A stretch of 64,000 nucleotides of DNA from NCBI RefSeq assembly GCF_001011115.1, contig NZ_CP008874.1, forward strand, positions 1 through 64,000, read 5' to 3'. The stretch comes from Halanaeroarchaeum sulfurireducens (GTDB lineage Archaea > Halobacteriota > Halobacteria > Halobacteriales > Halobacteriaceae). Each line of letters opens with the position of its first letter. The stretch's first letter is position 1. The notes beneath the pieces were generated by a model that was not told where the DNA came from, did no database searches, and was given only the letters and a program-made list of their open reading frames with translations. The translations under genes were made by a program, and so were the position numbers. Below are positions 1 to 64,000 of the stretch, piece by piece.

Positions 1-45
1 AACAGATACCACCTGCCGCGAATTTGTTCTATAACGACCTGCCTA

Positions 46-75
46 GCCCCCCACCCCTTTGTTTCGACTGGAAAC
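46..75 (-). promoter_or_regulatory. ORB element, left
   Basis: On the minus strand the site has the ORB layout: a TTTCCAGTCGAAAC core, then AAAGGGGTGGGG, i.e. an imperfect dyad followed by a G-run. Orc1/Cdc6 would bind it through its winged helix and AAA+ domains. It is the mirror partner of the element at 241-272. Confidence 0.8.
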
Positions 76-240
76 TACAACACCCACCAGCCACTCGTAG
101 CAATCGTCCGGCACGACCTAGAACGATAACAAACCTAAACTTACTAAATTGGATTAATTGTGTTACGGGTTTGGTTTTAGACTATCCGGCATAAAACTAT
201 CTATTTTCAATAGCCCGTTCCGCCCCTACGCCGTTGTGCT

Positions 241-272
241 GTTCCAGTTGAAGTGAAGGGGTGGGGGAGGGG
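241..272 (+). promoter_or_regulatory. ORB element, right
   Basis: The plus strand reads GTTCCAGTTGAAGTGAAGGG and continues into a long G-run. This matches the left ORB core with a few substitutions and lies in the opposite orientation. Confidence 0.8.
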
Positions 273-273
273 C

Positions 274-687
274 CCAAACGCTGCCCTGGGTCTGGGAATC
301 CAATGGACAAAGACGCGGTTGTCTCACTCCCACATCGACCGTGACCAACTCGACTGGCTGCTTCCCGATCAGTTTGCTCGGGACCGGAATCCCACTTTCC
401 CCAGTGATCCTGCCTGGATCGGAGGGTAGAGCCGGTTACACGCCGGTTGTGGCCATCGGATAAATTCCGGCGACTCGGAGACGATCACCAGCGGCCTGGA
501 ACGAGACGACCTCGATCCGTTACCGGCCACGTCGTGTTCGCGCCATCGAAACATATTTGACGATTCCCCGTCCTCTGTTTCATCTGGATCAACTGGACGT
601 CCCGACGGGGTGAATGGACCTTCGCGACGGCCGCGATACGGTCCTGTCCCACACGGAACACCGGACGTCAGGGGGATATGGGATGAC
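274..687. other. orc1 upstream region without a clear gene
   Basis: I see no convincing gene between the right ORB and orc1. The open frames here are shadows in high-GC DNA. The orc1 frame itself is open back to an ATG at 610, but that 26-residue extension is rich in Pro and Arg and unlike the acidic protein that follows. Confidence 0.5.
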
Positions 688-2163
688 ATGACCGACGAAC
701 GAACACCACGTGACCGCCGGACCGCCGGTCGTGATTTCGAGGTAGATCTCGATGACGTCCTCGATGAGGACGGGGACGAAGAGGATGGGCTCTTCGATAA
801 TCTCCTCAGCGGCGAGCCGATATTCGAGAACAAGGAGGTTCTTCGCCCCTCGTACACGCCGGACGAATTGCCACATCGGACCGACCAGATCAACAACATG
901 GCGACGATTCTGGTCGCTGCACTACGGGGTGAGACACCATCGAACATACTCATCTACGGGAAGACGGGGACTGGAAAGACGGCGAGCGCGAAGTTCGTGA
1001 GTCAGGAACTTCAGAAGACATCCCAGCGCTACGACGTTCCGAGCGAGGTCCAGTACATCAACTGTGAGGTAACCGACACGCAGTATCGGGTCCTCGCCCA
1101 GCTCGCGAACACGTTCATCGAACAGAACCGTGACTGGATCGACCGGCGAACTCGGGAGTTAGAGGAGCTTCACGAGCAGGCGCGCGAGGATCCCTCGGCA
1201 CTTCTCGACACGGAGTTCGACGATCCACCCGATCTCCGGGAGCGCATCGACGCACTCGAGGCCGACCGCGCGGAGATGGACGACGTTCCGATGACCGGCT
1301 GGCCGACTGATCGTGTCTACAACGAATTCTTCGACGCCGTCGACTACGTCGAACGCGTGGCCGTCATCATGCTCGACGAGATCGACAAGCTCGTCGAAAA
1401 GAGCGGCGACGACACCCTGTACAACCTCTCGCGGATGAATTCTGAACTGAGCAACTCGCGGGTCTCGATCATCGGCATCTCGAACGATCTCAAGTTCACG
1501 GATTTCCTCGACCCCCGCGTGAAATCCAGTCTCGGCGAGGAGGAGATCGTGTTCCCCCCGTATGACGCGAATCAACTCCGGGATATCCTCCAGCATCGGT
1601 CGAAGGTCTCGTTCAAACCGGACGTTCTCTCCGAGGACGTCATCCCGCTCTGTGCGGCGTTCGCCGCCCGGGAACACGGCGACGCGCGCCGGGCACTCGA
1701 CCTGCTGCGCACCGCCGGTGAACTCGCGGAGCGCGACCAGGAGGAGACCGTGACCGAGGCGCACGTGCGACGCGCACAGGACAAGATCGAACTCGATCGC
1801 GTTGTCGAGGTCGTCCGCACACTCCCCACACAGTCGAAACTGGTGCTGTACGCGATCATGGTCCTGGAGAAAAACGGCGTCCACAACATCAACACGGGCG
1901 AGGTCTACAACATCTACAAACGTCTCTGTGAGGAACTCGACACGGACGTCCTCACCCAGCGGCGCGTGACCGACCTCATCAGTGAACTCGACATGCTGGG
2001 TATCGTGAACGCCGTCGTGGTGAGCAAGGGACGCTACGGACGCACGAAAGAGATCAGCCTCTCCGTTCCCATCGAAGAGACCGAGGCCGTCCTCCGGGCC
2101 GATTCCAGGATCGGCGACATCGATGACATCACGCCGTTCGTCCAGGCCAGATTCGAGAATTGA
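688..2163 (+). CDS. orc1: Orc1/Cdc6 replication initiator
   Basis: This is an archaeal origin-binding AAA+ ATPase that recognises ORB elements and loads the MCM helicase. With the ATG at 688 it has 491 residues. A Walker A motif (YGKTGTGKT) lies near residues 90-98, a Walker B (LDEID) near 229-233 and a sensor-1-like segment (GISNDL) follows. The last ~90 residues form the winged-helix DNA-binding domain. An Asp/Glu-rich N-terminus and an acidic insertion after the Walker A region are typical of haloarchaea. The origin-like ORB pair upstream suggests this is the cognate initiator. The start could also be the ATG at 610, but the acidic N-terminus favours 688. Confidence 0.93.
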   Translation: MTDERTPRDRRTAGRDFEVDLDDVLDEDGDEEDGLFDNLLSGEPIFENKEVLRPSYTPDELPHRTDQINNMATILVAALRGETPSNILIYGKTGTGKTASAKFVSQELQKTSQRYDVPSEVQYINCEVTDTQYRVLAQLANTFIEQNRDWIDRRTRELEELHEQAREDPSALLDTEFDDPPDLRERIDALEADRAEMDDVPMTGWPTDRVYNEFFDAVDYVERVAVIMLDEIDKLVEKSGDDTLYNLSRMNSELSNSRVSIIGISNDLKFTDFLDPRVKSSLGEEEIVFPPYDANQLRDILQHRSKVSFKPDVLSEDVIPLCAAFAAREHGDARRALDLLRTAGELAERDQEETVTEAHVRRAQDKIELDRVVEVVRTLPTQSKLVLYAIMVLEKNGVHNINTGEVYNIYKRLCEELDTDVLTQRRVTDLISELDMLGIVNAVVVSKGRYGRTKEISLSVPIEETEAVLRADSRIGDIDDITPFVQARFEN

Positions 2164-2221
2164 CCGCCGGCGGTTCGCCAGCCGAACGAATTATTAGTCG
2201 CGTCCCCGATTCCCAATTATA

Positions 2222-2599
2222 ATGGTGGCCGGTCCGTTGAACGGCGGGAACCTCCCCGACCTCCAGATCGTCCTGGACGCTTTGGACGACGAGGATTGCC
2301 GCCGTATCATCGAAGTACTCTCGTCGCCCATGACGGCAAAGGAGATATCCGACCAGTGTGAGATGCCGCTCTCGACGACCTATCGAAAACTCGATCTCCT
2401 CACGGAAGCGACGTTGCTCTCCGAGCGGACCGTCATCCAGTCCGATGGACACCACACGACCCAGTACGAGGTGGCGTTCGAACGTGTCGAGATCAAACTC
2501 GACGAGGACCACGACGTCACGGTCGCCATCCAGCGCACGCCCGAATCCACGGACGAACGGCTCGAGAGTCTGTGGGCGGAGGTACGAAAGGAAACATGA
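2222..2599 (+). CDS. winged-helix (ArsR-like) transcriptional regulator
   Basis: A 125-residue DNA-binding protein. Residues ~12-70 form a winged helix: an ALDDEDCRRIIEVLSSP helix, then AKEISDQCEMPLSTTYRKLD as helix-turn-helix. A C-terminal beta-rich segment follows. In haloarchaea such proteins often sit directly before a small three-helix membrane protein, as here (gap of 16 bases), and the two are probably co-transcribed. A TATA-like ATTATTAGTC lies about 30 bases before the ATG, consistent with a leaderless message. The target genes are unknown. Confidence 0.8.
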   Translation: MVAGPLNGGNLPDLQIVLDALDDEDCRRIIEVLSSPMTAKEISDQCEMPLSTTYRKLDLLTEATLLSERTVIQSDGHHTTQYEVAFERVEIKLDEDHDVTVAIQRTPESTDERLESLWAEVRKET

Positions 2600-2635
2600 C
2601 GAAACTACTGTCAATATGACGGACCTACTGTCAAT
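2596..2635 (+). repeat. 20-bp tandem duplication at a gene junction
   Basis: Two adjacent 20-base blocks, each starting with ATGAC and ending in CTACTGTCAAT, differ at three positions. The first ATG overlaps the stop of the upstream regulator and gives only a few codons before TGA. The second is the start of the membrane protein. It looks like a local duplication of a translation start. Confidence 0.8.
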
Positions 2636-2891
2636 AATAGTCGTGCTGAAGACCGCGACGTTCCTTCTGGGTGGAGCGATCACCTACTTCGCGTTCAAGG
2701 CGTATCGTCGGACCCAGTCGCGATCGCTCCAGTTGCTCGCCCTCGGGTTCGGTATCGTCACGCTGGGATCGATGGGAGCGGGTCTGGTCGATCAGGCCCT
2801 GTGGCTCTCGCGAGAGTTCGCGTTGATCACCGAAAGCCTTCTCACGGTCGTCGGCTTCGCCGTCATCGTCTATTCCCTGTACGTGGACTGA
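2616..2891 (+). CDS. small three-helix membrane protein (DUF7521-like)
   Basis: A 91-residue hydrophobic protein with three predicted transmembrane segments: residues ~5-24, ~35-55 and ~65-88. It resembles the small membrane proteins encoded beside winged-helix regulators in many haloarchaea. The second of two duplicated ATGs (2616) is the only one that opens this frame. It may be a membrane signal partner of the upstream regulator; this is inferred from gene order only. Confidence 0.7.
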   Translation: MTDLLSIIVVLKTATFLLGGAITYFAFKAYRRTQSRSLQLLALGFGIVTLGSMGAGLVDQALWLSREFALITESLLTVVGFAVIVYSLYVD

Positions 2892-2904
2892 GCCAGTCCG
2901 CTGG

Positions 2905-3696
2905 TTACCACGCTTCGCTCGCGATCGGGAACCGGGGACCCTGACTGACCTCGGCGAAGGTCAGTCGCACCCACCCCAGCCACGGGATCCGGACCTCTGC
3001 CGTTCCAGCTATCCACTCTGGCTTGACCGGCCCGCTGATCCCCCGGGTCTGGTCGTAGTAGTCGTTCGTCCGCTCGTTGTCGCCCTTGGTGATGAACCCG
3101 GCGTGGGGGGCCGGACAGTTCGGTACCGCATCGCAGTCCTCGCCCGGGAGGTATGTGGAGTCGGCTTTCGAAAGCCAGTTCTCGTCCTCCTCGACCCAGA
3201 ACCGAGTTCGGTGAATGACCGGTTTCCGTGCCGGGTCGTCGTTCGGATGGTAGACGATGACATCCCCGTAGGAACCGAGGGAGCGATATTCCTGGTCCTC
3301 GCCCACGTCGTAGGGGACGACGCCGGTGTCGTGAGTCGCGTAGTCCGGGGCGAGACGCTGTTCGTCCATGACGAACACGAGATCACCCTTCTGTAAGTTG
3401 GGCTCCATGCTTCCGCTCTCGACGGCCACCATCGGCGGCCAGACGCCGCTGACGGCGAACAGGAGCAGTCCCACCAACAGCACGGCGACCAGACTGCCGA
3501 CCATCTCGCGAACGAAAACGATGAGTCCCTCGTCCGCCTCCCAGGCCCAGCGAAGCGCAGCCTTCGGTCCGTCGCGCGGGTCGGGACCGGCGGACCGGTC
3601 GGGTGGATTGGGACCGTCAGGCGAGGACGGCGGGTCGGCCCACTCGCCGTCGTCAGTGACGTCCTGCCCGTCACGGTCACCCGGGTCCTCGACCAT
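2905..3696 (-). CDS. signal peptidase I (S26 family)
   Basis: A membrane-anchored protease that removes Sec/Tat signal peptides on the outer face of the membrane. The 263-residue protein has a long, Asp/Pro-rich cytoplasmic N-terminus, one transmembrane helix at ~62-86, then the catalytic SGSMEP box with nucleophile Ser96. His162 in VIHRTRF and Asp206 in KGDNER fit the archaeal/ER Ser-His-Asp type rather than the bacterial Ser-Lys dyad. It is divergently transcribed from the PolD small-subunit gene. Confidence 0.88.
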   Translation of the reverse strand: MVEDPGDRDGQDVTDDGEWADPPSSPDGPNPPDRSAGPDPRDGPKAALRWAWEADEGLIVFVREMVGSLVAVLLVGLLLFAVSGVWPPMVAVESGSMEPNLQKGDLVFVMDEQRLAPDYATHDTGVVPYDVGEDQEYRSLGSYGDVIVYHPNDDPARKPVIHRTRFWVEEDENWLSKADSTYLPGEDCDAVPNCPAPHAGFITKGDNERTNDYYDQTRGISGPVKPEWIAGTAEVRIPWLGWVRLTFAEVSQGPRFPIASEAW

Positions 3697-3756
3697 CGGG
3701 TGATCGTTCGCCGGATAGCGGTTTCAATGTTCCCATGAACCGATACGGCGTCCGCT

Positions 3757-5322
3757 ATGCTTTTGGGACCGAGCGCCCTCCAATCGGCCGTGCCGCGCCC
3801 GTCGCACGTCCGCGTGGTCAGACGGTTGACCAGCGACGGGTACAACGCCGACCGCGACGCCGTCACGGTGTTTGCGAACGCCGACGATCCGATCGCGGCG
3901 GTCGAGCGCGCGATCGAGGCGGTGGCCGACGACGCCCTGACGATTACCGTGGCGGACGCCGAAGCGGCGGTGTCACGAACGGCCACCAATTCGACCGAAA
4001 CGACAACGCCACAGACCGGCGGTTCGACTGGAACGACAAAGACGAATACGTCGAAGAAGGAGCCGGGTTCTCCAGGTGAAACAAAGGGGGTCGACGCTCG
4101 CACACCAGCGGCGGACCGTCCCCCCGTGCACGTCGCGAAGGATATCACCGGCGAAAGCACGGGAACTGGGACCTACCAGGATTTTGTGACGGTGTTCCGA
4201 GATCGGTTCGAGCGACTGGCCGGTCAACTGCGATCGCGGGTCACCCACCGCCCCACCGACGCCCTCGAAACGATGGCCGGGGGCAGCGAAGCCGCCATCG
4301 TCGGGATGGTCAACGACATCCGATCGACGGCGAACGGCCACTGGCTCGTCGAACTCGAGGATACCAATGGCACGTTCCCGACGCTGGTAATGAAGGACCG
4401 GGCCATCGCGGACGACGTCGACGCGTTGCTCCACGACGAGGTCATCGGGGTCGAGGGGACCCTCTCCGACGACGGGGGCATTCTGTTCGCCGATGCCATC
4501 CACTTTCCGGACGTCCCGCGGACGTACAGTCCCTCGACGGCCGACCGACCGGTCGAGGCGGCGCTCATCTCCGACGTCCACGTGGGCAGCCAGGAGTTCC
4601 TCGCAGAGGAGTGGTCCGCGTTTGCCGACTGGCTACACACCGAGGAGGCCGACCGCGTCGAGTACCTGCTCATCGCTGGCGACATGGTCGAAGGCGTGGG
4701 CGTCTACCCCGACCAGGACGAGGAACTCGACGTCATCGACATCTACGAGCAGTACGAGCGGTTCGCCGAGTACCTCAAAGCGGTCCCCGGGGACATGGAG
4801 ATCGTGATGATTCCGGGCAACCACGACGCCGTCCGTCTCGCGGAGCCCCAGCCTGCCTTCGACGAGGAACTCCGGGAGATCATGCGGGTTCACGACGCCA
4901 AAATCACGAGTAACCCGTCGGTCGTCACGATCGAGGGTGTCTCCGTTCTGCTGTATCACGGCGTCTCCATCGACGAACTGGTTGCCGAACTTCCCGACGA
5001 CCTGGCGACGTACGAGAACCCCCAGAACGCCATGGCACAGCTCCTCCGGAAACGCCACCTTGCGCCTCCCTTCGGCGGGCACATGCGCATCTCCCCCGAG
5101 GAGTCGGACTATCTGGTCATCGACGAGGTCCCCGACGTCTTCCACACCGGTCACGTCCACAAACTCGGCGTCGGTCAGTATCACAACGTCAGACTGGTCA
5201 ACTCGGGGTGCTGGCAGGCCCAGACGGCCTTCCAGAAGAGTGTCAACATCACGCCGGACACGGCCACGGCGCCCATCCTCGACCTCCAGACCCTCGAGGT
5301 CACCGTGCGAAAGTTCTCCTGA
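3757..5322 (+). CDS. polB: DNA polymerase D small subunit (DP1), exonuclease
   Basis: The small subunit of the euryarchaeal replicative polymerase PolD, with Mre11-like 3'-5' proofreading activity. The 521-residue protein has a variable Thr-rich linker around residues 65-125, an OB-fold near 180-255 and a calcineurin-like phosphodiesterase domain from ~270. Metal-binding motifs are visible in order: DVHVGS (~273), GDMVEG (~308), GNHD (~355) and GHVH (~464). Its partner, the large subunit, is encoded at 45980. Confidence 0.94.
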   Translation: MLLGPSALQSAVPRPSHVRVVRRLTSDGYNADRDAVTVFANADDPIAAVERAIEAVADDALTITVADAEAAVSRTATNSTETTTPQTGGSTGTTKTNTSKKEPGSPGETKGVDARTPAADRPPVHVAKDITGESTGTGTYQDFVTVFRDRFERLAGQLRSRVTHRPTDALETMAGGSEAAIVGMVNDIRSTANGHWLVELEDTNGTFPTLVMKDRAIADDVDALLHDEVIGVEGTLSDDGGILFADAIHFPDVPRTYSPSTADRPVEAALISDVHVGSQEFLAEEWSAFADWLHTEEADRVEYLLIAGDMVEGVGVYPDQDEELDVIDIYEQYERFAEYLKAVPGDMEIVMIPGNHDAVRLAEPQPAFDEELREIMRVHDAKITSNPSVVTIEGVSVLLYHGVSIDELVAELPDDLATYENPQNAMAQLLRKRHLAPPFGGHMRISPEESDYLVIDEVPDVFHTGHVHKLGVGQYHNVRLVNSGCWQAQTAFQKSVNITPDTATAPILDLQTLEVTVRKFS

Positions 5323-5361
5323 ACGGGGGAGGGAGGGGCGCCGTCGCCCTCCCGGTACCGA

Positions 5362-5745
5362 TCAATCCTCGTTGTACCGGTATCGGTGCGACGGGTCGCC
5401 GTCGAACAGCGGCCCCGTTCCCACGCGCTCGAATCCCGCTCCGGTCACGATCGACTGGAGTTCGTCGTCGTGGACGGGGACGACGATTTCGACCGGAATG
5501 TCCTGGGCGTCGGCGAACCGGCGCGGCTCGCCGAGGAGTTCGTCGACGACTGGCGGTTCCCCGACCATGGTACTCACGTGGACCGTCCCACTCCAGGTGT
5601 CATACGAGAGAAACCCGCGTATCTCGTCTCCCTCCTCGGCGACGAGGACCGTGCGTTCGCGGACGAGTCGGTCCGCGTCCAGGTCCGCATCGACCAGCGC
5701 TTCGAGGGCCGCGGCGTCGGCGTCCTCCGCTTCGCGTACGTCCAT
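5362..5745 (-). CDS. GNAT-like acetyltransferase
   Basis: A 127-residue protein starting at MDVREAEDADAAALE. It has the alpha/beta pattern of GNAT N-acetyltransferases, including a beta strand RTVLVAEEGDEIRGFLSY and a C-terminal VTGAGFERVGTGPLF segment. The frame is open further upstream, but that part is Arg/Pro-rich and includes the likely promoter. The substrate is unknown and the acetyl-CoA loop is weakly conserved, so the assignment stays at fold level. Confidence 0.65.
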   Translation of the reverse strand: MDVREAEDADAAALEALVDADLDADRLVRERTVLVAEEGDEIRGFLSYDTWSGTVHVSTMVGEPPVVDELLGEPRRFADAQDIPVEIVVPVHDDELQSIVTGAGFERVGTGPLFDGDPSHRYRYNED

Positions 5746-5887
5746 AGCATCGCCTCGTCGTCGACGCCGGTAATGGTTTGGTATCGGTACCGAAGGCGGG
5801 GGCATTGGTCGGGATAGACACCGTTATCTGCGACCCCCCAATACCAGGCCGTATGAAACCATTTCGCACGTTCCGGGTGATTTTCCG

Positions 5888-7072
5888 ATGCGCGTAGTCG
5901 CAAAGTTCGGCGGGACGAGTCTCGGCGCGGGCAGCCGTATCGAGCGGGCGGCCGACTCCATCGAGTCGGTGGTCAATGACGGTCATCAGATCGCGGTCGT
6001 GGCGAGTGCCATGGGCGACACGACGGACGAACTGCTCGACAACATCACTTTCGAGGCAGATGAGCAAGACCGCGCCGAGATCGTCAGCATGGGCGAACGA
6101 ACGAGCGTTCGGTTACTCAAAGCGGCCCTCGCGGCCCGCGGCGTGAACGCCGTCTTCCTGGAACCCGGCGACCCCGACTGGCCGGTCGTGGCGAACGACC
6201 GCGGCGAGGTGGACGTCGAGGAGACCGAACGCCGTTCGAAGCGTCTCGCCGAGAAACTCGAGGACACAGTCCCCGTCATTACCGGCTTCCTCGCGGAAGA
6301 CCACGATGGAACTGTCACGACGCTCGGTCGGGGTGGCAGCGACACGACGGCCGTGATGCTGGGTCGGTACATGGATGCCGACGAGGTCGTCATCGTGACC
6401 GACGTCGAGGGGGTCATGACCGGGGACCCGAACGTGGTCGAGGGGGCCCGAAACGTGGGCGAGATCACGGTCGACGAACTCCGAAACCTCTCGTTCCGTG
6501 GCGCAGAGGTCGTGGCCCCGAGCGCGCTGTCCTTCAAGGACATGGACCTCGACGTCCGTGTGATCCACTTCCAGCACGAGGACATGCTCACCGGGGGCAC
6601 GAACATCGAGGGCCAGTTCGAATACCTGGTGAACATGCGGGAGAATCCCCTCTCCTGTCTCACCGTGGCCGGTCGAGCCATCCGGAACCAGCCCGGCATT
6701 CTGGCGAAACTGTCGACGGCACTGTACGAAAACGGCATCAACGTCGACGCGGTCGCGAGCGGGATGGACTCGGTCACCTACTACGTCGACTCCGATATCG
6801 CCGCCGATGCCGAGCCCGTCCTCCACGACCAGGTCGTCGGCGACAATACTCTCTCGTCGGTGACCGTCACCGACGACGTCGCGGTCATTCGAGTGCTCGG
6901 TGCGGAACTCCCGAACCAGCCGCGGCTGATGCCCCAGATCGTCGACCCCATCGCCGATGCCGGAATCAACATCTTCGACATCATCACCTCGGCGACGTCG
7001 GTCGCCGTCTTCGTCGCCTACGATGACCGCGAGGAGACCCTGGAGATCATCCAGGAGAACTTTCAGGGCTAG
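5888..7072 (+). CDS. lysC: aspartate kinase
   Basis: Phosphorylates L-aspartate, the first step towards threonine, methionine and lysine. The 394-residue protein begins with the kinase signature KFGGTSLG at residues ~6-13, has TTLGRGGSDTTA near 140, and ends with two ACT domains from ~265 that usually bind feedback inhibitors. Length and domain order match stand-alone archaeal aspartokinases. Confidence 0.93.
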   Translation: MRVVAKFGGTSLGAGSRIERAADSIESVVNDGHQIAVVASAMGDTTDELLDNITFEADEQDRAEIVSMGERTSVRLLKAALAARGVNAVFLEPGDPDWPVVANDRGEVDVEETERRSKRLAEKLEDTVPVITGFLAEDHDGTVTTLGRGGSDTTAVMLGRYMDADEVVIVTDVEGVMTGDPNVVEGARNVGEITVDELRNLSFRGAEVVAPSALSFKDMDLDVRVIHFQHEDMLTGGTNIEGQFEYLVNMRENPLSCLTVAGRAIRNQPGILAKLSTALYENGINVDAVASGMDSVTYYVDSDIAADAEPVLHDQVVGDNTLSSVTVTDDVAVIRVLGAELPNQPRLMPQIVDPIADAGINIFDIITSATSVAVFVAYDDREETLEIIQENFQG

Positions 7073-7171
7073 TTCGTCGATGCACACCTCCGGACACCGA
7101 CGAGCAGCGTAACGCCGTCCTGGACACGATTTTTCGACAGCCGTTATGGCGGCCGCGGTCCCAGTGTGCCC

Positions 7172-8509
7172 ATGCGATACACCTCGAAGATGGCGGGGTC
7201 GGTACGCGTTCCGCCCCGCGACGAACGGAGAGTGCGTCTCGAGGAGGCCGGGTACAATTTGTTCAACGTCCCCTCGGCGGCGGTCGCCGTCGACTTGCTC
7301 ACCGACTCGGGAACGGGAACCATGAGCGACGAGCAGTGGGCGGCCATGTTCGAGGGCGACGAGGCGTACGCCGGTAGCGAGAGTTTCGCCGAACTCGAAC
7401 GGTCGGTCGAGGCGGTCATGGGGATCGAACACGTCGTACCGACCCACCAGGGGCGAGGTGCGGAAAACGTTCTCTACGGGACGCTCGTGGACGAGGGCGA
7501 CGTCGTCCCGAACAACACGCACTTCGACACGACCCGAGCCCACGTCGTGGAAAACGGCGGCCGACCGGTGGACTGCCCCGCCGATGGCGCGTTCGACCCC
7601 CGTTCAGACGGTGATTTCCTCGGGAACTTCGATCTCGACTGCGCCCGACGGGTCGTGGACGACGTGGGCGCAGAGCGGGTCCCCGTGGTCGTCGTCACCA
7701 TCACGAACAACTCCGCCGCGGGCCAGCCGGTGAGCGTCGCGAACCTCCGCGAGGTCCGGGCGTTCGCCGACGAGATCGACGCCACGTTCGTCGTCGACGC
7801 CTGTCGGTTCGCGGAGAACGCACAGTTCGTCCAGCAGCGCGAGCGGGAGTTCGCCGACGCCTCTGTCGCCGAGATCGCACACGAGCAACTCTCCGACGCG
7901 GACGCCGTGGTGATGAGCGGAAAAAAGGACGGTCTCGTCAACGTCGGCGGCTTCGTGGGGGTGGCCGACGAGTCGCTCTTAGAGGCGGTCGAACAGCGCG
8001 CCATCCTCTATGAAGGTTTTCTTACCTATGGAGGGATGGCGGGCCGAGACCTCGCGGCCTTCGCGGTGGGTCTCCGCGAGGCCGTCCAGGAGCCGTACGT
8101 CCAAGCACGGGTCGACCAGGTCCGGGAACTGGCCGATACCGTCGAGGACGCCGGCCTTCCCGTCTACCGACCCGTCGGCGGGCACGCGATCTACGTGGAC
8201 GCCGGTGCGGCCTACGATCACATCCCCGACGACCAGTTCCCGGGGCAGTCGCTCGCGGTCGAACTCTACCGCGAGGGCGCCGTTCGTGGCGTCGAACTCG
8301 GCAGTTTCGCGTTCCCCGAGACCGAACGCCCCGAGTTCGTGCGACTGGCGCTCCCGCGCCGGACCTACCATCGAGAACATATCGATTACGTCGGGGAGAC
8401 GGCCGCCGCGGTCGCCGCACGATCGGCCGAGGCTCCGGGCTACACGGTCGTCGACGAACCCCCGATGAAAGAACTCCGGCACTTCTCCGCCCGCCTCGAA
8501 CCAGTCTAA
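7172..8509 (+). CDS. tnaA: tryptophanase (beta-eliminating PLP lyase)
   Basis: A PLP-dependent lyase of the tryptophanase/tyrosine phenol-lyase family that would split tryptophan to indole, pyruvate and ammonia. Diagnostic segments include VPTHQGRGAE, NNTHFDTTRAH, ITNNSAAGQPVS, the VVDACRFAENA strand and the MSGKKDGL loop carrying the Schiff-base lysine (~251-252). The 445-residue length is normal. The start at 7172 is preferred over the GTG at 7166. Tyrosine phenol-lyase cannot be excluded. The gene suggests amino-acid catabolism under low oxygen. Confidence 0.88.
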   Translation: MRYTSKMAGSVRVPPRDERRVRLEEAGYNLFNVPSAAVAVDLLTDSGTGTMSDEQWAAMFEGDEAYAGSESFAELERSVEAVMGIEHVVPTHQGRGAENVLYGTLVDEGDVVPNNTHFDTTRAHVVENGGRPVDCPADGAFDPRSDGDFLGNFDLDCARRVVDDVGAERVPVVVVTITNNSAAGQPVSVANLREVRAFADEIDATFVVDACRFAENAQFVQQREREFADASVAEIAHEQLSDADAVVMSGKKDGLVNVGGFVGVADESLLEAVEQRAILYEGFLTYGGMAGRDLAAFAVGLREAVQEPYVQARVDQVRELADTVEDAGLPVYRPVGGHAIYVDAGAAYDHIPDDQFPGQSLAVELYREGAVRGVELGSFAFPETERPEFVRLALPRRTYHREHIDYVGETAAAVAARSAEAPGYTVVDEPPMKELRHFSARLEPV

Positions 8510-8518
8510 TACCCGCGG

Positions 8519-9178
8519 TCACTCGCCCCGGCGCAACCGTGCCCCGGTGCGCTCCGGCAGGCCGGCCGCCTCGATCGCGTCGACGACCGCGTCGACGTCG
8601 TACTCCACGCGTCGCGTCTCGACGCTGAGCGCGTCCAGATCGACGATCGCGTAGGCAGCCCGTGGATCTCGGTCACGCGGCTGGCCGACGCTTCCCGGGT
8701 TGAGGACGATCCCCTCATCGTACTGTTCGGCGTGCTGGACGTGGGTGTGGCCCATCACGAGGACGTCCTCGTCGTCCAGCAGGTGTGGACCGAACTCCTC
8801 GGGGTAGGTGTAGTGGTTGGGATGGTCGGGGTGGCCGTGGACGACCTTCACCCGGTCGGCACAACAGCGCCGTGAATCGGACAGTGACGCGATCCATTCG
8901 CGCTGCTCGGCGGAGAGCTCCTCGATCGCGTGGCGGATGCCGGCCTGGGCCATTCGGTTCTGGGAGAAGTTCGTCTCGGTTGCCACCTTCAGATCGTGAT
9001 TGCCTATCACGGAGACGGCAGTCCGCTCTCGTACGGTCTCGACGCAGGCTCCAGGCCAGGGATTGTACCCGACCACGTCCCCCGCGTTGACGATCCGGTC
9101 GACCGGCGGCATGTCCGCGAGCACCGCGTCCAGTGCGACCGCGTTCGCGTGGACGTCCGACAACACTCCGATGCGCAT
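8519..9178 (-). CDS. YfcE/MJ0936-type metallophosphoesterase
   Basis: A 219-residue calcineurin-like phosphodiesterase. Metal-ligand motifs appear in order: SDVHANAVAL near residue 7, NAGDVVGYN near 32, IGNHD near 58, VHGHPDH near 112 and MGHTHVQH near 139. Proteins of this family hydrolyse small phosphodiesters; the natural substrate is unknown. It is convergent with tnaA, with only 9 bases between the two stops. Confidence 0.85.
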   Translation of the reverse strand: MRIGVLSDVHANAVALDAVLADMPPVDRIVNAGDVVGYNPWPGACVETVRERTAVSVIGNHDLKVATETNFSQNRMAQAGIRHAIEELSAEQREWIASLSDSRRCCADRVKVVHGHPDHPNHYTYPEEFGPHLLDDEDVLVMGHTHVQHAEQYDEGIVLNPGSVGQPRDRDPRAAYAIVDLDALSVETRRVEYDVDAVVDAIEAAGLPERTGARLRRGE

Positions 9179-9232
9179 GGGCGGGGTTCGGGAGCGGACG
9201 GCCCTAAGGTTACCCCTCCGGTTCCCGTCGCG

Positions 9233-9805
9233 TCACTCGTTGACGATGGCCCATTCGGACGCCTCGCCCTCGCGAACGACGCCGGCAGCGCACACCTCGT
9301 GTTCGAAGTCGGCGTCGTAGACCGCTCTGGCGGCCTCTTCGGCTGATTCGACGGCGAAATCGTAGTCGATCGGCGCGTCGTGTTCGTAGGTCGCCACCAG
9401 GGTCGGCTCCGTCACTTCGCGCACGATGAGGGCGTCGCGGCGCACGATACCGATGACGGCCTCGTTCTCGCCGACGACGCCGGCGATGCGAGGGGTGTCG
9501 TAGTCGTCCTTCTCGAAGTCCAGCGCGAACAGCGCGGTGACGAGCGCGTCACGGGCCGGGTAGCCCATGTCGAGTTTTTCGGCCACCGGGTCGACGTGCG
9601 AGCCGTTGCCGACGACCGTCGCGTCGCCACCGGGACGGACGCAGTTGTAGGAGACGTAGGGGTTGTCCGTCGACTCGGCGTCCTCGGTGGGCACGACGGT
9701 CAGGACGTCGTCGCGCTCGATGATCTTGCGGTTCGGGAACGAGCGGGAGGAGACCCGGTAGGCGGCGACGTCCGGTCCGACGACGATGAAGCGTCCGATG
9801 TACAT
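9233..9805 (-). CDS. purO: archaeal IMP cyclohydrolase
   Basis: Closes the ring of FAICAR to give IMP, the last step of purine biosynthesis, using the archaeal enzyme type unrelated to bacterial PurH. The 190-residue protein starts [10 protein letters not shown] and contains [30 protein letters not shown] and TPRIAGVV, characteristic of PurO. The start at 9805 is chosen because the upstream extension has no similarity to the family. Confidence 0.92.
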
Positions 9806-9895
9806 ACTCGTTCGTGGATAGAATAACGCCAAAAACGTGCCGGTTTACACACGTTCGGGGATTGTTTATCAGTCACACGGAACGGTCGACGCGGA

Positions 9896-9906
9896 ACGTT
9901 TACAAG
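9896..9906 (+). promoter_or_regulatory. TATA box for the tRNA-Gln transcript
   Basis: An AACGTTTACAA element lies about 40 bases before the leader hairpin and about 95 before the tRNA. Transcription would start around 9925-9930, upstream of the hairpin. Confidence 0.45.
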
Positions 9907-9940
9907 CGGCGGTGGCATACCCGAGATTGCGACAAGCACA

Positions 9941-9986
9941 GTCCCATGGGTTGAGCAAACCGCGAGGTTTGCGATGCACGTGGGAC
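9941..9986 (+). ncRNA. structured leader hairpin before tRNA-Gln
   Basis: An outer 6-bp helix (GTCCCA 9941-9946 with TGGGAC 9981-9986) encloses a perfect 7-bp hairpin (GCAAACC/GGTTTGC) closed by a GCGA tetraloop. The 5' arm repeats the first bases of the tRNA that starts 9 bases further on. It is probably part of the tRNA precursor; the function is unknown. Confidence 0.5.
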
Positions 9987-9994
9987 GAGGATGC

Positions 9995-10067
9995 AGTCCC
10001 ATGGGGTAGTGGCCAATCCTGTTGCCTTCTGGGGGCAACGACCCAGGTTCGAATCCTGGTGGGACTA
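9995..10067 (+). tRNA. tRNA-Gln (anticodon CTG)
   Basis: A cloverleaf can be drawn by hand. The acceptor is AGTCCCA/TGGGACT with discriminator A. The anticodon stem TTGCC/GGCAA carries the loop TTCTGGG, giving anticodon CTG. The T arm is CCAGG-TTCGAAT-CCTGG. CCA is not encoded. No intron is visible. Confidence 0.9.
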
Positions 10068-10075
10068 CTAACACG

Positions 10076-10117
10076 GTTGACCTTGTCCTCGCTCCGCTTT
10101 CTGGCGAGGATTCCTCC
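10076..10117 (-). repeat. IS1341-type element end (degenerate)
   Basis: GTTGACC, a 6-bp hairpin (CCTCGC/GCGAGG) and ATTCCTCC follow the same plan as the better preserved end at 10991. It lies just 3' of tRNA-Gln. I read it as a decayed right end of an IS200/IS605-family element. Confidence 0.45.
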
Positions 10118-10286
10118 ACCTCGAAGAGCCGGCAGGCTGTTTCTCGATCAGCATCCGACCGAGGTGGTCGGAAATGACCCTGAGGTACTGAACCGGTAGA
10201 CCTACTTCTTTCGCCGAAACCACCCGATACGTCCGGTAGTGTCCCAGCACACTAGGTTTACGTGAGGTGGTCCCGTTGGTGTATCC

Positions 10287-10538
10287 ATGAGCAGTGAGGG
10301 CGTCGACTCCGAGAGCAAGGTGTCTGGGAACCAGGCTAACATTCCCGCACGAATCCGTCGCGAACTGGACATCGACGACGGGGACACGCTCCGCTGGCAC
10401 GTCGAGGAAGACGGCACCCTTCGCGTTCGGGTCGTCCAGCAACGCAGCGGCACGTTCAGCGAGTTCGATGGCTACGAGGGCCCCGAAGAGACCGACGTGA
10501 GAACAGAACACGATACGTGGGGCATCGACGAAAGATAG
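10287..10538 (+). CDS. vapB: AbrB/SpoVT-like antitoxin (VapB type)
   Basis: An 83-residue protein with an N-terminal AbrB swapped-hairpin DNA-binding domain: KVSGNQANIPARIRRELDID, then a DGDTLRWHVEEDGTL strand. The acidic C-terminal tail would bind and neutralise the toxin encoded immediately downstream. A TATA-like GGTTTACG lies ~27 bases before the ATG, so the message is likely leaderless and autoregulated by the antitoxin. Its stop codon directly abuts the toxin ATG. Confidence 0.85.
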   Translation: MSSEGVDSESKVSGNQANIPARIRRELDIDDGDTLRWHVEEDGTLRVRVVQQRSGTFSEFDGYEGPEETDVRTEHDTWGIDER

Positions 10539-10973
10539 ATGCCGAGAGCCCTTCTCGATACGACAGTTCTCTTCGCTGCAGCGTACCAACGTGACGGACT
10601 CCACGACGAAGCATTGCCTATCCTCCAGGGTATCGATCAGGGCGACCTGCCCGAGGGAATCGTTCTCGATTTCGTCCCCGCAGAGACGTTGAACGGAGTG
10701 ACGACCCACGCTGGCCACGAGGCCGCAGTCGACTTTCTCGATCACCTCGAAGAGAATTCCCGGTTTCACATCGCCTCCCTGACCGGGGATGCCATGGCCA
10801 CGGCGAAATCACTGTTTCGGCAGTACGAGCGGTTCTCGTTCGTCGACGCCTGCATCGTCGCGCACATGCAGGGCAAAGGATTTGGTCATCTCTACGCGTT
10901 CGACGACGACTTCGACGCCCTGACCGACGTGTACCGGCTCAACACCGCCACCAATCCATACCGGCCGGAGTGA
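10539..10973 (+). CDS. vapC: PIN-domain toxin (VapC type)
   Basis: A 144-residue PIN-domain ribonuclease. The first acidic residue is in LLDTTVLFAA (Asp7), a Glu lies in VPAETLNG, and the last acidic cluster is FVDACIVAH plus AFDDDFD. It follows the antitoxin with no spacer, the usual VapBC arrangement. VapC enzymes cleave tRNA or rRNA; this target is unknown. The pair lies between two IS1341-type ends. Confidence 0.85.
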   Translation: MPRALLDTTVLFAAAYQRDGLHDEALPILQGIDQGDLPEGIVLDFVPAETLNGVTTHAGHEAAVDFLDHLEENSRFHIASLTGDAMATAKSLFRQYERFSFVDACIVAHMQGKGFGHLYAFDDDFDALTDVYRLNTATNPYRPE

Positions 10974-10990
10974 GTCGTTCACACTGGCGG

Positions 10991-11030
10991 TTGTTGACTT
11001 CCTCCCCGCGCTGAAGCGCGAGGATTCCTC
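10991..11030 (-). repeat. IS1341-type element right end
   Basis: GTTGACTTCCTCCCC followed by a hairpin (CGCGCT-GA-AGCGCG) and GAGGATTCCTCC. Read on the minus strand this is the usual 3' end of haloarchaeal tnpB elements, where the omega RNA scaffold is encoded. It follows the truncated transposase end at 11053. Confidence 0.65.
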
Positions 11031-11052
11031 CGTAGGTAATCCAGTCAGGCGA

Positions 11053-11253
11053 TTACCCCGGCTGTGAACTTGCGGGTTCGCTGACGCTGGGTTGGTCAGG
11101 CGACCACGAGTGTTCCCCAAACACGGCGGGTGTCCACTCGTGGTCATTCCACTGCCAGTACGCCCCATCCGTGGGTGATTGAATCGACAGAACCCCTCCC
11201 AGAAATCCCACCGCATTCGTTGCTGGTCTGAACTGTGAAGATTTTCCCCAAAT
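11053..11253 (-). pseudogene. C-terminal remnant of a transposase (probable TnpB)
   Basis: On the minus strand a frame of about 66 codons ends at TAA (11053-11055) after the segment SPTDGAYWQWNDHEWTPAVF. There is no start codon and it opens after an in-frame TGA. The stop lies 23 bases before an IS1341-type right end, the normal place for tnpB to finish. I therefore read it as a tnpB tail; the catalytic part is gone. Confidence 0.5.
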
Positions 11254-11447
11254 GTATATAACTCAGAGCGACAAATCATATGGTACCGATAAATCCGTGA
11301 GCCAAGGGCGATGACTCCACAAATGGGTTAATCACCCATAGGTGCCAGGGATTGGCTCATGAGCATGAAAAGCAGGCTTCGTCCCGAACAGGGGCTTGAA
11401 ACATCGATTCCTGGCATCGAGTGGTTGGGAGCCCGGTCACGGTTCGG

Positions 11448-12104
11448 TCACAATTCTCGAAGCCGTTGCTGTATGCCTGAGATTGCTACTGTCGATACGT
11501 CCGTGGCTCTTTGTTCAGGGAGTAATTCCAGCCAACTCGAATTATCCAACCGGTCATGACGAGCGGCCCCGGCAATACAGTCTGCAGTTTGTATTCCCGC
11601 TCTGGACTTTGAGTCACCGTGTCGGTGGTCTATCGTTGGGACGCTTTCGCCCAACAATCGCTCCAAATTTTCCCAAGAAGGTCGAGACGCGAACTGATCA
11701 AAGTAGAACTTCGCATTTTGATTCTGCTGTTTCGAGCGAATGTCATCCAACAATACGGCGTACAATAGCGATTTCAGAAAGACGTCAGAGGAGGTGGGTA
11801 AACTGCCTTCGTTGAATAAGTGGTAGTGGCCATCCATGCCTATCAGTTCATCTCGTGATACAGTCGCGAAATTGAATATGAGATCTTCCTCCCGGTCAGA
11901 CAGACATTCCAACATCCTCCTCTTTGACGTATCCTTTAAGTGGCTCCACTTTGCTTCCTCGAGTATCGAATTTTTCCTAACGACTCTCTTTGGACACGCA
12001 CCGACGGCGAAGGGTGGGCCAGCAACGACCGCGATCGAGAACACCTCCTCTCTCCCGTGTAGGACGTTCCGAAGATTTCCGGAGGCGTCTCCGAAATATT
12101 GCAC
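11448..12104 (-). CDS. DUF3800-like protein
   Basis: A 218-residue protein with the two hallmarks of DUF3800: an N-terminal FGDASGN (Asp-rich first strand, usually DESG) and a C-terminal SRAGIQTADCIAGA helix. The family has an RNase H-like appearance and is often found near mobile elements and defence genes; its activity is not established. The start is uncertain: GTG at 12104 sits right before the conserved motif, and the frame stays open upstream through a run of ten G at 12147-12156. Confidence 0.6.
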   Translation of the reverse strand: MQYFGDASGNLRNVLHGREEVFSIAVVAGPPFAVGACPKRVVRKNSILEEAKWSHLKDTSKRRMLECLSDREEDLIFNFATVSRDELIGMDGHYHLFNEGSLPTSSDVFLKSLLYAVLLDDIRSKQQNQNAKFYFDQFASRPSWENLERLLGESVPTIDHRHGDSKSRAGIQTADCIAGAARHDRLDNSSWLELLPEQRATDVSTVAISGIQQRLREL

Positions 12105-12186
12105 TACGTTAGTATCCGACGGTAATTGTACATAAAATCGGGTGAAGGGGGGGGGGTAGGTGAGTGAGAATGAATTTACGGCGACT

Positions 12187-12213
12187 GGGGGTTGGCATGC
12201 CTGGCACGGACCC
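12187..12213 (+). repeat. direct repeat, left boundary of accessory island
   Basis: GGGGTTGGCATGCCTGGCAC followed by GGACCC. It recurs at 19417-19442 in the same orientation with one mismatch in 26 bases, and both copies are followed a few bases later by AGCGC. The core GGCATGCC is itself palindromic. The copies bracket the AT-richer island. Confidence 0.8.
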
Positions 12214-12250
12214 TCCAGCGCTCTAATAGAGGGAGTGCCTCGGGCCGAGT

Positions 12251-12680
12251 ATGTCCAAAGCAGTCTTTCCGTATCCCGGTGGCAAGAGTCGATTCGCGTC
12301 CTGGATCCTCGAATACGTCCCCGAACACACGACGTTCGTCGAGGTGTTCGCCGTGCGATTCCGGGACGTGGTGTTAGAGAACTTGGGCCGGCCTGGAGGT
12401 CGTGAGCAAGTACGACTCGCCCGGGACCGTGTTCTATCTTGATCTTCCGTACGTGGGTAATGAAAACCGTCTACCTGATCGGGAGAATCGATCACGAGGC
12501 GGTCGTGGACACGCTACGGGATCTCGAGGGAAAGGCGATCTGCAGCTACGAGGAGTTGCCTGCCAATGTGGCGGGGTTGCACGTGGTGGAGCGAGATGGT
12601 GGGAAGCGGTTCATGGGGAACGGAAAGGCGGGCGAGCGAAGGAGGCGACTGAACGGTTGGTGATGGATTTCAACAAATAA
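12251..12680 (+). pseudogene. broken Dam-type (D12 class) adenine methyltransferase
   Basis: The first frame starts MSKAVFPYPGGKSRFASWIL, the N-terminal SAM-binding motif of D12-class N6-adenine methyltransferases. It then loses most of the middle of the gene. A second frame (12402) carries GTVFYLDLPYVGNE, the catalytic DPPY motif altered to DLPY. A third (12439) reads IDHEAVVDTLRDLEGKAICS, and the tail returns to frame 12402. At least two frameshifts and a large deletion make it inactive. It is GC-rich like the core genome. Confidence 0.75.
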
Positions 12681-12708
12681 TTCAGCACGTCCAACATTCC
12701 AGCGTCAA

Positions 12709-12912
12709 TTAATTCGAAAACAGGGCGTATATTACCCCAATGAGTGCCGCCAGAATTGGTGCCCAGATTGGCATCGCATTCACCCAAATAGAATCGGCCT
12801 GTGCCCTTGGAGCAATGAAAGCTAACGCTAGAAATATCCCCGCCAAGATGGCTAGTATCCCAGATCCGACCTCGAAACCATCGAGCTTTCGGCTCTGGTC
12901 CAGGGAGTTCAT
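12709..12912 (-). CDS. small two-helix membrane protein
   Basis: A 67-residue protein (start MNSLDQSRKLDGFE) with two hydrophobic segments, ~18-38 and ~48-66, separated by a short polar loop. I recognise no family. It lies in the AT-rich island, divergent from the 258-residue membrane protein. The alternating hydrophobic pattern and clean start suggest it is real. Confidence 0.5.
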   Translation of the reverse strand: MNSLDQSRKLDGFEVGSGILAILAGIFLALAFIAPRAQADSIWVNAMPIWAPILAALIGVIYALFSN

Positions 12913-12993
12913 ACAAAACAATCCCAAGGGCTTGATTATGAATTTATTGGAAGGGAAATTACATAAGGACTCCAGTAATTTACCTATTTATTG

Positions 12994-13767
12994 ATGTCTG
13001 CAAGCGATGCCCGGCGTGTGAATAATTCATCCTTTTTCGGCCTCTACGATTTTTTCAGTATGTTCATCCCCGGGACGACATTGATAATTGGCCTTCTCCC
13101 ATTTCTACCGCAGAGATTAGTACTGAAACCCTATGAATTGGCGTTCCTAGTCATTATATTGGGATATGTGGTTGGGAGAGGAGTCCATAGCGCTGCCGAG
13201 AGCGCGGATAATTTTTTGAACAATCCCAATCACCGAGATTTATTCATCTCCGCTCTTGGTAACGAGCATCCGAATTCCTCCGTTGGCGACCTTTTTGACT
13301 CATTTTACAATCGGGCAAAGGCTGATCTCCCAATCAACGGCGTTCCCGACGATCGGACTGAAGCCAGTGGTAGCCTCTTAGGTATCATGTACGTACATGC
13401 CCGTTCAAAATTGACGATGGATGGTTCTGGTCGAGCGAAGACATTTCAAGCCACCTTTGCGTTTTATCGAAGCATTCATTTTGTGATGGTTGCCTTGGCA
13501 GCGATTTACATTTTCTATTCAATAGTTCACTACTATGAATTGATCCCTGGCGGGTTAGATTTCATCACCTACATTGGTGGACTTGGTATCCCTCCACAGA
13601 TCATGGTAGGTGCCTCGGAATTCTTGGCGGGGATTAGTTTCTTCACCTTTCACGATGCGAAAGGAGATCATCGTCAATACTACATTCAGTATCTCATCCA
13701 AGAATATCTGATTGTGACCGAAAGTGAGGATGAGTATTCACCTCAGCAGGGCACCTTCGCTCGGTAG
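12994..13767 (+). CDS. multi-pass membrane protein of unknown function
   Basis: A 257-residue protein. An N-terminal FFGLYDFFSMFIPGTTLIIG leads into a first hydrophobic segment, followed by a second near 47-65. A polar domain (~70-155) precedes two more hydrophobic stretches (~160-185, ~200-220), and the tail is charged. Membrane proteins opening with a YDFF-xx-IPG motif are common beside restriction and defence genes, which fits the methyltransferase 50 bases downstream. Codon use is AT-richer than the flanks. No catalytic motif is seen. Confidence 0.65.
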   Translation: MSASDARRVNNSSFFGLYDFFSMFIPGTTLIIGLLPFLPQRLVLKPYELAFLVIILGYVVGRGVHSAAESADNFLNNPNHRDLFISALGNEHPNSSVGDLFDSFYNRAKADLPINGVPDDRTEASGSLLGIMYVHARSKLTMDGSGRAKTFQATFAFYRSIHFVMVALAAIYIFYSIVHYYELIPGGLDFITYIGGLGIPPQIMVGASEFLAGISFFTFHDAKGDHRQYYIQYLIQEYLIVTESEDEYSPQQGTFAR

Positions 13768-13816
13768 CCGCACGTATTCACAGCCTATTTAACTCGAGGT
13801 CCCTTGCAGAATTACA

Positions 13817-14809
13817 ATGGAACAAGCGGCTGATCTGGGAGACTATATTCCCGATAGCTGTCGAGATCTGCTCACGAAGGAGGCTAACGACCTTCGGTCC
13901 GATATCCCCGCATTGGCTCGAGACAAAAAGCGAATGGGTGAGGTAGACCAAGCGGTGAAATCGCTCCCATCCCACCACGAACTCTACCAGAGCGACGCTC
14001 GCGACCTTTCGATGATCGAGGATGAAAGCGTCCATCTCGCGGTCACCTCTCCACCCTATTTCGACATCAAGGACTACGAAAACGGAACCGGTGGCGAGGA
14101 CCAGCTGGGTGATCTGACGAACTACGAAAAGTTCAATCAGCAGATCGACAAGGTATGGAGCCAGGTCTACGACAAGCTCGTCCCAGGTGGCCGGCTGATC
14201 GTCGTGGTTGGCGACGTTCTCCGATCCCGTAGCGACTACGGCCGTCACCGGGTGCTCCCCCTTCATGCGACTATCCAGGAGCACTGTACCGATATCGGGT
14301 ACGACAATCTCGCTCCGATTATCTGGTACAAGATCGGCAACGCCTCACTCGAAGCAGGGGGTAACGCCCGATTCCTCGGGAAGCCCTACGAGCCGGGTGC
14401 GGTCATCAAAAACGACATCGAATACATCCTCCTCTTCCGCAAGCCCGGGGGGTATCGTTCGCCGTCGATCGAGGAGCGCATTCTGAGCGTGATCGAAGCC
14501 GACGAACACCAGAAGATGTTCCGGCAACTGTGGGACGACATCCAGGGCGAGCCGCAGATCGATCATCCGGCCCCGTACCCGGTTGCGTTGGCCCAGCGTC
14601 TCATCCGGATGTTCTCATTCGCACAGGACACCGTTTTGGACCCATTCGCCGGGACTGGGACCACTGCGGTCGCTGCCTCTCGAGTCGGTCGGAATTCCAT
14701 TTCCGTGGAGCTCGAGGAGAAATACGTCGACATCGCCGAAGAGCGGATTCAAGATGAGCGAGGAAAGCTCACCAACTACGAGAATCTGAGCGTCAATATC
14801 TCCCGGTAA
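13817..14809 (+). CDS. DNA methyltransferase (N4-cytosine/N6-adenine, beta class)
   Basis: A 330-residue site-specific DNA methylase. The catalytic motif TSPPY lies at residues 77-81 and the SAM-binding motif DPFAGTGTTA at ~275-284. This motif IV before motif I order, with SPPY, is typical of beta-class N4-cytosine or N6-adenine enzymes; SPPY leans to N4-cytosine. It probably protects host DNA as partner of the nuclease-like protein 79 bases downstream. The gene appears intact. Confidence 0.88.
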   Translation: MEQAADLGDYIPDSCRDLLTKEANDLRSDIPALARDKKRMGEVDQAVKSLPSHHELYQSDARDLSMIEDESVHLAVTSPPYFDIKDYENGTGGEDQLGDLTNYEKFNQQIDKVWSQVYDKLVPGGRLIVVVGDVLRSRSDYGRHRVLPLHATIQEHCTDIGYDNLAPIIWYKIGNASLEAGGNARFLGKPYEPGAVIKNDIEYILLFRKPGGYRSPSIEERILSVIEADEHQKMFRQLWDDIQGEPQIDHPAPYPVALAQRLIRMFSFAQDTVLDPFAGTGTTAVAASRVGRNSISVELEEKYVDIAEERIQDERGKLTNYENLSVNISR

Positions 14810-14888
14810 TTCGATCGTGGTTTTGGTAGCCTGAAATAGTAATCTCTATGCTAGATATTTTTCCGTCCCCTTTCTGTACAGGGATTTA

Positions 14889-15842
14889 ATGGACCATACC
14901 TACGGAGACGAGCGTATCGCCGAGTGGCTGTCTGAAAACCAGTACCATCCCCGGTCTCCGAAGCACGGGAGTGCCGCCTGCATGTTCTTTCTCGACGATC
15001 TGCTCCACGAAAGTGAGCGGTTTCAGGAGGCAGCGAAGAACGGTGATATCGTCTACCAGGAGGATTACACTGTCGGGTCCGGTGAGTCGCGCTGGAACAC
15101 TGATCTAGTTGTTGGGCCGCCGGAAGAGCCGATTCAGATGGAAATCGAGAACGATCGGACCATTGCTGAGGGGGAGCCCGAAGCGGTGTGGCTGGCCATT
15201 GACGCGAAATCAGTGATGACTGAACACGGGAAGGCTCGTCGCAATCGGCAGCGGGACATCAACAGTTTCGCGGATATCATGCACCGGCATCATCCCGGGG
15301 CGGTTACGGGTGGGCTTATCCTGGTGAACATTGCGGATCGGTTCCGGTCACCGCTTCGCGACGAGGGAGACGTGACGGAGCATGATCGGATCAAGTCGCT
15401 CGTCGAGGAGACGGTTGAGATCTTCCGGGACATCGACCGCGCGAAGGGGAAAGTCAGCCCGAATGTCGATGGTGTCGGTGTGACTGTTGTCGATCACACC
15501 AACTTGGAGGACGGAAGGTCAACGGAATTAGTCACCGAGCCACCGGCTCCGCAGTCCGGAGATGTCGTCGAGTATCACGAGTTTCTGGAGATCATCTTGG
15601 AGACGTTCGAAGAGCGGTGGCTAACTGGGGAAACACCTGACTTCGAATCGCTGTCTGAGAACGTCGACCTTCGGTCTGCGTTGGATCGGCAGATTGTCGA
15701 GTTGGCGGCTGTGGCGAATGAGGTTGGAGAGGGTGTGCAGGAGGATAATTTGGACGAGACGGTGTTGTCTCGGTTGCGGAACGAGCTCGAGGAGACTGAG
15801 GCAGTTGTTGAGCGGATTGCGGATGAGAATTTGTATAATTAG
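14889..15842 (+). CDS. putative restriction endonuclease (PD-(D/E)XK-like)
   Basis: A 317-residue protein encoded directly after a DNA methyltransferase. Asp72 in WNTDLVVG and the DAK triad (Asp105, Lys107) in LAIDAKSVM, on predicted beta strands about 33 residues apart, fit a PD-(D/E)XK nuclease core; the following KARRNRQRDINSF would be the trailing basic helix. The C-terminal ~100 residues are helical and acidic. I infer a type II restriction enzyme from motif and context; the family is not recognised with certainty. Confidence 0.6.
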   Translation: MDHTYGDERIAEWLSENQYHPRSPKHGSAACMFFLDDLLHESERFQEAAKNGDIVYQEDYTVGSGESRWNTDLVVGPPEEPIQMEIENDRTIAEGEPEAVWLAIDAKSVMTEHGKARRNRQRDINSFADIMHRHHPGAVTGGLILVNIADRFRSPLRDEGDVTEHDRIKSLVEETVEIFRDIDRAKGKVSPNVDGVGVTVVDHTNLEDGRSTELVTEPPAPQSGDVVEYHEFLEIILETFEERWLTGETPDFESLSENVDLRSALDRQIVELAAVANEVGEGVQEDNLDETVLSRLRNELEETEAVVERIADENLYN

Positions 15843-15900
15843 ATGTTTAACACATCATCTTTTGCCGGAATCAACTAATCTCATAATCGGATGTGAGGGA

Positions 15901-16515
15901 TTAGTTGCTACCCCAGTCGTCTGGGAGTGCTTCTTCTTGCTCCTGGTATCGTTTCCGGATAGTTACCTCTGTAACATCAGCAATCTCTGCTAAATCTTTT
16001 TGACGGACTTTTTCTTTTGTGTTCACTGACGCAAGATAAACTGCAGCAGCTGCAATGCCAGTTGGAGAACGCCCTGAGAATAGTCCCTGTTTGGCACAAT
16101 AATCAATAATCTCTTTTGCTTCGTCAGCTATACATTCCGAAAGGTGTGCTTGTTCGACGAAACGGTCTACGTATGGTTTAGGGTTGAAAGGTTCCAAATC
16201 GAGGCCGAGCTCGCTTTCAAGATACTTCGCAGTGCGGAGGAGGTACTTCCGTTCGTAGTCGGAGTAACGAGCAAAGTCATCAGGACTGCGGGGCACCCCT
16301 TCCTGTTTACAGCCGATATATAGCGCTGCTGCTACAACTTCTTCGACACCACGTCCCGGAAGCAATTCTTCTTGCCGCGCTCTTCGGAATATAGCGGTGG
16401 CGATCGTTCTTACTTCACGAGGCAGGTCTAGTTTATCAGCTAAATGATCGGCTTCATTTAACGCTCGCTTCAGGTATCGAACCCGGGTCTCTTCTTTAAG
16501 ATCGCGATCACTCAT
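15901..16515 (-). CDS. TFB-like protein lacking the zinc ribbon
   Basis: A 204-residue protein consisting of the two cyclin-like repeats of archaeal transcription factor B, ~15-100 and ~110-195. Recognisable segments are VEEVVAAALYIGCKQEGVPR and SPTGIAAAAVYLASV. The N-terminal CxxC zinc ribbon and B-finger, needed to recruit RNA polymerase and open DNA in normal TFB (about 300 residues), are absent. It is the last gene of an operon with the GHKL ATPase. It could act as a regulator that competes at TATA/BRE sites. Confidence 0.8.
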   Translation of the reverse strand: MSDRDLKEETRVRYLKRALNEADHLADKLDLPREVRTIATAIFRRARQEELLPGRGVEEVVAAALYIGCKQEGVPRSPDDFARYSDYERKYLLRTAKYLESELGLDLEPFNPKPYVDRFVEQAHLSECIADEAKEIIDYCAKQGLFSGRSPTGIAAAAVYLASVNTKEKVRQKDLAEIADVTEVTIRKRYQEQEEALPDDWGSN

Positions 16516-16523
16516 CCTCGATC

Positions 16524-17198
16524 CTAGTCCTCCGAAAGATCCTTACGTTCAATTATATCAGATACCTGCTCCACCGAAGCTACTGAGGGATCCTCACCAG
16601 CCATGATTAGAATTCGTTTCGCGCCTTGCGTAGCCTTGGCTACATTCAGCCCAGAGGTATGGCTTGAGCCAAGGTTATATAGGGCCACTATTACTGAGGG
16701 TAAGTCATAACTATCACATTTCAAGTATGCTCGATACTCGTATGTCCGGGGGATATTCCCATCTCCTAGACCTTTTTTCAACCTTTTGAAGATCGTCTTT
16801 GATTTTTTCATCCGCTTACTGACCGCCATTTCACGATAGAGTGCCCACGGGTATTCCGAATCATATCCTCCATCAGGGAACATCTGGTAGAAATTGTGAT
16901 ATAACTTGAGATCATAGCTTTGAGATACGTCAAGAGTGCTGTACTTGAGTAGCTCTCTTAGATCCTCGTTCTGGCCACCATCACTGTGTTCATCTACTAT
17001 TCTTCCAAAGTGCCAGAATTTATCCGGTCCACTATAAGTCTCTTCAGCGTCATGGAATGCAATTATTGCATCACCAAGTTCCTCAACTAATTCTCTCATC
17101 TCGGATTCAGGTTTGTCGATGTACTCCATTCCCCGAAATCCCACCTTCTTTTTTCCGCGAATTTCTCTTACTGTGATGTTGGGTTGATTATCGGGCAT
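16524..17198 (-). CDS. unknown protein in GHKL ATPase operon
   Basis: A 224-residue soluble protein I cannot assign. It is mainly helical, with a basic central part (KRMKKSKTIFKRLKKGLGDG, ~132-151) and a C-terminal helix VASVEQVSDIIERKDL. A middle segment (FWHFGRIVDEH ... YHNFYQMFPDG) faintly recalls DUF1016-type N-terminal domains of nuclease-associated proteins, but not strongly enough to name it. It starts 12 bases after the ATPase gene ends and stops 8 bases before the TFB-like gene, so the three are probably one message. Confidence 0.6.
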   Translation of the reverse strand: MPDNQPNITVREIRGKKKVGFRGMEYIDKPESEMRELVEELGDAIIAFHDAEETYSGPDKFWHFGRIVDEHSDGGQNEDLRELLKYSTLDVSQSYDLKLYHNFYQMFPDGGYDSEYPWALYREMAVSKRMKKSKTIFKRLKKGLGDGNIPRTYEYRAYLKCDSYDLPSVIVALYNLGSSHTSGLNVAKATQGAKRILIMAGEDPSVASVEQVSDIIERKDLSED

Positions 17199-17210
17199 TT
17201 TTGAATGCTT

Positions 17211-19265
17211 TTAGCTAAGGCTGTCGTAGGTTTGAGCGCTAAACTGTGATAGGTTTTCCATTAGTCGGCGGCGTACGAGGCCAGTGAACTTCTCGTCTAA
17301 TGGTTCCCCGTCATCGTCGTTATGATTTTGGAGTTCAGCTTCCAGTCGATCGAGCAGTAGATAGTTCATAACTGCTTCTTGTCCCCACCGCACCAATAAT
17401 GCCACTTGATTGTCAATTGAATTGCGTCCATCCAGTTTCTCGGCGTAACGGTATTCAGGATGAGACGGGTTGGCGAGCAGAAGGAATGCGTCATCCCCTT
17501 CCTGCAATTCGTGGCGAAATTTCTCATCATCGGGGTCTGGGAACAGTTCGATATCTTCGATAAACGTTCTTTTTGGTTTACCCGTCTCCTCCTCAATCGT
17601 TTCACCAACGAAGAAGTACGTGTTGGTCGTATCGACTTCCTCGCCCGTTTGACCTGCTGAGTGAAGTTTTGCTCGAAATACAAATTTTCCTTCCTCAGAA
17701 GATGGATCGAACTCCCAACCATCGGCTCCTCCCGAAGTGTCTCCCTCAGCGACGGAGATGTTACGTGGTTTTAGTTCTGTGGTTCCGCTCTCTCCTTCGA
17801 CTTCCCCCTCTACTTCGTAGTCAGTTTCACCAGTGCCCTCTGGGTTATCTACTAAAACTCGAATGTCTATCGTCTCACCAGCGTCGAAGGTGCGTTGCTT
17901 AGTCCGGCACTTAAGTACTGGCTCTGGTTCTCCATCTTTTTTAACTGGACCCTCACTCTCACCATTTCCGTCGTTCTCTTCATCGACATAGATGTCTTCC
18001 GCCCCACTTTCAGACTCCTCATCGACATTAGGGTTTTCTACTGGTAGTTGACTTTGTGTCGGACCATCGAGCTGGGTGTCACCTGGTTCCTCTTGATTAG
18101 ACGGATCGTCGTCTTCAATAGCAAATTCAAGATCGCTCGCGTCAGTTGAAACGCCGAAGGGGTTTTCTTCCCATTGGTTCGTGAGCGTATCTAATGCACT
18201 CTCGACGATCTCATCTCTTTGTGCGATATTTGTCGGGCCAGCATGAAACTCATCGCGTTCGATCTGCTCGAACTTTCCTTTGATCCCCGCTGGTAAGACA
18301 CCACCAACCCATCCTGTATGTGCGTTGTTCTCATACTTAGGACAGAGAACGGATGCATCACAGAATCCAAACATCTCATCTATATGTTTGATCCGTTGAG
18401 GGCGGTATTGTTTCACTCGCATATAGGTCTGGCCCATTTTATTGTGCCGTTTGCACATGGCCATGCCCTCGAAAGGGATATCTTGCCCTTCGTTTTTGTA
18501 GACCACGGCGTCCTTCAAAACCTTCTGCTCGCCCACATGTTCGAATTCAATATCTCCTTCCCACAAGACTTCGAATTCGCTAAGATCCACTGGCTCGACC
18601 TCCTCTGTGACTCCATCGATCGTCACAAGAACAGTAACATCGTCATGTTCCAGCATTCGCTGGAATCGGGCCTTCACATGTTCGTGGACCCTTTCTCGGT
18701 CGGATAGCTTTAGAATTACGTTAGATTTGCAGTCTTTTACCGCGACGCGTGTTCCCTGCTGAGTTAGACTGTCTATCTGGTTATAGGGGGCCTGTTCAGC
18801 ACCTCGAACGACGAGCCCACCGTGGAAACCACCATGTTTTGTTTCGGCATAAGTCTCCTGACCGAGACCGCTAATGACGTGAAAGCCTCGCCCATATGCG
18901 CCACCAGCACCTCCGCTCTGTTTCTCATCGCCAGGGGTATCAAGGCCCGTAAACTCATTCCGGAAAATTTTCTCCGGCATCCCCCCGGCATTATCTTTCC
19001 AGATATATTCTCGTCTATTAATATCTATAGTCAGTTCGATAATCAGTTTCTGATCTTCAGGTATGATTCCGCGGTCGAATCGATTCGTAGCCCATGCGTC
19101 GTAGGAGTTCTGAATACTTTCACCTAGAACACCCTTCCAATGATTCGCGTAGTCATTGACTACCCGCTGAAGGGTATTAGCGATATCTTGTGATATTGGT
19201 TCTTTATTTTGTTCAAATTCAGAGTCGTCAATTCTGCCGTCCCCGTCTCTTCCGTCAGAGACCAT
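17211..19265 (-). CDS. GHKL ATPase (Hsp90/MutL/MORC-like)
   Basis: A 684-residue protein. Its N-terminal ~200 residues carry the GHKL ATP-binding motifs: N box GESIQNSYDA (Glu49, Asn53), G1 box DNAGGM (91-96) and G2 loop GGAGGAYGRGF (118-128). After a transducer-like region comes an acidic low-complexity linker (~385-450), a beta-sandwich-like domain (~455-560) and a helical end. MORC-like GHKL ATPases are known to associate with restriction-modification loci, matching the neighbours here. A TATA box at 19291-19304 fits the ATG at 19265; an ATG at 19286 would precede the transcription start. First gene of a three-gene operon. Confidence 0.8.
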   Translation of the reverse strand: MVSDGRDGDGRIDDSEFEQNKEPISQDIANTLQRVVNDYANHWKGVLGESIQNSYDAWATNRFDRGIIPEDQKLIIELTIDINRREYIWKDNAGGMPEKIFRNEFTGLDTPGDEKQSGGAGGAYGRGFHVISGLGQETYAETKHGGFHGGLVVRGAEQAPYNQIDSLTQQGTRVAVKDCKSNVILKLSDRERVHEHVKARFQRMLEHDDVTVLVTIDGVTEEVEPVDLSEFEVLWEGDIEFEHVGEQKVLKDAVVYKNEGQDIPFEGMAMCKRHNKMGQTYMRVKQYRPQRIKHIDEMFGFCDASVLCPKYENNAHTGWVGGVLPAGIKGKFEQIERDEFHAGPTNIAQRDEIVESALDTLTNQWEENPFGVSTDASDLEFAIEDDDPSNQEEPGDTQLDGPTQSQLPVENPNVDEESESGAEDIYVDEENDGNGESEGPVKKDGEPEPVLKCRTKQRTFDAGETIDIRVLVDNPEGTGETDYEVEGEVEGESGTTELKPRNISVAEGDTSGGADGWEFDPSSEEGKFVFRAKLHSAGQTGEEVDTTNTYFFVGETIEEETGKPKRTFIEDIELFPDPDDEKFRHELQEGDDAFLLLANPSHPEYRYAEKLDGRNSIDNQVALLVRWGQEAVMNYLLLDRLEAELQNHNDDDGEPLDEKFTGLVRRRLMENLSQFSAQTYDSLS

Positions 19266-19290
19266 TGTATGTCTATAAACTACCATGTAG

Positions 19291-19304
19291 TTATAATATT
19301 TAAG
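19291..19304 (-). promoter_or_regulatory. TATA box of the GHKL operon
   Basis: The minus strand reads CTTAAATATTATAA. A start about 25 bases downstream (~19274) gives a near-leaderless message for the ATG at 19265. Confidence 0.6.
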
Positions 19305-19416
19305 GGCTGGGGTAAAATAGGAGTAGTTTTAAGTTATTCAGACACGCCAAAAATTGAAACGGTTTTCCTATTTTAAATCCAATCTATATATGATTAATGA
19401 CTGCCGAACATTTTGC

Positions 19417-19442
19417 GGGGTTGGCATGCCTGGCATGGACCC
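19417..19442 (+). repeat. direct repeat, right boundary of accessory island
   Basis: GGGGTTGGCATGCCTGGCAT followed by GGACCC: a near-identical copy of 12187-12213. The GC-poor DNA of the island ends within about 100 bases of it. Confidence 0.8.
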
Positions 19443-19545
19443 CATTAGCGCGATTTAACTGGACACCCTCGCTCGAGACATGGCGCACTGCCAGAAAACA
19501 ACCACCGCGAACAGAACACAATCAGTCATCGTCGGGATCGGGAAG

Positions 19546-19809
19546 CTAACCAGCATCAAGGTCGCCGTTTAGGAAGGCCTCGCCCTCCTCGGTGATAGAA
19601 TAGAGTCCGTGACCCAGATTTTCAACCAGCCCCAGATCCACCAGAAACGAACGTCGAGAAGAAACGTCATTCCGGTCCCGATTGATCCCCGCCGCGCTGT
19701 GAATCGGATTCAAATTTCCTCGCTCCCGAAGTTTTTCGAGCACTGGGATATCGGTGGTGTCTGCAAAGCGGTCGTGACAATTGTCACGATATGATACTGC
19801 GTTGTGCAA
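19546..19809 (-). CDS. PhiH1 repressor-like winged-helix protein
   Basis: An 87-residue DNA-binding protein of the haloarchaeal virus PhiH1 repressor type: DIPVLEKLRERGNLNP as first helices, a recognition region around NRDRNDVSSRRSFLVDLGLV, and a wing GHGLYSITEEGEAFL. Such small regulators are common in mobile regions. A perfect 16-bp palindrome lies inside the first codons (19773-19788), so the true start might be downstream and the palindrome its operator. It lies just outside the island's right repeat. Confidence 0.7.
   Translation of the reverse strand: MHNAVSYRDNCHDRFADTTDIPVLEKLRERGNLNPIHSAAGINRDRNDVSSRRSFLVDLGLVENLGHGLYSITEEGEAFLNGDLDAG
19773..19788. promoter_or_regulatory. 16-bp perfect palindrome, candidate operator
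   Basis: CGTGACAATTGTCACG is a perfect inverted repeat at the 5' end of the PhiH1-like repressor gene. Placement suggests autoregulation; binding is not shown. Confidence 0.45.
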
Positions 19810-20009
19810 CTCTCACCCTCCGTGGCGGTGTGCAACTCCGGCCGGTGTCGGGGCGGAGGAATCATCAACTCTGCCAAAGGGATAGACGACGCGATCCCTG
19901 GAGAAAAATCGGAGAGTGATGGCACGAATGACGATCGATCACCCTCCCTCAGCCGGGCGGTTGCGGTGCTTCGGGTTGTGGTGGGGTGTAATCACCCCAA
20001 ACGGCGGAA

Positions 20010-20669
20010 TCAGAGCGTATTCACCGGCAGGATCCGATTCGGCACCCGATCCCGATACGCTCGATAGGCATCTCCATGCTTGTCGATCAGACGCTCTTCT
20101 TCCAGGAGTGCAAGGGATGCCCGAAGGGCCCACCAGAGCGGCGTGAGCGCGACGGCGTAGGCCGCGTTCAGCGCAATGGCCAGACCCAGCGCCCAGAGGA
20201 CGTCCCCCAGATACATCGGATGGCGGACGAGTCCATAGAGACCGTCGTCGATGACTGGTCGCCGCTGCTCATCGGTTTCGTCGGCGCGTTGGTTCGACCC
20301 CTTCCGGAGGCGAAACAGCGTCCAGGCGATGATCCCCGAACCGGCAATGAAAACCACTCCTCCGAGACCCCTCGCGAGCAGGGGTGGCAATCCGAGCGAG
20401 GGCTGCGGAAGAAACGGGATGAGCGCTCGCGGCCCGCCAAATCCGACGATTGCGGCGATGCCGGAGAGGGCGTAGGTTCGCCTGGCGAACTCCTGCCTGG
20501 AGGTGAAGACGGCGACCTCGACGAACAGCGTCGCGGTGGCCACGAGGGACCAGAAGAACACGTCCATCAGCGGGGGTGGTACCATCGGTGCCTGTAGGAT
20601 GCCCACCGGTGGCCAGTTCCTTCGATGTTTCGGCTCGTCCACCGAACTGAAATTTGATGCGTCGGTCAT
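20010..20669 (-). CDS. isoprenylcysteine carboxyl methyltransferase (ICMT)-like membrane protein
   Basis: A membrane protein of ~219 residues with about five hydrophobic segments. The C-terminal signature GLYGLVRHPMYLGDVLWALG and EEERLIDKHGDAYRAYRDRV is that of the ICMT/PEMT/NnrU methyltransferase superfamily, which uses SAM at the membrane surface. Archaea have no known prenylcysteine substrate for it, so the target may be a lipid or small molecule. Start is the ATG at 20669 or 20675; the longer frame upstream is Arg-rich and unlikely. Confidence 0.75.
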   Translation of the reverse strand: MTDASNFSSVDEPKHRRNWPPVGILQAPMVPPPLMDVFFWSLVATATLFVEVAVFTSRQEFARRTYALSGIAAIVGFGGPRALIPFLPQPSLGLPPLLARGLGGVVFIAGSGIIAWTLFRLRKGSNQRADETDEQRRPVIDDGLYGLVRHPMYLGDVLWALGLAIALNAAYAVALTPLWWALRASLALLEEERLIDKHGDAYRAYRDRVPNRILPVNTL

Positions 20670-20675
20670 GCGCAT

Positions 20676-21509
20676 GGGCGAATGAAGGTTCGCAGAATGT
20701 TCACCGGGTCTGCCGGGCGACTGAGAGCGTCGTTCGAGTCCGTTCCTGCGGAGACCCCCATTCCTCGGGGACACTGAAACGACCGAGGCGGTGTCTTCAA
20801 ACTGCGTCCTCGAAACAGGAGGTCGCCTTCGAAGAGCGAACCGCAGCTGCGGTGAGCGTGAAGGGCGCGTTGCCAGCAAACTCGACGAGATCGTCACCGT
20901 CGAATGGAGTGGCCCACTCGACTATCTCGAACCACTGCAAGGACCGCCCCACGAAAAACTCCGTAGTGGTCCGTTCCGACTCGGATGTCGTGCTGACCGC
21001 CACCGAACAAATGCGGTCCCTTCTGTAGATTCGAAAACGTGGTGGTGATGCCTACCGGAGTGACGACGATTGAAATCCCCTATCTTTAGCAACGAATTTT
21101 GGCCAATATCGAGTTTCATTTCGAATCCAGATGAACGGGAACGGTGGACTGATACTGTTCGGCCCTATCGACCACCCCATCAAATCAATATCAAAAACCG
21201 CAAATTCGTCCCGGCGAAACCGAATCTCCGCATATAATCTCCGGGGCGGTGTTGAAACGGCGGGCCAGCTACGCGGAAACAAAAGGTACCGCCGGCAGAA
21301 ACAAATTCTCCCATATCTCGCGATTCTCGGACACTACTGGAGCGATATCGTCTCGTCGTTCGGTCGGTGGCGCTCGAAGGCCGACTGGACTTCAGCCCAA
21401 TCGATCGGTGGTTCGACGGGTCCGACTGCCGCCCGAAAGCCAGCTAATTCCTCGGAACATCTGTCCGTCCAATTCGGTTCGGCTACCGCCTCGAGCGCAC
21501 CCCGAGTGT
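20676..21509. other. region without an intact gene
   Basis: About 830 bases with no convincing gene. A 68-codon minus-strand frame at 20797-21003 (QWFEIVEWATPFDGDDLVEF) has an acidic haloarchaeal look, but no family is recognised and its flanks do not continue the frame. With a transposon-broken gene next door, this is probably decayed DNA. Confidence 0.5.
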
Positions 21510-21757
21510 CGCATCGAGCTAAAGCAGTCCGTGATCGGCGGATGGATCCTCGGTGCGATGGTCGCGGGGGTCGGGCTCGGATCCGTTGGTCCCGCGGTGA
21601 CCCGACCGACTCAGGACCTCCATCTGGTCGAAATCGGACTCATCCTCATAATTGTATCCGCCGCTCGCGAAGGTCAACTACGAACGCTTGCTGACCGCCT
21701 TTCGGAACACGACGGTACTCGGGCTGAGTCCGGTACAGAACTGGCTCATCGGCTTGT
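21510..21757 (+). pseudogene. broken ACR3 arsenite transporter, N-terminal part
   Basis: One frame reads KQSVIGGWILGAMVAGVGLG and RPTQDLHLVEIGLIL, the first membrane helices of ACR3 arsenite permeases. After a small frameshift near 21655 the next frame continues [20 protein letters not shown] and [12 protein letters not shown], the following ACR3 segment. Similarity stops where the TnpB element begins, and I find no continuation beyond its other end. Two lesions (frameshift and truncation) mean it is not functional. Its true start is not determinable. Confidence 0.7.
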
Positions 21758-21773
21758 CCAACTTGTCAACTAC

Positions 21774-21808
21774 CCCACCCTAAGCGCCTTCGGCGCTTTG
21801 AGGGTGGG
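21774..21808 (-). ncRNA. TnpB right-end hairpin / omega RNA scaffold
   Basis: A long stem closes at the tnpB 3' end. In IS605-family elements this region is transcribed as the 3' part of the omega RNA, whose guide lies just beyond the element end, here antisense to the ACR3 remnant. Folding is seen; RNA production is inferred from the family. Confidence 0.5.
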
Positions 21809-23033
21809 GCTTGTCCGTGAACTCGGCCTCGAACCCATCAGGGTAGGCGGTAAATCCGCGCTTCGGCTTCACCGTTCCAGACTTTAGGGCGAGCTGACTG
21901 TCGCCCGTCCGCCGAGACGACTGTCGGCCTCGACGGACGTACCGCATACCGATGTTCTTCGCCGCGTTATAGTCGGCGTTCGCTTCCGATCCGCATTTCA
22001 CGCATCGAAAGTCGTTGCGCGACGGGCGATTCTCGTCTGCCGTGAATCCACACTCAGAACACCGCTTCGACGTGTACGCCGACCCGACTTGCTTCACCGA
22101 GATCCCGACCGATTCGGCTTTGTACCCAACGTATTCGTAGAGCGTTCGGAACGCCCACTTGTGACCCCACGACGCGCCGGTACGGTCGCGGATATGAGTC
22201 AGGTTCTCGAACGCAATAATATCGCAATCGTAACGGAGTGCTTCGTCTATCAGCGCGTTCGACGCCCGGTGAAGCACGTCACGAACGTAGCGTAGTTCTC
22301 GGCCACTCGCCTGTTCGAGTGTCCGGTGGGCGCTTCGCGTGCCAGTCTGTTGGAGTTCGGCGCGTACCTTCTCGAACTCACGGAGGTTATGCGTCAACTC
22401 CCGCCCGCTGAAGAAGTAGGCGGTGCTGGTGACGGCGAGGTTTTCGATACCGAGGTCAACCCCGAGAACCGTTCCGTCCTCGGCGGTGTTCCGTTCGGTT
22501 TCGTTCTTGTATCGGCGGAAGCCGATATGCAAGAAGAACTCGCCGTTTCGGGCGGTGAGCGTGCTTTCCGTAACACTCCATTCCTCCGAGTCGAGGTACT
22601 GTCGCTGATAGCCATCATCGGCGTCGGGAAGGTCGAGCGGACACCGAACCCGACTCTCTGTTGTAGAGAGAGATACGGTGTCATCATCGAACACCGTCAT
22701 CGTCCGCGTATCGTACTTCACGGTCGGCGCGGTGAACGTCGGCTTGCTGACCTTCTTGCCTTTGGACCGGCGTTCGATACAGCCGGTGATGGCTTGCGCG
22801 GCTTGGTGGGTGGCGAGAATCGCGTGCTGACTGCCGAGGTCGGTGTCTTCGCGTACAGAATCGTAGGCGAGGGGTTGCACATCGCTCTTGGTGTTACACC
22901 GTCCCCACGCAAGATCTGTAGCGATTTGGCATCCCCGTTTCCACTCGGTGATGGTGTCTTCGAGCAGATCGCGTTGCTCGCCATCTACCGAGAGGTGGGT
23001 GATTGCCGTCCGACGCACGTAGTCGTCTGCCAC
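21780..23033 (-). CDS. tnpB: TnpB, RNA-guided RuvC-like nuclease
   Basis: A 417-residue protein starting from GTG at 23033. The split RuvC site is complete: [10 protein letters not shown] (Asp), [11 protein letters not shown] (Glu) and [11 protein letters not shown] (Asp). Between the last two lies a four-Cys zinc finger, CSECG ... CVKCG. TnpB proteins cut DNA guided by an RNA from the element's right end and are the ancestors of Cas12. All key residues are present, so it may be active. The frame is open upstream of the GTG, but that part matches element-end DNA. Confidence 0.9.
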
Positions 23034-23315
23034 ATATTCAATGTAGCTTAGCGGGTACTTATAGGATAGTGGTTGCGCCCTGCTTCGCAACGCGCTCCTC
23101 CCCTCCCTACTCGCTCACTTCGCTCGCTCCTTGAGGAAGGGGACTCCGCGCTACCGTTTAGTTGAAAAACCCTCCCTTTTAAACGATACCCTAATGCCCT
23201 CGGTGAGATGAATTGGGTTTTCTCACGTCTATGGTGTTACGTCTATCGTACTGGCGGACCCATGTGCCACCCCCTCGCATACCCTCATTGCTGGTGCTGG
23301 TGCAAGAAAATCGTT

Positions 23316-23579
23316 CTACTCCGACCCGTCGCCCGACTCGTGGCTCACTTCCATGATCTCCGCCGCTACGTCTTTTACGTACTGCTGGTGGGAAGCCGAT
23401 GTCTGGACGCTTTGAGCTGCATCGAGTTGGTCGTTGACGACCGCGTTCTGTTGTGGCCCCCACGTCTCGGGGGACTCCGACTCGATGTATTCGACCCAAC
23501 GCTTGATGCCCTCGATGCGTTGCTCGCGGTTGCGTTCGTGCTTCGTCTCGAGGTGTTCACGCGCGTTTGAGTCGGTCAT
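23316..23579 (-). CDS. small partner of nucleotidyltransferase-like protein
   Basis: An 87-residue, highly charged, probably helical protein (MTDSNAREHLETKHERNREQ). It overlaps the end of the upstream nucleotidyltransferase gene by 23 bases (38 if the ATG at 23594 is used), so the two are translationally coupled. I recognise no HEPN motif (Rx4-6H), so it is not an ordinary HEPN partner. It may be the second component of a DUF6036-type pair. Confidence 0.6.
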   Translation of the reverse strand: MTDSNAREHLETKHERNREQRIEGIKRWVEYIESESPETWGPQQNAVVNDQLDAAQSVQTSASHQQYVKDVAAEIMEVSHESGDGSE

Positions 23580-24159
23580 ATTCGTCTTCGACATCGAGTC
23601 GCCGTACCCACTCTTCGAGGCGAGGGCCACTAAGACTTTCCTCGAAGAGCGTGTAGAGATGAACCGCGTCCTCGATATCTTTCTGTGCCCCGCGGTGGAG
23701 CTTGTAGGCGATCTGGAGTTCTAACGGTCCGATCGGAATTACGTTCCCATCGATACGGGCTCTGATCGCGTTTTCGAGGGACGCGCGGTCGAACTCGTCG
23801 CGGACGAACTTGAGTTCGAGGTGGGGTGTAATCTGGTCCTCCGGTGCGACCCAGATGTTATCCCCGTTGTCGAGCATCTCGTACAGAGATGTGAGGGGCA
23901 TCGCCGGTCCCCAGAACCCCGATTCCTCGAGAGCTGCGGCGAGTGTCTGTGCGGTCTCTTCGTCGACCCGTTCGATGAGGACGTCGATATCTTCGGTTGA
24001 CCGAGCCCGACCAGCGAGAATAGAGACATAGCCCGCGATGTAGACGTGCGAAATGTCGAATCGACGGAGAATGTGGGAGAAATCTATTGCTAACTCGTCG
24101 AGATGGTTCGGCTCACGCTCGACGACCAGCATTCCATTTCGGAGGTCGATACCGCCCAT
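23557..24159 (-). CDS. nucleotidyltransferase-fold protein (DUF6036-like)
   Basis: A 200-residue protein. The core GYVSILAGRARSTEDIDVLIE has the strand, Gly loop and D-x-D pattern of pol-beta-type minimal nucleotidyltransferases (here S-T-E-DIDV), as in DUF6036 and AbiEii relatives. A later ELKFVRDEFD may supply the third acidic residue. Such proteins occur in toxin-antitoxin and abortive-infection pairs. A TATA-like ATAATTTATG on the minus strand sits ~28 bases before the ATG. Confidence 0.7.
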   Translation of the reverse strand: MGGIDLRNGMLVVEREPNHLDELAIDFSHILRRFDISHVYIAGYVSILAGRARSTEDIDVLIERVDEETAQTLAAALEESGFWGPAMPLTSLYEMLDNGDNIWVAPEDQITPHLELKFVRDEFDRASLENAIRARIDGNVIPIGPLELQIAYKLHRGAQKDIEDAVHLYTLFEESLSGPRLEEWVRRLDVEDEYDRLKRA

Positions 24160-24234
24160 AGATGTTCGTTAGCAGGCGGGAGCATAAATTATCGGGAGCC
24201 GAGGGATCCGGGACGGCTCCCTTGGGCTGACTGG

Positions 24235-24393
24235 TTATGTCGGAGCGTCGTATCGAATTCCACTCCCCCGGAGACCCTGTTCTGCGAGCCCTCGAATCTC
24301 ACTTGCCACGTCGTACTCTCTTCCCAGGAGAACCGAGAGGTCCGACTGGGTGAGCGTCCCGTCGAAGTCGAGGGCAACGAGCGTCATGGACAT
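24235..24393 (-). pseudogene. truncated HAD phosphatase (SerB-like), N-terminal fragment
   Basis: A 52-codon frame reads MTLVALDFDGTLTQSDLSVL and then reaches a stop. DFDGT is HAD motif I, and the start resembles haloarchaeal phosphoserine phosphatase, which is about 210 residues long. All later motifs are missing, so this is a 5' fragment. It lies at the edge of the mobile patchwork. Confidence 0.6.
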
Positions 24394-24493
24394 TCCATAT
24401 TTTCAGTTGTACATTTGATATGTATTCCCCAATTTTCACGAAGTGGGAATGTCCATCTCGATTAACGTTACTCCACTTTGATATTTTGGTCAG

Positions 24494-24946
24494 ATGAACT
24501 TCGACGAATTCACCGGTACGGTGCAGCATCGACTCGAACTGCCGGGAACTGGCGAGACGGTGCGGACGATCCGAGCGACGTTGATGACGCTGGGCCAACG
24601 CCTTCCGGAGGGCAATGCGGAGGATCTCGCCGCCTCGCTGCCCATGGAAATCAAGTGGTACATGACTGGGGCGGTTGACGACCACGGCCAGCGCTTCGAC
24701 TGGTCGGAGTTCGTCGACCGGGTCAGTGAGATCGAACGGAGCGAGCCGGTGGATGCGGCCTATCACGCTCGCGTTGTCATCGATCTCGTCCACACGCTCG
24801 TCCCGGAGTCCGACTTCCGCCAGTTGCGCGAAGCACTGCCCGAAAGCGAGGACGACGAGAACTGGCGCAAACTCTTCGAAGTCGTCGACCAGGGTGGCTG
24901 GGGCGAAGGACGAGAGTCACAGACCGGTGGCGGACCCCAGAGCTGA
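24494..24946 (+). CDS. DUF2267 protein
   Basis: A 150-residue helical protein of the DUF2267 family, recognised by MNFDEFTGTVQHRLEL, RATLMTLGQRLPEGNAEDLA and SLPMEIKWYM, followed by a second helical repeat FDWSEFVDRVSEIE ... LREALPE. The family is widespread in haloarchaea and bacteria and often co-occurs with stress genes. Its function is unknown. The last ~15 residues are Gly-rich and disordered. Confidence 0.85.
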   Translation: MNFDEFTGTVQHRLELPGTGETVRTIRATLMTLGQRLPEGNAEDLAASLPMEIKWYMTGAVDDHGQRFDWSEFVDRVSEIERSEPVDAAYHARVVIDLVHTLVPESDFRQLREALPESEDDENWRKLFEVVDQGGWGEGRESQTGGGPQS

Positions 24947-25121
24947 TACTCCCAGAAATAGCAGTACGATCATTTCGAAGATGACAGATCCCCTCTCAGG
25001 TCACGGTCAATCATCGCCTGAGCGATACCCGTGAATGGACGTCCACCGGTCGAGACACGAACCAATCGATGGGTTGGGCCGTCCGGCAGAACTATATCTG
25101 AATATAATAGTACGTTAACAT

Positions 25122-26603
25122 ATGACCACCGCGCCAGGCGGCGAGGGACGGGACGATGAAACGGCGTTCCCGCTGGGCTTTCGTGCGATCCTCGATCGGA
25201 TCGGGACGCCGCTGTTCGTTCTCGACGCGGACGGCGATGTCGTCCACTGGAACGAAGCGGCGACCGAATTGACGGGCGAGACCGAAGCCGAAGCGATGGC
25301 CAAAGAGCACGTTTCGGAGGCGTTCTACCACGACGGCCGTCGGGCGAAGACGCTCGCCGACAAGGTCCTCGAGGCACCGGAGACCGCCGACGAGAAGTTC
25401 GGATTGCCGACCGTCGACACCGCCGACTACACGCTCTACCGGGACCAGAGTACGATGCTGGACGCGAACGGGAACAAACGTCACATCAAGTTCAGCGCCG
25501 CGCCGCTATACGAGGGCGACGAGCTCGTGGGCGTCGTCGAGATGGTTCAGGACCGGACGGACGAGGTACGACAGAACCGGCGGACGGTCGAACTGGTCGA
25601 GGAACTCGAGGCGACGATGGCAAAGATGCAGGAGGGGAATCTCGACGCCCGTGCCTCCGTCGAGGTCGACGAGTACCTCGACGCCGAGCTGGCGGCGGTG
25701 GCCCACTCGCTCAACGAGATGGGCGAGCAACTGCAGGCGCTCGTCGGGGACGTCTCCGCTCGAACGGCACACCTCGATACGGCGACGGCGGACGTCGCAG
25801 AGAGCGCCCAGGAGATCAACCGCCTCGCGGACGAGCAGTCCGAACGGACGGGGGCAGTGGCCGACGAGGTGTCGACACTCTCCACCACCGTCCAGCAGGC
25901 CGCCTCCCGGGCGGACGACGCGGGCGAGACCAGCCAGCAGGCGCGACAGCAAGCCCTAGAGGGCCGCGAGCGGGCAGACGAGCTTCGCAGCCTCATGCAC
26001 GACGCGGAGGCGGCGAATGAATCGATCCGCGACGATGTCGCGGCGGTCGGGGACGCGGTCGATCGAATCGAGTCGGTGATGGAGGCGATCGACGTGATCG
26101 CGACCGAGACGAGCTTTCTGGCGCTTTACGCCAACGTCGAGGCCGCCAAGGCGGACGACGGTGACGGTGTGGCCGTCGTCGCGAACGAGATCAGGAACCT
26201 CGCGAAGACGACGCGGACACGGATCGACGAGGTCGAATCCGCCGTGGACACGATCCGGAGCGACACCGAGGAGGCCGTCACGAGCATCGAGACGACGGAA
26301 TCCCGGATCGAGGCCGGGGTCTCGGAGGTCGAGGAAACGAAGGACCTGCTGTACGACGTCGCGGCGACTGCCGGGGAGGCAGTCGAGGACATCGAGGAAG
26401 TTTCGGCCGTGACCGACGATCAGGCCGAGAGCGCGGGGGAGATCGCCAACGTAATCGCTGACAGCCAGGACAAAGCCAGTACCGTCGCCGAGGAGATTTC
26501 CGACATCGCCGCCGCGACCGAGGAACAATCACAGCAGGTCGCGGAGATCGACGCGGTGATCGCCGACCTCGCCGGCCGCGAGGAGGACGACTCGCCCGAT
26601 TGA
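25122..26603 (+). CDS. soluble PAS-domain taxis transducer (Htr/MCP-like)
   Basis: A 493-residue cytoplasmic signalling protein without transmembrane helices. An N-terminal PAS domain (~17-145; GTPLFVLDADGDVVHWNEAA) is followed by a HAMP-like linker (EGNLDARASVEVDEYLDAEL) and a long coiled-coil signalling domain. The hairpin tip reads IATETSFLALYANVEAAKAD and GDGVAVVANEIRNLA, recognisable but diverged from the canonical QTNLLALNAAIEAARAGE tip. AT-rich TATA sequence lies at 25092-25110. The ligand is unknown. Confidence 0.85.
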   Translation: MTTAPGGEGRDDETAFPLGFRAILDRIGTPLFVLDADGDVVHWNEAATELTGETEAEAMAKEHVSEAFYHDGRRAKTLADKVLEAPETADEKFGLPTVDTADYTLYRDQSTMLDANGNKRHIKFSAAPLYEGDELVGVVEMVQDRTDEVRQNRRTVELVEELEATMAKMQEGNLDARASVEVDEYLDAELAAVAHSLNEMGEQLQALVGDVSARTAHLDTATADVAESAQEINRLADEQSERTGAVADEVSTLSTTVQQAASRADDAGETSQQARQQALEGRERADELRSLMHDAEAANESIRDDVAAVGDAVDRIESVMEAIDVIATETSFLALYANVEAAKADDGDGVAVVANEIRNLAKTTRTRIDEVESAVDTIRSDTEEAVTSIETTESRIEAGVSEVEETKDLLYDVAATAGEAVEDIEEVSAVTDDQAESAGEIANVIADSQDKASTVAEEISDIAAATEEQSQQVAEIDAVIADLAGREEDDSPD

Positions 26604-27188
26604 GCGCGACTTGCGCCACAGTAAATAGTTTTCACGCGGGCGCGAGCGGTCGCGTTGGGGATGAGTCGAGACGGGGAACCACGAGCCAGCGAGACGGAGA
26701 GGAGCCCACTCGAATTCGCCGATTGGCGGCACAGTCCGAACCCGCTTTCCCCGCATCCGTCCGAACCCGCTTTCCCCGCATCCGTCCGAACCGGTGATGT
26801 ACCATTTGGGATCCCAGCAATCACCCCGTTCTAACCGAAAATCCGCCCGCCGCCGTTCGATGTATCGGCCGACTGAATTCCGTCCTGTTCCGGGATTTCG
26901 AATCGAGCCCCATCCTCCATACCGTGGGCCACTTCAGACGCGCCATCGACCCGATCGCCCGGGGAGGACCGATGTTTCTTGTGGAATATCGGCCCGATAT
27001 TCATACTCGTTTGGACATGATAGATGGATAAGCGCAGCCGAAACATAGGGAAATAGTGGGGGGGGGCACACCGCTCGATGGCGGAGGAGGGCGGCCTCGC
27101 GATCCACAGCGGGGAAGTGCGGCTCTAACTCGGCCCTGGCCGTCATTGACATACAATACTTATGTGGATGGCCGCCCCATCTTTCGGC
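26604..27188. other. intergenic region with short repeats
   Basis: No convincing gene. It holds a 25-bp tandem repeat (26734-26792), a nine-base G run at 27058-27066 and the uspA promoter (TATA-like AATACTTATG near 27152). A 71-codon minus frame at 26831-27046 has no recognisable domain and I do not call it. Confidence 0.5.
26734..26792 (+). repeat. 25-bp tandem repeat
   Basis: Two identical 25-base copies starting GTCCGAACCCGCTTTCC, plus 9 bases of a third copy. Confidence 0.9.
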
Positions 27189-27632
27189 ATGTACAGCATA
27201 CTGGTCCCCGTCGACGACAACGAGGAGCGGGCAGAAATGCAGATAAACACCATCGAGTCACTCCCACCGATCGACGACAAGGTCGAGGCGCACGTCCTCT
27301 ACGTCTACGAGGAAGTCGAGACCCCCGGCGAAGGCGATGGCTTCGCGTCCGCGTACCTCGACGACGTCAACGCGTCCCTGGACGAGCTCCGCGATCTCCC
27401 GGAGACAGTGGAGACGACCGTCGACGCGCTTGAGGATCTGGGCGCCGCCGTAACCGTCCACGAACTCGTCGGCGATCCAGCCGACGCAATTCTGTCCACG
27501 GCCGAGGACGTCGACGCCGATGTCGTCATGATGGGCGTCCGCGATCGGTCGCCCATTGGCAAGGTGGTCTTTGGGAGCGTCAGTCAGAAGGTCATTCTCG
27601 GAAGCGAGGTGCCGGTCATCGTCGCGCGCTAG
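27189..27632 (+). CDS. universal stress protein (UspA family)
   Basis: A 147-residue Usp with the expected first strand MYSILVPVDD and the C-terminal ATP-binding loop MGVRDRSPIGKVVFGSVSQK (G-2x-G-9x-G(S) type). It probably binds ATP and dimerises; its role is unknown. The start at 27189 is chosen because the first strand follows directly and a TATA-like element lies ~30 bases upstream. Confidence 0.9.
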   Translation: MYSILVPVDDNEERAEMQINTIESLPPIDDKVEAHVLYVYEEVETPGEGDGFASAYLDDVNASLDELRDLPETVETTVDALEDLGAAVTVHELVGDPADAILSTAEDVDADVVMMGVRDRSPIGKVVFGSVSQKVILGSEVPVIVAR

Positions 27633-27804
27633 CCCGAAACACGATCATCCGACCCGACGAGTCGGTTCAATCCGCGAATTTTCGGCGGCGAGGTGGCAAT
27701 TTCGGCCGCTATCGATCGAAATTTAGTGATTGCAGTTGGCAATCCAATAAATATTGGGGGCTGGTTGGAAACGTTTATTTGATAGGGATATAATCTTGAG
27801 TCGT

Positions 27805-28866
27805 ATGTCGATGGAAAACCTGAACCGCAGGGACTTATTGAAGGGTGCAGCCACGCTTGGCGTAATTACTACGGCCGGATGTACCGGTGGTAACGGTGAC
27901 GACGATGGTGAAGATGGCGGCGGTGAAAGCTACCAGGTCACTATCGGTGCGACCTCCTCGAACAGTTCCTCGCAGGCGGCCGCACAGGCGCTCGCTCGTG
28001 CCGCGAACGAGCACAGTGATACCGTCAGTATCTCACCGCAGGTCACCGACGGCTGGACGGCCAACCTCTACGAGTACGACAGCGGCAACATCCCCGCGAT
28101 GGCGGTGGACAACAACTCCCTCTCGAAGGCGATCAACGAAGAGGGACCGTTCGCGGACGACCCCGTCGACACGTTGCCCCAGCAGGGCTTCATGTTCACC
28201 TCGCTCCAGATTCACTGGGTCGGCCTCGAGGGCTCCGGTCTCGAGTCCACCGCCGACCTCGAGGAGGGCGGCTACACGATCTACCCGATCCAGCCCGGCT
28301 TCGGGACCCGTCTCCTGACGGAGGAGGTCATCAAGGAGGCCGGCATCTGGGAACAGAACGAGATCTACAACGGTGACACGGGCGACGTGCCCGGTGCCGT
28401 CGAGGAAGGTCGGGTCGACGCGCTGTGTGTCTACGGCGCCAACGGCGTCGAGCTCTCCGGCTGGGTTCAGGAAGTGGACGTCCGCAGCAATGAGGGTCTC
28501 TATCTCCTGGAGGTCGACGACAACTTCCGCCAGGCGATCAAGGACGTGCCGGGCGCCATCCTCGAGGAGTTCGAGCCCTACGGCTACGAGCAGGACGTCT
28601 CCAAGATCACCGATACGGTCGTCTCGTGGTCGCTGGCGGCACAGTGGGCGTTCGGGCCCGACATTCCGGCTGAGGCGACCAAGGAGATCGCTCGCCTCGC
28701 ACACGAACACCACGACACGATCCGTGAGTCCGACCCCACGACGCTGGACTACTCCGATCCCGAGGTCATGACCACGACGGTCATCCCCGAGCTCGAAATT
28801 CATCCGGGCGTCGCCGAGTTCTTCCAGGAGAACGACATCTGGAGCGACGACTGGACGAGCGCGTAA
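27805..28866 (+). CDS. TAXI-family TRAP transporter solute-binding lipoprotein
   Basis: A 353-residue substrate-binding protein of the TRAP-TAXI type. The N-terminus MSMENLNRRDLLKGA has the twin-arginine motif, followed by a hydrophobic stretch and lipobox TTAGC, so it is exported by Tat and lipid-anchored outside the cell. A short acidic linker leads to the periplasmic-binding fold. It feeds the fused permease encoded next. Substrates of TAXI systems are often dicarboxylates or glutamate; not predictable here. Confidence 0.88.
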   Translation: MSMENLNRRDLLKGAATLGVITTAGCTGGNGDDDGEDGGGESYQVTIGATSSNSSSQAAAQALARAANEHSDTVSISPQVTDGWTANLYEYDSGNIPAMAVDNNSLSKAINEEGPFADDPVDTLPQQGFMFTSLQIHWVGLEGSGLESTADLEEGGYTIYPIQPGFGTRLLTEEVIKEAGIWEQNEIYNGDTGDVPGAVEEGRVDALCVYGANGVELSGWVQEVDVRSNEGLYLLEVDDNFRQAIKDVPGAILEEFEPYGYEQDVSKITDTVVSWSLAAQWAFGPDIPAEATKEIARLAHEHHDTIRESDPTTLDYSDPEVMTTTVIPELEIHPGVAEFFQENDIWSDDWTSA

Positions 28867-28929
28867 CGCGGCTGGCACCGATCCGTGGCGGCCGTCGCCA
28901 CGAACACCAAATTATACACCTGCAATATC

Positions 28930-30972
28930 ATGGACGATACGGACACGCAAACGAATTCAGTGGCATCCGGTGACGAAGCGGACCCGATTCCGGCGACGGC
29001 GGACACGTCAATGTGGCCCACCGGCCACGAGGAATCGGGCTACCGGAAGGTCCTCGAGTTGCTCACCACGTACGGATCGGTTCCGTTCTGGCTGATGATA
29101 ATCTACTACGCGTCCACGCAGTTCTGGCCGCGTGCGAAATACGGGGTCCTCTTCCTCGGCGGAACGCTGCTGTTGTACATCCTTTCCGAACTCCCCGATG
29201 CCATCGAGGACCGCGATTATCTCGACGTGGGTGCCATGGTCGCATCGGCGATCATCTCAGCGATAACGACGGGATACCTCTTTTTCAATTTCGAACGACT
29301 GTACGTGGGGAGTCTGGGGTACGCGCTCCCGCACGAGTACGCCATCGCAGCCGCGTTCACGCTTGCCATCATCTTCCTCACGTGGCGGTCGTTCGGATCG
29401 ACGTTCCTCATCGTCGTTATCGTGGGTATCGGCTACGGGCTCGTCGGCCCCTGGATGCCCGGCGTGTTACAGCACGGCGGACTGACGACGACGCGAACCC
29501 TCCGGGTTCTGGTCCTCAGCATGGACGGGTTCTTCGGCTTCCTGAACCAGTTGGTGGCGGCGTGGATCGCGCTATTCCTGCTGTTCGCCGGCCTGCTGAA
29601 GACCTACGGGGCGTTCGACCTCATCTTCAGGGTCGCCGTTCGGTCGGCGAAGTACCTCGACTCCGGCATCGCCCAGACGGCCGTCATCGCGAGTGCGATC
29701 ATCGGCTCCATCAACGGGAGCCAGACCGCGAACGCCGGTATGACCGGTTCCTTTACGATTCCGCTGATGAAGGACGCGGGCGTGCGCCCCGAGAGTGCGG
29801 CGGCCATCGAATCGGTCGCATCCACGTCGGGGCAGGTCCTCCCGCCGGTCATGGGGGCGGGCGCGTTCATCATGGCGTCGCTCATCACCGGAATCACGTA
29901 CGTCGACGTCATCATCGCTGGCTTGATCCCGGCGGCGATCCTCCTCATTTCGATCTTCCTGGCCGTCCACTACGTGGCGGCTCCACAGATCGGTGAGACC
30001 GATCCCACCGACCACCTCGACACCACGATGAGTCGGTCGTCCATCGCCTTCGAGAGCGTCAAGTACGGCATCCCGCTGTTCATCCTGATCTACTACCTCG
30101 GGATCGTCCAGTACACGGTCATGACCTCCGCGCTGTACACGGCGGTGAGCATGATCGCGATGGGTGTGATCATTCCCGTCCTCCGCTCGCTGACGATCGA
30201 CGAGGATCCCGTTCCGAAAACGATACGGCGCGTCATCGTCCAGACGGTCGACGGATTCCGTGAGGGGATCATCGTGCTCGCCCCGGTCGCCATCATCCTG
30301 GCGTCCATCAACGGCGTGGTCGACATCCTGATGGCCACCGCCGTCCCGACGGCCATCTCGCTGGCGCTGATGGACCTCTCCGGTGGGGTGATGTTGATCG
30401 GTGTCATCCTCGCGATGGTGATCAGTATCCTCCTGGGTCTCGGCATGCCGACGACGGCGGCATACACGGTCGTGGCCCTGTTGATCGCCCCGTCGCTCAT
30501 CAGCCAGTTCTTCGTCCCGGAACTCGCCTCCCACTTCTTCGTGTTCTACGCGGCGATCCTGGCTGGGCTGACTCCGCCCATCGCGACGACCGTCGCGGTC
30601 GCCGCGGGCATCGCTGGCGGGGACTTCTGGGGATCGGCCTACGACTCCATCAAAATCTCCCTGCCGCTGTTCGTCCTGCCGTTCACCTTCGTCTACCACC
30701 CCGAAATCCTCGGCGGAAACCTTGCACCCAAGACGCTCATCGCTGGCGCCGCGGCCATGATCGGTGCCATCGCGATGATCCACGGGATCAACTACCGCTT
30801 CCCCTACGGATCTATCCGCACCTACGCGACGCGGGCGGTGTTCTTCGCCGTTGGTGTGGTGGCGATGACCTTCCCGGACCGGAATTTCCAGTACGGCGCC
30901 ATCGCGATCATCGCCGTGCTGTTCGGGCTTCACTATCTCCAGAAGAAAACCGACGTCGCCCTCCCCGTCTGA
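28930..30972 (+). CDS. TRAP transporter fused 4TM/12TM permease
   Basis: A 680-residue membrane protein joining the small (DctQ-like) and large (DctM-like) TRAP subunits, the normal form in TAXI systems. About 16-18 hydrophobic helices are visible. Signature stretches are GSINGSQTANAGMTGSFTIP, STSGQVLPPVMGAGAFIMA and GLGMPTTAAYTVVA. It uses an ion gradient to import the ligand delivered by the lipoprotein. The start at 28930 avoids an upstream stretch lacking similarity. The 63-base gap to the binding protein suggests one operon. Confidence 0.9.
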   Translation: MDDTDTQTNSVASGDEADPIPATADTSMWPTGHEESGYRKVLELLTTYGSVPFWLMIIYYASTQFWPRAKYGVLFLGGTLLLYILSELPDAIEDRDYLDVGAMVASAIISAITTGYLFFNFERLYVGSLGYALPHEYAIAAAFTLAIIFLTWRSFGSTFLIVVIVGIGYGLVGPWMPGVLQHGGLTTTRTLRVLVLSMDGFFGFLNQLVAAWIALFLLFAGLLKTYGAFDLIFRVAVRSAKYLDSGIAQTAVIASAIIGSINGSQTANAGMTGSFTIPLMKDAGVRPESAAAIESVASTSGQVLPPVMGAGAFIMASLITGITYVDVIIAGLIPAAILLISIFLAVHYVAAPQIGETDPTDHLDTTMSRSSIAFESVKYGIPLFILIYYLGIVQYTVMTSALYTAVSMIAMGVIIPVLRSLTIDEDPVPKTIRRVIVQTVDGFREGIIVLAPVAIILASINGVVDILMATAVPTAISLALMDLSGGVMLIGVILAMVISILLGLGMPTTAAYTVVALLIAPSLISQFFVPELASHFFVFYAAILAGLTPPIATTVAVAAGIAGGDFWGSAYDSIKISLPLFVLPFTFVYHPEILGGNLAPKTLIAGAAAMIGAIAMIHGINYRFPYGSIRTYATRAVFFAVGVVAMTFPDRNFQYGAIAIIAVLFGLHYLQKKTDVALPV

Positions 30973-31026
30973 GCGCGCGACTCGGTGTGTAAACGCTTTT
31001 TTCACGCTGTCGTGTATCGACGTAGC

Positions 31027-32301
31027 ATGGACTCCCGCATATCAGGGTTCTACAAGCTGTCGGTCGAGGACCGCCGCGAGAAAATCGGCGAACTGGCGGA
31101 CCTCTCCGAGGACGCACTCGAGGCACTCGGCGGCGTCGGCCTGGACGACCGTCGGGCCGACACGGTGAGCGAGAACGTCATCGGCACCCTCGAGTACCCC
31201 CTGTCGGTCGCGACGAACTTCCGCATCGACGGCGAGGACACACTCATCCCCATGGCGGTCGAGGAGACGAGCGTCGTCGCGGCGGCGTCTTTCGCCGCCC
31301 GCATGGCTCGCGAGGAGGGTGGGTTTCGGACGGACGTCAGCGGCCCGGTCATGATCGCACAGATCCAGGCCATCGACGTCGACGACCCACACGCCGCGAA
31401 GATGCGCATCCTCCAGGCCGAAGACGATCTCATCGAACAGGCCAACGAAGTGGACCCTGTCCTGGTCGAACACGGCGGCGGCTGTGAATCCGTCGAGGTA
31501 CGCGTCATCGAGACGCCCCAGGGCGAGATGGTGGTCACACACCTCATCGTCAACGTCCAGGACGCGATGGGCGGGAACGCTGTCAACTCGATGGCGGAGG
31601 CGCTCGCCCCCGAGATCGAGTCGCTGACCGGTGGTGAGGTCGAGTTGCGCATCCTCTCGAATCTGGCCGATCGTCGACTAGCCCGGGCCACCTGTCAGGT
31701 GCCGCCCGAGGCGCTCGCAGTCGAGGACAGCGACCTCTCCGGCGAGGAGGTTCGCGACCGGATCGTCGACGCCTGGGCGTTCGCGGAGGGCGATCCCTAC
31801 CGGGCGGCCACCCACAACAAGGGTATCATGAACGGTATCGACGCGGTGACGACGGCGACGTTCAACGACTGGCGTGCCATCGAGGCGGGGGCGCACACCT
31901 ACGCCGCGCTCGGCGGATACGACTCGCTGACCACCTACGAGGTCGACGAGGACGGCAACCTCTCGTGTGCCATCGAGTTGCCCATCCAGGTCGGTACGGT
32001 GGGCGGCGCGACCCAGCTCCAGCCAGTCGCCGGCGCCGCCATGGAGATCCTGGACGTCGACTCCGCGGACGAACTGGCGGGCGTCTTCGCCGCGGCCGGA
32101 CTGGCCCAGAACCTGGCCGCGCTCCGGGCGCTCACCAGCGAGGGCATCCAGCAGGGACACATGAGCCTCCACGCGAAGAACATCGCCATTCAGGCCGGTG
32201 CCCCCGGCGACCTCGTCGACGAGATCGCCGAGCGGATGGTCGAGGAGGACGCCGTCCGCCAGGACCGGGCCGAGGAGCTTATCGAAACGCTGAGCGAGTA
32301 G
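31027..32301 (+). CDS. mvaA: class II HMG-CoA reductase
   Basis: Interconverts HMG-CoA and mevalonate, precursor of isoprenoid membrane lipids. The 424-residue protein has class II signatures: SENVIGTLEYPLSVATNF, VEETSVVAAASFAA (catalytic Glu), QDAMGGNAVNSMAEA (Asp), THNKGIMNGIDAV (Lys) and GHMSLHAKNIA (His). Class II enzymes are bacterial in origin; in some it is degradative, but in archaea that lack class I it can serve synthesis. A second HMGR may exist outside the window. The start is the ATG at 31027. Confidence 0.9.
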   Translation: MDSRISGFYKLSVEDRREKIGELADLSEDALEALGGVGLDDRRADTVSENVIGTLEYPLSVATNFRIDGEDTLIPMAVEETSVVAAASFAARMAREEGGFRTDVSGPVMIAQIQAIDVDDPHAAKMRILQAEDDLIEQANEVDPVLVEHGGGCESVEVRVIETPQGEMVVTHLIVNVQDAMGGNAVNSMAEALAPEIESLTGGEVELRILSNLADRRLARATCQVPPEALAVEDSDLSGEEVRDRIVDAWAFAEGDPYRAATHNKGIMNGIDAVTTATFNDWRAIEAGAHTYAALGGYDSLTTYEVDEDGNLSCAIELPIQVGTVGGATQLQPVAGAAMEILDVDSADELAGVFAAAGLAQNLAALRALTSEGIQQGHMSLHAKNIAIQAGAPGDLVDEIAERMVEEDAVRQDRAEELIETLSE

Positions 32302-32521
32302 AACGGTTCGTACCAGCTCTGCGTGAATCGAACGGTTCGTAGCAGTTGGCACAATATTGCCGTCTCCTCCCATGATATATTGTGTCATGGAATAGCCCCT
32401 CCAATTCCCGTATTCGGGGGTTACGCCGAGGTAACCGCGGAGAACTCCGCGTTCACGGACCTCTCCGTCGGGGCAAAAGCCCAACACATTTATGATGTGG
32501 CCGGTATAGTGTTGGATACAG

Positions 32522-33163
32522 ATGGCAATACTCTCCGATCAGAACCGCGGCGACGTCGAGGAAGTCTTCGCGGAGATGACCGACGAGGTCACGGCATACG
32601 TCTTCACGGACGATTGTGAATACTGCGAGGACACCGTCGAGCTCAACGAGGAGCTCGCGGAACTCTCCGATCTGTACACCCTCGAGGTTCACGACCTCGA
32701 CAGCGAACTGGCCGAACAGTACGACGCCGACCGGTACGGATCCGGACCCGTCACGATCCTGACGGACGGCGAACTCGAGGGCGTCCAGTACTTCGGCATC
32801 CCCTCGGGCCAGGAGTTCGGCGCGTACGTCCGCGATATCGTCGCCGTCTCCACCGGCGAGACCGGCCTCGACGACGACATCAAGGCCGAACTGGCCGAGA
32901 TCGACGAGCCGGTCAACATCAAGGTCTTCGTCACGCTGACCTGTCCGCACTGCCCGCGCGCCGTCGAGACGGCCCACAAGTTCGCCATGGAGAACGACAA
33001 CATCACCTCCGAGATGGTCGAGGCCCAGGAGTACATGGAACTCTCCCAGGAATTCGGCGTCCAGGGCGTCCCCCAGGTCAACATCAACGATCACGACGGC
33101 GAGTTCACCGGTGCCCAGCCCGAGCCGCAGTTCCTCGAGCAGGTCAAGAACGCGCTGAACTAA
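32522..33163 (+). CDS. glutaredoxin-like protein disulfide oxidoreductase
   Basis: A 213-residue protein with two thioredoxin folds, each with a CxxC centre: CEYC near residue 38 and CPHC near 141, each in the first-strand position. The cis-Pro loops are GSGPVTIL and GVQGVPQV. This matches the archaeal PDO family, which moves electrons between dithiols and may support disulfide formation or reduce partner enzymes. TATA-like TTTATGATG lies ~32 bases upstream. Confidence 0.88.
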   Translation: MAILSDQNRGDVEEVFAEMTDEVTAYVFTDDCEYCEDTVELNEELAELSDLYTLEVHDLDSELAEQYDADRYGSGPVTILTDGELEGVQYFGIPSGQEFGAYVRDIVAVSTGETGLDDDIKAELAEIDEPVNIKVFVTLTCPHCPRAVETAHKFAMENDNITSEMVEAQEYMELSQEFGVQGVPQVNINDHDGEFTGAQPEPQFLEQVKNALN

Positions 33164-33225
33164 CGCCGCGACACCCGTTCGTTCTTTCGAACCCGTGACC
33201 GCGAGAAACCGCTCCGGACCGACTC

Positions 33226-33262
33226 CTTGACATCCTCCCCGCCCTGAAGGGCGAGGCTTCCG
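33226..33262 (-). repeat. solo IS1341-type element end
   Basis: TTGACATCCTCCCC, a hairpin (GCCCT-GA-AGGGC) and GAGGCTTCC form the typical haloarchaeal right end, but no tnpB lies beside it. Confidence 0.6.
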
Positions 33263-33325
33263 CTTGCTATACGTCACACGTACGTCTGACGCACGTCTGA
33301 CGTACGGCAGCCACGCGCGGGCGCC

Positions 33326-33438
33326 GTTTCAACTGGAAATCGCCCCACGGCAGTCCAGATCCGGTTCGAGATCTCCACTCGAAATCCGAAAACCACACTA
33401 CTACGGTGCGGTGTTACCCCTTTGTTTCAACTGCAGTC
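33326..33438 (+). other. cluster of ORB-like motifs
   Basis: At 33413-33436 a site shares ACCCCTTTGTTTC-R-ACTG (17 of 18 bases) with the left ORB of the origin. At 33326-33340 GTTTCAACTGGAAAT matches the ORB dyad core with two changes. A weaker inverted core (TCCACTCGAAAT) sits at 33374-33385. The cluster overlaps the end of cgi121. It could bind Orc1; the DNA is not AT-rich. Confidence 0.45.
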
Positions 33439-33955
33439 ACTTTTCGACGTCGAGCAAGGCGACGCGCTCGCAGACCAGCGCCTGCAACGACGCGTCGGTC
33501 GCCGCTCGCTCCCGATCCGTGACGTCGAAAAACGTGGCGATGCGGTCCGGGTCCGACAGCGCGAAGGCCTCGCCCGGCCCGAGCACCGATTCGACACGGT
33601 TCGCGACAGACACCTCGTCGGGGCCGTCGACGACCACGAGAACGGGGGTGGTTCCCGCTCCGATCCCCATCTCCAGGGCCCGCTCGATCTGTCGTCGGCC
33701 GGCCGCATAACAGAGTATCTCGACCGCTCGGTCCTCGGCGACGTTCTCGTCCCGGTCCATCGACCGATTGGCGTGGTCGACGGCCGTCTCGAGGTGGCGT
33801 CTCCCCGCCACGTAGCGGGCATCGAAGGCCTGGACGGCCGTTCCGGATGTGCTCGCATCGGCGAGTTCTGCCACGAACGCCTCGATCGACGCGAATGCCG
33901 GGACGTCTGGTGGGAAATCCTCGCCGACGTGGATCCGACCCTCGACCACTCGCAT
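33437..33955 (-). CDS. cgi121: KEOPS complex subunit Cgi121
   Basis: A 172-residue protein matching archaeal Cgi121, the KEOPS/EKC subunit that binds the tRNA 3' end for t6A modification. Recognisable segments are FDARYVAGRRHLETAVDHAN and VEILCYAAGRRQIERALEMG, then a strand TPVLVVVDG. The start overlaps the hel308 stop (ATGA), so translation is coupled. This gene pair is common in haloarchaea. Confidence 0.88.
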   Translation of the reverse strand: MRVVEGRIHVGEDFPPDVPAFASIEAFVAELADASTSGTAVQAFDARYVAGRRHLETAVDHANRSMDRDENVAEDRAVEILCYAAGRRQIERALEMGIGAGTTPVLVVVDGPDEVSVANRVESVLGPGEAFALSDPDRIATFFDVTDRERAATDASLQALVCERVALLDVEK

Positions 33956-36219
33956 CAGAAGTCCTCCAGGTTGGCCTGGGCCCTGTTTTCGTCCCGCCCG
34001 TCGTCTTCGGGGATCGCCGCCTCGTCGCGTTCCACGTCGTCCATCGACGGGGCCGGGTGGCCGACGCCCTCGAGGACGTTCTCCGCCGTCTTCTCCCGCC
34101 CCCGGAGCGCCCCGAGAACCGTGGACTTCGGTGCCTCGCGGAGGTCCTGGCGGGTCTCGACGCCGGCGTCGTAGAGGCGTCTGGCACGCTTGCGCCCGAC
34201 GTTCTCGGCGCGCACGAGGTCGAGCAGTTCCTCGCTGACGCCGTGTTTCACGCGAATGCGCGCCTCGCGGACGGCCGTCGTCGACGCCACGTCGAGTTCG
34301 GCGGCGAGACGTTCGGCGGCGTGGAGCAACCACTCCGCGGTGTCGACCTTCCCACGAATGTCGCCCGGGCCGACCCCGTAGCGCTCGGTGATGCGGTCCT
34401 CGTCGAGTTCGTCGGCCCAGTCCTCGAGGAGTTTCGCCGTCTTGAGCGCCGAGAGCCAGTCCTCCCACTCTCCCTCCTCGAACTCCGTGGGGGCGTGGCC
34501 GAGCAACTCGTCCTCGCGGTCGTATGCGATCTCGGTGTACGTCTCGTCGTCGCCCGATCGGAGGTACAGTCGGTACATGTCCGGCGTGCGCGAGACGAGG
34601 TGGTAGAGTCCCAGTGCAGACGGCTCGGCCCCCGCGTCCTCGAGCCCGTGGATGATCTCGGCGGCGCTCATGGGGTCGACGTAGAGCTGGGAGACCAGGT
34701 GGCCAGTCCGGGTGGCGGTCAGGCCCCCATCCTCCCGTTCCAGGAAGCCGTTGCGGTCGAGGTAGGCTAACACGTTGTCCGTGACGGACTCGAGTCTGCC
34801 CGCTTCGTCCGTCTGGGAGGCGTACAGCGTCTCCTGGAGGAACTCCAGGAGCGCCGAGCGGGTCGTCGCGAACCCGGTCGCCACCGTGGCGAGGACGTGG
34901 GTCCGGAGGGCTGGCTCCGCGGCCAGCTTCGAGCGGACCGGCTCGGGATCGGCGTAGATGTACCGGTCGAAGAGTTCCTCGAGTTCCCCGTGCGAGGAGG
35001 CCAGCAGGAGCGCCTCGCCGTAGGGGTCCAGCCCCGGACGTCCCGCCCGCCCGAACATCTGGTGGACCTCGAGCGCCGAGAGGGGCTGCATACCGCCGGC
35101 CGTCCCGTCGTATCGCTGCCAGTCGCGCACGACCACGCGGCGACTAGGGGTGTTGACCCCTGCCGCGAGCGTCGGGGTGGCGCTGATAACCCGAATCAGA
35201 CGGTCGCGGAAGGCCTCCTCGACGAGGCTCCGATGCTCGGACGCGAGCCCCGCGTGATGGAACGCCGCGCCCTGCTCGACGGCCGCGGCGAGGTCCTCGC
35301 TGGTCTCGGTGTCGCTCACCTCGCGGATCCGCCCTGCGACCTCGCGGAGCCGCTCTCGGTCCTCGGCGTCGATGGCGCCGCCGGTCACGCTGGCGAGCCG
35401 CCGTGCTGACGCCTCGGCGTTCCGCCGGGAGTTGACGAACACGAGCGTCGAGCCGTCGTCGGCCAGCGTGTCCTCGACGATGGCCGCGGTCTGGTTTTTC
35501 GACCCGACGGCGAGTTCGCGCTGGCTGCCGTCGTCGAAGTGGATCGCGTTCCCGTAGTGGACGCCGGTCTGGAGGTCGATGGGCCGCCAGGTGGAGTCCA
35601 CGAGGGCGGCGTCGAGCCAGTCGGCGACCGCCTCGGCGTTGCCGACCGTGGCGGAGAGCGCGACCACCTGGAGGTCCGGGAGTCGCTGGCGAAGTTTCGC
35701 GAGCGTCACCTCCAGGGTGGGTCCGCGCTGGGCGTCGTCGACCAGGTGGACCTCGTCGGCGACCACGCAGTCGAGGTCCTGCATCCAGGTCGCGCCGTTG
35801 CGGATGAGCGAATCCACCTTCTCTGAGGTGGCCACGACCACGTCGTTGTCGCCCAGCCATTCGCCGTCGCTCTGGTAGTTGCCCGTCGCGACGCCGATGT
35901 CGAGGCCGAATCGCTCGAGTTCGGCGAACTCATCGGCCTTCTCCGAGGCGAGTGCCCGGAGGGGCACGATGTACAGCGCCGTCCCGTTTCCGTCCCCGCC
36001 CCGGCCCCGCTGTCGGCTCCGCTCGATCGAGGAGAGCATGGCCAGTTTGGCGACGAGCGTCTTGCCGCTGGCGGTCGGGACGCTCGCGACGAGGTTGCGT
36101 CCCTCGGTGACTCCCGCCTCGACGGCCTCGGCCTGGGGCGGGTAGAGTTCCTCGACGCCCTGGTTCTGGAGGTGGGCGGGCACCCCGTCGGGGAGTCCCG
36201 ACAGGTCCGTGACCTTCAT
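33955..36219 (-). CDS. hel308: Hel308 (HelQ-like) DNA repair helicase
   Basis: A superfamily 2, 3'-5' DNA helicase acting at stalled forks. In the 754-residue protein I see the Q motif region [13 protein letters not shown], Walker [14 protein letters not shown] (~49-61), the DEVH box (~156), [33 protein letters not shown] and the last helicase motif [10 protein letters not shown], then winged-helix and ratchet domains and a HhH-like end. A TATA-like AGTTTAAACC on the minus strand lies ~30 bases upstream, giving a leaderless message shared with cgi121. Confidence 0.93.
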
Positions 36220-36548
36220 CGATACAGCGTAGGGGTGTGTTTCGGTTTAAACTGTCGCACCCACCTTTTCCCGGTCGGGTTTCCTCGCGCCCAAAAAAAT
36301 CTGGACCAAAAACACGCAGCCGCCTCGCTTCGCTCGGCGGGGCCACTTCCCGATTTACCCCCGCGTTCTGCTCGTCAGTCAGCCTGTAGAGGCAGTAAAC
36401 GATCTCAGTCCTCCCTTCTCCGCTCGGGCTCTTCGAACCCCTCCCGGCGTCTGCTCATGGCTCCTGACTGATTCGGGAGATACGGTGTCGGTACCTGTGA
36501 GGTCGTGACCCCGGTACCGCTTTCACCCCTCCGGCTCACGTTCCACCC
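36220..36548. other. intergenic region between hel308 and ferredoxin
   Basis: About 330 bases between divergent genes. Apart from the hel308 TATA box (around 36243-36252) and a GC hairpin at ~36317-36340 (CCGCC/GGCGG), I see nothing. Confidence 0.5.
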
Positions 36549-36791
36549 ATGCGCATCCGACTGGATCGGGATACCTGTATCGGCATGTTCCAGTGCGTCG
36601 CGGAGTGGGACGACGGGTTCGAAGCGGACGAGGACGCGGGCAAGGTCGACCTGGTCGAATCCGAGGAGATCGATCCCGGCATTTTCGAACGCGACGTGCC
36701 CGAGGATGCCGAACTCGACGCGAAATTCGCCGCACGATCCTGTCCCGTCGAGGCCCTGGCGATCCGGGACGACGGCGAGCAAATCGTCTGA
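36549..36791 (+). CDS. three-cysteine ferredoxin
   Basis: An 80-residue acidic electron carrier. Cys residues in TCIGMFQC (Cys10, Cys16) and SCPVEA near residue 64 match small monocluster ferredoxins with a three-Cys ligand set, which can hold a 3Fe-4S or, with another ligand, a 4Fe-4S cluster. The central DxE-rich loop is a halophilic insertion. The partner enzyme is unknown. Confidence 0.8.
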   Translation: MRIRLDRDTCIGMFQCVAEWDDGFEADEDAGKVDLVESEEIDPGIFERDVPEDAELDAKFAARSCPVEALAIRDDGEQIV

Positions 36792-36833
36792 GCGGTGGCT
36801 ACGCGGTCGAAAAAAGACGAAAGGTGGGCCCGA

Positions 36834-37748
36834 TCAGGTGATCTGGTCGTACTGGTCGGCGAGCTTCTCCGCCGCCTCGTCGAGCTGGTTGCGCTCGAAC
36901 TCGGAGAGGTCCCACTCGACGACCTCTTCGACGCCGTTGGCGCCCAGCTTGAGGGGGACACCGAGGGCGGTCCCCTCGAGACCGTACTCGCCATCCAGCG
37001 GGATGGAGCCGGGGATGACCTCGCCGGTGTCGTTCAGGACGGCCTCCGCCATGTGGGCGACGCCCTGTCCGGGACCCCACTCGGTCGCGCCCTTGCGCTC
37101 GATGACGTTCATGGCGCTCTCCTGGAGGTCGCCCAGGATCTCCTCTTTCTCGTCGTCGGAGAACTCGGGGTCCGCGCCGTCGACGCGGAGTTTCGAGAAG
37201 ACCGGGACCTGCGCGTCACCGTGCTCGCCCAGGATGGTCGCGTCGACGTTTTTCACGGGGACGTCGAAGCGCTCGGAGAGCACGTAGCGGAATCGGGCGC
37301 TGTCCAGCCGGTTCCCGAAGCCGATGACCTTTCCGCGGTCGCGGTCGCCAGTCTCGTAGAGGTGGCGGTTGAGGACGTCGACCGGGTTCGACGTCGTGAT
37401 GGACACGAAGTCGTCGTTGTACTCGGCCAGCGAGGAGCCGATGTCGTCCATGATGGGGGCGTTGTCGCCCGCCAGGTCGAGTCGGGTCTGGCCCGGCTCG
37501 CGCGGGAGGCCCGCGGTAATGATGACGACGTCAGAGCCTTCTGTCGCCGAGTAGTCGCCCTGTACCACGGTGGTGTTCGAATCGTATGCGATGCCGTGAT
37601 TCGTGTCGGCGGCCTGCCCGACAGTCTTGTCCTCCATGTCGGGAATGTCCACGAACACGAGTTCGTCTACGATGTCGCGGAGCGCGAGGGAGTACCCTGC
37701 AGCCGCTCCAACAGTCCCTGCCGCGCCGATGACGCTAACCTTCGACAT
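36834..37748 (-). CDS. mdh: malate dehydrogenase
   Basis: A 304-residue NAD(P)-dependent dehydrogenase of the LDH-like MDH family well known in haloarchaea. The Rossmann loop is [15 protein letters not shown] (~8-22), the substrate arginines are in [12 protein letters not shown], the catalytic pair is NRLDSAR (Asp, Arg) and [13 protein letters not shown] (His). The Arg in PREPG favours malate over lactate. It serves the TCA cycle. Strongly acidic composition is typical. Confidence 0.94.
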
Positions 37749-37878
37749 ATCATTTTCAATACCCCCGTGGAATGCGTTAAACGCTTCGGATTATGCTACC
37801 GCCCACCGTGGATCGATCCGACCCGCCACCCGAATCGCGCCGGACACCGTTAAGGCCGTCCACGCCCTGCCCATCCGT

Positions 37879-38508
37879 ATGAGCGAGGACTTCGACAAGG
37901 AGGCCGAACGCCAGCGCCTCCGGGAGAAGTACGAAAGCAACGAGGAAGACCGCGAGGTCACCGAGCGGATGAGCGAACTGCTGTTGCAGGGGGCCACGAT
38001 GACCAACCGTCACTGCGACACCTGTGGAAGCCCCCTCTTCCGCTATCAGGGCCAGGAGTTCTGCCCGACCTGTCAGATGGAGGCAGCGGCGGGGGAGCAG
38101 GGTGGGACGGCCGTCGAGGCGGGTGGACCGACCGACGCACCCGATGCCCCCGATGCACCCAATGCGTCCAATGCGCCCAATGCACCCAATGCGCCCAATG
38201 CACCCAATGCGTCCAATGTGTCAAATGCGCCCAATGCGCCCGACGACCCCGTAGAGGGAACGTCGCCCGAAACCCACCGATCCGACCGACGGCAGGAACG
38301 GGAATCGGAGGGGCGACGCGGGGACGACGAACGACGAGCGGCTACTCAGGCGGAGGCGGACTCCCTCGAGGAGGTCCGCGCGTTGCTCACCCGGACGCTC
38401 GCGCGATTCGCCCGGCGCGCCGCGGAGACGGAGGACCCCCACCGTGCGCGCGAGTACCTGGAAACCGCCCAGAGTGCGGCGGAAACACTCCGCGCGGTAC
38501 CCCGCTGA
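37879..38508 (+). CDS. zinc-ribbon protein (Sjogren's autoantigen p27-like)
   Basis: A 209-residue protein with an N-terminal helix, then a zinc ribbon CDTCGSPLFRYQGQEFCPTC (~46-65), as in the SSSCA1/p27 family found in archaea. A low-complexity APNA/SNAP repeat follows (~88-120) and a charged helical C-terminus. The family's role is unknown. Its stop is one base before the downstream uspA start, so the two are an operon. Confidence 0.8.
   Translation: MSEDFDKEAERQRLREKYESNEEDREVTERMSELLLQGATMTNRHCDTCGSPLFRYQGQEFCPTCQMEAAAGEQGGTAVEAGGPTDAPDAPDAPNASNAPNAPNAPNAPNASNVSNAPNAPDDPVEGTSPETHRSDRRQERESEGRRGDDERRAATQAEADSLEEVRALLTRTLARFARRAAETEDPHRAREYLETAQSAAETLRAVPR
38137..38243 (+). repeat. in-gene tandem repeat of ~9 bp
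   Basis: Repeats of GCGCCCAAT/GCACCCAAT/GCGTCCAAT encode Ala/Ser-Pro/Asn tripeptides in the linker of the zinc-ribbon protein. They are in frame, so copy number can vary without breaking the gene. Confidence 0.85.
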
Positions 38509-38509
38509 G

Positions 38510-38926
38510 ATGCCGGGGTCCCCCCGCGACCTCGACGCCATCCTCGCCCCCATCGACGGCTCGGACTGTAGCTTTCGGGCGCTCGAATTCGCGACGGGCA
38601 TGGCGGCCCAGTACGATGCGACCCTCGACGTCGTTCACGTCACCGACGAGGAGAGCGCCGCGACCGACGACCTCCGAACCCGTGCGCGCACGCTTCTGGA
38701 TGCGGCCGCGATTCCGACGGACCTCGAAGTCGTCGAGGAACTCGACCTGGAGTTTCGCCCCGCCGAGCAGGTGGGGAAGACCGTGTTACATCTCGTCACG
38801 GACCGCGGCTACGATCACGTGGTCATGGGACACCACGGGTCTGGAACCTTCGAGCGTGCGCTCATCGGGAGCGCGGCGGAGACGGTCGTCGAGGCCGACC
38901 GTGTCCCGGTGACGATCGTTCCCTGA
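38510..38926 (+). CDS. universal stress protein (UspA family)
   Basis: A 138-residue Usp: first strand DAILAPIDGSDCSFRAL and nucleotide loop MGHHGSGTFERALIGSAAET. The glycine pattern is that of ATP-binding Usps. It begins one base after the zinc-ribbon gene stops, so it is probably co-transcribed. Function beyond stress tolerance is not known. Confidence 0.9.
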   Translation: MPGSPRDLDAILAPIDGSDCSFRALEFATGMAAQYDATLDVVHVTDEESAATDDLRTRARTLLDAAAIPTDLEVVEELDLEFRPAEQVGKTVLHLVTDRGYDHVVMGHHGSGTFERALIGSAAETVVEADRVPVTIVP

Positions 38927-38933
38927 CCGCTCC

Positions 38934-41453
38934 TCAGTCACCCGGCCGATCCGGGTCGTAGGGGCTGGCGACCACCTCGCGAATCCGATCGGCGGTCACG
39001 GCGCCAACCCCGTCGACGTCGAGGAGATCCTCGCGGTCCGCAGTCAGCACCGATTCGACATCACCGAACGCCGTGAGCAGGGTCCGTGCCGTCACGGGAC
39101 CGATATCGGCGATCGAGGAGACGACGTACTCCTGCTGTTCGGCCATCGTTTTGGTCGTCTTTTCGCCGTGGACGCTCACCTCGCGGTCCGAGCCGGCCTG
39201 CTCGCGCTCGGCGATCGTCGCGAGGAGTGCTGTCGTATCGTCCTCGTCCCGTGTGCGCAGGAGGCTCACGCCGAAGTCGACGGCCAGGCTCGCGAGCGCG
39301 CCCCGGATCGCGTTCGGGTGGATATCGCGCTCGGTATAGAGATCGCCTTCGCCCTCGAGGACGAGCACCGGTCGGGCGTAGTGGGTACGCAGGTCGCCCA
39401 GCTGCTCGAAGAGCGACCGATCGCCGCCGAGGAGCGTGTCGAGGAAATCCCCGAGCGTCTTCCGCTCGATCGCCACCCGGTCGCTCAACACGTAATCGCC
39501 GACGGCCAGCGTCTCGAGCCGAGTCTCGACGTCGGACCGTTTCGAGAGATCGCGAGCGATGTCGGCGTCGAGTTCGCGCTGGTCGACGACGATCTCGATC
39601 GTCTCGGCGTCCTCAGTCCCCGCCCGCCCGACCGTCTCCGCCCCGCCCGATCCCGTGCTATCGTCGTTACCGGCGCTTTCGTCTTCGTCCGGTTCGTCCT
39701 CGTCATCCGACGCGTCCTCCTGGCGGCGATCCGTGGGATCCGCGAAATCCTCGAGTCCCGACTGTCCGCGGCCGTCCGTCGCCGACGGTTGTGGCTCCTG
39801 TCGTGCCTGGGAGCTCCCCTCTGATTCGTCGTCGCCTCCACCCGCGTTTCGCTTCGCTTCGTCGTCGAAGTGTTCGACGGAAGCCTGCTCGGCCCGGAGT
39901 GTTCCTTCGACCTCGTTCGCGAGGTCCTCGAGCGCCTCCAGTTCCGCCTGCATCTCCTTTTCCCGATTGCGTGAGATCCAGTAGTAGGCCTCGTCGCGGG
40001 TGTCCTCGGCCATGAGCACGACGACGCGTCCCTCGGTCTGTCTGCCGGTGCGTCCCTTCCGCTGGACCGAGCGGATGGCGGTCGGTACCGGCTCGAAGAA
40101 CAACACGAGGTCGACCTCCGGCACGTCGAGACCCTCCTCCGCGACCGAGGTGGAGACGAGGACCTCGAACTCGCCGGCGTGGAAATCGGCCAGCGTCTCG
40201 CGCTGTTGTTTCTGGGTCATGCCGTCGGAGCCCTCCTTGTCGCCCTGGCCGACGAACCGGCGGGTGGCGAAGTGCTCGCCGAGGAAGTCCGTGAGCGCCT
40301 CGGCGGTATCCCGCGATTCGGTGAACACGATGACGCGGTCACCGTCGTCGAGGCCGAGCGCCCCAGCGAGGAGCATACGGGCGCGGCGGAACTTCGGATG
40401 GAGGTCGTCGAACTCCTCGGCTTTCCGCATCGCCGTCTTCACCCGGGGGTCGGAGACGAATCGCTGGCTGGCCTTCGAGGCGCCCGAGGATCGTGCGGCG
40501 TTGCGCTGGCGCTCGAAGTACCGCTCGAGGGCAGCCACGCTCTGCGTTTCGACCAGTTCGACGGCCCGCCTGAGCTTCATCACCTCCGCGTGGATCGACA
40601 TCCCCTCGTACCCGGCGGAGTCGTCACGGTCGATGAGGCGCTGGAGCTTCGATCGGATGTCGTTGAGGTCCGACTGGGAGAGGTCGGGGCTGGTCCGGGT
40701 CGTCACGCCCAGGTCGGCGAGCGCCCCGAGTCTGTCCTCGATGACTTCGTTGAGTTCGTCGCGGATATCGATGACCGCCTCGGGAAGTTCGATGCGCTCC
40801 CACTCGACGTCGGTGTCGTACGTGTATTCGGCGACGTCGGGATCTTCTTCCGTGCGCACTTCGACGTTGACCAGCCCGAGGTTCTCGGCCACCTGGAGGA
40901 TGCTTTCCTCGTCGTCGCCGGGGGACGCCGACATGCCGGTGACCAGGGGATCGGCCGCGTCCTGATGGTACCGCTCCGCGATGTAGGTGTACGCGTAGTC
41001 GCCGGTGGCGCGATGGCACTCGTCGAAGGTACAGTGGACGACGTCCCGGAGGTCGATGCGGCCGCCGATCAGGTCGTTCTCGACGACCTGCGGCGTCGCG
41101 ATGACGATCCTGGCCTCCGACCATAGCTCGGCCCGGTCGTCCGGGCGCGTCTCGCCGGTGAACACCACGATGTCGTCGTCGGAAAGCGTCAGCGCTTCCC
41201 GGTAGAAGGCGGCGTGCTGCTCGACGAGCGGTTTCGTCGGTGCGAGCAACAACGACTTCCCCCCGGCGTCAGCGGCGAGGCGGTCGGCGGTCACCCGGAG
41301 GCTCACGGTCGTCTTTCCCAGGCCGGTCGGGAGCGACACGAGTGTGTGCTCCTCGCGGGCGCCCGCGACCAGCTGTGTCTGGTACCGCCGCTCCTCGATG
41401 ACGCCGTCCTCGATGAGCGGATGGGTCACGTAGGTCGTCTCGCCGCCTGGCAT
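38934..41453 (-). CDS. hef: Hef helicase/nuclease (XPF/FANCM-like)
   Basis: A fork-processing enzyme with an SF2 helicase and an XPF-type nuclease. The 839-residue protein has Walker A LPTGLGKTT (~41-49), a DECH box (~146), and helicase motif QRKGRTGRQ (~475). A long acidic, Ser-rich linker (~525-630) joins the ERCC4 nuclease: VDQRELDADIARDL, AIERKTLGDFLD. The end carries two HhH motifs (SIADIGPVTARTLLTAFGD and DVDGVGAVTADRI). Haloarchaeal Hef is an alternative to Holliday-junction resolvase Hjc. Confidence 0.93.
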   Translation of the reverse strand: MPGGETTYVTHPLIEDGVIEERRYQTQLVAGAREEHTLVSLPTGLGKTTVSLRVTADRLAADAGGKSLLLAPTKPLVEQHAAFYREALTLSDDDIVVFTGETRPDDRAELWSEARIVIATPQVVENDLIGGRIDLRDVVHCTFDECHRATGDYAYTYIAERYHQDAADPLVTGMSASPGDDEESILQVAENLGLVNVEVRTEEDPDVAEYTYDTDVEWERIELPEAVIDIRDELNEVIEDRLGALADLGVTTRTSPDLSQSDLNDIRSKLQRLIDRDDSAGYEGMSIHAEVMKLRRAVELVETQSVAALERYFERQRNAARSSGASKASQRFVSDPRVKTAMRKAEEFDDLHPKFRRARMLLAGALGLDDGDRVIVFTESRDTAEALTDFLGEHFATRRFVGQGDKEGSDGMTQKQQRETLADFHAGEFEVLVSTSVAEEGLDVPEVDLVLFFEPVPTAIRSVQRKGRTGRQTEGRVVVLMAEDTRDEAYYWISRNREKEMQAELEALEDLANEVEGTLRAEQASVEHFDDEAKRNAGGGDDESEGSSQARQEPQPSATDGRGQSGLEDFADPTDRRQEDASDDEDEPDEDESAGNDDSTGSGGAETVGRAGTEDAETIEIVVDQRELDADIARDLSKRSDVETRLETLAVGDYVLSDRVAIERKTLGDFLDTLLGGDRSLFEQLGDLRTHYARPVLVLEGEGDLYTERDIHPNAIRGALASLAVDFGVSLLRTRDEDDTTALLATIAEREQAGSDREVSVHGEKTTKTMAEQQEYVVSSIADIGPVTARTLLTAFGDVESVLTADREDLLDVDGVGAVTADRIREVVASPYDPDRPGD

Positions 41454-41491
41454 TCGTGCCGAGGTTGGTCGCGTTCCCGTTTAAGGGTTGT

Positions 41492-42049
41492 TCAGGGGAC
41501 GGCGAGGACCAGCCACATCGCCGTCCCGGCACCTACCGGGATGGCGATGTTGTCGTCGATGTACCGCGTTCCGAGCTTGAGGGTTACGCCGTCCGCGACC
41601 GTGGCGACGAGCGCCCCCGCCACCGCGACGGGAAACCGGATGCCCAGGAGGGAGGCGATGGTGAGACAGACCGCGAAGGTGACCAACAGGACGGGCGCTC
41701 GCTTGATCCCCGTCTCACCGGTTGCCAGCAGCCCGGAGACCGGGTCCCCGATCGAGAGCATCAACATCGCGGCCACGGCGATCCGCGGGTCGAACGCCCA
41801 CGCGACGACGGCGAACCCGATCGCGTAAAAAACGTATCCAGCGACGCCGCGTCGTTCGTACTCTCGCGTGAACCGCTCGAAGATCCACCACTCGACGAGG
41901 CCGGAGAGCCGTAACGCCTCGAGAATTAGCGTGACACCGGCGCCGAGCAGGACGACCCATCGGACGACGACCCACTCCACCCCTAACAGGTACCCGAGTG
42001 GGAAGATGGAGCCACTGGCGTGGACCAGCCGCCGCCCGAGTTCGCTCAT
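41492..42049 (-). CDS. dolichol kinase/CTP-transferase-like membrane protein
   Basis: A 185-residue membrane protein with about six hydrophobic helices. The segments RRLVHASGSIFPLGYL and LSIGDPVSGLLA, with a later ATVADGVTLKLG, resemble the SEC59/CdsA-type polyprenol kinase and phosphatidate cytidylyltransferase group. It may phosphorylate a polyprenol for glycan or lipid synthesis. The start overlaps the glyS stop by 4 bases. Confidence 0.75.
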   Translation of the reverse strand: MSELGRRLVHASGSIFPLGYLLGVEWVVVRWVVLLGAGVTLILEALRLSGLVEWWIFERFTREYERRGVAGYVFYAIGFAVVAWAFDPRIAVAAMLMLSIGDPVSGLLATGETGIKRAPVLLVTFAVCLTIASLLGIRFPVAVAGALVATVADGVTLKLGTRYIDDNIAIPVGAGTAMWLVLAVP

Positions 42050-43812
42050 TCGGCCGCGGGGTAGGCGTCTTGTAGGTCAACGAAGTGCCGCTCGCCGTCA
42101 CGAACGGCCGCCAGCTCCTCCGCGAGTGTGTCGATCGGCACGCGAACCTGTGCGGTGCTGTCGCGGTCGCGCAGGGTCACCGTCTCGTCTTCGAGGGTCT
42201 CGTAGTCGACGGTGACGCCGAAGGGCGTCCCGATCTCGTCCTGGCGGCGGTACCGCCGGCCGATGCCCCCGGAGTCGTCGTAGGTCACCGAGAAGCCCGC
42301 CTCTCGCAGGTGCTCTGCGAGGTCGCGCGCGCGATCGCCCAGGCCGTCCTTGTCCATCAGGGGGAAGACCCCGACGGACGTGGGCGCCACCTCGGGTGAC
42401 AGACGCAGGACGGTCCGCTCCTCGTCGTCCACCTCGTCCTCCTCGTAGGCGTGGACCAGCACGGCGTAGACCGCCCGGTCGACGCCGAAGGAGGGTTCGA
42501 CGACGTGCGGGGTGATGTGCCGCCCCGATTCGGTCACCTCGTCGACGCTGTAGCCGGTCGTTTCGATGTCCACCGTGATGGACTCCCCGTCGACCTCGAC
42601 GGTGACCTCGTTGCCCTCGAAGGCCGCCCGATCCCGCTCGACGAGCTCCTGCAGGGCGTCGGCTACCTCGCCGGCCCGGTCGCCGAACTCGGGGCCGAGG
42701 GTGGACATGTCGGGATCGACGGTCGCGCGTTCGACGGTCTTCGCCTCGTCGTACTCCTTGAACACCGAGAAGCGCTCGCCGGAGTGTTCGGCGTGCTTCG
42801 AGAGGTCGTAGTCGCTTCTGTACGAGAAGCCCGCGAGTTCGATCCACTCCGGTTCGGCACCGGCGGCGCTCACGTCCGCTTCCGCGTCCCAACAGTCCGA
42901 GGAGTAGTGAGCGAGTTCGCCGGGGAGGTGCTGGCGGAAGCGGAACCGGTCCATGTCCAGGCCCATTCGCTCGTACCACTGCTTGGTGATGCCGAGGTAG
43001 TACGCGATCCACGGTTCGGCGACAATGCCCTCCTCGACCGCCTCACCGAGGGTCATCGTCACCGGCGTGCCGTCCTCGTCCGCCTGCATATCGGCGCTGT
43101 ACAGCGCGGTTTCGACGTCCGCAACGGCCGTCAGATCCGGTTCGTCTTCCTCGGGATCGATGAACAACTCGAGTTCGGCCTGGGTGAACTCGCGGGATCG
43201 GACGACCGCGTTACGCGGGCTGATCTCGTTGCGGTAGGCGCGCCCGATCTGCGTGACGCCGAAGGGGAGATTGCCCCGGGCGTACTCCTTCAGCCGCGGG
43301 AAATCCACGAAGATGCCCTGGGCGGTCTCCGGTCGGAGATAGCCCGGATTCGACGAACCGGGGCCGATCGACGTCTGGAACATGAGGTTGAAGTTCTCGA
43401 CCGGCTGGTCGGCAAGGGGCTCCCCGCAGCTCGGACAGACGATGTCGTGCTCGCGGACGAGCGACTCGACCTCCGGGATCGGGAGGCTCTCGGCCTCCTC
43501 GATGGTCGTCTCGTCCTCGATGAGGTGGTCGGCCCGGTGGCTCTCCCCGCAGGCCGCACACTCGACGAGCATGTCGTCGAAGCCCTCGAGGTGGCCGGAG
43601 GCCTCGAAGACGGCCTCGGGCATGATGGTCGGCGCGTCGATTTCGGTATGCCCCTCCTGGACCGTGAACCGATCCCGCCACTGCTCCTCGACGTTCGCCT
43701 TCAGCGCGGCTCCCTGTGGGCCGTAGGTGTAGAAGCCTGCGACGCCCCCGTACGCGCCACTCGACTGGAAGAAGTACCCGCGCCGCTTGGCGAGTTCGAT
43801 CAGCGCCTTCAT
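42046..43812 (-). CDS. glyS: glycyl-tRNA synthetase (class II)
   Basis: Charges tRNA-Gly. The 588-residue protein starts MKALIELAKRRGYFFQSS, the usual eukaryote/archaeal GlyRS start. Motif regions include GVAGFYTYGPQGAALK, a zinc-like pair CAACGES ... CPSCGEP, FNLMFQTSIGPG, YLRPETAQGIFVDF and FRNEISPR-like AYRNEISPRN. The frame is open upstream, but the family alignment fixes the start at 43812, overlapping the CBS protein stop by 4 bases. Confidence 0.95.
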   Translation of the reverse strand: MKALIELAKRRGYFFQSSGAYGGVAGFYTYGPQGAALKANVEEQWRDRFTVQEGHTEIDAPTIMPEAVFEASGHLEGFDDMLVECAACGESHRADHLIEDETTIEEAESLPIPEVESLVREHDIVCPSCGEPLADQPVENFNLMFQTSIGPGSSNPGYLRPETAQGIFVDFPRLKEYARGNLPFGVTQIGRAYRNEISPRNAVVRSREFTQAELELFIDPEEDEPDLTAVADVETALYSADMQADEDGTPVTMTLGEAVEEGIVAEPWIAYYLGITKQWYERMGLDMDRFRFRQHLPGELAHYSSDCWDAEADVSAAGAEPEWIELAGFSYRSDYDLSKHAEHSGERFSVFKEYDEAKTVERATVDPDMSTLGPEFGDRAGEVADALQELVERDRAAFEGNEVTVEVDGESITVDIETTGYSVDEVTESGRHITPHVVEPSFGVDRAVYAVLVHAYEEDEVDDEERTVLRLSPEVAPTSVGVFPLMDKDGLGDRARDLAEHLREAGFSVTYDDSGGIGRRYRRQDEIGTPFGVTVDYETLEDETVTLRDRDSTAQVRVPIDTLAEELAAVRDGERHFVDLQDAYPAAE

Positions 43813-44657
43813 AGCCCACTCACCAGGTCGATGTCCCGTACGATGCCCGTGAGTTCGTCCCCGTTCACCAGTGGGATCTGCTCGATGTCGTTGTTGAGCA
43901 TCATCTGGGATGCATCTTTGGCTGTCCGCTGCCCGGTCACGGTGACGACGTCGGCGGTCATGTACTCGCTGACCGGTTCGTCGGGGATCTCGACGTTCCG
44001 TGTCGGCAGGTACCGATTTCCGACCGCCTTGATTCCTTCCCACATCCACTCGTCGTCCTGATTCGCGATGGAGTCGCCGGTGCCCTCCTCGCCCTCGACG
44101 ACTTCCGCGACCGCGATGATGTCGACTTCGGTGACGACGCCCGCCATCTCGCCATCGTCGTCGAGGGCCACTGCGTAAGGAACGCGGGCGAAGGCGAGCT
44201 CTCGCTCGACGACCTGGAGGGGCGCTCTCTCGTACGTCGTGTTGATGTCCCGTCGGGCCAGCTCGTCCACGGGCGTGTCGCCGTCGACGGCCCCGTCGGC
44301 GATGGCGCGGATCACGTCGGTGATCGTCACGATACCCCTTAACGACTCCTCGCTAACGACGGGGACACGTCGTGCACCCGTCTCAGCGATGAGGTGAGCC
44401 AGATCGGTGATGGACGCGTCCGGGGCCGTCGTCGGGACCTCGTCCATCAGGATGGCGAGCTGGTCCTCGTCGGGGTTGTTGATCAGATCTTCGCGGGAGA
44501 CGAGTCCGCGATACCGTTCGCCCTCCGCGGTCTCTTTGACCACGGGGACCGAGGAGAAGGACCGCTCCTGGAGATACTCGAGTGCATCGTCGCGGGTCCC
44601 CGGAATCGAGACGGTCACAAGATCGTCCCGGGGTGTCATCACGTCAGAGACTATCAT
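43809..44657 (-). CDS. four-CBS-domain protein
   Basis: A 282-residue cytosolic protein made of four CBS motifs (two Bateman modules): VMTPRDDLVTVSI, VPTTAPDASITDL, ARRDINTTYERAPLQ and YMTADVVTVTGQ mark the starts. CBS pairs bind adenosyl ligands such as AMP, ATP or SAM. An acidic insertion splits the third and fourth. It heads an operon with glyS and the CTP-transferase-like gene, so it may sense cell energy state; this is inferred. Confidence 0.88.
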   Translation of the reverse strand: MIVSDVMTPRDDLVTVSIPGTRDDALEYLQERSFSSVPVVKETAEGERYRGLVSREDLINNPDEDQLAILMDEVPTTAPDASITDLAHLIAETGARRVPVVSEESLRGIVTITDVIRAIADGAVDGDTPVDELARRDINTTYERAPLQVVERELAFARVPYAVALDDDGEMAGVVTEVDIIAVAEVVEGEEGTGDSIANQDDEWMWEGIKAVGNRYLPTRNVEIPDEPVSEYMTADVVTVTGQRTAKDASQMMLNNDIEQIPLVNGDELTGIVRDIDLVSGL

Positions 44658-44911
44658 TGGATCCGGTTACTACGCCCTCACATTTGTAGGCTACGACGCT
44701 TCCGTTTCGGCCGCTGCCGATACAGGGGTCTTAGTTTTGGACGAACGTCCCCCTCTCCTGCGCGAAAGGAAGGGGTGGGAGGGGGAGCGGTCCCGTCGTA
44801 CCTGGCCGATCCCTCTCCCCTCAGCGAGGAAAACCCCACAACGGGCGAGGGTTGCCGGGATATGTCACTTCGACGGGCTTATGTACGGGGTGTGCACATG
44901 TATAACATAGC

Positions 44912-45085
44912 ATGACGGCAGATACCACGCCCGCGGCGGGCAATGCCAGTGCCGCTCCCGAGGTCATGTCCTCGGTGGACGACGAGGGACGCGAATCCCG
45001 GTTCGTCATCGCGGACATCTCCCGTGACGGAGCGTGGGTATCTGCATCGGTGGACGCAGCCACCACACTGTCGGCCTGGCGCTGA
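44912..45085 (+). CDS. small haloarchaeal protein (57 residues)
   Basis: A short, acidic frame: MTADTTPAAGNASAAPEVMS, then SVDDEGRESRFVIADISRDG and a tail ending SAWR. The middle looks like a conserved small haloarchaeal family of unknown function. A TATA-like CTTATGTA lies ~32 bases upstream, which supports a leaderless message. It is too short for strong statistical support. Confidence 0.6.
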   Translation: MTADTTPAAGNASAAPEVMSSVDDEGRESRFVIADISRDGAWVSASVDAATTLSAWR

Positions 45086-45553
45086 ACACGAACATTTTGC
45101 GCTGCGCGACGGCGCTGAGTTCCGTCGCTCGGCACAATGTTCATTAAAATCGCCGTCGGACCCCTCTGGGGGTCCTCGGCGACCGCTCACTTCGTTTGCG
45201 AAGAATCGTGGCACTACCGGGTCTTCGACCACTCGTGCCGCGAATGCTCGCTCGTTGAAAGGTCATTCCTCCCTCACTATTGGTGAAGGTTCAAATACCG
45301 AAACCGAACCAACCCCGGCCATGCTGTAACAGCTGCCCGGAGCGAACGCGGCGGTTGCGTGGTCACCCGCTCCGGGCACTACGGGGATGGCAGTCGTCGG
45401 CTGCGGCGTCGCCGCTCACAGTGGTGTCGTCCGCCGGCGCCACCCTGACCACCTGTCCGCCACACCGGCACCTCCGCTCGCCAGCGATCCGACCGTCAGT
45501 CCACGGCCCGCAAGTCGATCACCTTTTTCCTCCCGGCCGCCGTGAACTCGTGC
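45086..45553. other. intergenic region with a strong stem-loop
   Basis: About 470 bases without a gene I can support. Most of it is low-pattern sequence; the notable part is the hairpin at 45333-45377. Confidence 0.5.
45333..45377 (+). ncRNA. possible small RNA: 11-bp stem-loop
   Basis: TGCCCGGAGCG pairs perfectly with CGCTCCGGGCA around a 23-base loop. A smaller palindrome GCTGTAACAGC precedes it and a TATA-like CAAATACC lies ~40 bases upstream. It could be a non-coding RNA or processing signal; no known family is recognised. Confidence 0.3.
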
Positions 45554-45979
45554 ATGGACTACCGCGAAGTCTCCGTGGACCGCGAGTTCCTCCTCACGCT
45601 GTCGTACGGCGCGGACTATCACGAGGAGATCGAATCCTTCGCGGCCGATCGGGACGTCGAAGCGGCGTGGTTCGGCGGGACGGGGGCCGTCGAGGACGTC
45701 GAACTCGGCATTTTCGATCAGGACGAGTTCGAGTACGAAACGGTTGCCTTCGAGGAACCCCTCGAGGTCGTGGCGTGCATGGGGAGCGTCGCGCTCGACG
45801 AGGCGGGCACCCCCGTGGCGGACGCCCACGTGACCCTGGCGCGACCGTCGGGGCAGGCGATCGCCGGTCGGCTGGAGCGGGCAACCGTCTTCTCCGGCGA
45901 GTGCTACCTGCGCACCTTCGCCGAATCGCTCGACCGAGAACGGGACGAGACGACGGGACGAGACGGCTGGGCGGTGTAG
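45554..45979 (+). CDS. PPC/DUF296 domain protein
   Basis: A 141-residue protein of the PPC (DUF296) fold: FLLTLSYGADYHEEIESFAA, AAWFGGTGAVEDVELGIFDQ and the conserved strand ADAHVTLARPSGQAIAGRL. In prokaryotes it is a trimeric single-domain protein, sometimes described as DNA-binding; the function is unclear. Its stop directly abuts the PolD large-subunit ATG, so the two are an operon. Confidence 0.85.
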   Translation: MDYREVSVDREFLLTLSYGADYHEEIESFAADRDVEAAWFGGTGAVEDVELGIFDQDEFEYETVAFEEPLEVVACMGSVALDEAGTPVADAHVTLARPSGQAIAGRLERATVFSGECYLRTFAESLDRERDETTGRDGWAV

Positions 45980-48900
45980 ATGCGCCCGGACGACGAAGCG
46001 TACTTCGAGACCATCGAATCCCAGCTCGACGAGGCCCTCGCCGTCGCCAGGGAGGCCAAACGGCGCGGCGACGACCCCAGCCCCGAGGTCGAGATCCCCG
46101 TCGCGAAGGACATGGCCGACCGCGTCGAGAACATCCTCGGCATCGACGGTGTGGCCGAGCGCGTCCGCGACCTCGAGGGGGAGATGTCCCGCGAGGAGGC
46201 CGCCCTCGAACTCGTCGAGGACTTCGTCGAGGGGACCGTCGGCGACTACGACACGAAGGCGGGGAAAGTCGAGGGCGCGGTCCGGACCGCCGTTGCACTC
46301 CTGACCGAGGGCGTCGTGGCGGCCCCCATCGAGGGCATCGACCGCGTGGAACTCACCCAGAACGACGACGGGACCGAGTTCATCTCGGTGTACTACGCGG
46401 GACCGATACGCTCGGCCGGCGGGACCGCCCAGGCGCTGTCGGTACTCGTCGCCGACTACGCCCGCGCCCTCCTCGATATCAACGAGTACAGGCCTCGGGA
46501 CGAGGAGGTGAAACGCTACGCCGAGGAGGTCGACCTGTACGATCAGGAGACGGGCCTGCAGTACTCGCCGAAAGAGGAGGAGTCGGAGTACATCGCGAGC
46601 AATACGCCGATCTGTCTGGATGGCGAGGCCACCGGCCAGGAGGAGGTCTCCGGCTATCGCGACCTGGAACGGGTCGACACCAACAATCCGCGCGGCGGTA
46701 TGTGCCTCGTGCTCGCCGAGGGCATCGCGCTGAAGGCGCCGAAGATTCAGCGCTACACCCGCGATCTGGACGAGGTCGACTGGCCGTGGCTCCAGGACCT
46801 CATCGACGGCACGATCACCGACGACGCCAACGGCGCCGAGGACGATGACGACGCGGACGAGGCCGACGACGGGGGCGCTGGGGCGTCCGACGACCCGGGA
46901 CCGCCCCGGGTCGAGGAATCCTGGAAGTACCTTCGCGACCTCATCGCGGGGCGCCCCGTCTTCGGCCATCCGAGCGCGGAAGGCGGGTTCCGACTCCGCT
47001 ACGGCCGCGCCCGGAATCACGGCTTCGCGACCGCCGGCGTCCACCCGGCGACGATGCACATCGTCGACGACTTTCTGGCGACGGGGACCCAGATCAAAAC
47101 CGAACGGCCGGGCAAGGCCGCGGGCGTCGTGCCGGTGGACTCCATCGAGGGGCCGACCGTCAAACTCGCGAACGGCGACGTCAGGCGGATCGACGACCCC
47201 GAGGAGGCCCTCGACGTCCGAAACGGCGTGGAGGCCATCCTCGATCTGGGCGAGTACCTCGTGAACTACGGGGAGTTCGTCGAGAACAACCATCCGCTCG
47301 CGCCCGCGTCGTACACCGTCGAGTGGTGGGTCCAGGAGCTGGAGGCCGCGGGCGCGAACGTTCAGGCACTCCGGGATTCCCCCTATGTCGACCTCGAACG
47401 ACCGGACGCCGAGCAGGCGCTGAACTGGGCACAAGACCAAGACGTTCCCCTCCATCCAGCCTACACCTACCTGTGGCACGATCTCGACGTCGATCGGTTC
47501 GCGACCCTTGCAGCGGCGGTCGCGGACGCGGAGATCGTCGACGACACGCTCCACATCCCCCGAGACGAGCCCGTACGGGAGGCCCTCGAGGTCCTCCTCG
47601 TCGAACACACCCAGTCGGCGGACGTCCTCGTCGTGCCGGACTGGCGACCACTGACCCGGACCCTCGGTGTCTCCGAGGACCTGACGCGCCAGTGGACGGA
47701 CGAGGATCTCCCGGCGGCGGCCCGCGACTGGGACAACGCGATGAAGGCGGTCAACGAGGTCGCGCCATTCTCCGTTCGCGAGCGGGCACCGACCCGCATC
47801 GGCAATCGCATGGGCCGACCGGAGAAGTCCGAATCGCGGGAACTCTCGCCGGCGGTCCACACACTCTTTCCAATCGGCGAGGCCGGCGGCAATCAGCGGA
47901 ACGTGAGCGACGCGGCCTCACACACCGAGGGCATGAACGACCGGCCCGGGCGCGTGACGGTCCCACTCGGCGTGCGCGAGTGTCGAGACTGTGGGGAGCA
48001 CACCTACAAGTCCCGGTGCCCGGCCTGCGGCGGTCGGACCGACCCCCACTACGAATGCTCCGACTGCGGCATCGAGGCCGAACCGGACGAGTCCGGACGG
48101 GTGGAGTGTCCCCGCTGTGAACGCGAGGTCGACTCCGTCGAACCGCAGACCGTCGATCTCAACGGGGAGTACCACGAGGCGCTGAAGGCGGTCGGCGAGC
48201 GTGAGAACGCCTTCGAGATCCTGAAGGGCGTCAAGGGACTGGCCTCCGCGGAGAAGGTTCCCGAACCGATCGAGAAAGGCGTTCTCAGGGCGAAACACGG
48301 CGTCTCGACGTTCAAGGACGGGACGGTCCGCTACGACATGACGGATCTGCCGGTGACCGCCGTCCGCCCGGCGGAGCTGGACGTCACCGTGGGCCAGTTC
48401 CGCGAACTCGGCTACGAGGAGGACGTCCACGGCGACCCGCTCGAGCACCCCGACCAGCTGGTGGAACTCCGCGTTCAGGACGTCGTCCTCTCCGACGGCG
48501 CCGCCGAGCACATGCACAAGACCGCCGACTTCGTCGACGATCTCCTCGAGAAATACTACGGCCTCGACTCGTTCTACGGGATCGACGACCGCGACGATCT
48601 GGTCGGCGAACTCGTCTTCGGGATGGCTCCGCACACGAGCGCGGCGGTCGTCGGGCGCGTCGTCGGCTTCACGAGCGCCGCCGTCGGCTACGCACACCCG
48701 TACTTCCACGCGAGCAAGCGAAGGAACTGCTTCGTCCCCGAGACGAAGGTCTGGATCCGCGACGAAGATGGCGCGTGGCGATACGAATCCATCGAGACTG
48801 TCGTCGAAGAACGCCTCGAGGACCCCTGGACGGACGACATGGGGACACTCGTCGAGGAACTCGACGATCCCATTTACGTCCCCTCGCTCGAGGCCGACGG

Positions 48901-50089
48901 GTCACCGACGCTCGAATCGGTCTCGGCCGTCTCGAAACACGTCGCTACGGACCACCTGATCGAGGTCGAAACGCGAAGCGGTCGGTCGCTCACCGTCACG
49001 CCAGACCACTCGATGCGGACGTGGGAAAACGGCGTCTGCGAACTGGAGGCCCATCAGGTAGAGGTTGGTGACGTCATTCCGAGGCCGGCATCTTCGCTCG
49101 CCGAGGCAGAATTCGCGACCGGACGGTTCGCGGAGTCTGTGGCCAGTTCGGGATCCCCTTCGAATCGGGGCGACGGGAGTACCGGTCACACGGGCGGCGA
49201 CGAAATCGCCTCCGATGGCGGCAAGGTCTGGCTCGACGAGGTCGTGTCGGTTGATATCATCGAAAGCGACGTCGACCACACGTATTCATTCACTGTCGAA
49301 AACACGCACACCCTCCTCGCGAACGATCTCTTCGTCGGACAGTGCGACGGCGACGAGGACTGTGTCATGCTGTTGATGGACGGGCTGCTCAACTTCTCGA
49401 AGGCCTTCTTGCCCGACTCGCGGGGTGGCAGGATGGACGCCCCGCTGGTCATGTCCTCGCGTATCGACCCCGCCGAGATCGACGACGAGGCGCACAATAT
49501 GGACGTCGTCGGCCAGTATCCCCGGGAGTTCTACGAGGCCACTCGCGAGATGGCTCCCCCGGAGGACGTCGACATCACCATCGCCGAGGACCGCCTCGGG
49601 ACCGACGCGGAGTACTCCGTCTACGAGTTCACCCACGACACGACGGACATCGCCCTCGGGCCGGACCTCTCGGCGTACAAGACCCTCGGTTCGATGATGG
49701 ACAAGATGGACGCCCAGCTCGAACTCGCCCGGAAGCTCCGGGCGGTCGACGAGACGGACGTGGCCGAACGCGTCATCGAGTACCACTTCCTCCCGGATCT
49801 CATCGGCAATCTGCGAGCGTTCTCCCGCCAGGAGACCCGGTGTCTGTCCTGCGGGACGAAGTACCGGCGGGCCCCGCTCACCGGCGAGTGCCGGGAGTGC
49901 GGTGGCGACGTGACCCTCACCGTACACGAGGGATCGGTTTCGAAGTACCTGGACACCGCCCTCGAGGTGGCCGAGGAGTACGGCGCGCGCGAGTACACGA
50001 AACAGCGCCTGCATATCCTCGAGCGGTCGATCGAGAGCATCTTCGAGAACGACAAGAACAAACAGTCGGGAATAGCGGACTTCATGTAA
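45980..50089 (+). CDS. polC: DNA polymerase D large subunit (DP2) with intein
   Basis: Catalytic subunit of the replicative polymerase PolD. The 1369-codon product contains a 205-residue intein (917-1121), so the mature enzyme has ~1164 residues. Zinc-binding clusters are visible at ~667-715 (CRDCG ... CPACGG, CSDCG, CPRCE) and at ~1287 (CLSCG ... CRECGG). The catalytic NCDGDEDC motif, holding the metal-binding Asp residues, is split by the intein. An acidic insert near 285-310 is halophilic. The partner DP1 is at 3757. Confidence 0.95.
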   Translation: MRPDDEAYFETIESQLDEALAVAREAKRRGDDPSPEVEIPVAKDMADRVENILGIDGVAERVRDLEGEMSREEAALELVEDFVEGTVGDYDTKAGKVEGAVRTAVALLTEGVVAAPIEGIDRVELTQNDDGTEFISVYYAGPIRSAGGTAQALSVLVADYARALLDINEYRPRDEEVKRYAEEVDLYDQETGLQYSPKEEESEYIASNTPICLDGEATGQEEVSGYRDLERVDTNNPRGGMCLVLAEGIALKAPKIQRYTRDLDEVDWPWLQDLIDGTITDDANGAEDDDDADEADDGGAGASDDPGPPRVEESWKYLRDLIAGRPVFGHPSAEGGFRLRYGRARNHGFATAGVHPATMHIVDDFLATGTQIKTERPGKAAGVVPVDSIEGPTVKLANGDVRRIDDPEEALDVRNGVEAILDLGEYLVNYGEFVENNHPLAPASYTVEWWVQELEAAGANVQALRDSPYVDLERPDAEQALNWAQDQDVPLHPAYTYLWHDLDVDRFATLAAAVADAEIVDDTLHIPRDEPVREALEVLLVEHTQSADVLVVPDWRPLTRTLGVSEDLTRQWTDEDLPAAARDWDNAMKAVNEVAPFSVRERAPTRIGNRMGRPEKSESRELSPAVHTLFPIGEAGGNQRNVSDAASHTEGMNDRPGRVTVPLGVRECRDCGEHTYKSRCPACGGRTDPHYECSDCGIEAEPDESGRVECPRCEREVDSVEPQTVDLNGEYHEALKAVGERENAFEILKGVKGLASAEKVPEPIEKGVLRAKHGVSTFKDGTVRYDMTDLPVTAVRPAELDVTVGQFRELGYEEDVHGDPLEHPDQLVELRVQDVVLSDGAAEHMHKTADFVDDLLEKYYGLDSFYGIDDRDDLVGELVFGMAPHTSAAVVGRVVGFTSAAVGYAHPYFHASKRRNCFVPETKVWIRDEDGAWRYESIETVVEERLEDPWTDDMGTLVEELDDPIYVPSLEADGSPTLESVSAVSKHVATDHLIEVETRSGRSLTVTPDHSMRTWENGVCELEAHQVEVGDVIPRPASSLAEAEFATGRFAESVASSGSPSNRGDGSTGHTGGDEIASDGGKVWLDEVVSVDIIESDVDHTYSFTVENTHTLLANDLFVGQCDGDEDCVMLLMDGLLNFSKAFLPDSRGGRMDAPLVMSSRIDPAEIDDEAHNMDVVGQYPREFYEATREMAPPEDVDITIAEDRLGTDAEYSVYEFTHDTTDIALGPDLSAYKTLGSMMDKMDAQLELARKLRAVDETDVAERVIEYHFLPDLIGNLRAFSRQETRCLSCGTKYRRAPLTGECRECGGDVTLTVHEGSVSKYLDTALEVAEEYGAREYTKQRLHILERSIESIFENDKNKQSGIADFM
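48728..49342 (+). other. mini-intein in DP2 (PolII type)
   Basis: Starts at Cys917 (CFVPETKVWI, block A) and ends ...NTHTLLANDLFVGQ before Cys1122, the +1 nucleophile. Block B is SLTVTPDHSM (Thr, His). No LAGLIDADG endonuclease: a ~45-residue Ser/Gly/Asp-rich spacer fills its place. The last intein residue is Gln instead of the usual Asn, as known for archaeal PolII inteins, which can still splice. Confidence 0.88.
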
Positions 50090-50283
50090 CTACCGCGCTC
50101 GTAGGGCGTGGCCGGTTCGGCCGGGCGTGTTGGCGCGAGCGGATCGCCGCGGGCTAACCCGAGCTGGAAAACGGTGGCTGGTCGTTGGGAATGGCTGACG
50201 GTGGAACGTCGCGCTCTCCTGTCGGTCCGCAGAGGTATCTTGGGAAAATTGTGCAAGCGAGGCGCGAGCGTGGGCGCGTCGAC

Positions 50284-50454
50284 TTACGGCTTCGACCAGG
50301 GGCCGTCCTCGTCGACGACCTCCTCCTCGACGCGCCAGCCCGACTCCTCGTCCGGGTCCGGAAACAGCCGAACCACCGTGTTGTTACACTCGATGTAGTA
50401 CTCGAGGTACTCGAGGTTGCCGTCCTCGTCCGTCTCCACGTGTGAATTGGACAT
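50284..50454 (-). CDS. 56-residue haloarchaeal protein (copy 1)
   Basis: A small acidic protein with VETDEDGNLEYLEYYIECNN, TVVRLFPDPDEESGWRVEEE and a C-terminal DGPWSKP. It is a close paralogue of the protein at 62758. No function is known. A strong TATA-like CTTTATATAAG on the minus strand (about 50540-50556) lies upstream, between it and the divergent psr-type operon. The paralogue fixes the start at 50454. Confidence 0.8.
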   Translation of the reverse strand: MSNSHVETDEDGNLEYLEYYIECNNTVVRLFPDPDEESGWRVEEEVVDEDGPWSKP

Positions 50455-50620
50455 CCAGTTGGACGTACGGCCCCCCGCCTCTTTACTTTCCCGGGTTGTG
50501 CCCACAACCCTGGAACAATCTTTGTTACGCATCGATAAGAGCTTATATAAAGTGAAACCGACCTCTCTAAAACCATCTTTTCCACCATAGTAAACGTTTG
50601 GTATTGTGGGTCTCCTGGGA

Positions 50621-50662
50621 TTCTATTTAAGCGCTTTATGGCTCTGGAGCAATACTTTATAT
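50621..50662 (+). promoter_or_regulatory. promoter region of the Psr-like operon
   Basis: Two TATA-like elements, TTCTATTTAA (50621) and ACTTTATATG (50654), precede the ATG at 50678. The first is better spaced for a short leader. The AT-rich stretch also holds the divergent promoter of the 56-residue gene. Confidence 0.45.
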
Positions 50663-50677
50663 GAACGGTGACAGCTA

Positions 50678-50905
50678 ATGCCTGATAACGTGACGAAGGA
50701 CGAAAGCGGGTTCCCCCTCTCGGAGACGGTGGAACCGGACCGCGAATTCGATCAAGAACTCGGAAAACAAATGGGTGCAGACGCCCAGGAAGTGGCGAAC
50801 GGCAATATGACCGAAGACGAATTTTTCGAAAAGTATCGCGACGAGGTCGAAGAGGAGTTCGGCGAGAACGCACAGCTCCTCGGTCGCGAGGTGAACGATG
50901 AGTGA
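50678..50905 (+). CDS. small accessory protein of molybdoenzyme operon
   Basis: A 75-residue acidic protein (MPDNVTKDESGFPLSETVEP) without cysteines. Short proteins like this, sometimes annotated as an N-terminal domain associated with 4Fe-4S ferredoxins, are encoded before DMSO-reductase-family subunits in haloarchaea. It overlaps the catalytic-subunit start by 8 bases, so it is translated with it. Role unknown; assembly or targeting is a guess. Confidence 0.65.
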   Translation: MPDNVTKDESGFPLSETVEPDREFDQELGKQMGADAQEVANGNMTEDEFFEKYRDEVEEEFGENAQLLGREVNDE

Positions 50906-53219
50906 TGCAGAGGACTCCGAGGGTCGGTTCGGACTCACTCGCCGTACCCTGCTGAAGGCGAGTGGGGCGAGTGCCGGCGCGGCAGCCCTCGGCGGCTGTC
51001 TCTCCGCAGCCGAGGCCCCAGATGAGGCCGGCGAGGGAGGGACCTCCACGGCCCACGGTAACTGTTGGCAGTGTCACAAATACTGCGGCATGGAAGTGAC
51101 GCTCAACGGTGACGGGAAGGCCCAAGAACTGCACGGTGTCGACGGCCACCCGCGAGGAAGTGCCGGCGAGGGAACCAACGGGACGCTCTGTCCGAAGGGT
51201 CTCTCCCAGGTCGAGAAGGCCTACTCACCCCGTCGCATCAAACAGCCCCACGTCCGCAAGGACGGCGAGCTGAAGAAGGTCGGCTGGGAGGAGGCCTTCG
51301 AGTACACCGCCGACCTCATGGAGTCCTTCGACGATGAGTACGGCGCGAACAAGATGGTCCGACTCCACGGGTTCGCGACGGCGGCCAAACACGAGGCCTG
51401 TCTGCCCTCCTCGAACCCGTTCAAGTACGTCTTCGGGAACCTCTACGGCTCCTCGGAGAGCGTTCCCCACCCGATCCCGACGTGTTTCGGCTCGTCGGCA
51501 CAGACGTACACGCTGGCGGGGCTCGGCGGCGGCAACATGCGCTGGCCCGACTTCCCGAACACGAAGTACCTGCTCGTCTGGGGGCGCAATCCCCTGGAGA
51601 CCTTCGCCGGCCAGTGGGAGGCCAAACAGCTCCTCGAGGCCAAAGAGCGCGGGGCGACCATCGTCACGATCGACCCGCAGTACACGGAGACGGCGAAGAA
51701 ATCGGACAAGTGGCTGCCGATCAAGCCCCGGACCGACGGCGCGCTGGCCCTGGCGATGGGCCACGTCATCGTGAACGAGGGGCTCTACGACGAGGACTTC
51801 GTCGAGAACCACACCCACGGCTTCGAGACGTACAAGGAGGCCGTCGCGGACAAGACCCCCGAGTGGGCCGCGGAGAAGACCGGCCTCGATGCCGAGGATA
51901 TTCGCGAGATTGCGACCGGCTTCGGTGAAGCCGCGCCCGCCGCGGCGATGCAGTCCTGGACGGGCCTCGGACAGAGCCCCGACCTGCAGAAGGCGGCCCA
52001 GAACCAGGTCTCTCTGCTCGGTCTCGTCGGCGCCATCGACCGGCCCGGGGGACAGAAGCTCTGGAGCTGTGCCCCGACGAAGGACCCCTTCAAGGACGTG
52101 AACCTCCCGAACAACGCCGAGGGCAAGGAGAACCCGATGAAGGATTACCTGCCCATGGCGTACCCCAGCACGCAGAACGCGATCCCCAAGGCGATCAAGA
52201 ACGGGGACGTCAAAGGGCTCACGACCTACTACCGCAATCCGGTCAAGGACGGCGCCGCAGAGGAGTGGCTGGAGGCACTCGACCAGCTGGAGATGTTCAT
52301 CACCATCGACTCCTTCTGGAGTTCCGTCTCGCGGAAGGCCGACGTCGTTCTCCCCGAGGCCAGCCAGCTCGAGAAGCCGATGTACGGCCACGGCGGCTAC
52401 GGCGCCTACAACACGCAGACCTGGGTCACCGGCTCGAAAGCGGCCATCGATCCCCAGTTCGACACCAAGTCCGGCTGGGAGATCATGAAGGGTATCGCCG
52501 AGGCACTCGGCCACGGCGAGTACTACCCGTGGGAGAACAAAGAGGAGTACATCAACGAACAGCTCTCGCCGGTCGACATGACCCTCGACGAGCTGGACGA
52601 GAAGAATTACGAACTCATCGACTCCTACGGCTTCGAGAAGTGGAAGAAAGGTGGCTTCGCGAACGGCACCGACCAGTTCTGGTTCGACTTCGACAAGAAA
52701 TTCGACAAGCTCTACCAGGGTCTGAGCAAGAAGTACGACTTCGACTTCGACACCGGTCCGCAGTGGGTCCCGCCGGGAACCATCGGCGACGAACTCACCG
52801 ACGAGTACCCACTCGAGATGATCGACCACCGCACCGTCTACTTCTCCCACGGTGGCGACCAGGCCCTCGACAAGCCGCTCGAGCAGTACGCCGAGTCGAT
52901 GGGTAAAGAGCACGAGGACTACCGCGGCAACTATCTCCACATCAACCCTGAGGATGCCCATTCCCGGGGTATCTCCGACGGCGACATGGTCTCCGTCGAG
53001 GGCGAGAACGGCGAGGTCAGCCTGATGGCTCACGTGACCGAGGGCATCGTTCCCGGAACGGTCTCGATGGCCTACGGCTTCGGCGAGGCCTCGATCCAGC
53101 CCGACGAGGAGGGCGCAAACAGCATGATGCTCAACACACCCGACGACGTGGACCCGATAAACGGCCAGATCGACCGGCACATCGCTGTGCAGGTCTCCTC
53201 CTCCGGAGGTGAGGAATAA
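50898..53219 (+). CDS. molybdopterin oxidoreductase catalytic subunit (Psr/Phs-like)
   Basis: A 773-residue DMSO-reductase-family enzyme. The Tat motif TRRTLLK (~14-20) and hydrophobic stretch end at LGGC (Cys34), a possible lipobox, so it is exported and perhaps lipid-anchored. The FS0 iron-sulfur site is Cys56, Cys59, Cys63 and Cys98 (CWQCHKYC ... LCPKG). PTCFGSSAQ places Cys196 where the molybdenum ligand is expected, as in polysulfide/thiosulfate and Nap-type rather than Ser-ligated DMSO reductases. The substrate is probably a sulfur compound, inferred from ligand and PsrC-type partner. Confidence 0.85.
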   Translation: MSDAEDSEGRFGLTRRTLLKASGASAGAAALGGCLSAAEAPDEAGEGGTSTAHGNCWQCHKYCGMEVTLNGDGKAQELHGVDGHPRGSAGEGTNGTLCPKGLSQVEKAYSPRRIKQPHVRKDGELKKVGWEEAFEYTADLMESFDDEYGANKMVRLHGFATAAKHEACLPSSNPFKYVFGNLYGSSESVPHPIPTCFGSSAQTYTLAGLGGGNMRWPDFPNTKYLLVWGRNPLETFAGQWEAKQLLEAKERGATIVTIDPQYTETAKKSDKWLPIKPRTDGALALAMGHVIVNEGLYDEDFVENHTHGFETYKEAVADKTPEWAAEKTGLDAEDIREIATGFGEAAPAAAMQSWTGLGQSPDLQKAAQNQVSLLGLVGAIDRPGGQKLWSCAPTKDPFKDVNLPNNAEGKENPMKDYLPMAYPSTQNAIPKAIKNGDVKGLTTYYRNPVKDGAAEEWLEALDQLEMFITIDSFWSSVSRKADVVLPEASQLEKPMYGHGGYGAYNTQTWVTGSKAAIDPQFDTKSGWEIMKGIAEALGHGEYYPWENKEEYINEQLSPVDMTLDELDEKNYELIDSYGFEKWKKGGFANGTDQFWFDFDKKFDKLYQGLSKKYDFDFDTGPQWVPPGTIGDELTDEYPLEMIDHRTVYFSHGGDQALDKPLEQYAESMGKEHEDYRGNYLHINPEDAHSRGISDGDMVSVEGENGEVSLMAHVTEGIVPGTVSMAYGFGEASIQPDEEGANSMMLNTPDDVDPINGQIDRHIAVQVSSSGGEE

Positions 53220-53848
53220 TGGGTGAGCAGTGGGGTTTCTACTTCGACACGAACAAGTGCATGGGCTGTTCGGCCTGTGCGATCGCGTGTAAGAACCGCC
53301 ATGGCGCGGAGGCCGGCGGCGTCGACTGGCGCCGCGTCGAGCGGGTTTCCTCGGGCGAGTTCCCCGACTACAACGAGCAGAACGTCTCCCTCTCGTGTAT
53401 GCACTGTGCGGACGCCCCCTGTGAAAAGGTGTGTCCGACCAACGCGATCGAAAAGCGCGAGTCCGACGGTATCGTGACGATCGATCGCGACAAGTGTATC
53501 GGCTGCAAATACTGCGGCTGGGCCTGCCCCTACGGCGCCCCGCAGTACGGTGACGAGGGTCTCATGCAGAAATGCAACCTCTGTCTCGACAAGGGACCCG
53601 GCAGCGGCGCCGACGCTCCCTCCAAGAACGATCAGGAGGATCCGCTCGAACCGGCCTGTGTCGACGAGTGTGTCGGCGACGCGCTTCACGCCGGTCCCAT
53701 TTCCGAGCTGATGGATCTGGCCTCGCAGGCCGCGGCGGATCGGTACGCCAACGACCAGACCTCGGTGATCGTCGAACCGCCGAACAACGACGCGACGGCC
53801 GAGAACGCTAGCAACAGCATCATCACGCCGTTCAACGCAGGGGACTGA
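53219..53848 (+). CDS. four-cluster ferredoxin subunit (PsrB/DmsB-like)
   Basis: A 209-residue electron-transfer subunit with four Cys clusters: CMGCSACAIAC, CMHCADAPCEKVCP, CIGCKYCGWACPYG and CNLC ... CVDEC, the standard pattern for four 4Fe-4S centres. It passes electrons from the membrane subunit to the catalytic subunit. No signal peptide is present, so it would leave the cell by hitch-hiking with the Tat substrate. The ATG overlaps the upstream stop by one base. Confidence 0.93.
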   Translation: MGEQWGFYFDTNKCMGCSACAIACKNRHGAEAGGVDWRRVERVSSGEFPDYNEQNVSLSCMHCADAPCEKVCPTNAIEKRESDGIVTIDRDKCIGCKYCGWACPYGAPQYGDEGLMQKCNLCLDKGPGSGADAPSKNDQEDPLEPACVDECVGDALHAGPISELMDLASQAAADRYANDQTSVIVEPPNNDATAENASNSIITPFNAGD

Positions 53849-53850
53849 GA

Positions 53851-54996
53851 ATGAGTGTGACAGGTGGTGCAGCAGGGTGGCTGTGGCTGGACTCCCCGCA
53901 CTGGGCGGAGTTCATCGCCACGTACCTGTTCCTGGGTGGCGTGAGCGGCGGCGCGTACCTCACGTCGACGTGGGCGAGCCTGATGAAGCACCTGATGGAC
54001 GAGCAGAACTGGCTGAGTCGGGTGCTGTTGGCCCGTTCGGACGATCCCGAGCACCGGTTTTCGTGTTCGGAGACGGCCCGCTGGGGGTCGCTGATAGCGG
54101 TGTTGGGCATCGCGGTCGGTGGGTTAGCGTTGCTCTCACACCTGGGTGCGCCGATACGCGCGTTGACGTTCCCGGTGTTGTTCACGAACTTCGGCTCGTG
54201 GCTGGTGATCGGGACGTGGGTAATCGTGCTGTTCTCGGTGTGGGCAGTCCTGGAGACCTTGTGGTTGCACTTCGGCGCGGACCTGCAGGGAACGTCGGGG
54301 CTGAGTCTGTTCCCGCGGAAGATCCTGTCCTGGATCGACGGCGTGATGCCGTGGCGGACGGATCGGGGCATCACGTGGTTGATCGACACGATCGCGGACG
54401 CGACGCGGCCGCCGAGTCGGCTGTGGGGCGGCCTTCGGATCATCGGCGGTGTGCTGTCGATAACGCTGATCGTCTACACGGCGATGTTGCTGAGCGACGT
54501 GACGGTGGTACAGTTCTGGACGCGGCCGTACCTGCCCTTTATCTTCCTGATGAGCGGCGTGTCGACGGGAATTTCGGCGGCGCTGCTGGGAACGGTGCTG
54601 AGCGGCGGCGCGCTCACCCGGGCAAACCACCGCTTTTGCCTGACCGACGACGCGATAATCGTGGTGGAGCTGGTGGGGATCGGGCTGCTGTTATCCTTCC
54701 TTTCGAGTTCGCCGAACATGGGCGCGCAGGCGAGCCTGACGGCGCTGTTCGACACCTACCAGTTGCTGTTCGTGGGCGGGGTGCTGGCGTTCGGGACGAT
54801 AATCCCGGTAATCCTGTCGCTGACGATAACGGTCCTCCACGAGTTCACGCACTTCGAGGAGAATCCGATGGGTGCTCGCCTGCTGACGGGCGGGTACGCG
54901 ACGAAGTACGTGCTGGTGTTGATCGGCGGATTCCTGCTACGCTACGTGGTGTTGATGGCTGCGGTAAAGAGTCCACTCGCGGTCCCGGGGCTGTAA
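53851..54996 (+). CDS. NrfD/PsrC-type membrane subunit
   Basis: A 381-residue integral membrane quinol-interacting subunit. About nine hydrophobic helices are visible. The start WAEFIATYLFLGGVSGGAYL is typical of NrfD/PsrC. It has no heme-binding His pairs, as expected for the family. It links the menaquinone pool to the ferredoxin subunit encoded 2 bases upstream. Confidence 0.9.
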   Translation: MSVTGGAAGWLWLDSPHWAEFIATYLFLGGVSGGAYLTSTWASLMKHLMDEQNWLSRVLLARSDDPEHRFSCSETARWGSLIAVLGIAVGGLALLSHLGAPIRALTFPVLFTNFGSWLVIGTWVIVLFSVWAVLETLWLHFGADLQGTSGLSLFPRKILSWIDGVMPWRTDRGITWLIDTIADATRPPSRLWGGLRIIGGVLSITLIVYTAMLLSDVTVVQFWTRPYLPFIFLMSGVSTGISAALLGTVLSGGALTRANHRFCLTDDAIIVVELVGIGLLLSFLSSSPNMGAQASLTALFDTYQLLFVGGVLAFGTIIPVILSLTITVLHEFTHFEENPMGARLLTGGYATKYVLVLIGGFLLRYVVLMAAVKSPLAVPGL

Positions 54997-55012
54997 CCGT
55001 CCACGATACATC

Positions 55013-55681
55013 ATGAACCGAGAGTCCACAGCAGACGACGCGGTGCCGGTGACCGACGCGCAGGTGACGGACTGGGAGTCGGGACTCGTCCTCCTGTCGA
55101 ACTGCCTCCGCCAGCCCGACGACGAGATCCGCCGGGCGATCGAGGACGGAGCGATTCGTGAGGCGATCGACGAGTACTTCGACCTCCCCGAGGGGCTGGA
55201 GGACTCTTTGGCGGTGGACGGACGCAATCTCACGGAGGACTACGAGGCGCTGTTCGGCGCGTTCGCCACTCCGTTCGCCCCGCCCGCCGAATCCCCGTAC
55301 AAACCGTGGTATGGCGACCGTGCCGGCCTCATGGAAGGGCCGCCGGCCGCCGACATGGAGCGGCGGTACGACGCCCTCGGTGCGGAGTTCGGAGAGTCGT
55401 ACCCCGCCGACCACGTGGCGCTCCTCCTCGAGTACGCCAGCCTCCTCCTGGAGGCAGGCGACGACGGGACGTTCGCGGCCTTCCTCTCCGAGCATCTCGA
55501 CTGGATCGATGCCTTCGGACGGATGGTCGAGGAGGCTCGTGCCGAGGCGCCCTTCTACCGCAGTTGTGTCGATGTACTGGTGACCGTCGTCGAGGCCCTT
55601 CGCGCGGAGTGGGAGGTTGCCGACCCGAGCGAGGAGGATATCGCGTCGATGGTCCGGAACGCGAAAACGAATATCGAGTGA
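55013..55681 (+). CDS. TorD-family maturation chaperone
   Basis: A 222-residue helical chaperone of the TorD/DmsD family, which holds the molybdoenzyme and its Tat signal until the cofactor is inserted. The core has LTEDYEALFGAFATPFAPP and SPYKPWYGDRAGLMEGPP, followed by a loop YPADHVALLLEYASLLLEAG. It lies 16 bases after the membrane subunit in the same operon. Confidence 0.88.
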   Translation: MNRESTADDAVPVTDAQVTDWESGLVLLSNCLRQPDDEIRRAIEDGAIREAIDEYFDLPEGLEDSLAVDGRNLTEDYEALFGAFATPFAPPAESPYKPWYGDRAGLMEGPPAADMERRYDALGAEFGESYPADHVALLLEYASLLLEAGDDGTFAAFLSEHLDWIDAFGRMVEEARAEAPFYRSCVDVLVTVVEALRAEWEVADPSEEDIASMVRNAKTNIE

Positions 55682-55685
55682 AAGC

Positions 55686-56294
55686 ATGGCGGTTGACGAA
55701 ACGACCCGGGAGTTCGAACGGCGCGAATATCGCCTCACCTATCGAGTGACGCCGCCGTCGACCTGTCCGATCGAGCGAATGGGCAGGGAAGTCGACGACG
55801 TGTCGATCTTCCGGACCCCGGACGACATGAAATGTGACTTCACCGTCCGGGAGGACGGCAAATCCTCGGTGAAACATCACCGCCGATCGGCCGACCGGCG
55901 CTGTCCGTGCTCGGTGTTCTTCGAGACCCGGGCGGTGCCACACGTCACACTAGACGGTGAGGACCTGCGGATCACGACCTACGTCGACGAACCGGAGGCC
56001 GGATACGATATTGCCGAACGGCTGAAGTCCATCTCCGAGGACGTCTCGCTCGTTGACTTCCGACGCGTCGCCGGCGAGGACGCCGACCTGAACGCGCGAA
56101 TCGATCTCTCTGCTCTCACCAAAAAACAACTGCAGGCAGTCGCGATCGCACTGGAACGCGGCTATTACCGGACGCCGAGTGAGACGACGATCGAGGAGAT
56201 GGCTGCCGAAACGGATGTCTCCAGTTCCGCCTTCGCGACCAGGCTTCGCAACGCGGAACAGGCGATCGCGGACCAGCTCCTCGACGCGATCTAG
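55686..56294 (+). CDS. Bat/DmsR-type HTH10 regulator
   Basis: A 202-residue regulator. The N-terminal domain has a Cys-containing segment (RRCPCSVFFETRAVPHVTL), which might sense redox state or a metal. The C-terminal HTH10 domain reads LTKKQLQAVAIALERGYYRT and ETTIEEMAAETDVSSSAFAT, typical of haloarchaeal bacterioopsin-activator-like proteins. As the last gene of the operon it most likely controls it, like DmsR for the DMSO reductase operon in Halobacterium. Confidence 0.85.
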   Translation: MAVDETTREFERREYRLTYRVTPPSTCPIERMGREVDDVSIFRTPDDMKCDFTVREDGKSSVKHHRRSADRRCPCSVFFETRAVPHVTLDGEDLRITTYVDEPEAGYDIAERLKSISEDVSLVDFRRVAGEDADLNARIDLSALTKKQLQAVAIALERGYYRTPSETTIEEMAAETDVSSSAFATRLRNAEQAIADQLLDAI

Positions 56295-56302
56295 TCGCGG
56301 GC

Positions 56303-56695
56303 TCAATCCGCGTTACACTCTATCTCGTTCGCGAACGTGCGGTTTTCGATGGCCTCTTGGCACAGTTCGTACCGACGGTCGATCCAGTCCTCGAGAGCGT
56401 CTGAGACCTCCTCGGGAGGGGTAGCGACGTATCCGGACCGCAGCTGTTTCGATCGGTACACCGCCTTCTCCACGATGAGCCCCCGGTTTTCGAGCGTGTC
56501 GATGTATCGGTACGCGGACGACGACGAGCACCCCAGAAATTCGACGACGTCGTCGGGGATGATAGGCTCCTCCTGCGTGAGCATCCACTCGTAGAGGCGT
56601 TCTTCCTCCCCCGAGAGGTCGAACACCTTCTCCAGTAGTTGTCCGGGGGACATCGGTGGGTAGCCGAATGTCCGTATCGACGGTTCCATAGTCAT
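56303..56695 (-). CDS. TrmB-like winged-helix regulator
   Basis: A 130-residue (or 128 from the ATG at 56689) winged-helix protein: LSGEEERLYEWMLTQEEPII, DDVVEFLGCSSSSAYRYIDT as HTH, and LENRGLIVEKAVYRSKQL as wing. It is convergent with the Bat-like regulator, 8 bases apart. AT-rich sequence at 56730-56760 precedes it. The target is unknown. Confidence 0.75.
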   Translation of the reverse strand: MTMEPSIRTFGYPPMSPGQLLEKVFDLSGEEERLYEWMLTQEEPIIPDDVVEFLGCSSSSAYRYIDTLENRGLIVEKAVYRSKQLRSGYVATPPEEVSDALEDWIDRRYELCQEAIENRTFANEIECNAD

Positions 56696-56900
56696 TCGTA
56701 TGAGCTAGATCCTTTTCGCAGTTGTTATATTCATACTATAGCTTGCCAATTCAGAAAAGTATATCTCTATCTATCGTGGCAAATGTGCGGACGTGATCCG
56801 CTCCACGCGGACCCGGGGACCGGATTCCCGACCCTCTTCGTCGGGCGACGACTGCGTACCGGGGTCGGAAACGGTGGAAGCCGGGGATCACGGAACCGTT

Positions 56901-57248
56901 CTAGAAGGGGGCAGACGAGTCCGAGGACGTCTCTCCCTCGAGGCCACCCGACCAGTTCTCCTCTTCCATCTCGAAAAAGCGCTGGCGCTGCTGGTCGCTC
57001 ATTTGGACGAACTCGATGGTTGGATCGTCCACGAGCCCCTCGAGTGCGGTCGCGAGCCGGTCCCGCAGTATCTGTTTGACGGCAGGGGGGATCCCCATCA
57101 TCGGGATCGCGACGTCGATCTCCACGTCGTCGTTCTCGACCGAGACCGAGTTGATCATCTCGAGATCGTACAGCGTCGCGTCGATCTCCGGGTGTGTGAC
57201 GTTCTGGATCGCTTCCTCGACGTCCGTCTCGTCCAGTGATTCGTTCAT
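56901..57248 (-). CDS. MIP18/DUF59-like FeS assembly protein
   Basis: A 115-residue protein of the DUF59/SufT-like fold. Helix EEAIQNVTHPEIDATLYDLE, strand INSVSVENDDVEIDVAIPMM and loop GIPPAVKQILRDRLATALEG follow the family order. The conserved DPE turn of most members appears as HPEI. DUF59 proteins help assemble or transfer iron-sulfur clusters, which would fit the FeS-rich respiratory operon nearby. The C-terminal Ser/Asp tail is probably disordered. Confidence 0.78.
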   Translation of the reverse strand: MNESLDETDVEEAIQNVTHPEIDATLYDLEMINSVSVENDDVEIDVAIPMMGIPPAVKQILRDRLATALEGLVDDPTIEFVQMSDQQRQRFFEMEEENWSGGLEGETSSDSSAPF

Positions 57249-57376
57249 CGTCTACAAGTGTTTTGTTTTCAGGCATACCTAAAACATTCGCATTCGCGCG
57301 CGTCACACGCCCTACGCCCCGATCAGGTGAGTGATGAAACCGAAGATTCATTGTCCGTTCGCCGCAATATCGACCC

Positions 57377-58138
57377 ATGGCGCTACAGACGTTTCTTCCA
57401 GACCACGAGTGGATGGGATCGGTGCTCCCCGACGGCATCCCCGTCGGCAGGACCACGCTCATCTCGGGACCGGGTGGGTCCGGCAAACCGCTCATCGGGT
57501 TCTCGTTCGTCGACGCCTGGCTCCGCGCCGGCGGGTCGGTGGTCGTCTTGCTGACCAATTCCGGGGCCGACTTCGTCGTGGAGACGATGCGCGCGTTATA
57601 CGATATCGACCTCGAGGAGCACGGTGACCGCGTCGTCTGGGTGGACTTCGACCCGACGATGGAACCGTCCGTCGACGCCATGGAGCGAACGGCTGACACC
57701 ATCCGGGGGAACCTGGTCGCGCCAGCCGTCTGGCAGCGCGCCCTGGACGACGCGACCGACCGCGCGCCCGAGACGGAGCAGGGAACCCTCGTCTTCGGGT
57801 CCGCGCTCAATCTCTTCTTGTTCTCACCCACCTACGGCGACGAGATGGTCGAGGAGTTCGTCGACCTGGCGGGCGCCGACGACGAGATCCCCCGCCTCTT
57901 CTCGGTGAGCACGTCGGCGTTCGAGGCCGAGATCGACGCAGTGGAGGAGGCGTCCGATACGGTGTTGATGACCCGTATGGAGGAGATGACGCTGTACGTG
58001 CGCGGCGAACGGTCCGCGTCGGTGCCGATCTCCGAGGAGGAGGTTACCGTCCCGTTCACCCCCGAGGACATCAAACGCATCAAATCAGTCGCCGAAGAGA
58101 CCCGGGATACGATCATCCCGACGATCAAGGAGATCTAG
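57377..58138 (+). CDS. KaiC/RadA-like ATPase with altered Walker A
   Basis: A 253-residue RecA-fold protein: LPDGIPVGRTTLISGPGGSG leads to KPLIGFSFV. The Walker A sequence is GPGGSGKP, with Pro where Thr/Ser normally binds Mg-ATP. Walker B-like strand QGTLVFGSALNLFLF lacks the usual Asp. This suggests weak or no ATP hydrolysis. The C-terminal FTPEDIKRIKSVAEETRD is a conserved helix. A partner of the adjacent signalling genes is possible; role unknown. Confidence 0.7.
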   Translation: MALQTFLPDHEWMGSVLPDGIPVGRTTLISGPGGSGKPLIGFSFVDAWLRAGGSVVVLLTNSGADFVVETMRALYDIDLEEHGDRVVWVDFDPTMEPSVDAMERTADTIRGNLVAPAVWQRALDDATDRAPETEQGTLVFGSALNLFLFSPTYGDEMVEEFVDLAGADDEIPRLFSVSTSAFEAEIDAVEEASDTVLMTRMEEMTLYVRGERSASVPISEEEVTVPFTPEDIKRIKSVAEETRDTIIPTIKEI

Positions 58139-58596
58139 GCCGTCACGCCGTCGCAGTCGGGGCAGTCCCCTGGCCAGACTCGATCGTCGCACTCGTGCCG
58201 ACACGGCATGTCCAAACACTCGCTCATCGAGACGAGCAGCGAGTCGGGCAACTCGAAACTCGCTCGGTAGCTCTGGGTGTCCGTGAGTTCCACGTCGAAG
58301 TGCGAGGAGAAAAACGCCTCGAACACGCAGGTTCGCCACTGGAGGTGGCGCGCGATTTGTTCGCCCTTGTCGGTGAGGGTGATTCCGCCGTAGGGCTTGT
58401 GGTTCGCGTAGCCCGTATCCTCCAGTTTTTCGAGCATCTGCGAGACGCTGGGCGGGGTCACCCCGAGCACGTCGCTGAGTCGTCCCGGGCGGATCTCCGT
58501 CGAGCGACTCTCCGACTCCGTGAGAATCGTTCGCAGGTAGTTTCCCGCGTTCCTGTTCGGGAGCGTCCTCGTCGAACGTTGTTCGCGTGAGGTCAT
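58135..58596 (-). CDS. DtxR-family metal-dependent repressor
   Basis: A 153-residue iron/manganese-responsive repressor. The winged helix is RPGRLSDVLGVTPPSVSQML, GYANHKPYGGITLTDKGEQI; the dimerisation/metal domain has EAFFSSHFDVE and ECLDMPCRHECDD. A Cys-rich end (CRHECDD ... CPDC) may bind metal. It overlaps the end of the ATPase gene by 4 bases on the other strand. Its likely operator is the palindrome before feoA. Confidence 0.85.
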   Translation of the reverse strand: MTSREQRSTRTLPNRNAGNYLRTILTESESRSTEIRPGRLSDVLGVTPPSVSQMLEKLEDTGYANHKPYGGITLTDKGEQIARHLQWRTCVFEAFFSSHFDVELTDTQSYRASFELPDSLLVSMSECLDMPCRHECDDRVWPGDCPDCDGVTA

Positions 58597-58771
58597 GCGT
58601 TGGGCGCGGTCGGAGCCGATTGTTGCGGTGGGACAATTCGTTCGTCGGTACGGCGGCGACCGTATATTCGACATTGCGGGGTGGGCCACAATAGCCTTTT
58701 GGGAATGACAAAGTGGTGGCGTCGCCCCCGTGACGGTAATTTTAAGCATTGTGTCATCCCTACATTACTGT

Positions 58772-59575
58772 ATGACGGACGTTACCATTCTGGTCGACGA
58801 CCGCGTCGGGCCGATGCGACCCAAGGGACTGCAGGCGGAGCATGGGTTTTCCGTCGCCGTCGACGACGTGCTCTTCGATACCGGACAGAGCGGCATCGCG
58901 GCCGACAACGCCAGACGCCTCGGTCGGCCGACCGCGTACGACACGATCGTCTTGAGCCACGGTCACTACGACCACACAGGCGGCCTGCCCGCGTTCCTGC
59001 CGGGAGCAAAGCGGCTGTACGCACACGCCGGTGCGTTCGACCCGAAACTTCGGGACGGCGGATACATCGGTAACCCCTACCGGCGGGAGCGAATCGAGGC
59101 GGACGTCGAGGTCATCACCCACACCGACCCGGTCGAGGTCGGTGACGACATCTACGCGCTCGGGGAGGTCCCGCGGTCGTATCCCGACAATCCGACCGGG
59201 AAGACGGTGGACGACGACGGAAACATGGTCGAGGACCGCATCCTGGATGATCAGTCGCTGGCGGTCGACACCGACGAGGGGATCCTGTTGATCTGTGGGT
59301 GCTGTCACGCCGGACTGCGGAACACGATCGAACACGCCGAGTCGGCACTCGACGGAACGGTTCGAGCGGTCGTGGGCGGAACCCACTTGACCGCGGTCGA
59401 CGACGAGACCGTCCACGAGATCGCGGACTGGCTGGAGGGCCGCCTCGACGTGATCGCGCCCTCCCACTGCACCGGAGCGGACGCGGAACGGATCCTCGCG
59501 ACTCGATTCCCCGAACTGTTCGTCAGCGTCGGCGCCGGAAGCGAACTCGCCTATCCGGAAATCACCGATCGGTAA
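58772..59575 (+). CDS. metallo-beta-lactamase-fold hydrolase (MptE/7,8-dihydropterin-like)
   Basis: A 267-residue MBL-fold enzyme. The metal motif is VLSHGHYDHTGGLPAFL (HxHxDH), with FDTGQSG before it, a CGCCHAGLRNTIEH segment and a C-terminal APSHCTG. This set matches the family that includes the ribofuranosylaminobenzene 5'-phosphate synthase-like hydrolases. The substrate is unknown. The start at 58772 follows a TATA-like TAATTTTAAG by ~30 bases. It sits between the DtxR repressor and the feo operon. Confidence 0.82.
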   Translation: MTDVTILVDDRVGPMRPKGLQAEHGFSVAVDDVLFDTGQSGIAADNARRLGRPTAYDTIVLSHGHYDHTGGLPAFLPGAKRLYAHAGAFDPKLRDGGYIGNPYRRERIEADVEVITHTDPVEVGDDIYALGEVPRSYPDNPTGKTVDDDGNMVEDRILDDQSLAVDTDEGILLICGCCHAGLRNTIEHAESALDGTVRAVVGGTHLTAVDDETVHEIADWLEGRLDVIAPSHCTGADAERILATRFPELFVSVGAGSELAYPEITDR

Positions 59576-59677
59576 TCGGGGCGCGGCCGGGTGGGGCATG
59601 CCGTCCCGTCCCACGATTTGGCTCCGGGCGAGAAGGTCCGACACCCTTAAGTTGAAGGCTGCTAAATTTTCGGTTGT

Positions 59678-59697
59678 CCTAAATTAGGTGAGGCTAA
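59678..59697 (+). promoter_or_regulatory. DtxR-type operator before feoA
   Basis: A perfect CCTAAATTAGG palindrome overlaps a TTAGGTGAGGCTAA sequence close to the DtxR/IdeR consensus. It lies between a TATA-like GCTAAATTTT (59661-59670) and the GTG start, where repressor binding would block transcription. Confidence 0.6.
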
Positions 59698-60027
59698 GTG
59701 AGCAACCATACCGAACACCGCGGCCGCAGATCGAATCGCTCCTCGACCCGTGGCCCTCGGTCCCGTCCGTCCCGGCGTGGCGGCAGGCATGGGGGAAAGC
59801 GGAAGTGTCTGGCCGATATGCAGGACGGGGAAGAGGGGACGATCGCCGAGATCGGTGAGGAGATCCGGGACACGGTCGTCTCGATGGGCGTCCGTCCCGG
59901 AGAACGCCTCGTCATCCACAACACACAGCCGCTGAACGGGCCGGTCGTCGTCTCCGTCGGCCAATCTATGACTTCTATGAGCCAATCACATGCCCGCCAG
60001 ATCGAAATCTCCGTCGACGATGACTGA
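59698..60027 (+). CDS. feoA: FeoA domain protein
   Basis: A 109-residue protein starting at GTG 59698. The last ~75 residues are an SH3-like FeoA domain (CLADMQDGEEGTIAEIGEEI, MGVRPGERLVIHN, GPVVVSVGQ). The first ~35 residues are an Arg/Ser/Gly-rich tail not found in short bacterial FeoA; an internal ATG near the domain start (59818) is possible. FeoA supports ferrous iron uptake by FeoB. First gene of the operon; overlaps the next by 8 bases. Confidence 0.88.
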   Translation: MSNHTEHRGRRSNRSSTRGPRSRPSRRGGRHGGKRKCLADMQDGEEGTIAEIGEEIRDTVVSMGVRPGERLVIHNTQPLNGPVVVSVGQSMTSMSQSHARQIEISVDDD

Positions 60028-60568
60028 GGTCTCGCGGGTTTTGCTGGTCGGCCACCCGAACGTGGGCAAGAGTGCCCTGTTCAACCGACTGACGGGGGCC
60101 GACATTACCGAGTCCAACTATCCGGGAACGACGGTGGACTACACCGAGGGAGAACTCCTCGCCGACGGCCGGTCCCTTCAGGTGATCGACGTCCCGGGAA
60201 CGTTCTCGCTGGACCCGAAAGATCGGGCCGAGGAAGTCGCCGTCGAACTCCTCGAGGCGAATCCAGGGGCGACCGTCGTCTGCGTTGTCGACGCCACGCG
60301 CATCGAGCGGGGGCTGAACCTCGCACTCGAGGTGATCGAACGCGGGTACGAGGTGGTGTTGGCCGTCAACATGTGGGACGAGGCGCGCGAGAAGAACATC
60401 GACATCGACGTCGACGGGCTCGAGGAGATGCTTGGTGTTCCGGTCACGCCCACCATCGCAACGGCGGGCGTCGGGATCAAAGACCTCGTCGAGAGCCTCT
60501 CGCGGGCCACGGCCCCCTCGATCGAAGACATCGAACGGCGGGCGTCCACAGAGGTGCTTGACGCATGA
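60020..60568 (+). CDS. feoB: FeoB GTPase domain as a separate protein
   Basis: A 182-residue protein equal to the cytosolic GTPase domain of FeoB: G1 GHPNVGKS (~11-18), G2 region NYPGTTVDYTEG, G3 DVPGTFSL, G4 NMWDEA and G5-like ATAGVGIKD. In most organisms this is fused to the membrane transporter. Here the gene ends and the next ATG overlaps its stop by 4 bases (ATGA), so the two chains should be made together. Confidence 0.9.
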   Translation: MTEVSRVLLVGHPNVGKSALFNRLTGADITESNYPGTTVDYTEGELLADGRSLQVIDVPGTFSLDPKDRAEEVAVELLEANPGATVVCVVDATRIERGLNLALEVIERGYEVVLAVNMWDEAREKNIDIDVDGLEEMLGVPVTPTIATAGVGIKDLVESLSRATAPSIEDIERRASTEVLDA

Positions 60569-61800
60569 GCCGCGACCTCGACCCCGCCGAACGGTGGGAT
60601 CTCGTCGATGCGGTCGTCGAGGAGACGGTCGAGTACAGCGAGACACGCTCGACGATGCCGGAGATCCTGGGCAAGCTCACGATCGACCCGTGGACGGGAC
60701 TCCCCTTCGCGGTCGCCGTTCTCTACGGCATCTGGTCGTTTTTCGGCGCCGTGGCGGGGTTTTTCACCGACGGGTATTTCGTCCCGCTCTTCGACGAGTA
60801 CTGGCTGCCGTACCTCCAGGAGGTATTCCCATGGGAGGGCAGCTGGCTGTACTTCATCCTCGTGGGCGATCCCACCGCGACGACCAGCTTCGAGGCCTTC
60901 GGGATGCTCACGAGCGGGCTATTCGTGGCGATCGGCGTCGTCTTGCCCGCGATCCTCGCGCTGTACCTCCTCATCGTGATCCTGGAGGACTCGGGATACA
61001 TGGCCCGACTGGCCGTGTTGCTCGATACGCTCTTTCACAAGATCGGGCTCCACGGCTACTCGATCGTGCCGATGGTACTGTCGTTCGGCTGTAACGTGCC
61101 GGGCGTCGCGGCCACTCGGAACCTGGAGTCGGAGAAACAGCGGTTCATGATGATGACCCTCCTGTCCGTATTCATCCCCTGTGGCGCCCAGCTCGGGATC
61201 ATGCTCGCGTTGATCCCGCAGTACACCGGCTACATCCTCCTGTACCTGCTCCTGGGCTTCTTCGTGGTCGGTGCCGTCCTGAATCGGGTCGTCCCCGGGT
61301 CGTCACCCGAACTGATAACCGATATTCCGCCGCTGCGCGAGCCACAGTACGGGAACGTGAGTACGAAACTGTGGCTCCGCGTGCGAGGATTCCTGACGAC
61401 GGCCGTTCCGTTCGTGTTGCTGGGCGTCGGGCTCATCAACGTCCTGTACCTCGGCGGTGCCATTCAGTGGTTGGCCACGACGCTGGAGCCGATACTGACC
61501 GGCTGGTTCGGCGTCCCCAAGGAGACCGTTCCGGCGCTGATCGCCGGCTTCCTGCGCAAGGATCTGGCCGTCGCCCAGCTCGCCAACATCGGAATGACGC
61601 CCTTCCAGACCGTGATGTCCGTTGTCATGGTGAGCATCTACTTCCCGTGCGTGGCGACGTTCGCCATGCTGCTCAAGGAGGGGCGCAAGGCCGGTGGGAT
61701 GGCCCGGACCCTCGGCGGGGCGCTCGCCGTCCTGGCCGTGACGCTGTTCGTCTGGGGCGGGCTGCTCCACCTGATCGGCAAAGTCCTGGGGGTGGCCTGA
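60565..61800 (+). CDS. feoB: FeoB membrane transporter domain as a separate protein
   Basis: A 411-residue membrane protein with the FeoB Gate motifs: EDSGYMARLAVLLDTLFHKI, GLHGYSIVPMVLSFGCNVPG (with the conserved Cys) and a second FIPCGAQLGIM plus YFPCVATFAML Cys. About nine helices are visible. It begins with a charged cytosolic segment that would dock to the GTPase subunit. Ferrous iron import is its expected role. Confidence 0.92.
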   Translation: MSRDLDPAERWDLVDAVVEETVEYSETRSTMPEILGKLTIDPWTGLPFAVAVLYGIWSFFGAVAGFFTDGYFVPLFDEYWLPYLQEVFPWEGSWLYFILVGDPTATTSFEAFGMLTSGLFVAIGVVLPAILALYLLIVILEDSGYMARLAVLLDTLFHKIGLHGYSIVPMVLSFGCNVPGVAATRNLESEKQRFMMMTLLSVFIPCGAQLGIMLALIPQYTGYILLYLLLGFFVVGAVLNRVVPGSSPELITDIPPLREPQYGNVSTKLWLRVRGFLTTAVPFVLLGVGLINVLYLGGAIQWLATTLEPILTGWFGVPKETVPALIAGFLRKDLAVAQLANIGMTPFQTVMSVVMVSIYFPCVATFAMLLKEGRKAGGMARTLGGALAVLAVTLFVWGGLLHLIGKVLGVA

Positions 61801-61801
61801 G

Positions 61802-62257
61802 ATGGCGACCGCAGAGGACGTCTACTTCGGCCTCCTCGGGATCGTGGCCGTGCTGGGCGGCGGCGCCGAACTCCTGCTGGGAGTTACGGGGGGTTCGGTG
61901 TCCGTCTCGCTCGTGACCATCGACGGCGCGTTCCTCCTCTGGCGGGGAGTGATCGTGGTCTCCGCGGGCGCCTTCTTCGTCCGGGCGGCCGTCGACGGCC
62001 TCGACGATCGGCGCAATCAGGGCGTCGCCTTCCTGGCGAGTCTCATGCTCTGGATCGTCGCCGGAACCGACGTCCTGGGTCGGGTGCTCGGCGCCATTCC
62101 GGGGGGCGGGGATGTCTGGATCGCCGGGGCCGGCGAGATTCTCGGATCGCTTGGACCGCCGTACTCCCCGGCGCTCGTCTTCGTCGTGTTCACACTGCCG
62201 GTGTTGCGGTACACTCACTACGGCTCGGATTGGGCCGAGGAGGAGCCCGACGAATGA
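61802..62257 (+). CDS. membrane protein of the feo operon
   Basis: A 151-residue protein with four hydrophobic segments, ~7-28, ~37-60, ~72-95 and ~112-135. It starts 1 base after the feoB stop and overlaps the following gene by 4 bases, so it belongs to the iron-uptake operon. I recognise no family; a stabilising or regulatory partner of FeoB is possible. Confidence 0.75.
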   Translation: MATAEDVYFGLLGIVAVLGGGAELLLGVTGGSVSVSLVTIDGAFLLWRGVIVVSAGAFFVRAAVDGLDDRRNQGVAFLASLMLWIVAGTDVLGRVLGAIPGGGDVWIAGAGEILGSLGPPYSPALVFVVFTLPVLRYTHYGSDWAEEEPDE

Positions 62258-62577
62258 GCGCGTACCGGCGCGTGCTGGATCTGCTCCGCCGGGGGACGTC
62301 GATTCCCCGCATCGCGGAACGGATGGACATGAGAACGGACGCCCTCGTGGCGATGATCGAGTCGATGGAGCGGGCCGGACACCTCCGTGACATCAGCTGT
62401 GAGGGCGAGACGTGTTCGACCTGCCCGATGGCGGAGGCGTGTGGCGTCCAGCAGGACGGGCCAGCCAATTACGTCATCTCCGAGGCGGGGATCACCTATC
62501 TCGTGGAGCACGACGCCACCGACGCGGGCGCAGACGGCGCCGACTCCGTCCCGGCCGACGGGACGCGGCGCGATTGA
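62254..62577 (+). CDS. FeoC-like winged-helix protein with Cys cluster
   Basis: A 107-residue protein. The N-terminal helix-turn-helix RVLDLLRRGTSIPRIAERMD resembles FeoC-type winged helices, and a CEGETCSTCPMAEAC segment (~50-64) supplies four cysteines that may bind an FeS cluster. FeoC is thought to sense iron or oxygen and protect FeoB. The acidic C-terminal tail is disordered. Last gene of the operon. Confidence 0.75.
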   Translation: MSAYRRVLDLLRRGTSIPRIAERMDMRTDALVAMIESMERAGHLRDISCEGETCSTCPMAEACGVQQDGPANYVISEAGITYLVEHDATDAGADGADSVPADGTRRD

Positions 62578-62582
62578 CTGCC

Positions 62583-62676
62583 GCTCCACCTACTCCACCC
62601 CGCTCCACCTACTCCACCCCGCTCCACCTACTCCACCCCGCTCCACCTACTCCACCCCGCTCCACCTACCCCACCC
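62583..62676 (+). repeat. 19-bp minisatellite
   Basis: Four exact copies of GCTCCACCTACTCCACCCC and a partial fifth copy, directly after the feo operon. Copies touch without spacers. Confidence 0.95.
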
Positions 62677-62757
62677 GCTCCTCGTTTTCACAGGAATTGC
62701 CATCGGGTGAGAGACGCCGAAACGCTCATGACTCTCCCGTCGCCACGTTACTACAGC

Positions 62758-62928
62758 ATGACAAATACTCACGTGGTACGAGACGACGAGGGCAACCTCG
62801 AATACGTCGAGTACTACATCGAATGTAACAACACGATCGTCCGCCTCTACCCCGACGAGAGCGAGGAGTCTGGGTGGCGCGTCGAGGAGGAGATCGCCGA
62901 CGAGGAGGGGCCCTGGTCGAAACCGTAA
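62758..62928 (+). CDS. 56-residue haloarchaeal protein (copy 2)
   Basis: A 56-residue protein, MTNTHVVRDDEGNLEYVEYY, IECNNTIVRLYPDESEESGW, ending GPWSKP. It is about 75-80% identical by eye to the protein at 50284-50454. Function unknown; both copies end with the same WSKP motif. An AT-rich promoter is not obvious. Confidence 0.8.
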   Translation: MTNTHVVRDDEGNLEYVEYYIECNNTIVRLYPDESEESGWRVEEEIADEEGPWSKP

Positions 62929-63083
62929 GGCTCCGATATCGCCGTTCCGCTCCGATAACACCCCGCCAACCGCGACGCCGCCCGGAGCGGGGACATTCCA
63001 ACTCCATGGTCCGCCACGATCTCGCCGTGACAGGCGCTGGGACCGGAACCCACATGGATTCCGGGGCCCAAGGACTGAACCGA

Positions 63084-63662
63084 ATGAAGGTCTGTATCCC
63101 AACGCTCGGCACTGGCGGTTTCGAGGCCGAGGTGTCCCCCCACTTCGGGCGCGCCCCGACGTTCACGCTGTACGACACCGAGGAGGAGAGCCTGTCCGTC
63201 GTCGAGAACGGCGGCGAACACCACGGGGGCAACCGGTCGCCGCCGAACGCGATTGCAGAGACCGGGGCCGACGTCCTGGTCTGTGGGAACCTCGGCCGCA
63301 AAGCCGTCGACAGATTCGACGAGATGGGGATCGCCGTCTACCGTGGCGCAGAGGGGACCGTCGAGAACGCTCTCAACCGGTGGGATGCCGACGATCTGGA
63401 GGAGGCCCAACCGGGCGAGGACTGTGGCCACGATCACGGCCACGACCACGATGATGGCCATGGCCACGGCCACGGTCATGGAGGGGGTCACGATCACGGT
63501 GACGGTCACGACCACGGTGATGGCCATGGCCACGATCACGATCATGGAGGGGGCCACGACCACGGTGATGGCCATGGCCACGATCACGACCACACCCACG
63601 ACCACGATCACGACCACACCCACGACCACGATCACGACCACACCCACGACCACGATCACTGA
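63084..63662 (+). CDS. NifX/NifB-like protein with His/Asp-rich tail
   Basis: A 192-residue protein. Residues 1-110 form a dinitrogenase iron-molybdenum cofactor (NifX-type) domain: MKVCIPTLGTGGFEAEVSPH, FGRAPTFTLYD and NAIAETGADVLVCGNLGRKA. The remaining ~80 residues are almost pure His, Asp and Gly in HDHGDGH and HDHTHDHD repeats and probably bind nickel, zinc, cobalt or iron. No nitrogenase genes are nearby, so it is more likely a metal-storage or metal-sensing protein. Confidence 0.82.
   Translation: MKVCIPTLGTGGFEAEVSPHFGRAPTFTLYDTEEESLSVVENGGEHHGGNRSPPNAIAETGADVLVCGNLGRKAVDRFDEMGIAVYRGAEGTVENALNRWDADDLEEAQPGEDCGHDHGHDHDDGHGHGHGHGGGHDHGDGHDHGDGHGHDHDHGGGHDHGDGHGHDHDHTHDHDHDHTHDHDHDHTHDHDH
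63420..63661 (+). repeat. His-coding tandem repeat
   Basis: Repeats of CACGATCACGG/CATGG and three exact copies of a 24-base unit (GACCACACCCACGACCACGA plus TCAC) encode the His-rich tail. They are in frame, so expansion changes only tail length. Confidence 0.9.
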
Positions 63663-63725
63663 GTCGACTGATCGCCAACACAGCGGAGAAGACGGACTCG
63701 TTCGGGAACGGCGTCCGCTACGATT

Positions 63726-64000
63726 TCATAGCGACTGTGCCGTCTCGTACGCCGACGCGATGGCGTCCTCGGCTCGCCCGGGCTCCGCCGCATCGCCGAC
63801 GGTCTCGGTGGGAATTGACAGCTCGTCGTAATCGAAGGGGTCGTAGGACTGCACGCCAGTGGCGACCACGTACCGGTCGATCCCCTCCCAGGAGAGTTCC
63901 TCGCCGTCCTTCGTCGCGACAGCCGTCTCCTCTGCGACCTCCTGGAGGTCGGTCTCCTTGTGGATCGACACCGAGTCGGTCTTCTCGAGTTTGCTGAGAA
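63726..64000 (-). CDS. C-terminal part of a flavin oxidoreductase (partial)
   Basis: The gene enters from beyond the window edge and ends at 63726. The visible ~90 residues read SIHKETDLQEVAEETAV, then YVVATGVQSYDPFDYDELSI and a helical tail. VVATGV before a C-terminal PxD-rich end is usual in FAD/NAD-linked oxidoreductases such as the old-yellow-enzyme/dienoyl-CoA reductase group. The rest is out of view, so the family is tentative. Confidence 0.55.
   Translation of the reverse strand, partial: LSKLEKTDSVSIHKETDLQEVAEETAVATKDGEELSWEGIDRYVVATGVQSYDPFDYDELSIPTETVGDAAEPGRAEDAIASAYETAQSL

Follow-up and report, generated by a model that had tools for sequence, protein, structure and literature searches.

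A low-GC island of Halanaeroarchaeum sulfurireducens in which a putative type II restriction–modification pair stands back to back with a GHKL ATPase operon

ATPases of the GHKL superfamily, for example MutL and the topoisomerases, act together with nucleases, and type II restriction–modification (R-M) systems are known to include controller proteins. Prokaryotic MORC-like ATPases have been predicted to be parts of R-M systems since 2008 (Iyer, Abhiman and Aravind, PMC2292703). In that paper, cooperation of GHKL ATPases with nucleases is argued for MORCs, an ExxxH signature in the S5 domain is given as the mark of paraMORC2, and an SF2 helicase is frequent in MORC operons. In bacteria, a paraMORC-type ATPase and a small receiver-like partner (HEF_HK/Response_reg_2) have been studied beside type II R-M genes, including those of MvaI_BcnI and HNH_2 nucleases (PMC8011034). 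VcSduA of Shedu is one fused protein, the GHKL ATPase of which is thought to control a PD-(D/E)XK nuclease (PMC12137116). Archaeal TFB recruits RNA polymerase through its zinc ribbon and reads the BRE with its second cyclin repeat (PMC7289017).

The literature we searched held no biochemical study of an R-M-linked MORC-like ATPase. A GHKL ATPase together with a TFB was unmentioned in the archaeal R-M and immunity papers surveyed, including PMC10609329, PMC6471742 and PMC12988326, which agrees with an earlier note on this DNA, whose author knew of no described system that also contains a TFB-like protein. In this study, we analysed a locus in which both occur beside an R-M pair, within a 64-kb window (the whole stretch of DNA that was analysed).

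Island and its two sets of genes

The 7.3-kb island (12187-19443) has a GC content of 0.502, compared with 0.621 for the whole window, and lies between 26-nt direct repeats that are identical in 25/26 positions. These repeats are the only long-range 26-nt pair with one mismatch or fewer across the window, and the repeat occurs in exactly two copies in the 2.2-Mb genome; no integrase was recognised between them. The earlier note had described an AT-richer island between near-identical direct repeats, carrying a DNA methyltransferase, a PD-(D/E)XK-like protein, membrane proteins, a GHKL ATPase and a TFB-like factor. We found all of these, with the methyltransferase in PF01555 and the factor of TFIIB type (Table 1).

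The only same-genus genome compared (G346) is collinear with the window up to the tRNA-Gln gene (window 10067), downstream of which the island is placed in a variable region. In G346 the island is absent, and the repeat has one counterpart, matching at 21/23 positions, at the syntenic place approximately 60 bp upstream of an uninterrupted D12/Dam-type methyltransferase gene (194 aa, PF02086, E 1.6e-11). This match precedes an intact dam gene, so the left repeat is native sequence, and its neighbouring dam gene is decayed in the window. By this comparison the left repeat does not stand alone as an att site, and the right repeat duplicates its sequence.

Table 1. Features of the island, with positions in the window
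Feature	Position	Strand	Basis or remark
Left direct repeat	12188..12213	.	homologous to sequence upstream of the dam-type gene in G346
Decayed D12/Dam-type methyltransferase fragment (pseudogene), inside the left end of the island	about 12251..12640	+	reading frames, G346 homologue
Possible small membrane protein, 72 aa, no family	12709..12927	-	
Membrane protein, 258 aa, 49 nt upstream of the methyltransferase gene	12991..13767	+	
DNA methyltransferase, N4/N6 beta-class order	13817..14809	+	PF01555, motifs
Putative PD-(D/E)XK-type restriction endonuclease	14889..15842	+	D72...D105-A-K107; no Pfam family
TFB core: two cyclin repeats, BRE-helix motif, no zinc ribbon or B-linker	15901..16515	-	
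UNK (partner protein), 224 aa, helical model	16524..17198	-	homologous to C-terminal domain of HNH_2 endonucleases
GHKL ATPase, paraMORC2-like, 691 aa	17211..19286	-	motifs
Perfect palindrome AACTACATGGTAGTT, arms of 6, possible operator	19278..19292 (approximate to 2 nt)	.	
Right direct repeat	19417..19442	.	

The methyltransferase matched PF01555 (Pfam E 1.2e-37), TSPPY precedes DPFAGTG in its sequence, and its closest solved protein was 2zie (E 5.6e-94). The nuclease matched no Pfam family, and D72 and D105-A-K107 are invariant in eight homologues. Its model is poor overall (mean pLDDT 59.6); the better-scored part runs helix-strand-strand-strand-helix-strand, D72 being on strand two and D105/K107 on strand three, an order like that of PD-(D/E)XK enzymes. 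VIA-align of this weak model gave a partial likeness to BbvCI (Z 9.1, rmsd 4.2, 170 residues) and also to NucC and SgrAI, and Foldseek gave nothing below E 0.02. From the D...DxK motif and the partial fold likeness of the model, we consider this protein a putative type II restriction endonuclease. Apart from type II methyltransferase models, PADLOC gave nothing but weak matches on the island, so a known PADLOC defence system was rejected. The 258-aa membrane protein showed a weak resemblance to Csx27 (PADLOC E 1.4e-4). It was rejected as a conserved R-M partner because no homologue was seen beside the R-M pair in nine other R-M loci.

The genes form two sets on opposite strands. The membrane protein, methyltransferase and nuclease are encoded on the plus strand, the TFB, UNK and ATPase on the minus strand, and the operon of the latter ends 58 nt from the nuclease gene. 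The GC3 of the R-M pair (13817-15842) is about 0.70 (methyltransferase 0.71, nuclease 0.68), and that of the ATPase operon (15901-19286) is about 0.39-0.46 (TFB about 0.40, UNK 0.44, ATPase 0.46), a difference that makes the island a mosaic. A search of 391 genomes gave nine close homologues of the nuclease, and in 9/9 of these loci a methyltransferase homologue adjoined it or lay within a few genes. The ATPase, UNK and an island-type TFB were absent from all nine loci (stretches of up to about 19 kb each). One of the nine also encodes an SRA-HNH protein.

In the same 391 genomes, the ATPase query found 7 genomes and UNK alone found 3, and the UNK profile found the same 7 genomes together with distant HNH proteins. 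An eighth locus lies on a plasmid of Salinibaculum sp. KK48, and an order-wide draw gave no new UNK loci. The ATPase and UNK genes are adjacent in all eight haloarchaeal loci, and a DNA methyltransferase is nearby in seven of them. Since the R-M pair and the ATPase operon differ in distribution and GC3, a single five-gene system was rejected. The earlier note had proposed one possible such defence system, and this was not supported: nine other genomes have the R-M pair but no ATPase beside it, and the exact five-gene set was not found in other haloarchaea. What does recur is the two-gene core of ATPase and UNK (8 loci, beside different R-M genes) and, once more, the full ATPase-UNK-TFB operon, in L016 (archaeon Ods02). 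The note was right that the locus is R-M related, and PMC2292703 supports its view of GHKL/MORC-like ATPases as R-M companions. On balance, with a little more than even confidence, we read the locus as two defence modules placed back to back, a type II R-M pair (module 1) and an ATP-dependent accessory module with interchangeable type II R-M partners (module 2).

ATPase, partner protein and third slot

A PF01555 methyltransferase lies within 5 kb of the ATPase in 6/7 genomes, with a chance expectation of about 1e-11 (2-3 such genes per genome); the effective number of genomes is below 7 because L019 and L020 are near-identical, and the value for 5 or more matches is still about 3e-9. In L016, an XhoI nuclease and an Eco57I-type methyltransferase adjoin the module, and the genes of ATPase, UNK, TFB, XhoI and methyltransferase follow one another in the same direction, separated by short distances. 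In L017, a MvaI/BcnI nuclease and a methyltransferase are found beside the module; in L018, L019-L020 and L021, a methyltransferase is present and no nuclease was recognised. The ATPases of the window and L016 are nearest relatives (support 95/98) and their R-M partners are unrelated. As sister ATPases adjoin unrelated R-M pairs, the module has been re-coupled.

The Salinibaculum plasmid copy adjoins type I-D CRISPR genes, and since no R-M gene was recognised near it, the module may not need an R-M partner. On plasmid NZ_CP085325.1 of Salarchaeum japonicum, the ATPase is 100% identical to that of the same-family genome G220. A viral or phage origin was rejected, as tblastn found no relatives of the ATPase in IMG/VR and none convincing were found in phages. 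The tblastn search of plasmids gave only haloarchaeal and weak matches; the non-haloarchaeal ones (a phage-like protein region, a different GHKL family beside a methyltransferase in Rhizobium, and a different ATPase) were not counted.

The window ATPase matched HATPase_c_3 at E 6e-5, below the Pfam cut-off, yet it has all four ATP motifs. The N-box, DNAGG, GxxGRG and GT motifs are present in 8/8 ATPases, and so is ExxxH (ENNAH in the window), about 140 residues past the last motif, a position that fits S5. The best solved relatives by profile are HSP90-type domains. The MORC-specific GhXhhpXXRhl motif of S5 is absent from 8/8 ATPases, and MORC proper was rejected for this reason. HEF_HK (PF19191) gave no match in the window ATPase at E up to 0.1 or in four relatives at E up to 1, and neither Pfam nor PADLOC detected DUF4263 in the ATPase or in the nuclease. 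By its motifs, set against those given in PMC2292703, the ATPase may be called paraMORC2-like. Its start is probably the ATG at 19265 and not the frame end at 19286.

The model of UNK, a confident one (pLDDT 85), consists of an N-terminal hairpin followed by helices. It had no significant match in the PDB, and because the best values were Foldseek E 0.74 and VIA-align Z 4.5, we gave it no fold; a winged-helix-like C-terminus is weakly suggested by the model. No Pfam family matched, including the receiver-like PF19192. An HEF_HK/Response_reg_2 system was therefore rejected, by the missing domain matches and the different predicted fold of the partner. The UNK profile matches proteins of approximately 390 aa with an HNH_2 nuclease N-terminus in five other haloarchaea, and UNK is homologous to the C-terminal domain of these endonucleases. 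The reverse profile, from the HNH proteins, recovers most of the UNK family, but not the members of the window and L016 directly. When L019-L021 were left out of the UNK profile, it still detected all three, at E 1e-17 to 1e-21, which makes them true homologues. By sequence homology, the HNH_2 proteins would link the UNK domain to nuclease action. No catalytic domain was recognised in UNK or in the C-terminus of the ATPase. As UNK has no known fold, the role given to it below is a guess.

The TFB core matched PF00382 (E 2.5e-40) in two stretches, the cyclin-fold repeats, and 1d3u (E 2.9e-35). No CxxC pairs of a zinc ribbon occur in it, and because the open frame has only 213 codons, a ribbon is excluded; the TFB of L016 is alike. 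Both are ribbonless sisters in the tree (support 97/95) and retain the BRE-helix VTEVTIR[KN]RYQEQ, whereas the eleven full-length TFBs that represent both genomes in the tree carry it. Given the functions of the ribbon and of the second cyclin repeat, the core alone should occupy promoters without firing them. Since the TFB is found in 2/8 loci only (window and L016), it is not a core part of the module. In L017 and L018, the third slot is occupied by a protein that weakly matches RHH families in Pfam and may end in a winged helix, and neither TFB nor RHH was found there in L019-L021 and L054. The simplest reading is a slot for a DNA-binding regulator, and the TFB core most likely regulates the locus by occupying promoter DNA, as an archaeal equivalent of controller proteins. 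In the window, the palindrome follows a TATA-like box and precedes the probable ATPase start, and it might possibly be an operator. A different palindrome lies upstream of the L017 ATPase, and none was seen in the other relatives.

Proposed working and place among known systems

We believe that module 2 is probably a transferable ATP-dependent accessory module, or helper, for type II restriction, and we infer that the two modules would act in defence in the following way. In module 1, the methyltransferase would mark host DNA and the nuclease would cut unmarked DNA. In module 2, the paraMORC2-like ATPase would dimerise on ATP and close as a clamp on DNA, and UNK would join the clamp to DNA or to the nuclease. 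ATPase and UNK together would make the resident restriction enzyme cut incoming DNA more, or would gate this cutting, and the DNA-binding protein of the third slot (TFB core, or RHH with a possible winged helix) would regulate the promoter of the locus. It is a long shot that the ribbonless TFB, bound to TBP-DNA, directs or switches on the paraMORC-type clamp, so that foreign DNA is recognised via its transcription start sites and passed to the neighbouring restriction enzyme, of whatever kind; the module would then be a new class of archaeal ATP-dependent accessory complex for restriction.

Module 2 could instead be an independent defence system, with its own sensor and effector, that is merely co-localised with R-M genes in defence hotspots. 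The Salinibaculum copy beside CRISPR genes, the variable region that holds the island, and the homology of UNK to HNH endonucleases, which hints at an effector, are in keeping with this. The tight and repeated methyltransferase linkage in 6/7 genomes, the single co-directional run of L016 and the lack of a recognised catalytic domain argue against it, and we consider it unlikely, though a serious contender. The degraded dam gene speaks for a decaying remnant without function. Against this, the frames of the R-M pair and of all three genes in the operon are full-length, with intact motifs where motifs are known, and we give this reading hardly any credence.

The third slot bears on two further readings. 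Its occupants are of a regulator type and controller proteins are known in type II R-M, which would suit a regulatory or protective module that times the R-M genes or shields host DNA at establishment and has little part in cutting. However, a 691-aa clamp-type ATPase with a dedicated partner exceeds the needs of a regulator, and the R-M pair exists without the module in nine other genomes, so this seems rather improbable. Less probable again, the TFB core might be an effector and not a regulator, serving as an alternative or dominant-negative initiation factor to silence transcription from invading promoters. It has kept the half that binds TBP and the BRE and lost the ribbon that recruits RNA polymerase (PMC7289017), but it occurs in 2/8 loci only, another DNA-binding protein fills the slot at two others, and global blocking of promoters would be toxic unless gated.

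The locus offers a compact natural setting for testing what such ATPases do: the R-M pair is accompanied by the module in the window but stands alone in nine other haloarchaea, and the module in turn occurs beside different R-M pairs. The locus bears on why some R-M systems carry large ATPase helpers and on the regulation of archaeal R-M genes; it holds a general transcription factor reduced to its promoter-binding half within a defence-type operon, and UNK points to a new domain that it shares with HNH nucleases.

Compared with known systems, module 1 resembles type II R-M in having a methyltransferase adjoining a putative PD-(D/E)XK nuclease, conserved as a pair, and differs in that its nuclease belongs to no Pfam family. 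Like VcSduA, the locus has a GHKL ATPase with a PD-(D/E)XK-like nuclease, here as separate genes. It shares with HEF_HK/Response_reg_2 a paraMORC-type ATPase and a small partner beside type II R-M genes, whereas PF19191 and PF19192 are not matched and the partner is predicted to be helical. With paraMORC2, as described in PMC2292703, it shares the GHKL motifs, the downstream ExxxH, the association with methyltransferases and nucleases and the sporadic distribution; in contrast, no SF2 helicase was recognised in the neighbours scanned, and the dedicated helical partner and the TFB or RHH protein are unmentioned in the text consulted. The island TFB has the two cyclin repeats and BRE-contacting helix of archaeal TFBs, without zinc ribbon, reader or linker, and is the third gene of a defence-type operon. 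The theme of a paraMORC-type ATPase with R-M genes was already known in 2008 (PMC2292703), and the helical UNK partner and a third slot filled by a ribbonless TFB (two sister loci) or an RHH protein (two others) are new.

Surroundings of the island

The same variable region that holds the likely antitoxin/toxin pair in the window carries another PIN gene in the same-genus genome. The MITE-like element has near-identical copies at other places of the same genome, with values of up to 95%, as well as in relatives; copies were numerous in G128.

Features around the island and at the compared loci
Feature	Sequence	Position	Strand	Remark
Likely antitoxin/PIN-domain toxin pair	Window	10287-10973	+	Adjoins tRNA-Gln
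MITE-like element, 178 bp	Window	about 11000-11178		
DUF3800 protein	Window	11448-12104	-	PF12686, E 3.7e-6; immediately outside left repeat
436-aa frame resembling TnpB-type transposon protein	Window	21780-23090	-	
SRA domain + HNH_2 protein	L043, another haloarchaeon	9651-10571		Immediately after R-M pair
GHKL protein, 881 aa	L020, Salarchaeum japonicum plasmid NZ_CP085325.1	12930-15575		Close to ATPase-UNK-methyltransferase locus
Short stand-alone GHKL protein, then unknown, SEC-C and methyltransferase genes	L119, Rhizobium leguminosarum plasmid	4959-9803		

Companion proteins in other haloarchaea

The R-M pair at L043 is the same as that of the window, and the SRA/HNH_2 protein behind it is possibly a type IV companion. 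Haloarchaeal proteins of approximately 390 aa (L097-L101) combine an HNH_2 nuclease with a C-terminal domain of the type of UNK, the partner of the island ATPase, and apparently stand alone.

Further GHKL proteins

The additional GHKL protein of L020 matched HATPase_c_3 (E 6.8e-14), its C-terminal stretch was similar to a D...ExK nuclease, and the protein looks like a paraMORC3. Compared with the ATPase locus of the window, the bacterial locus L119 follows a similar logic but belongs to a different family.
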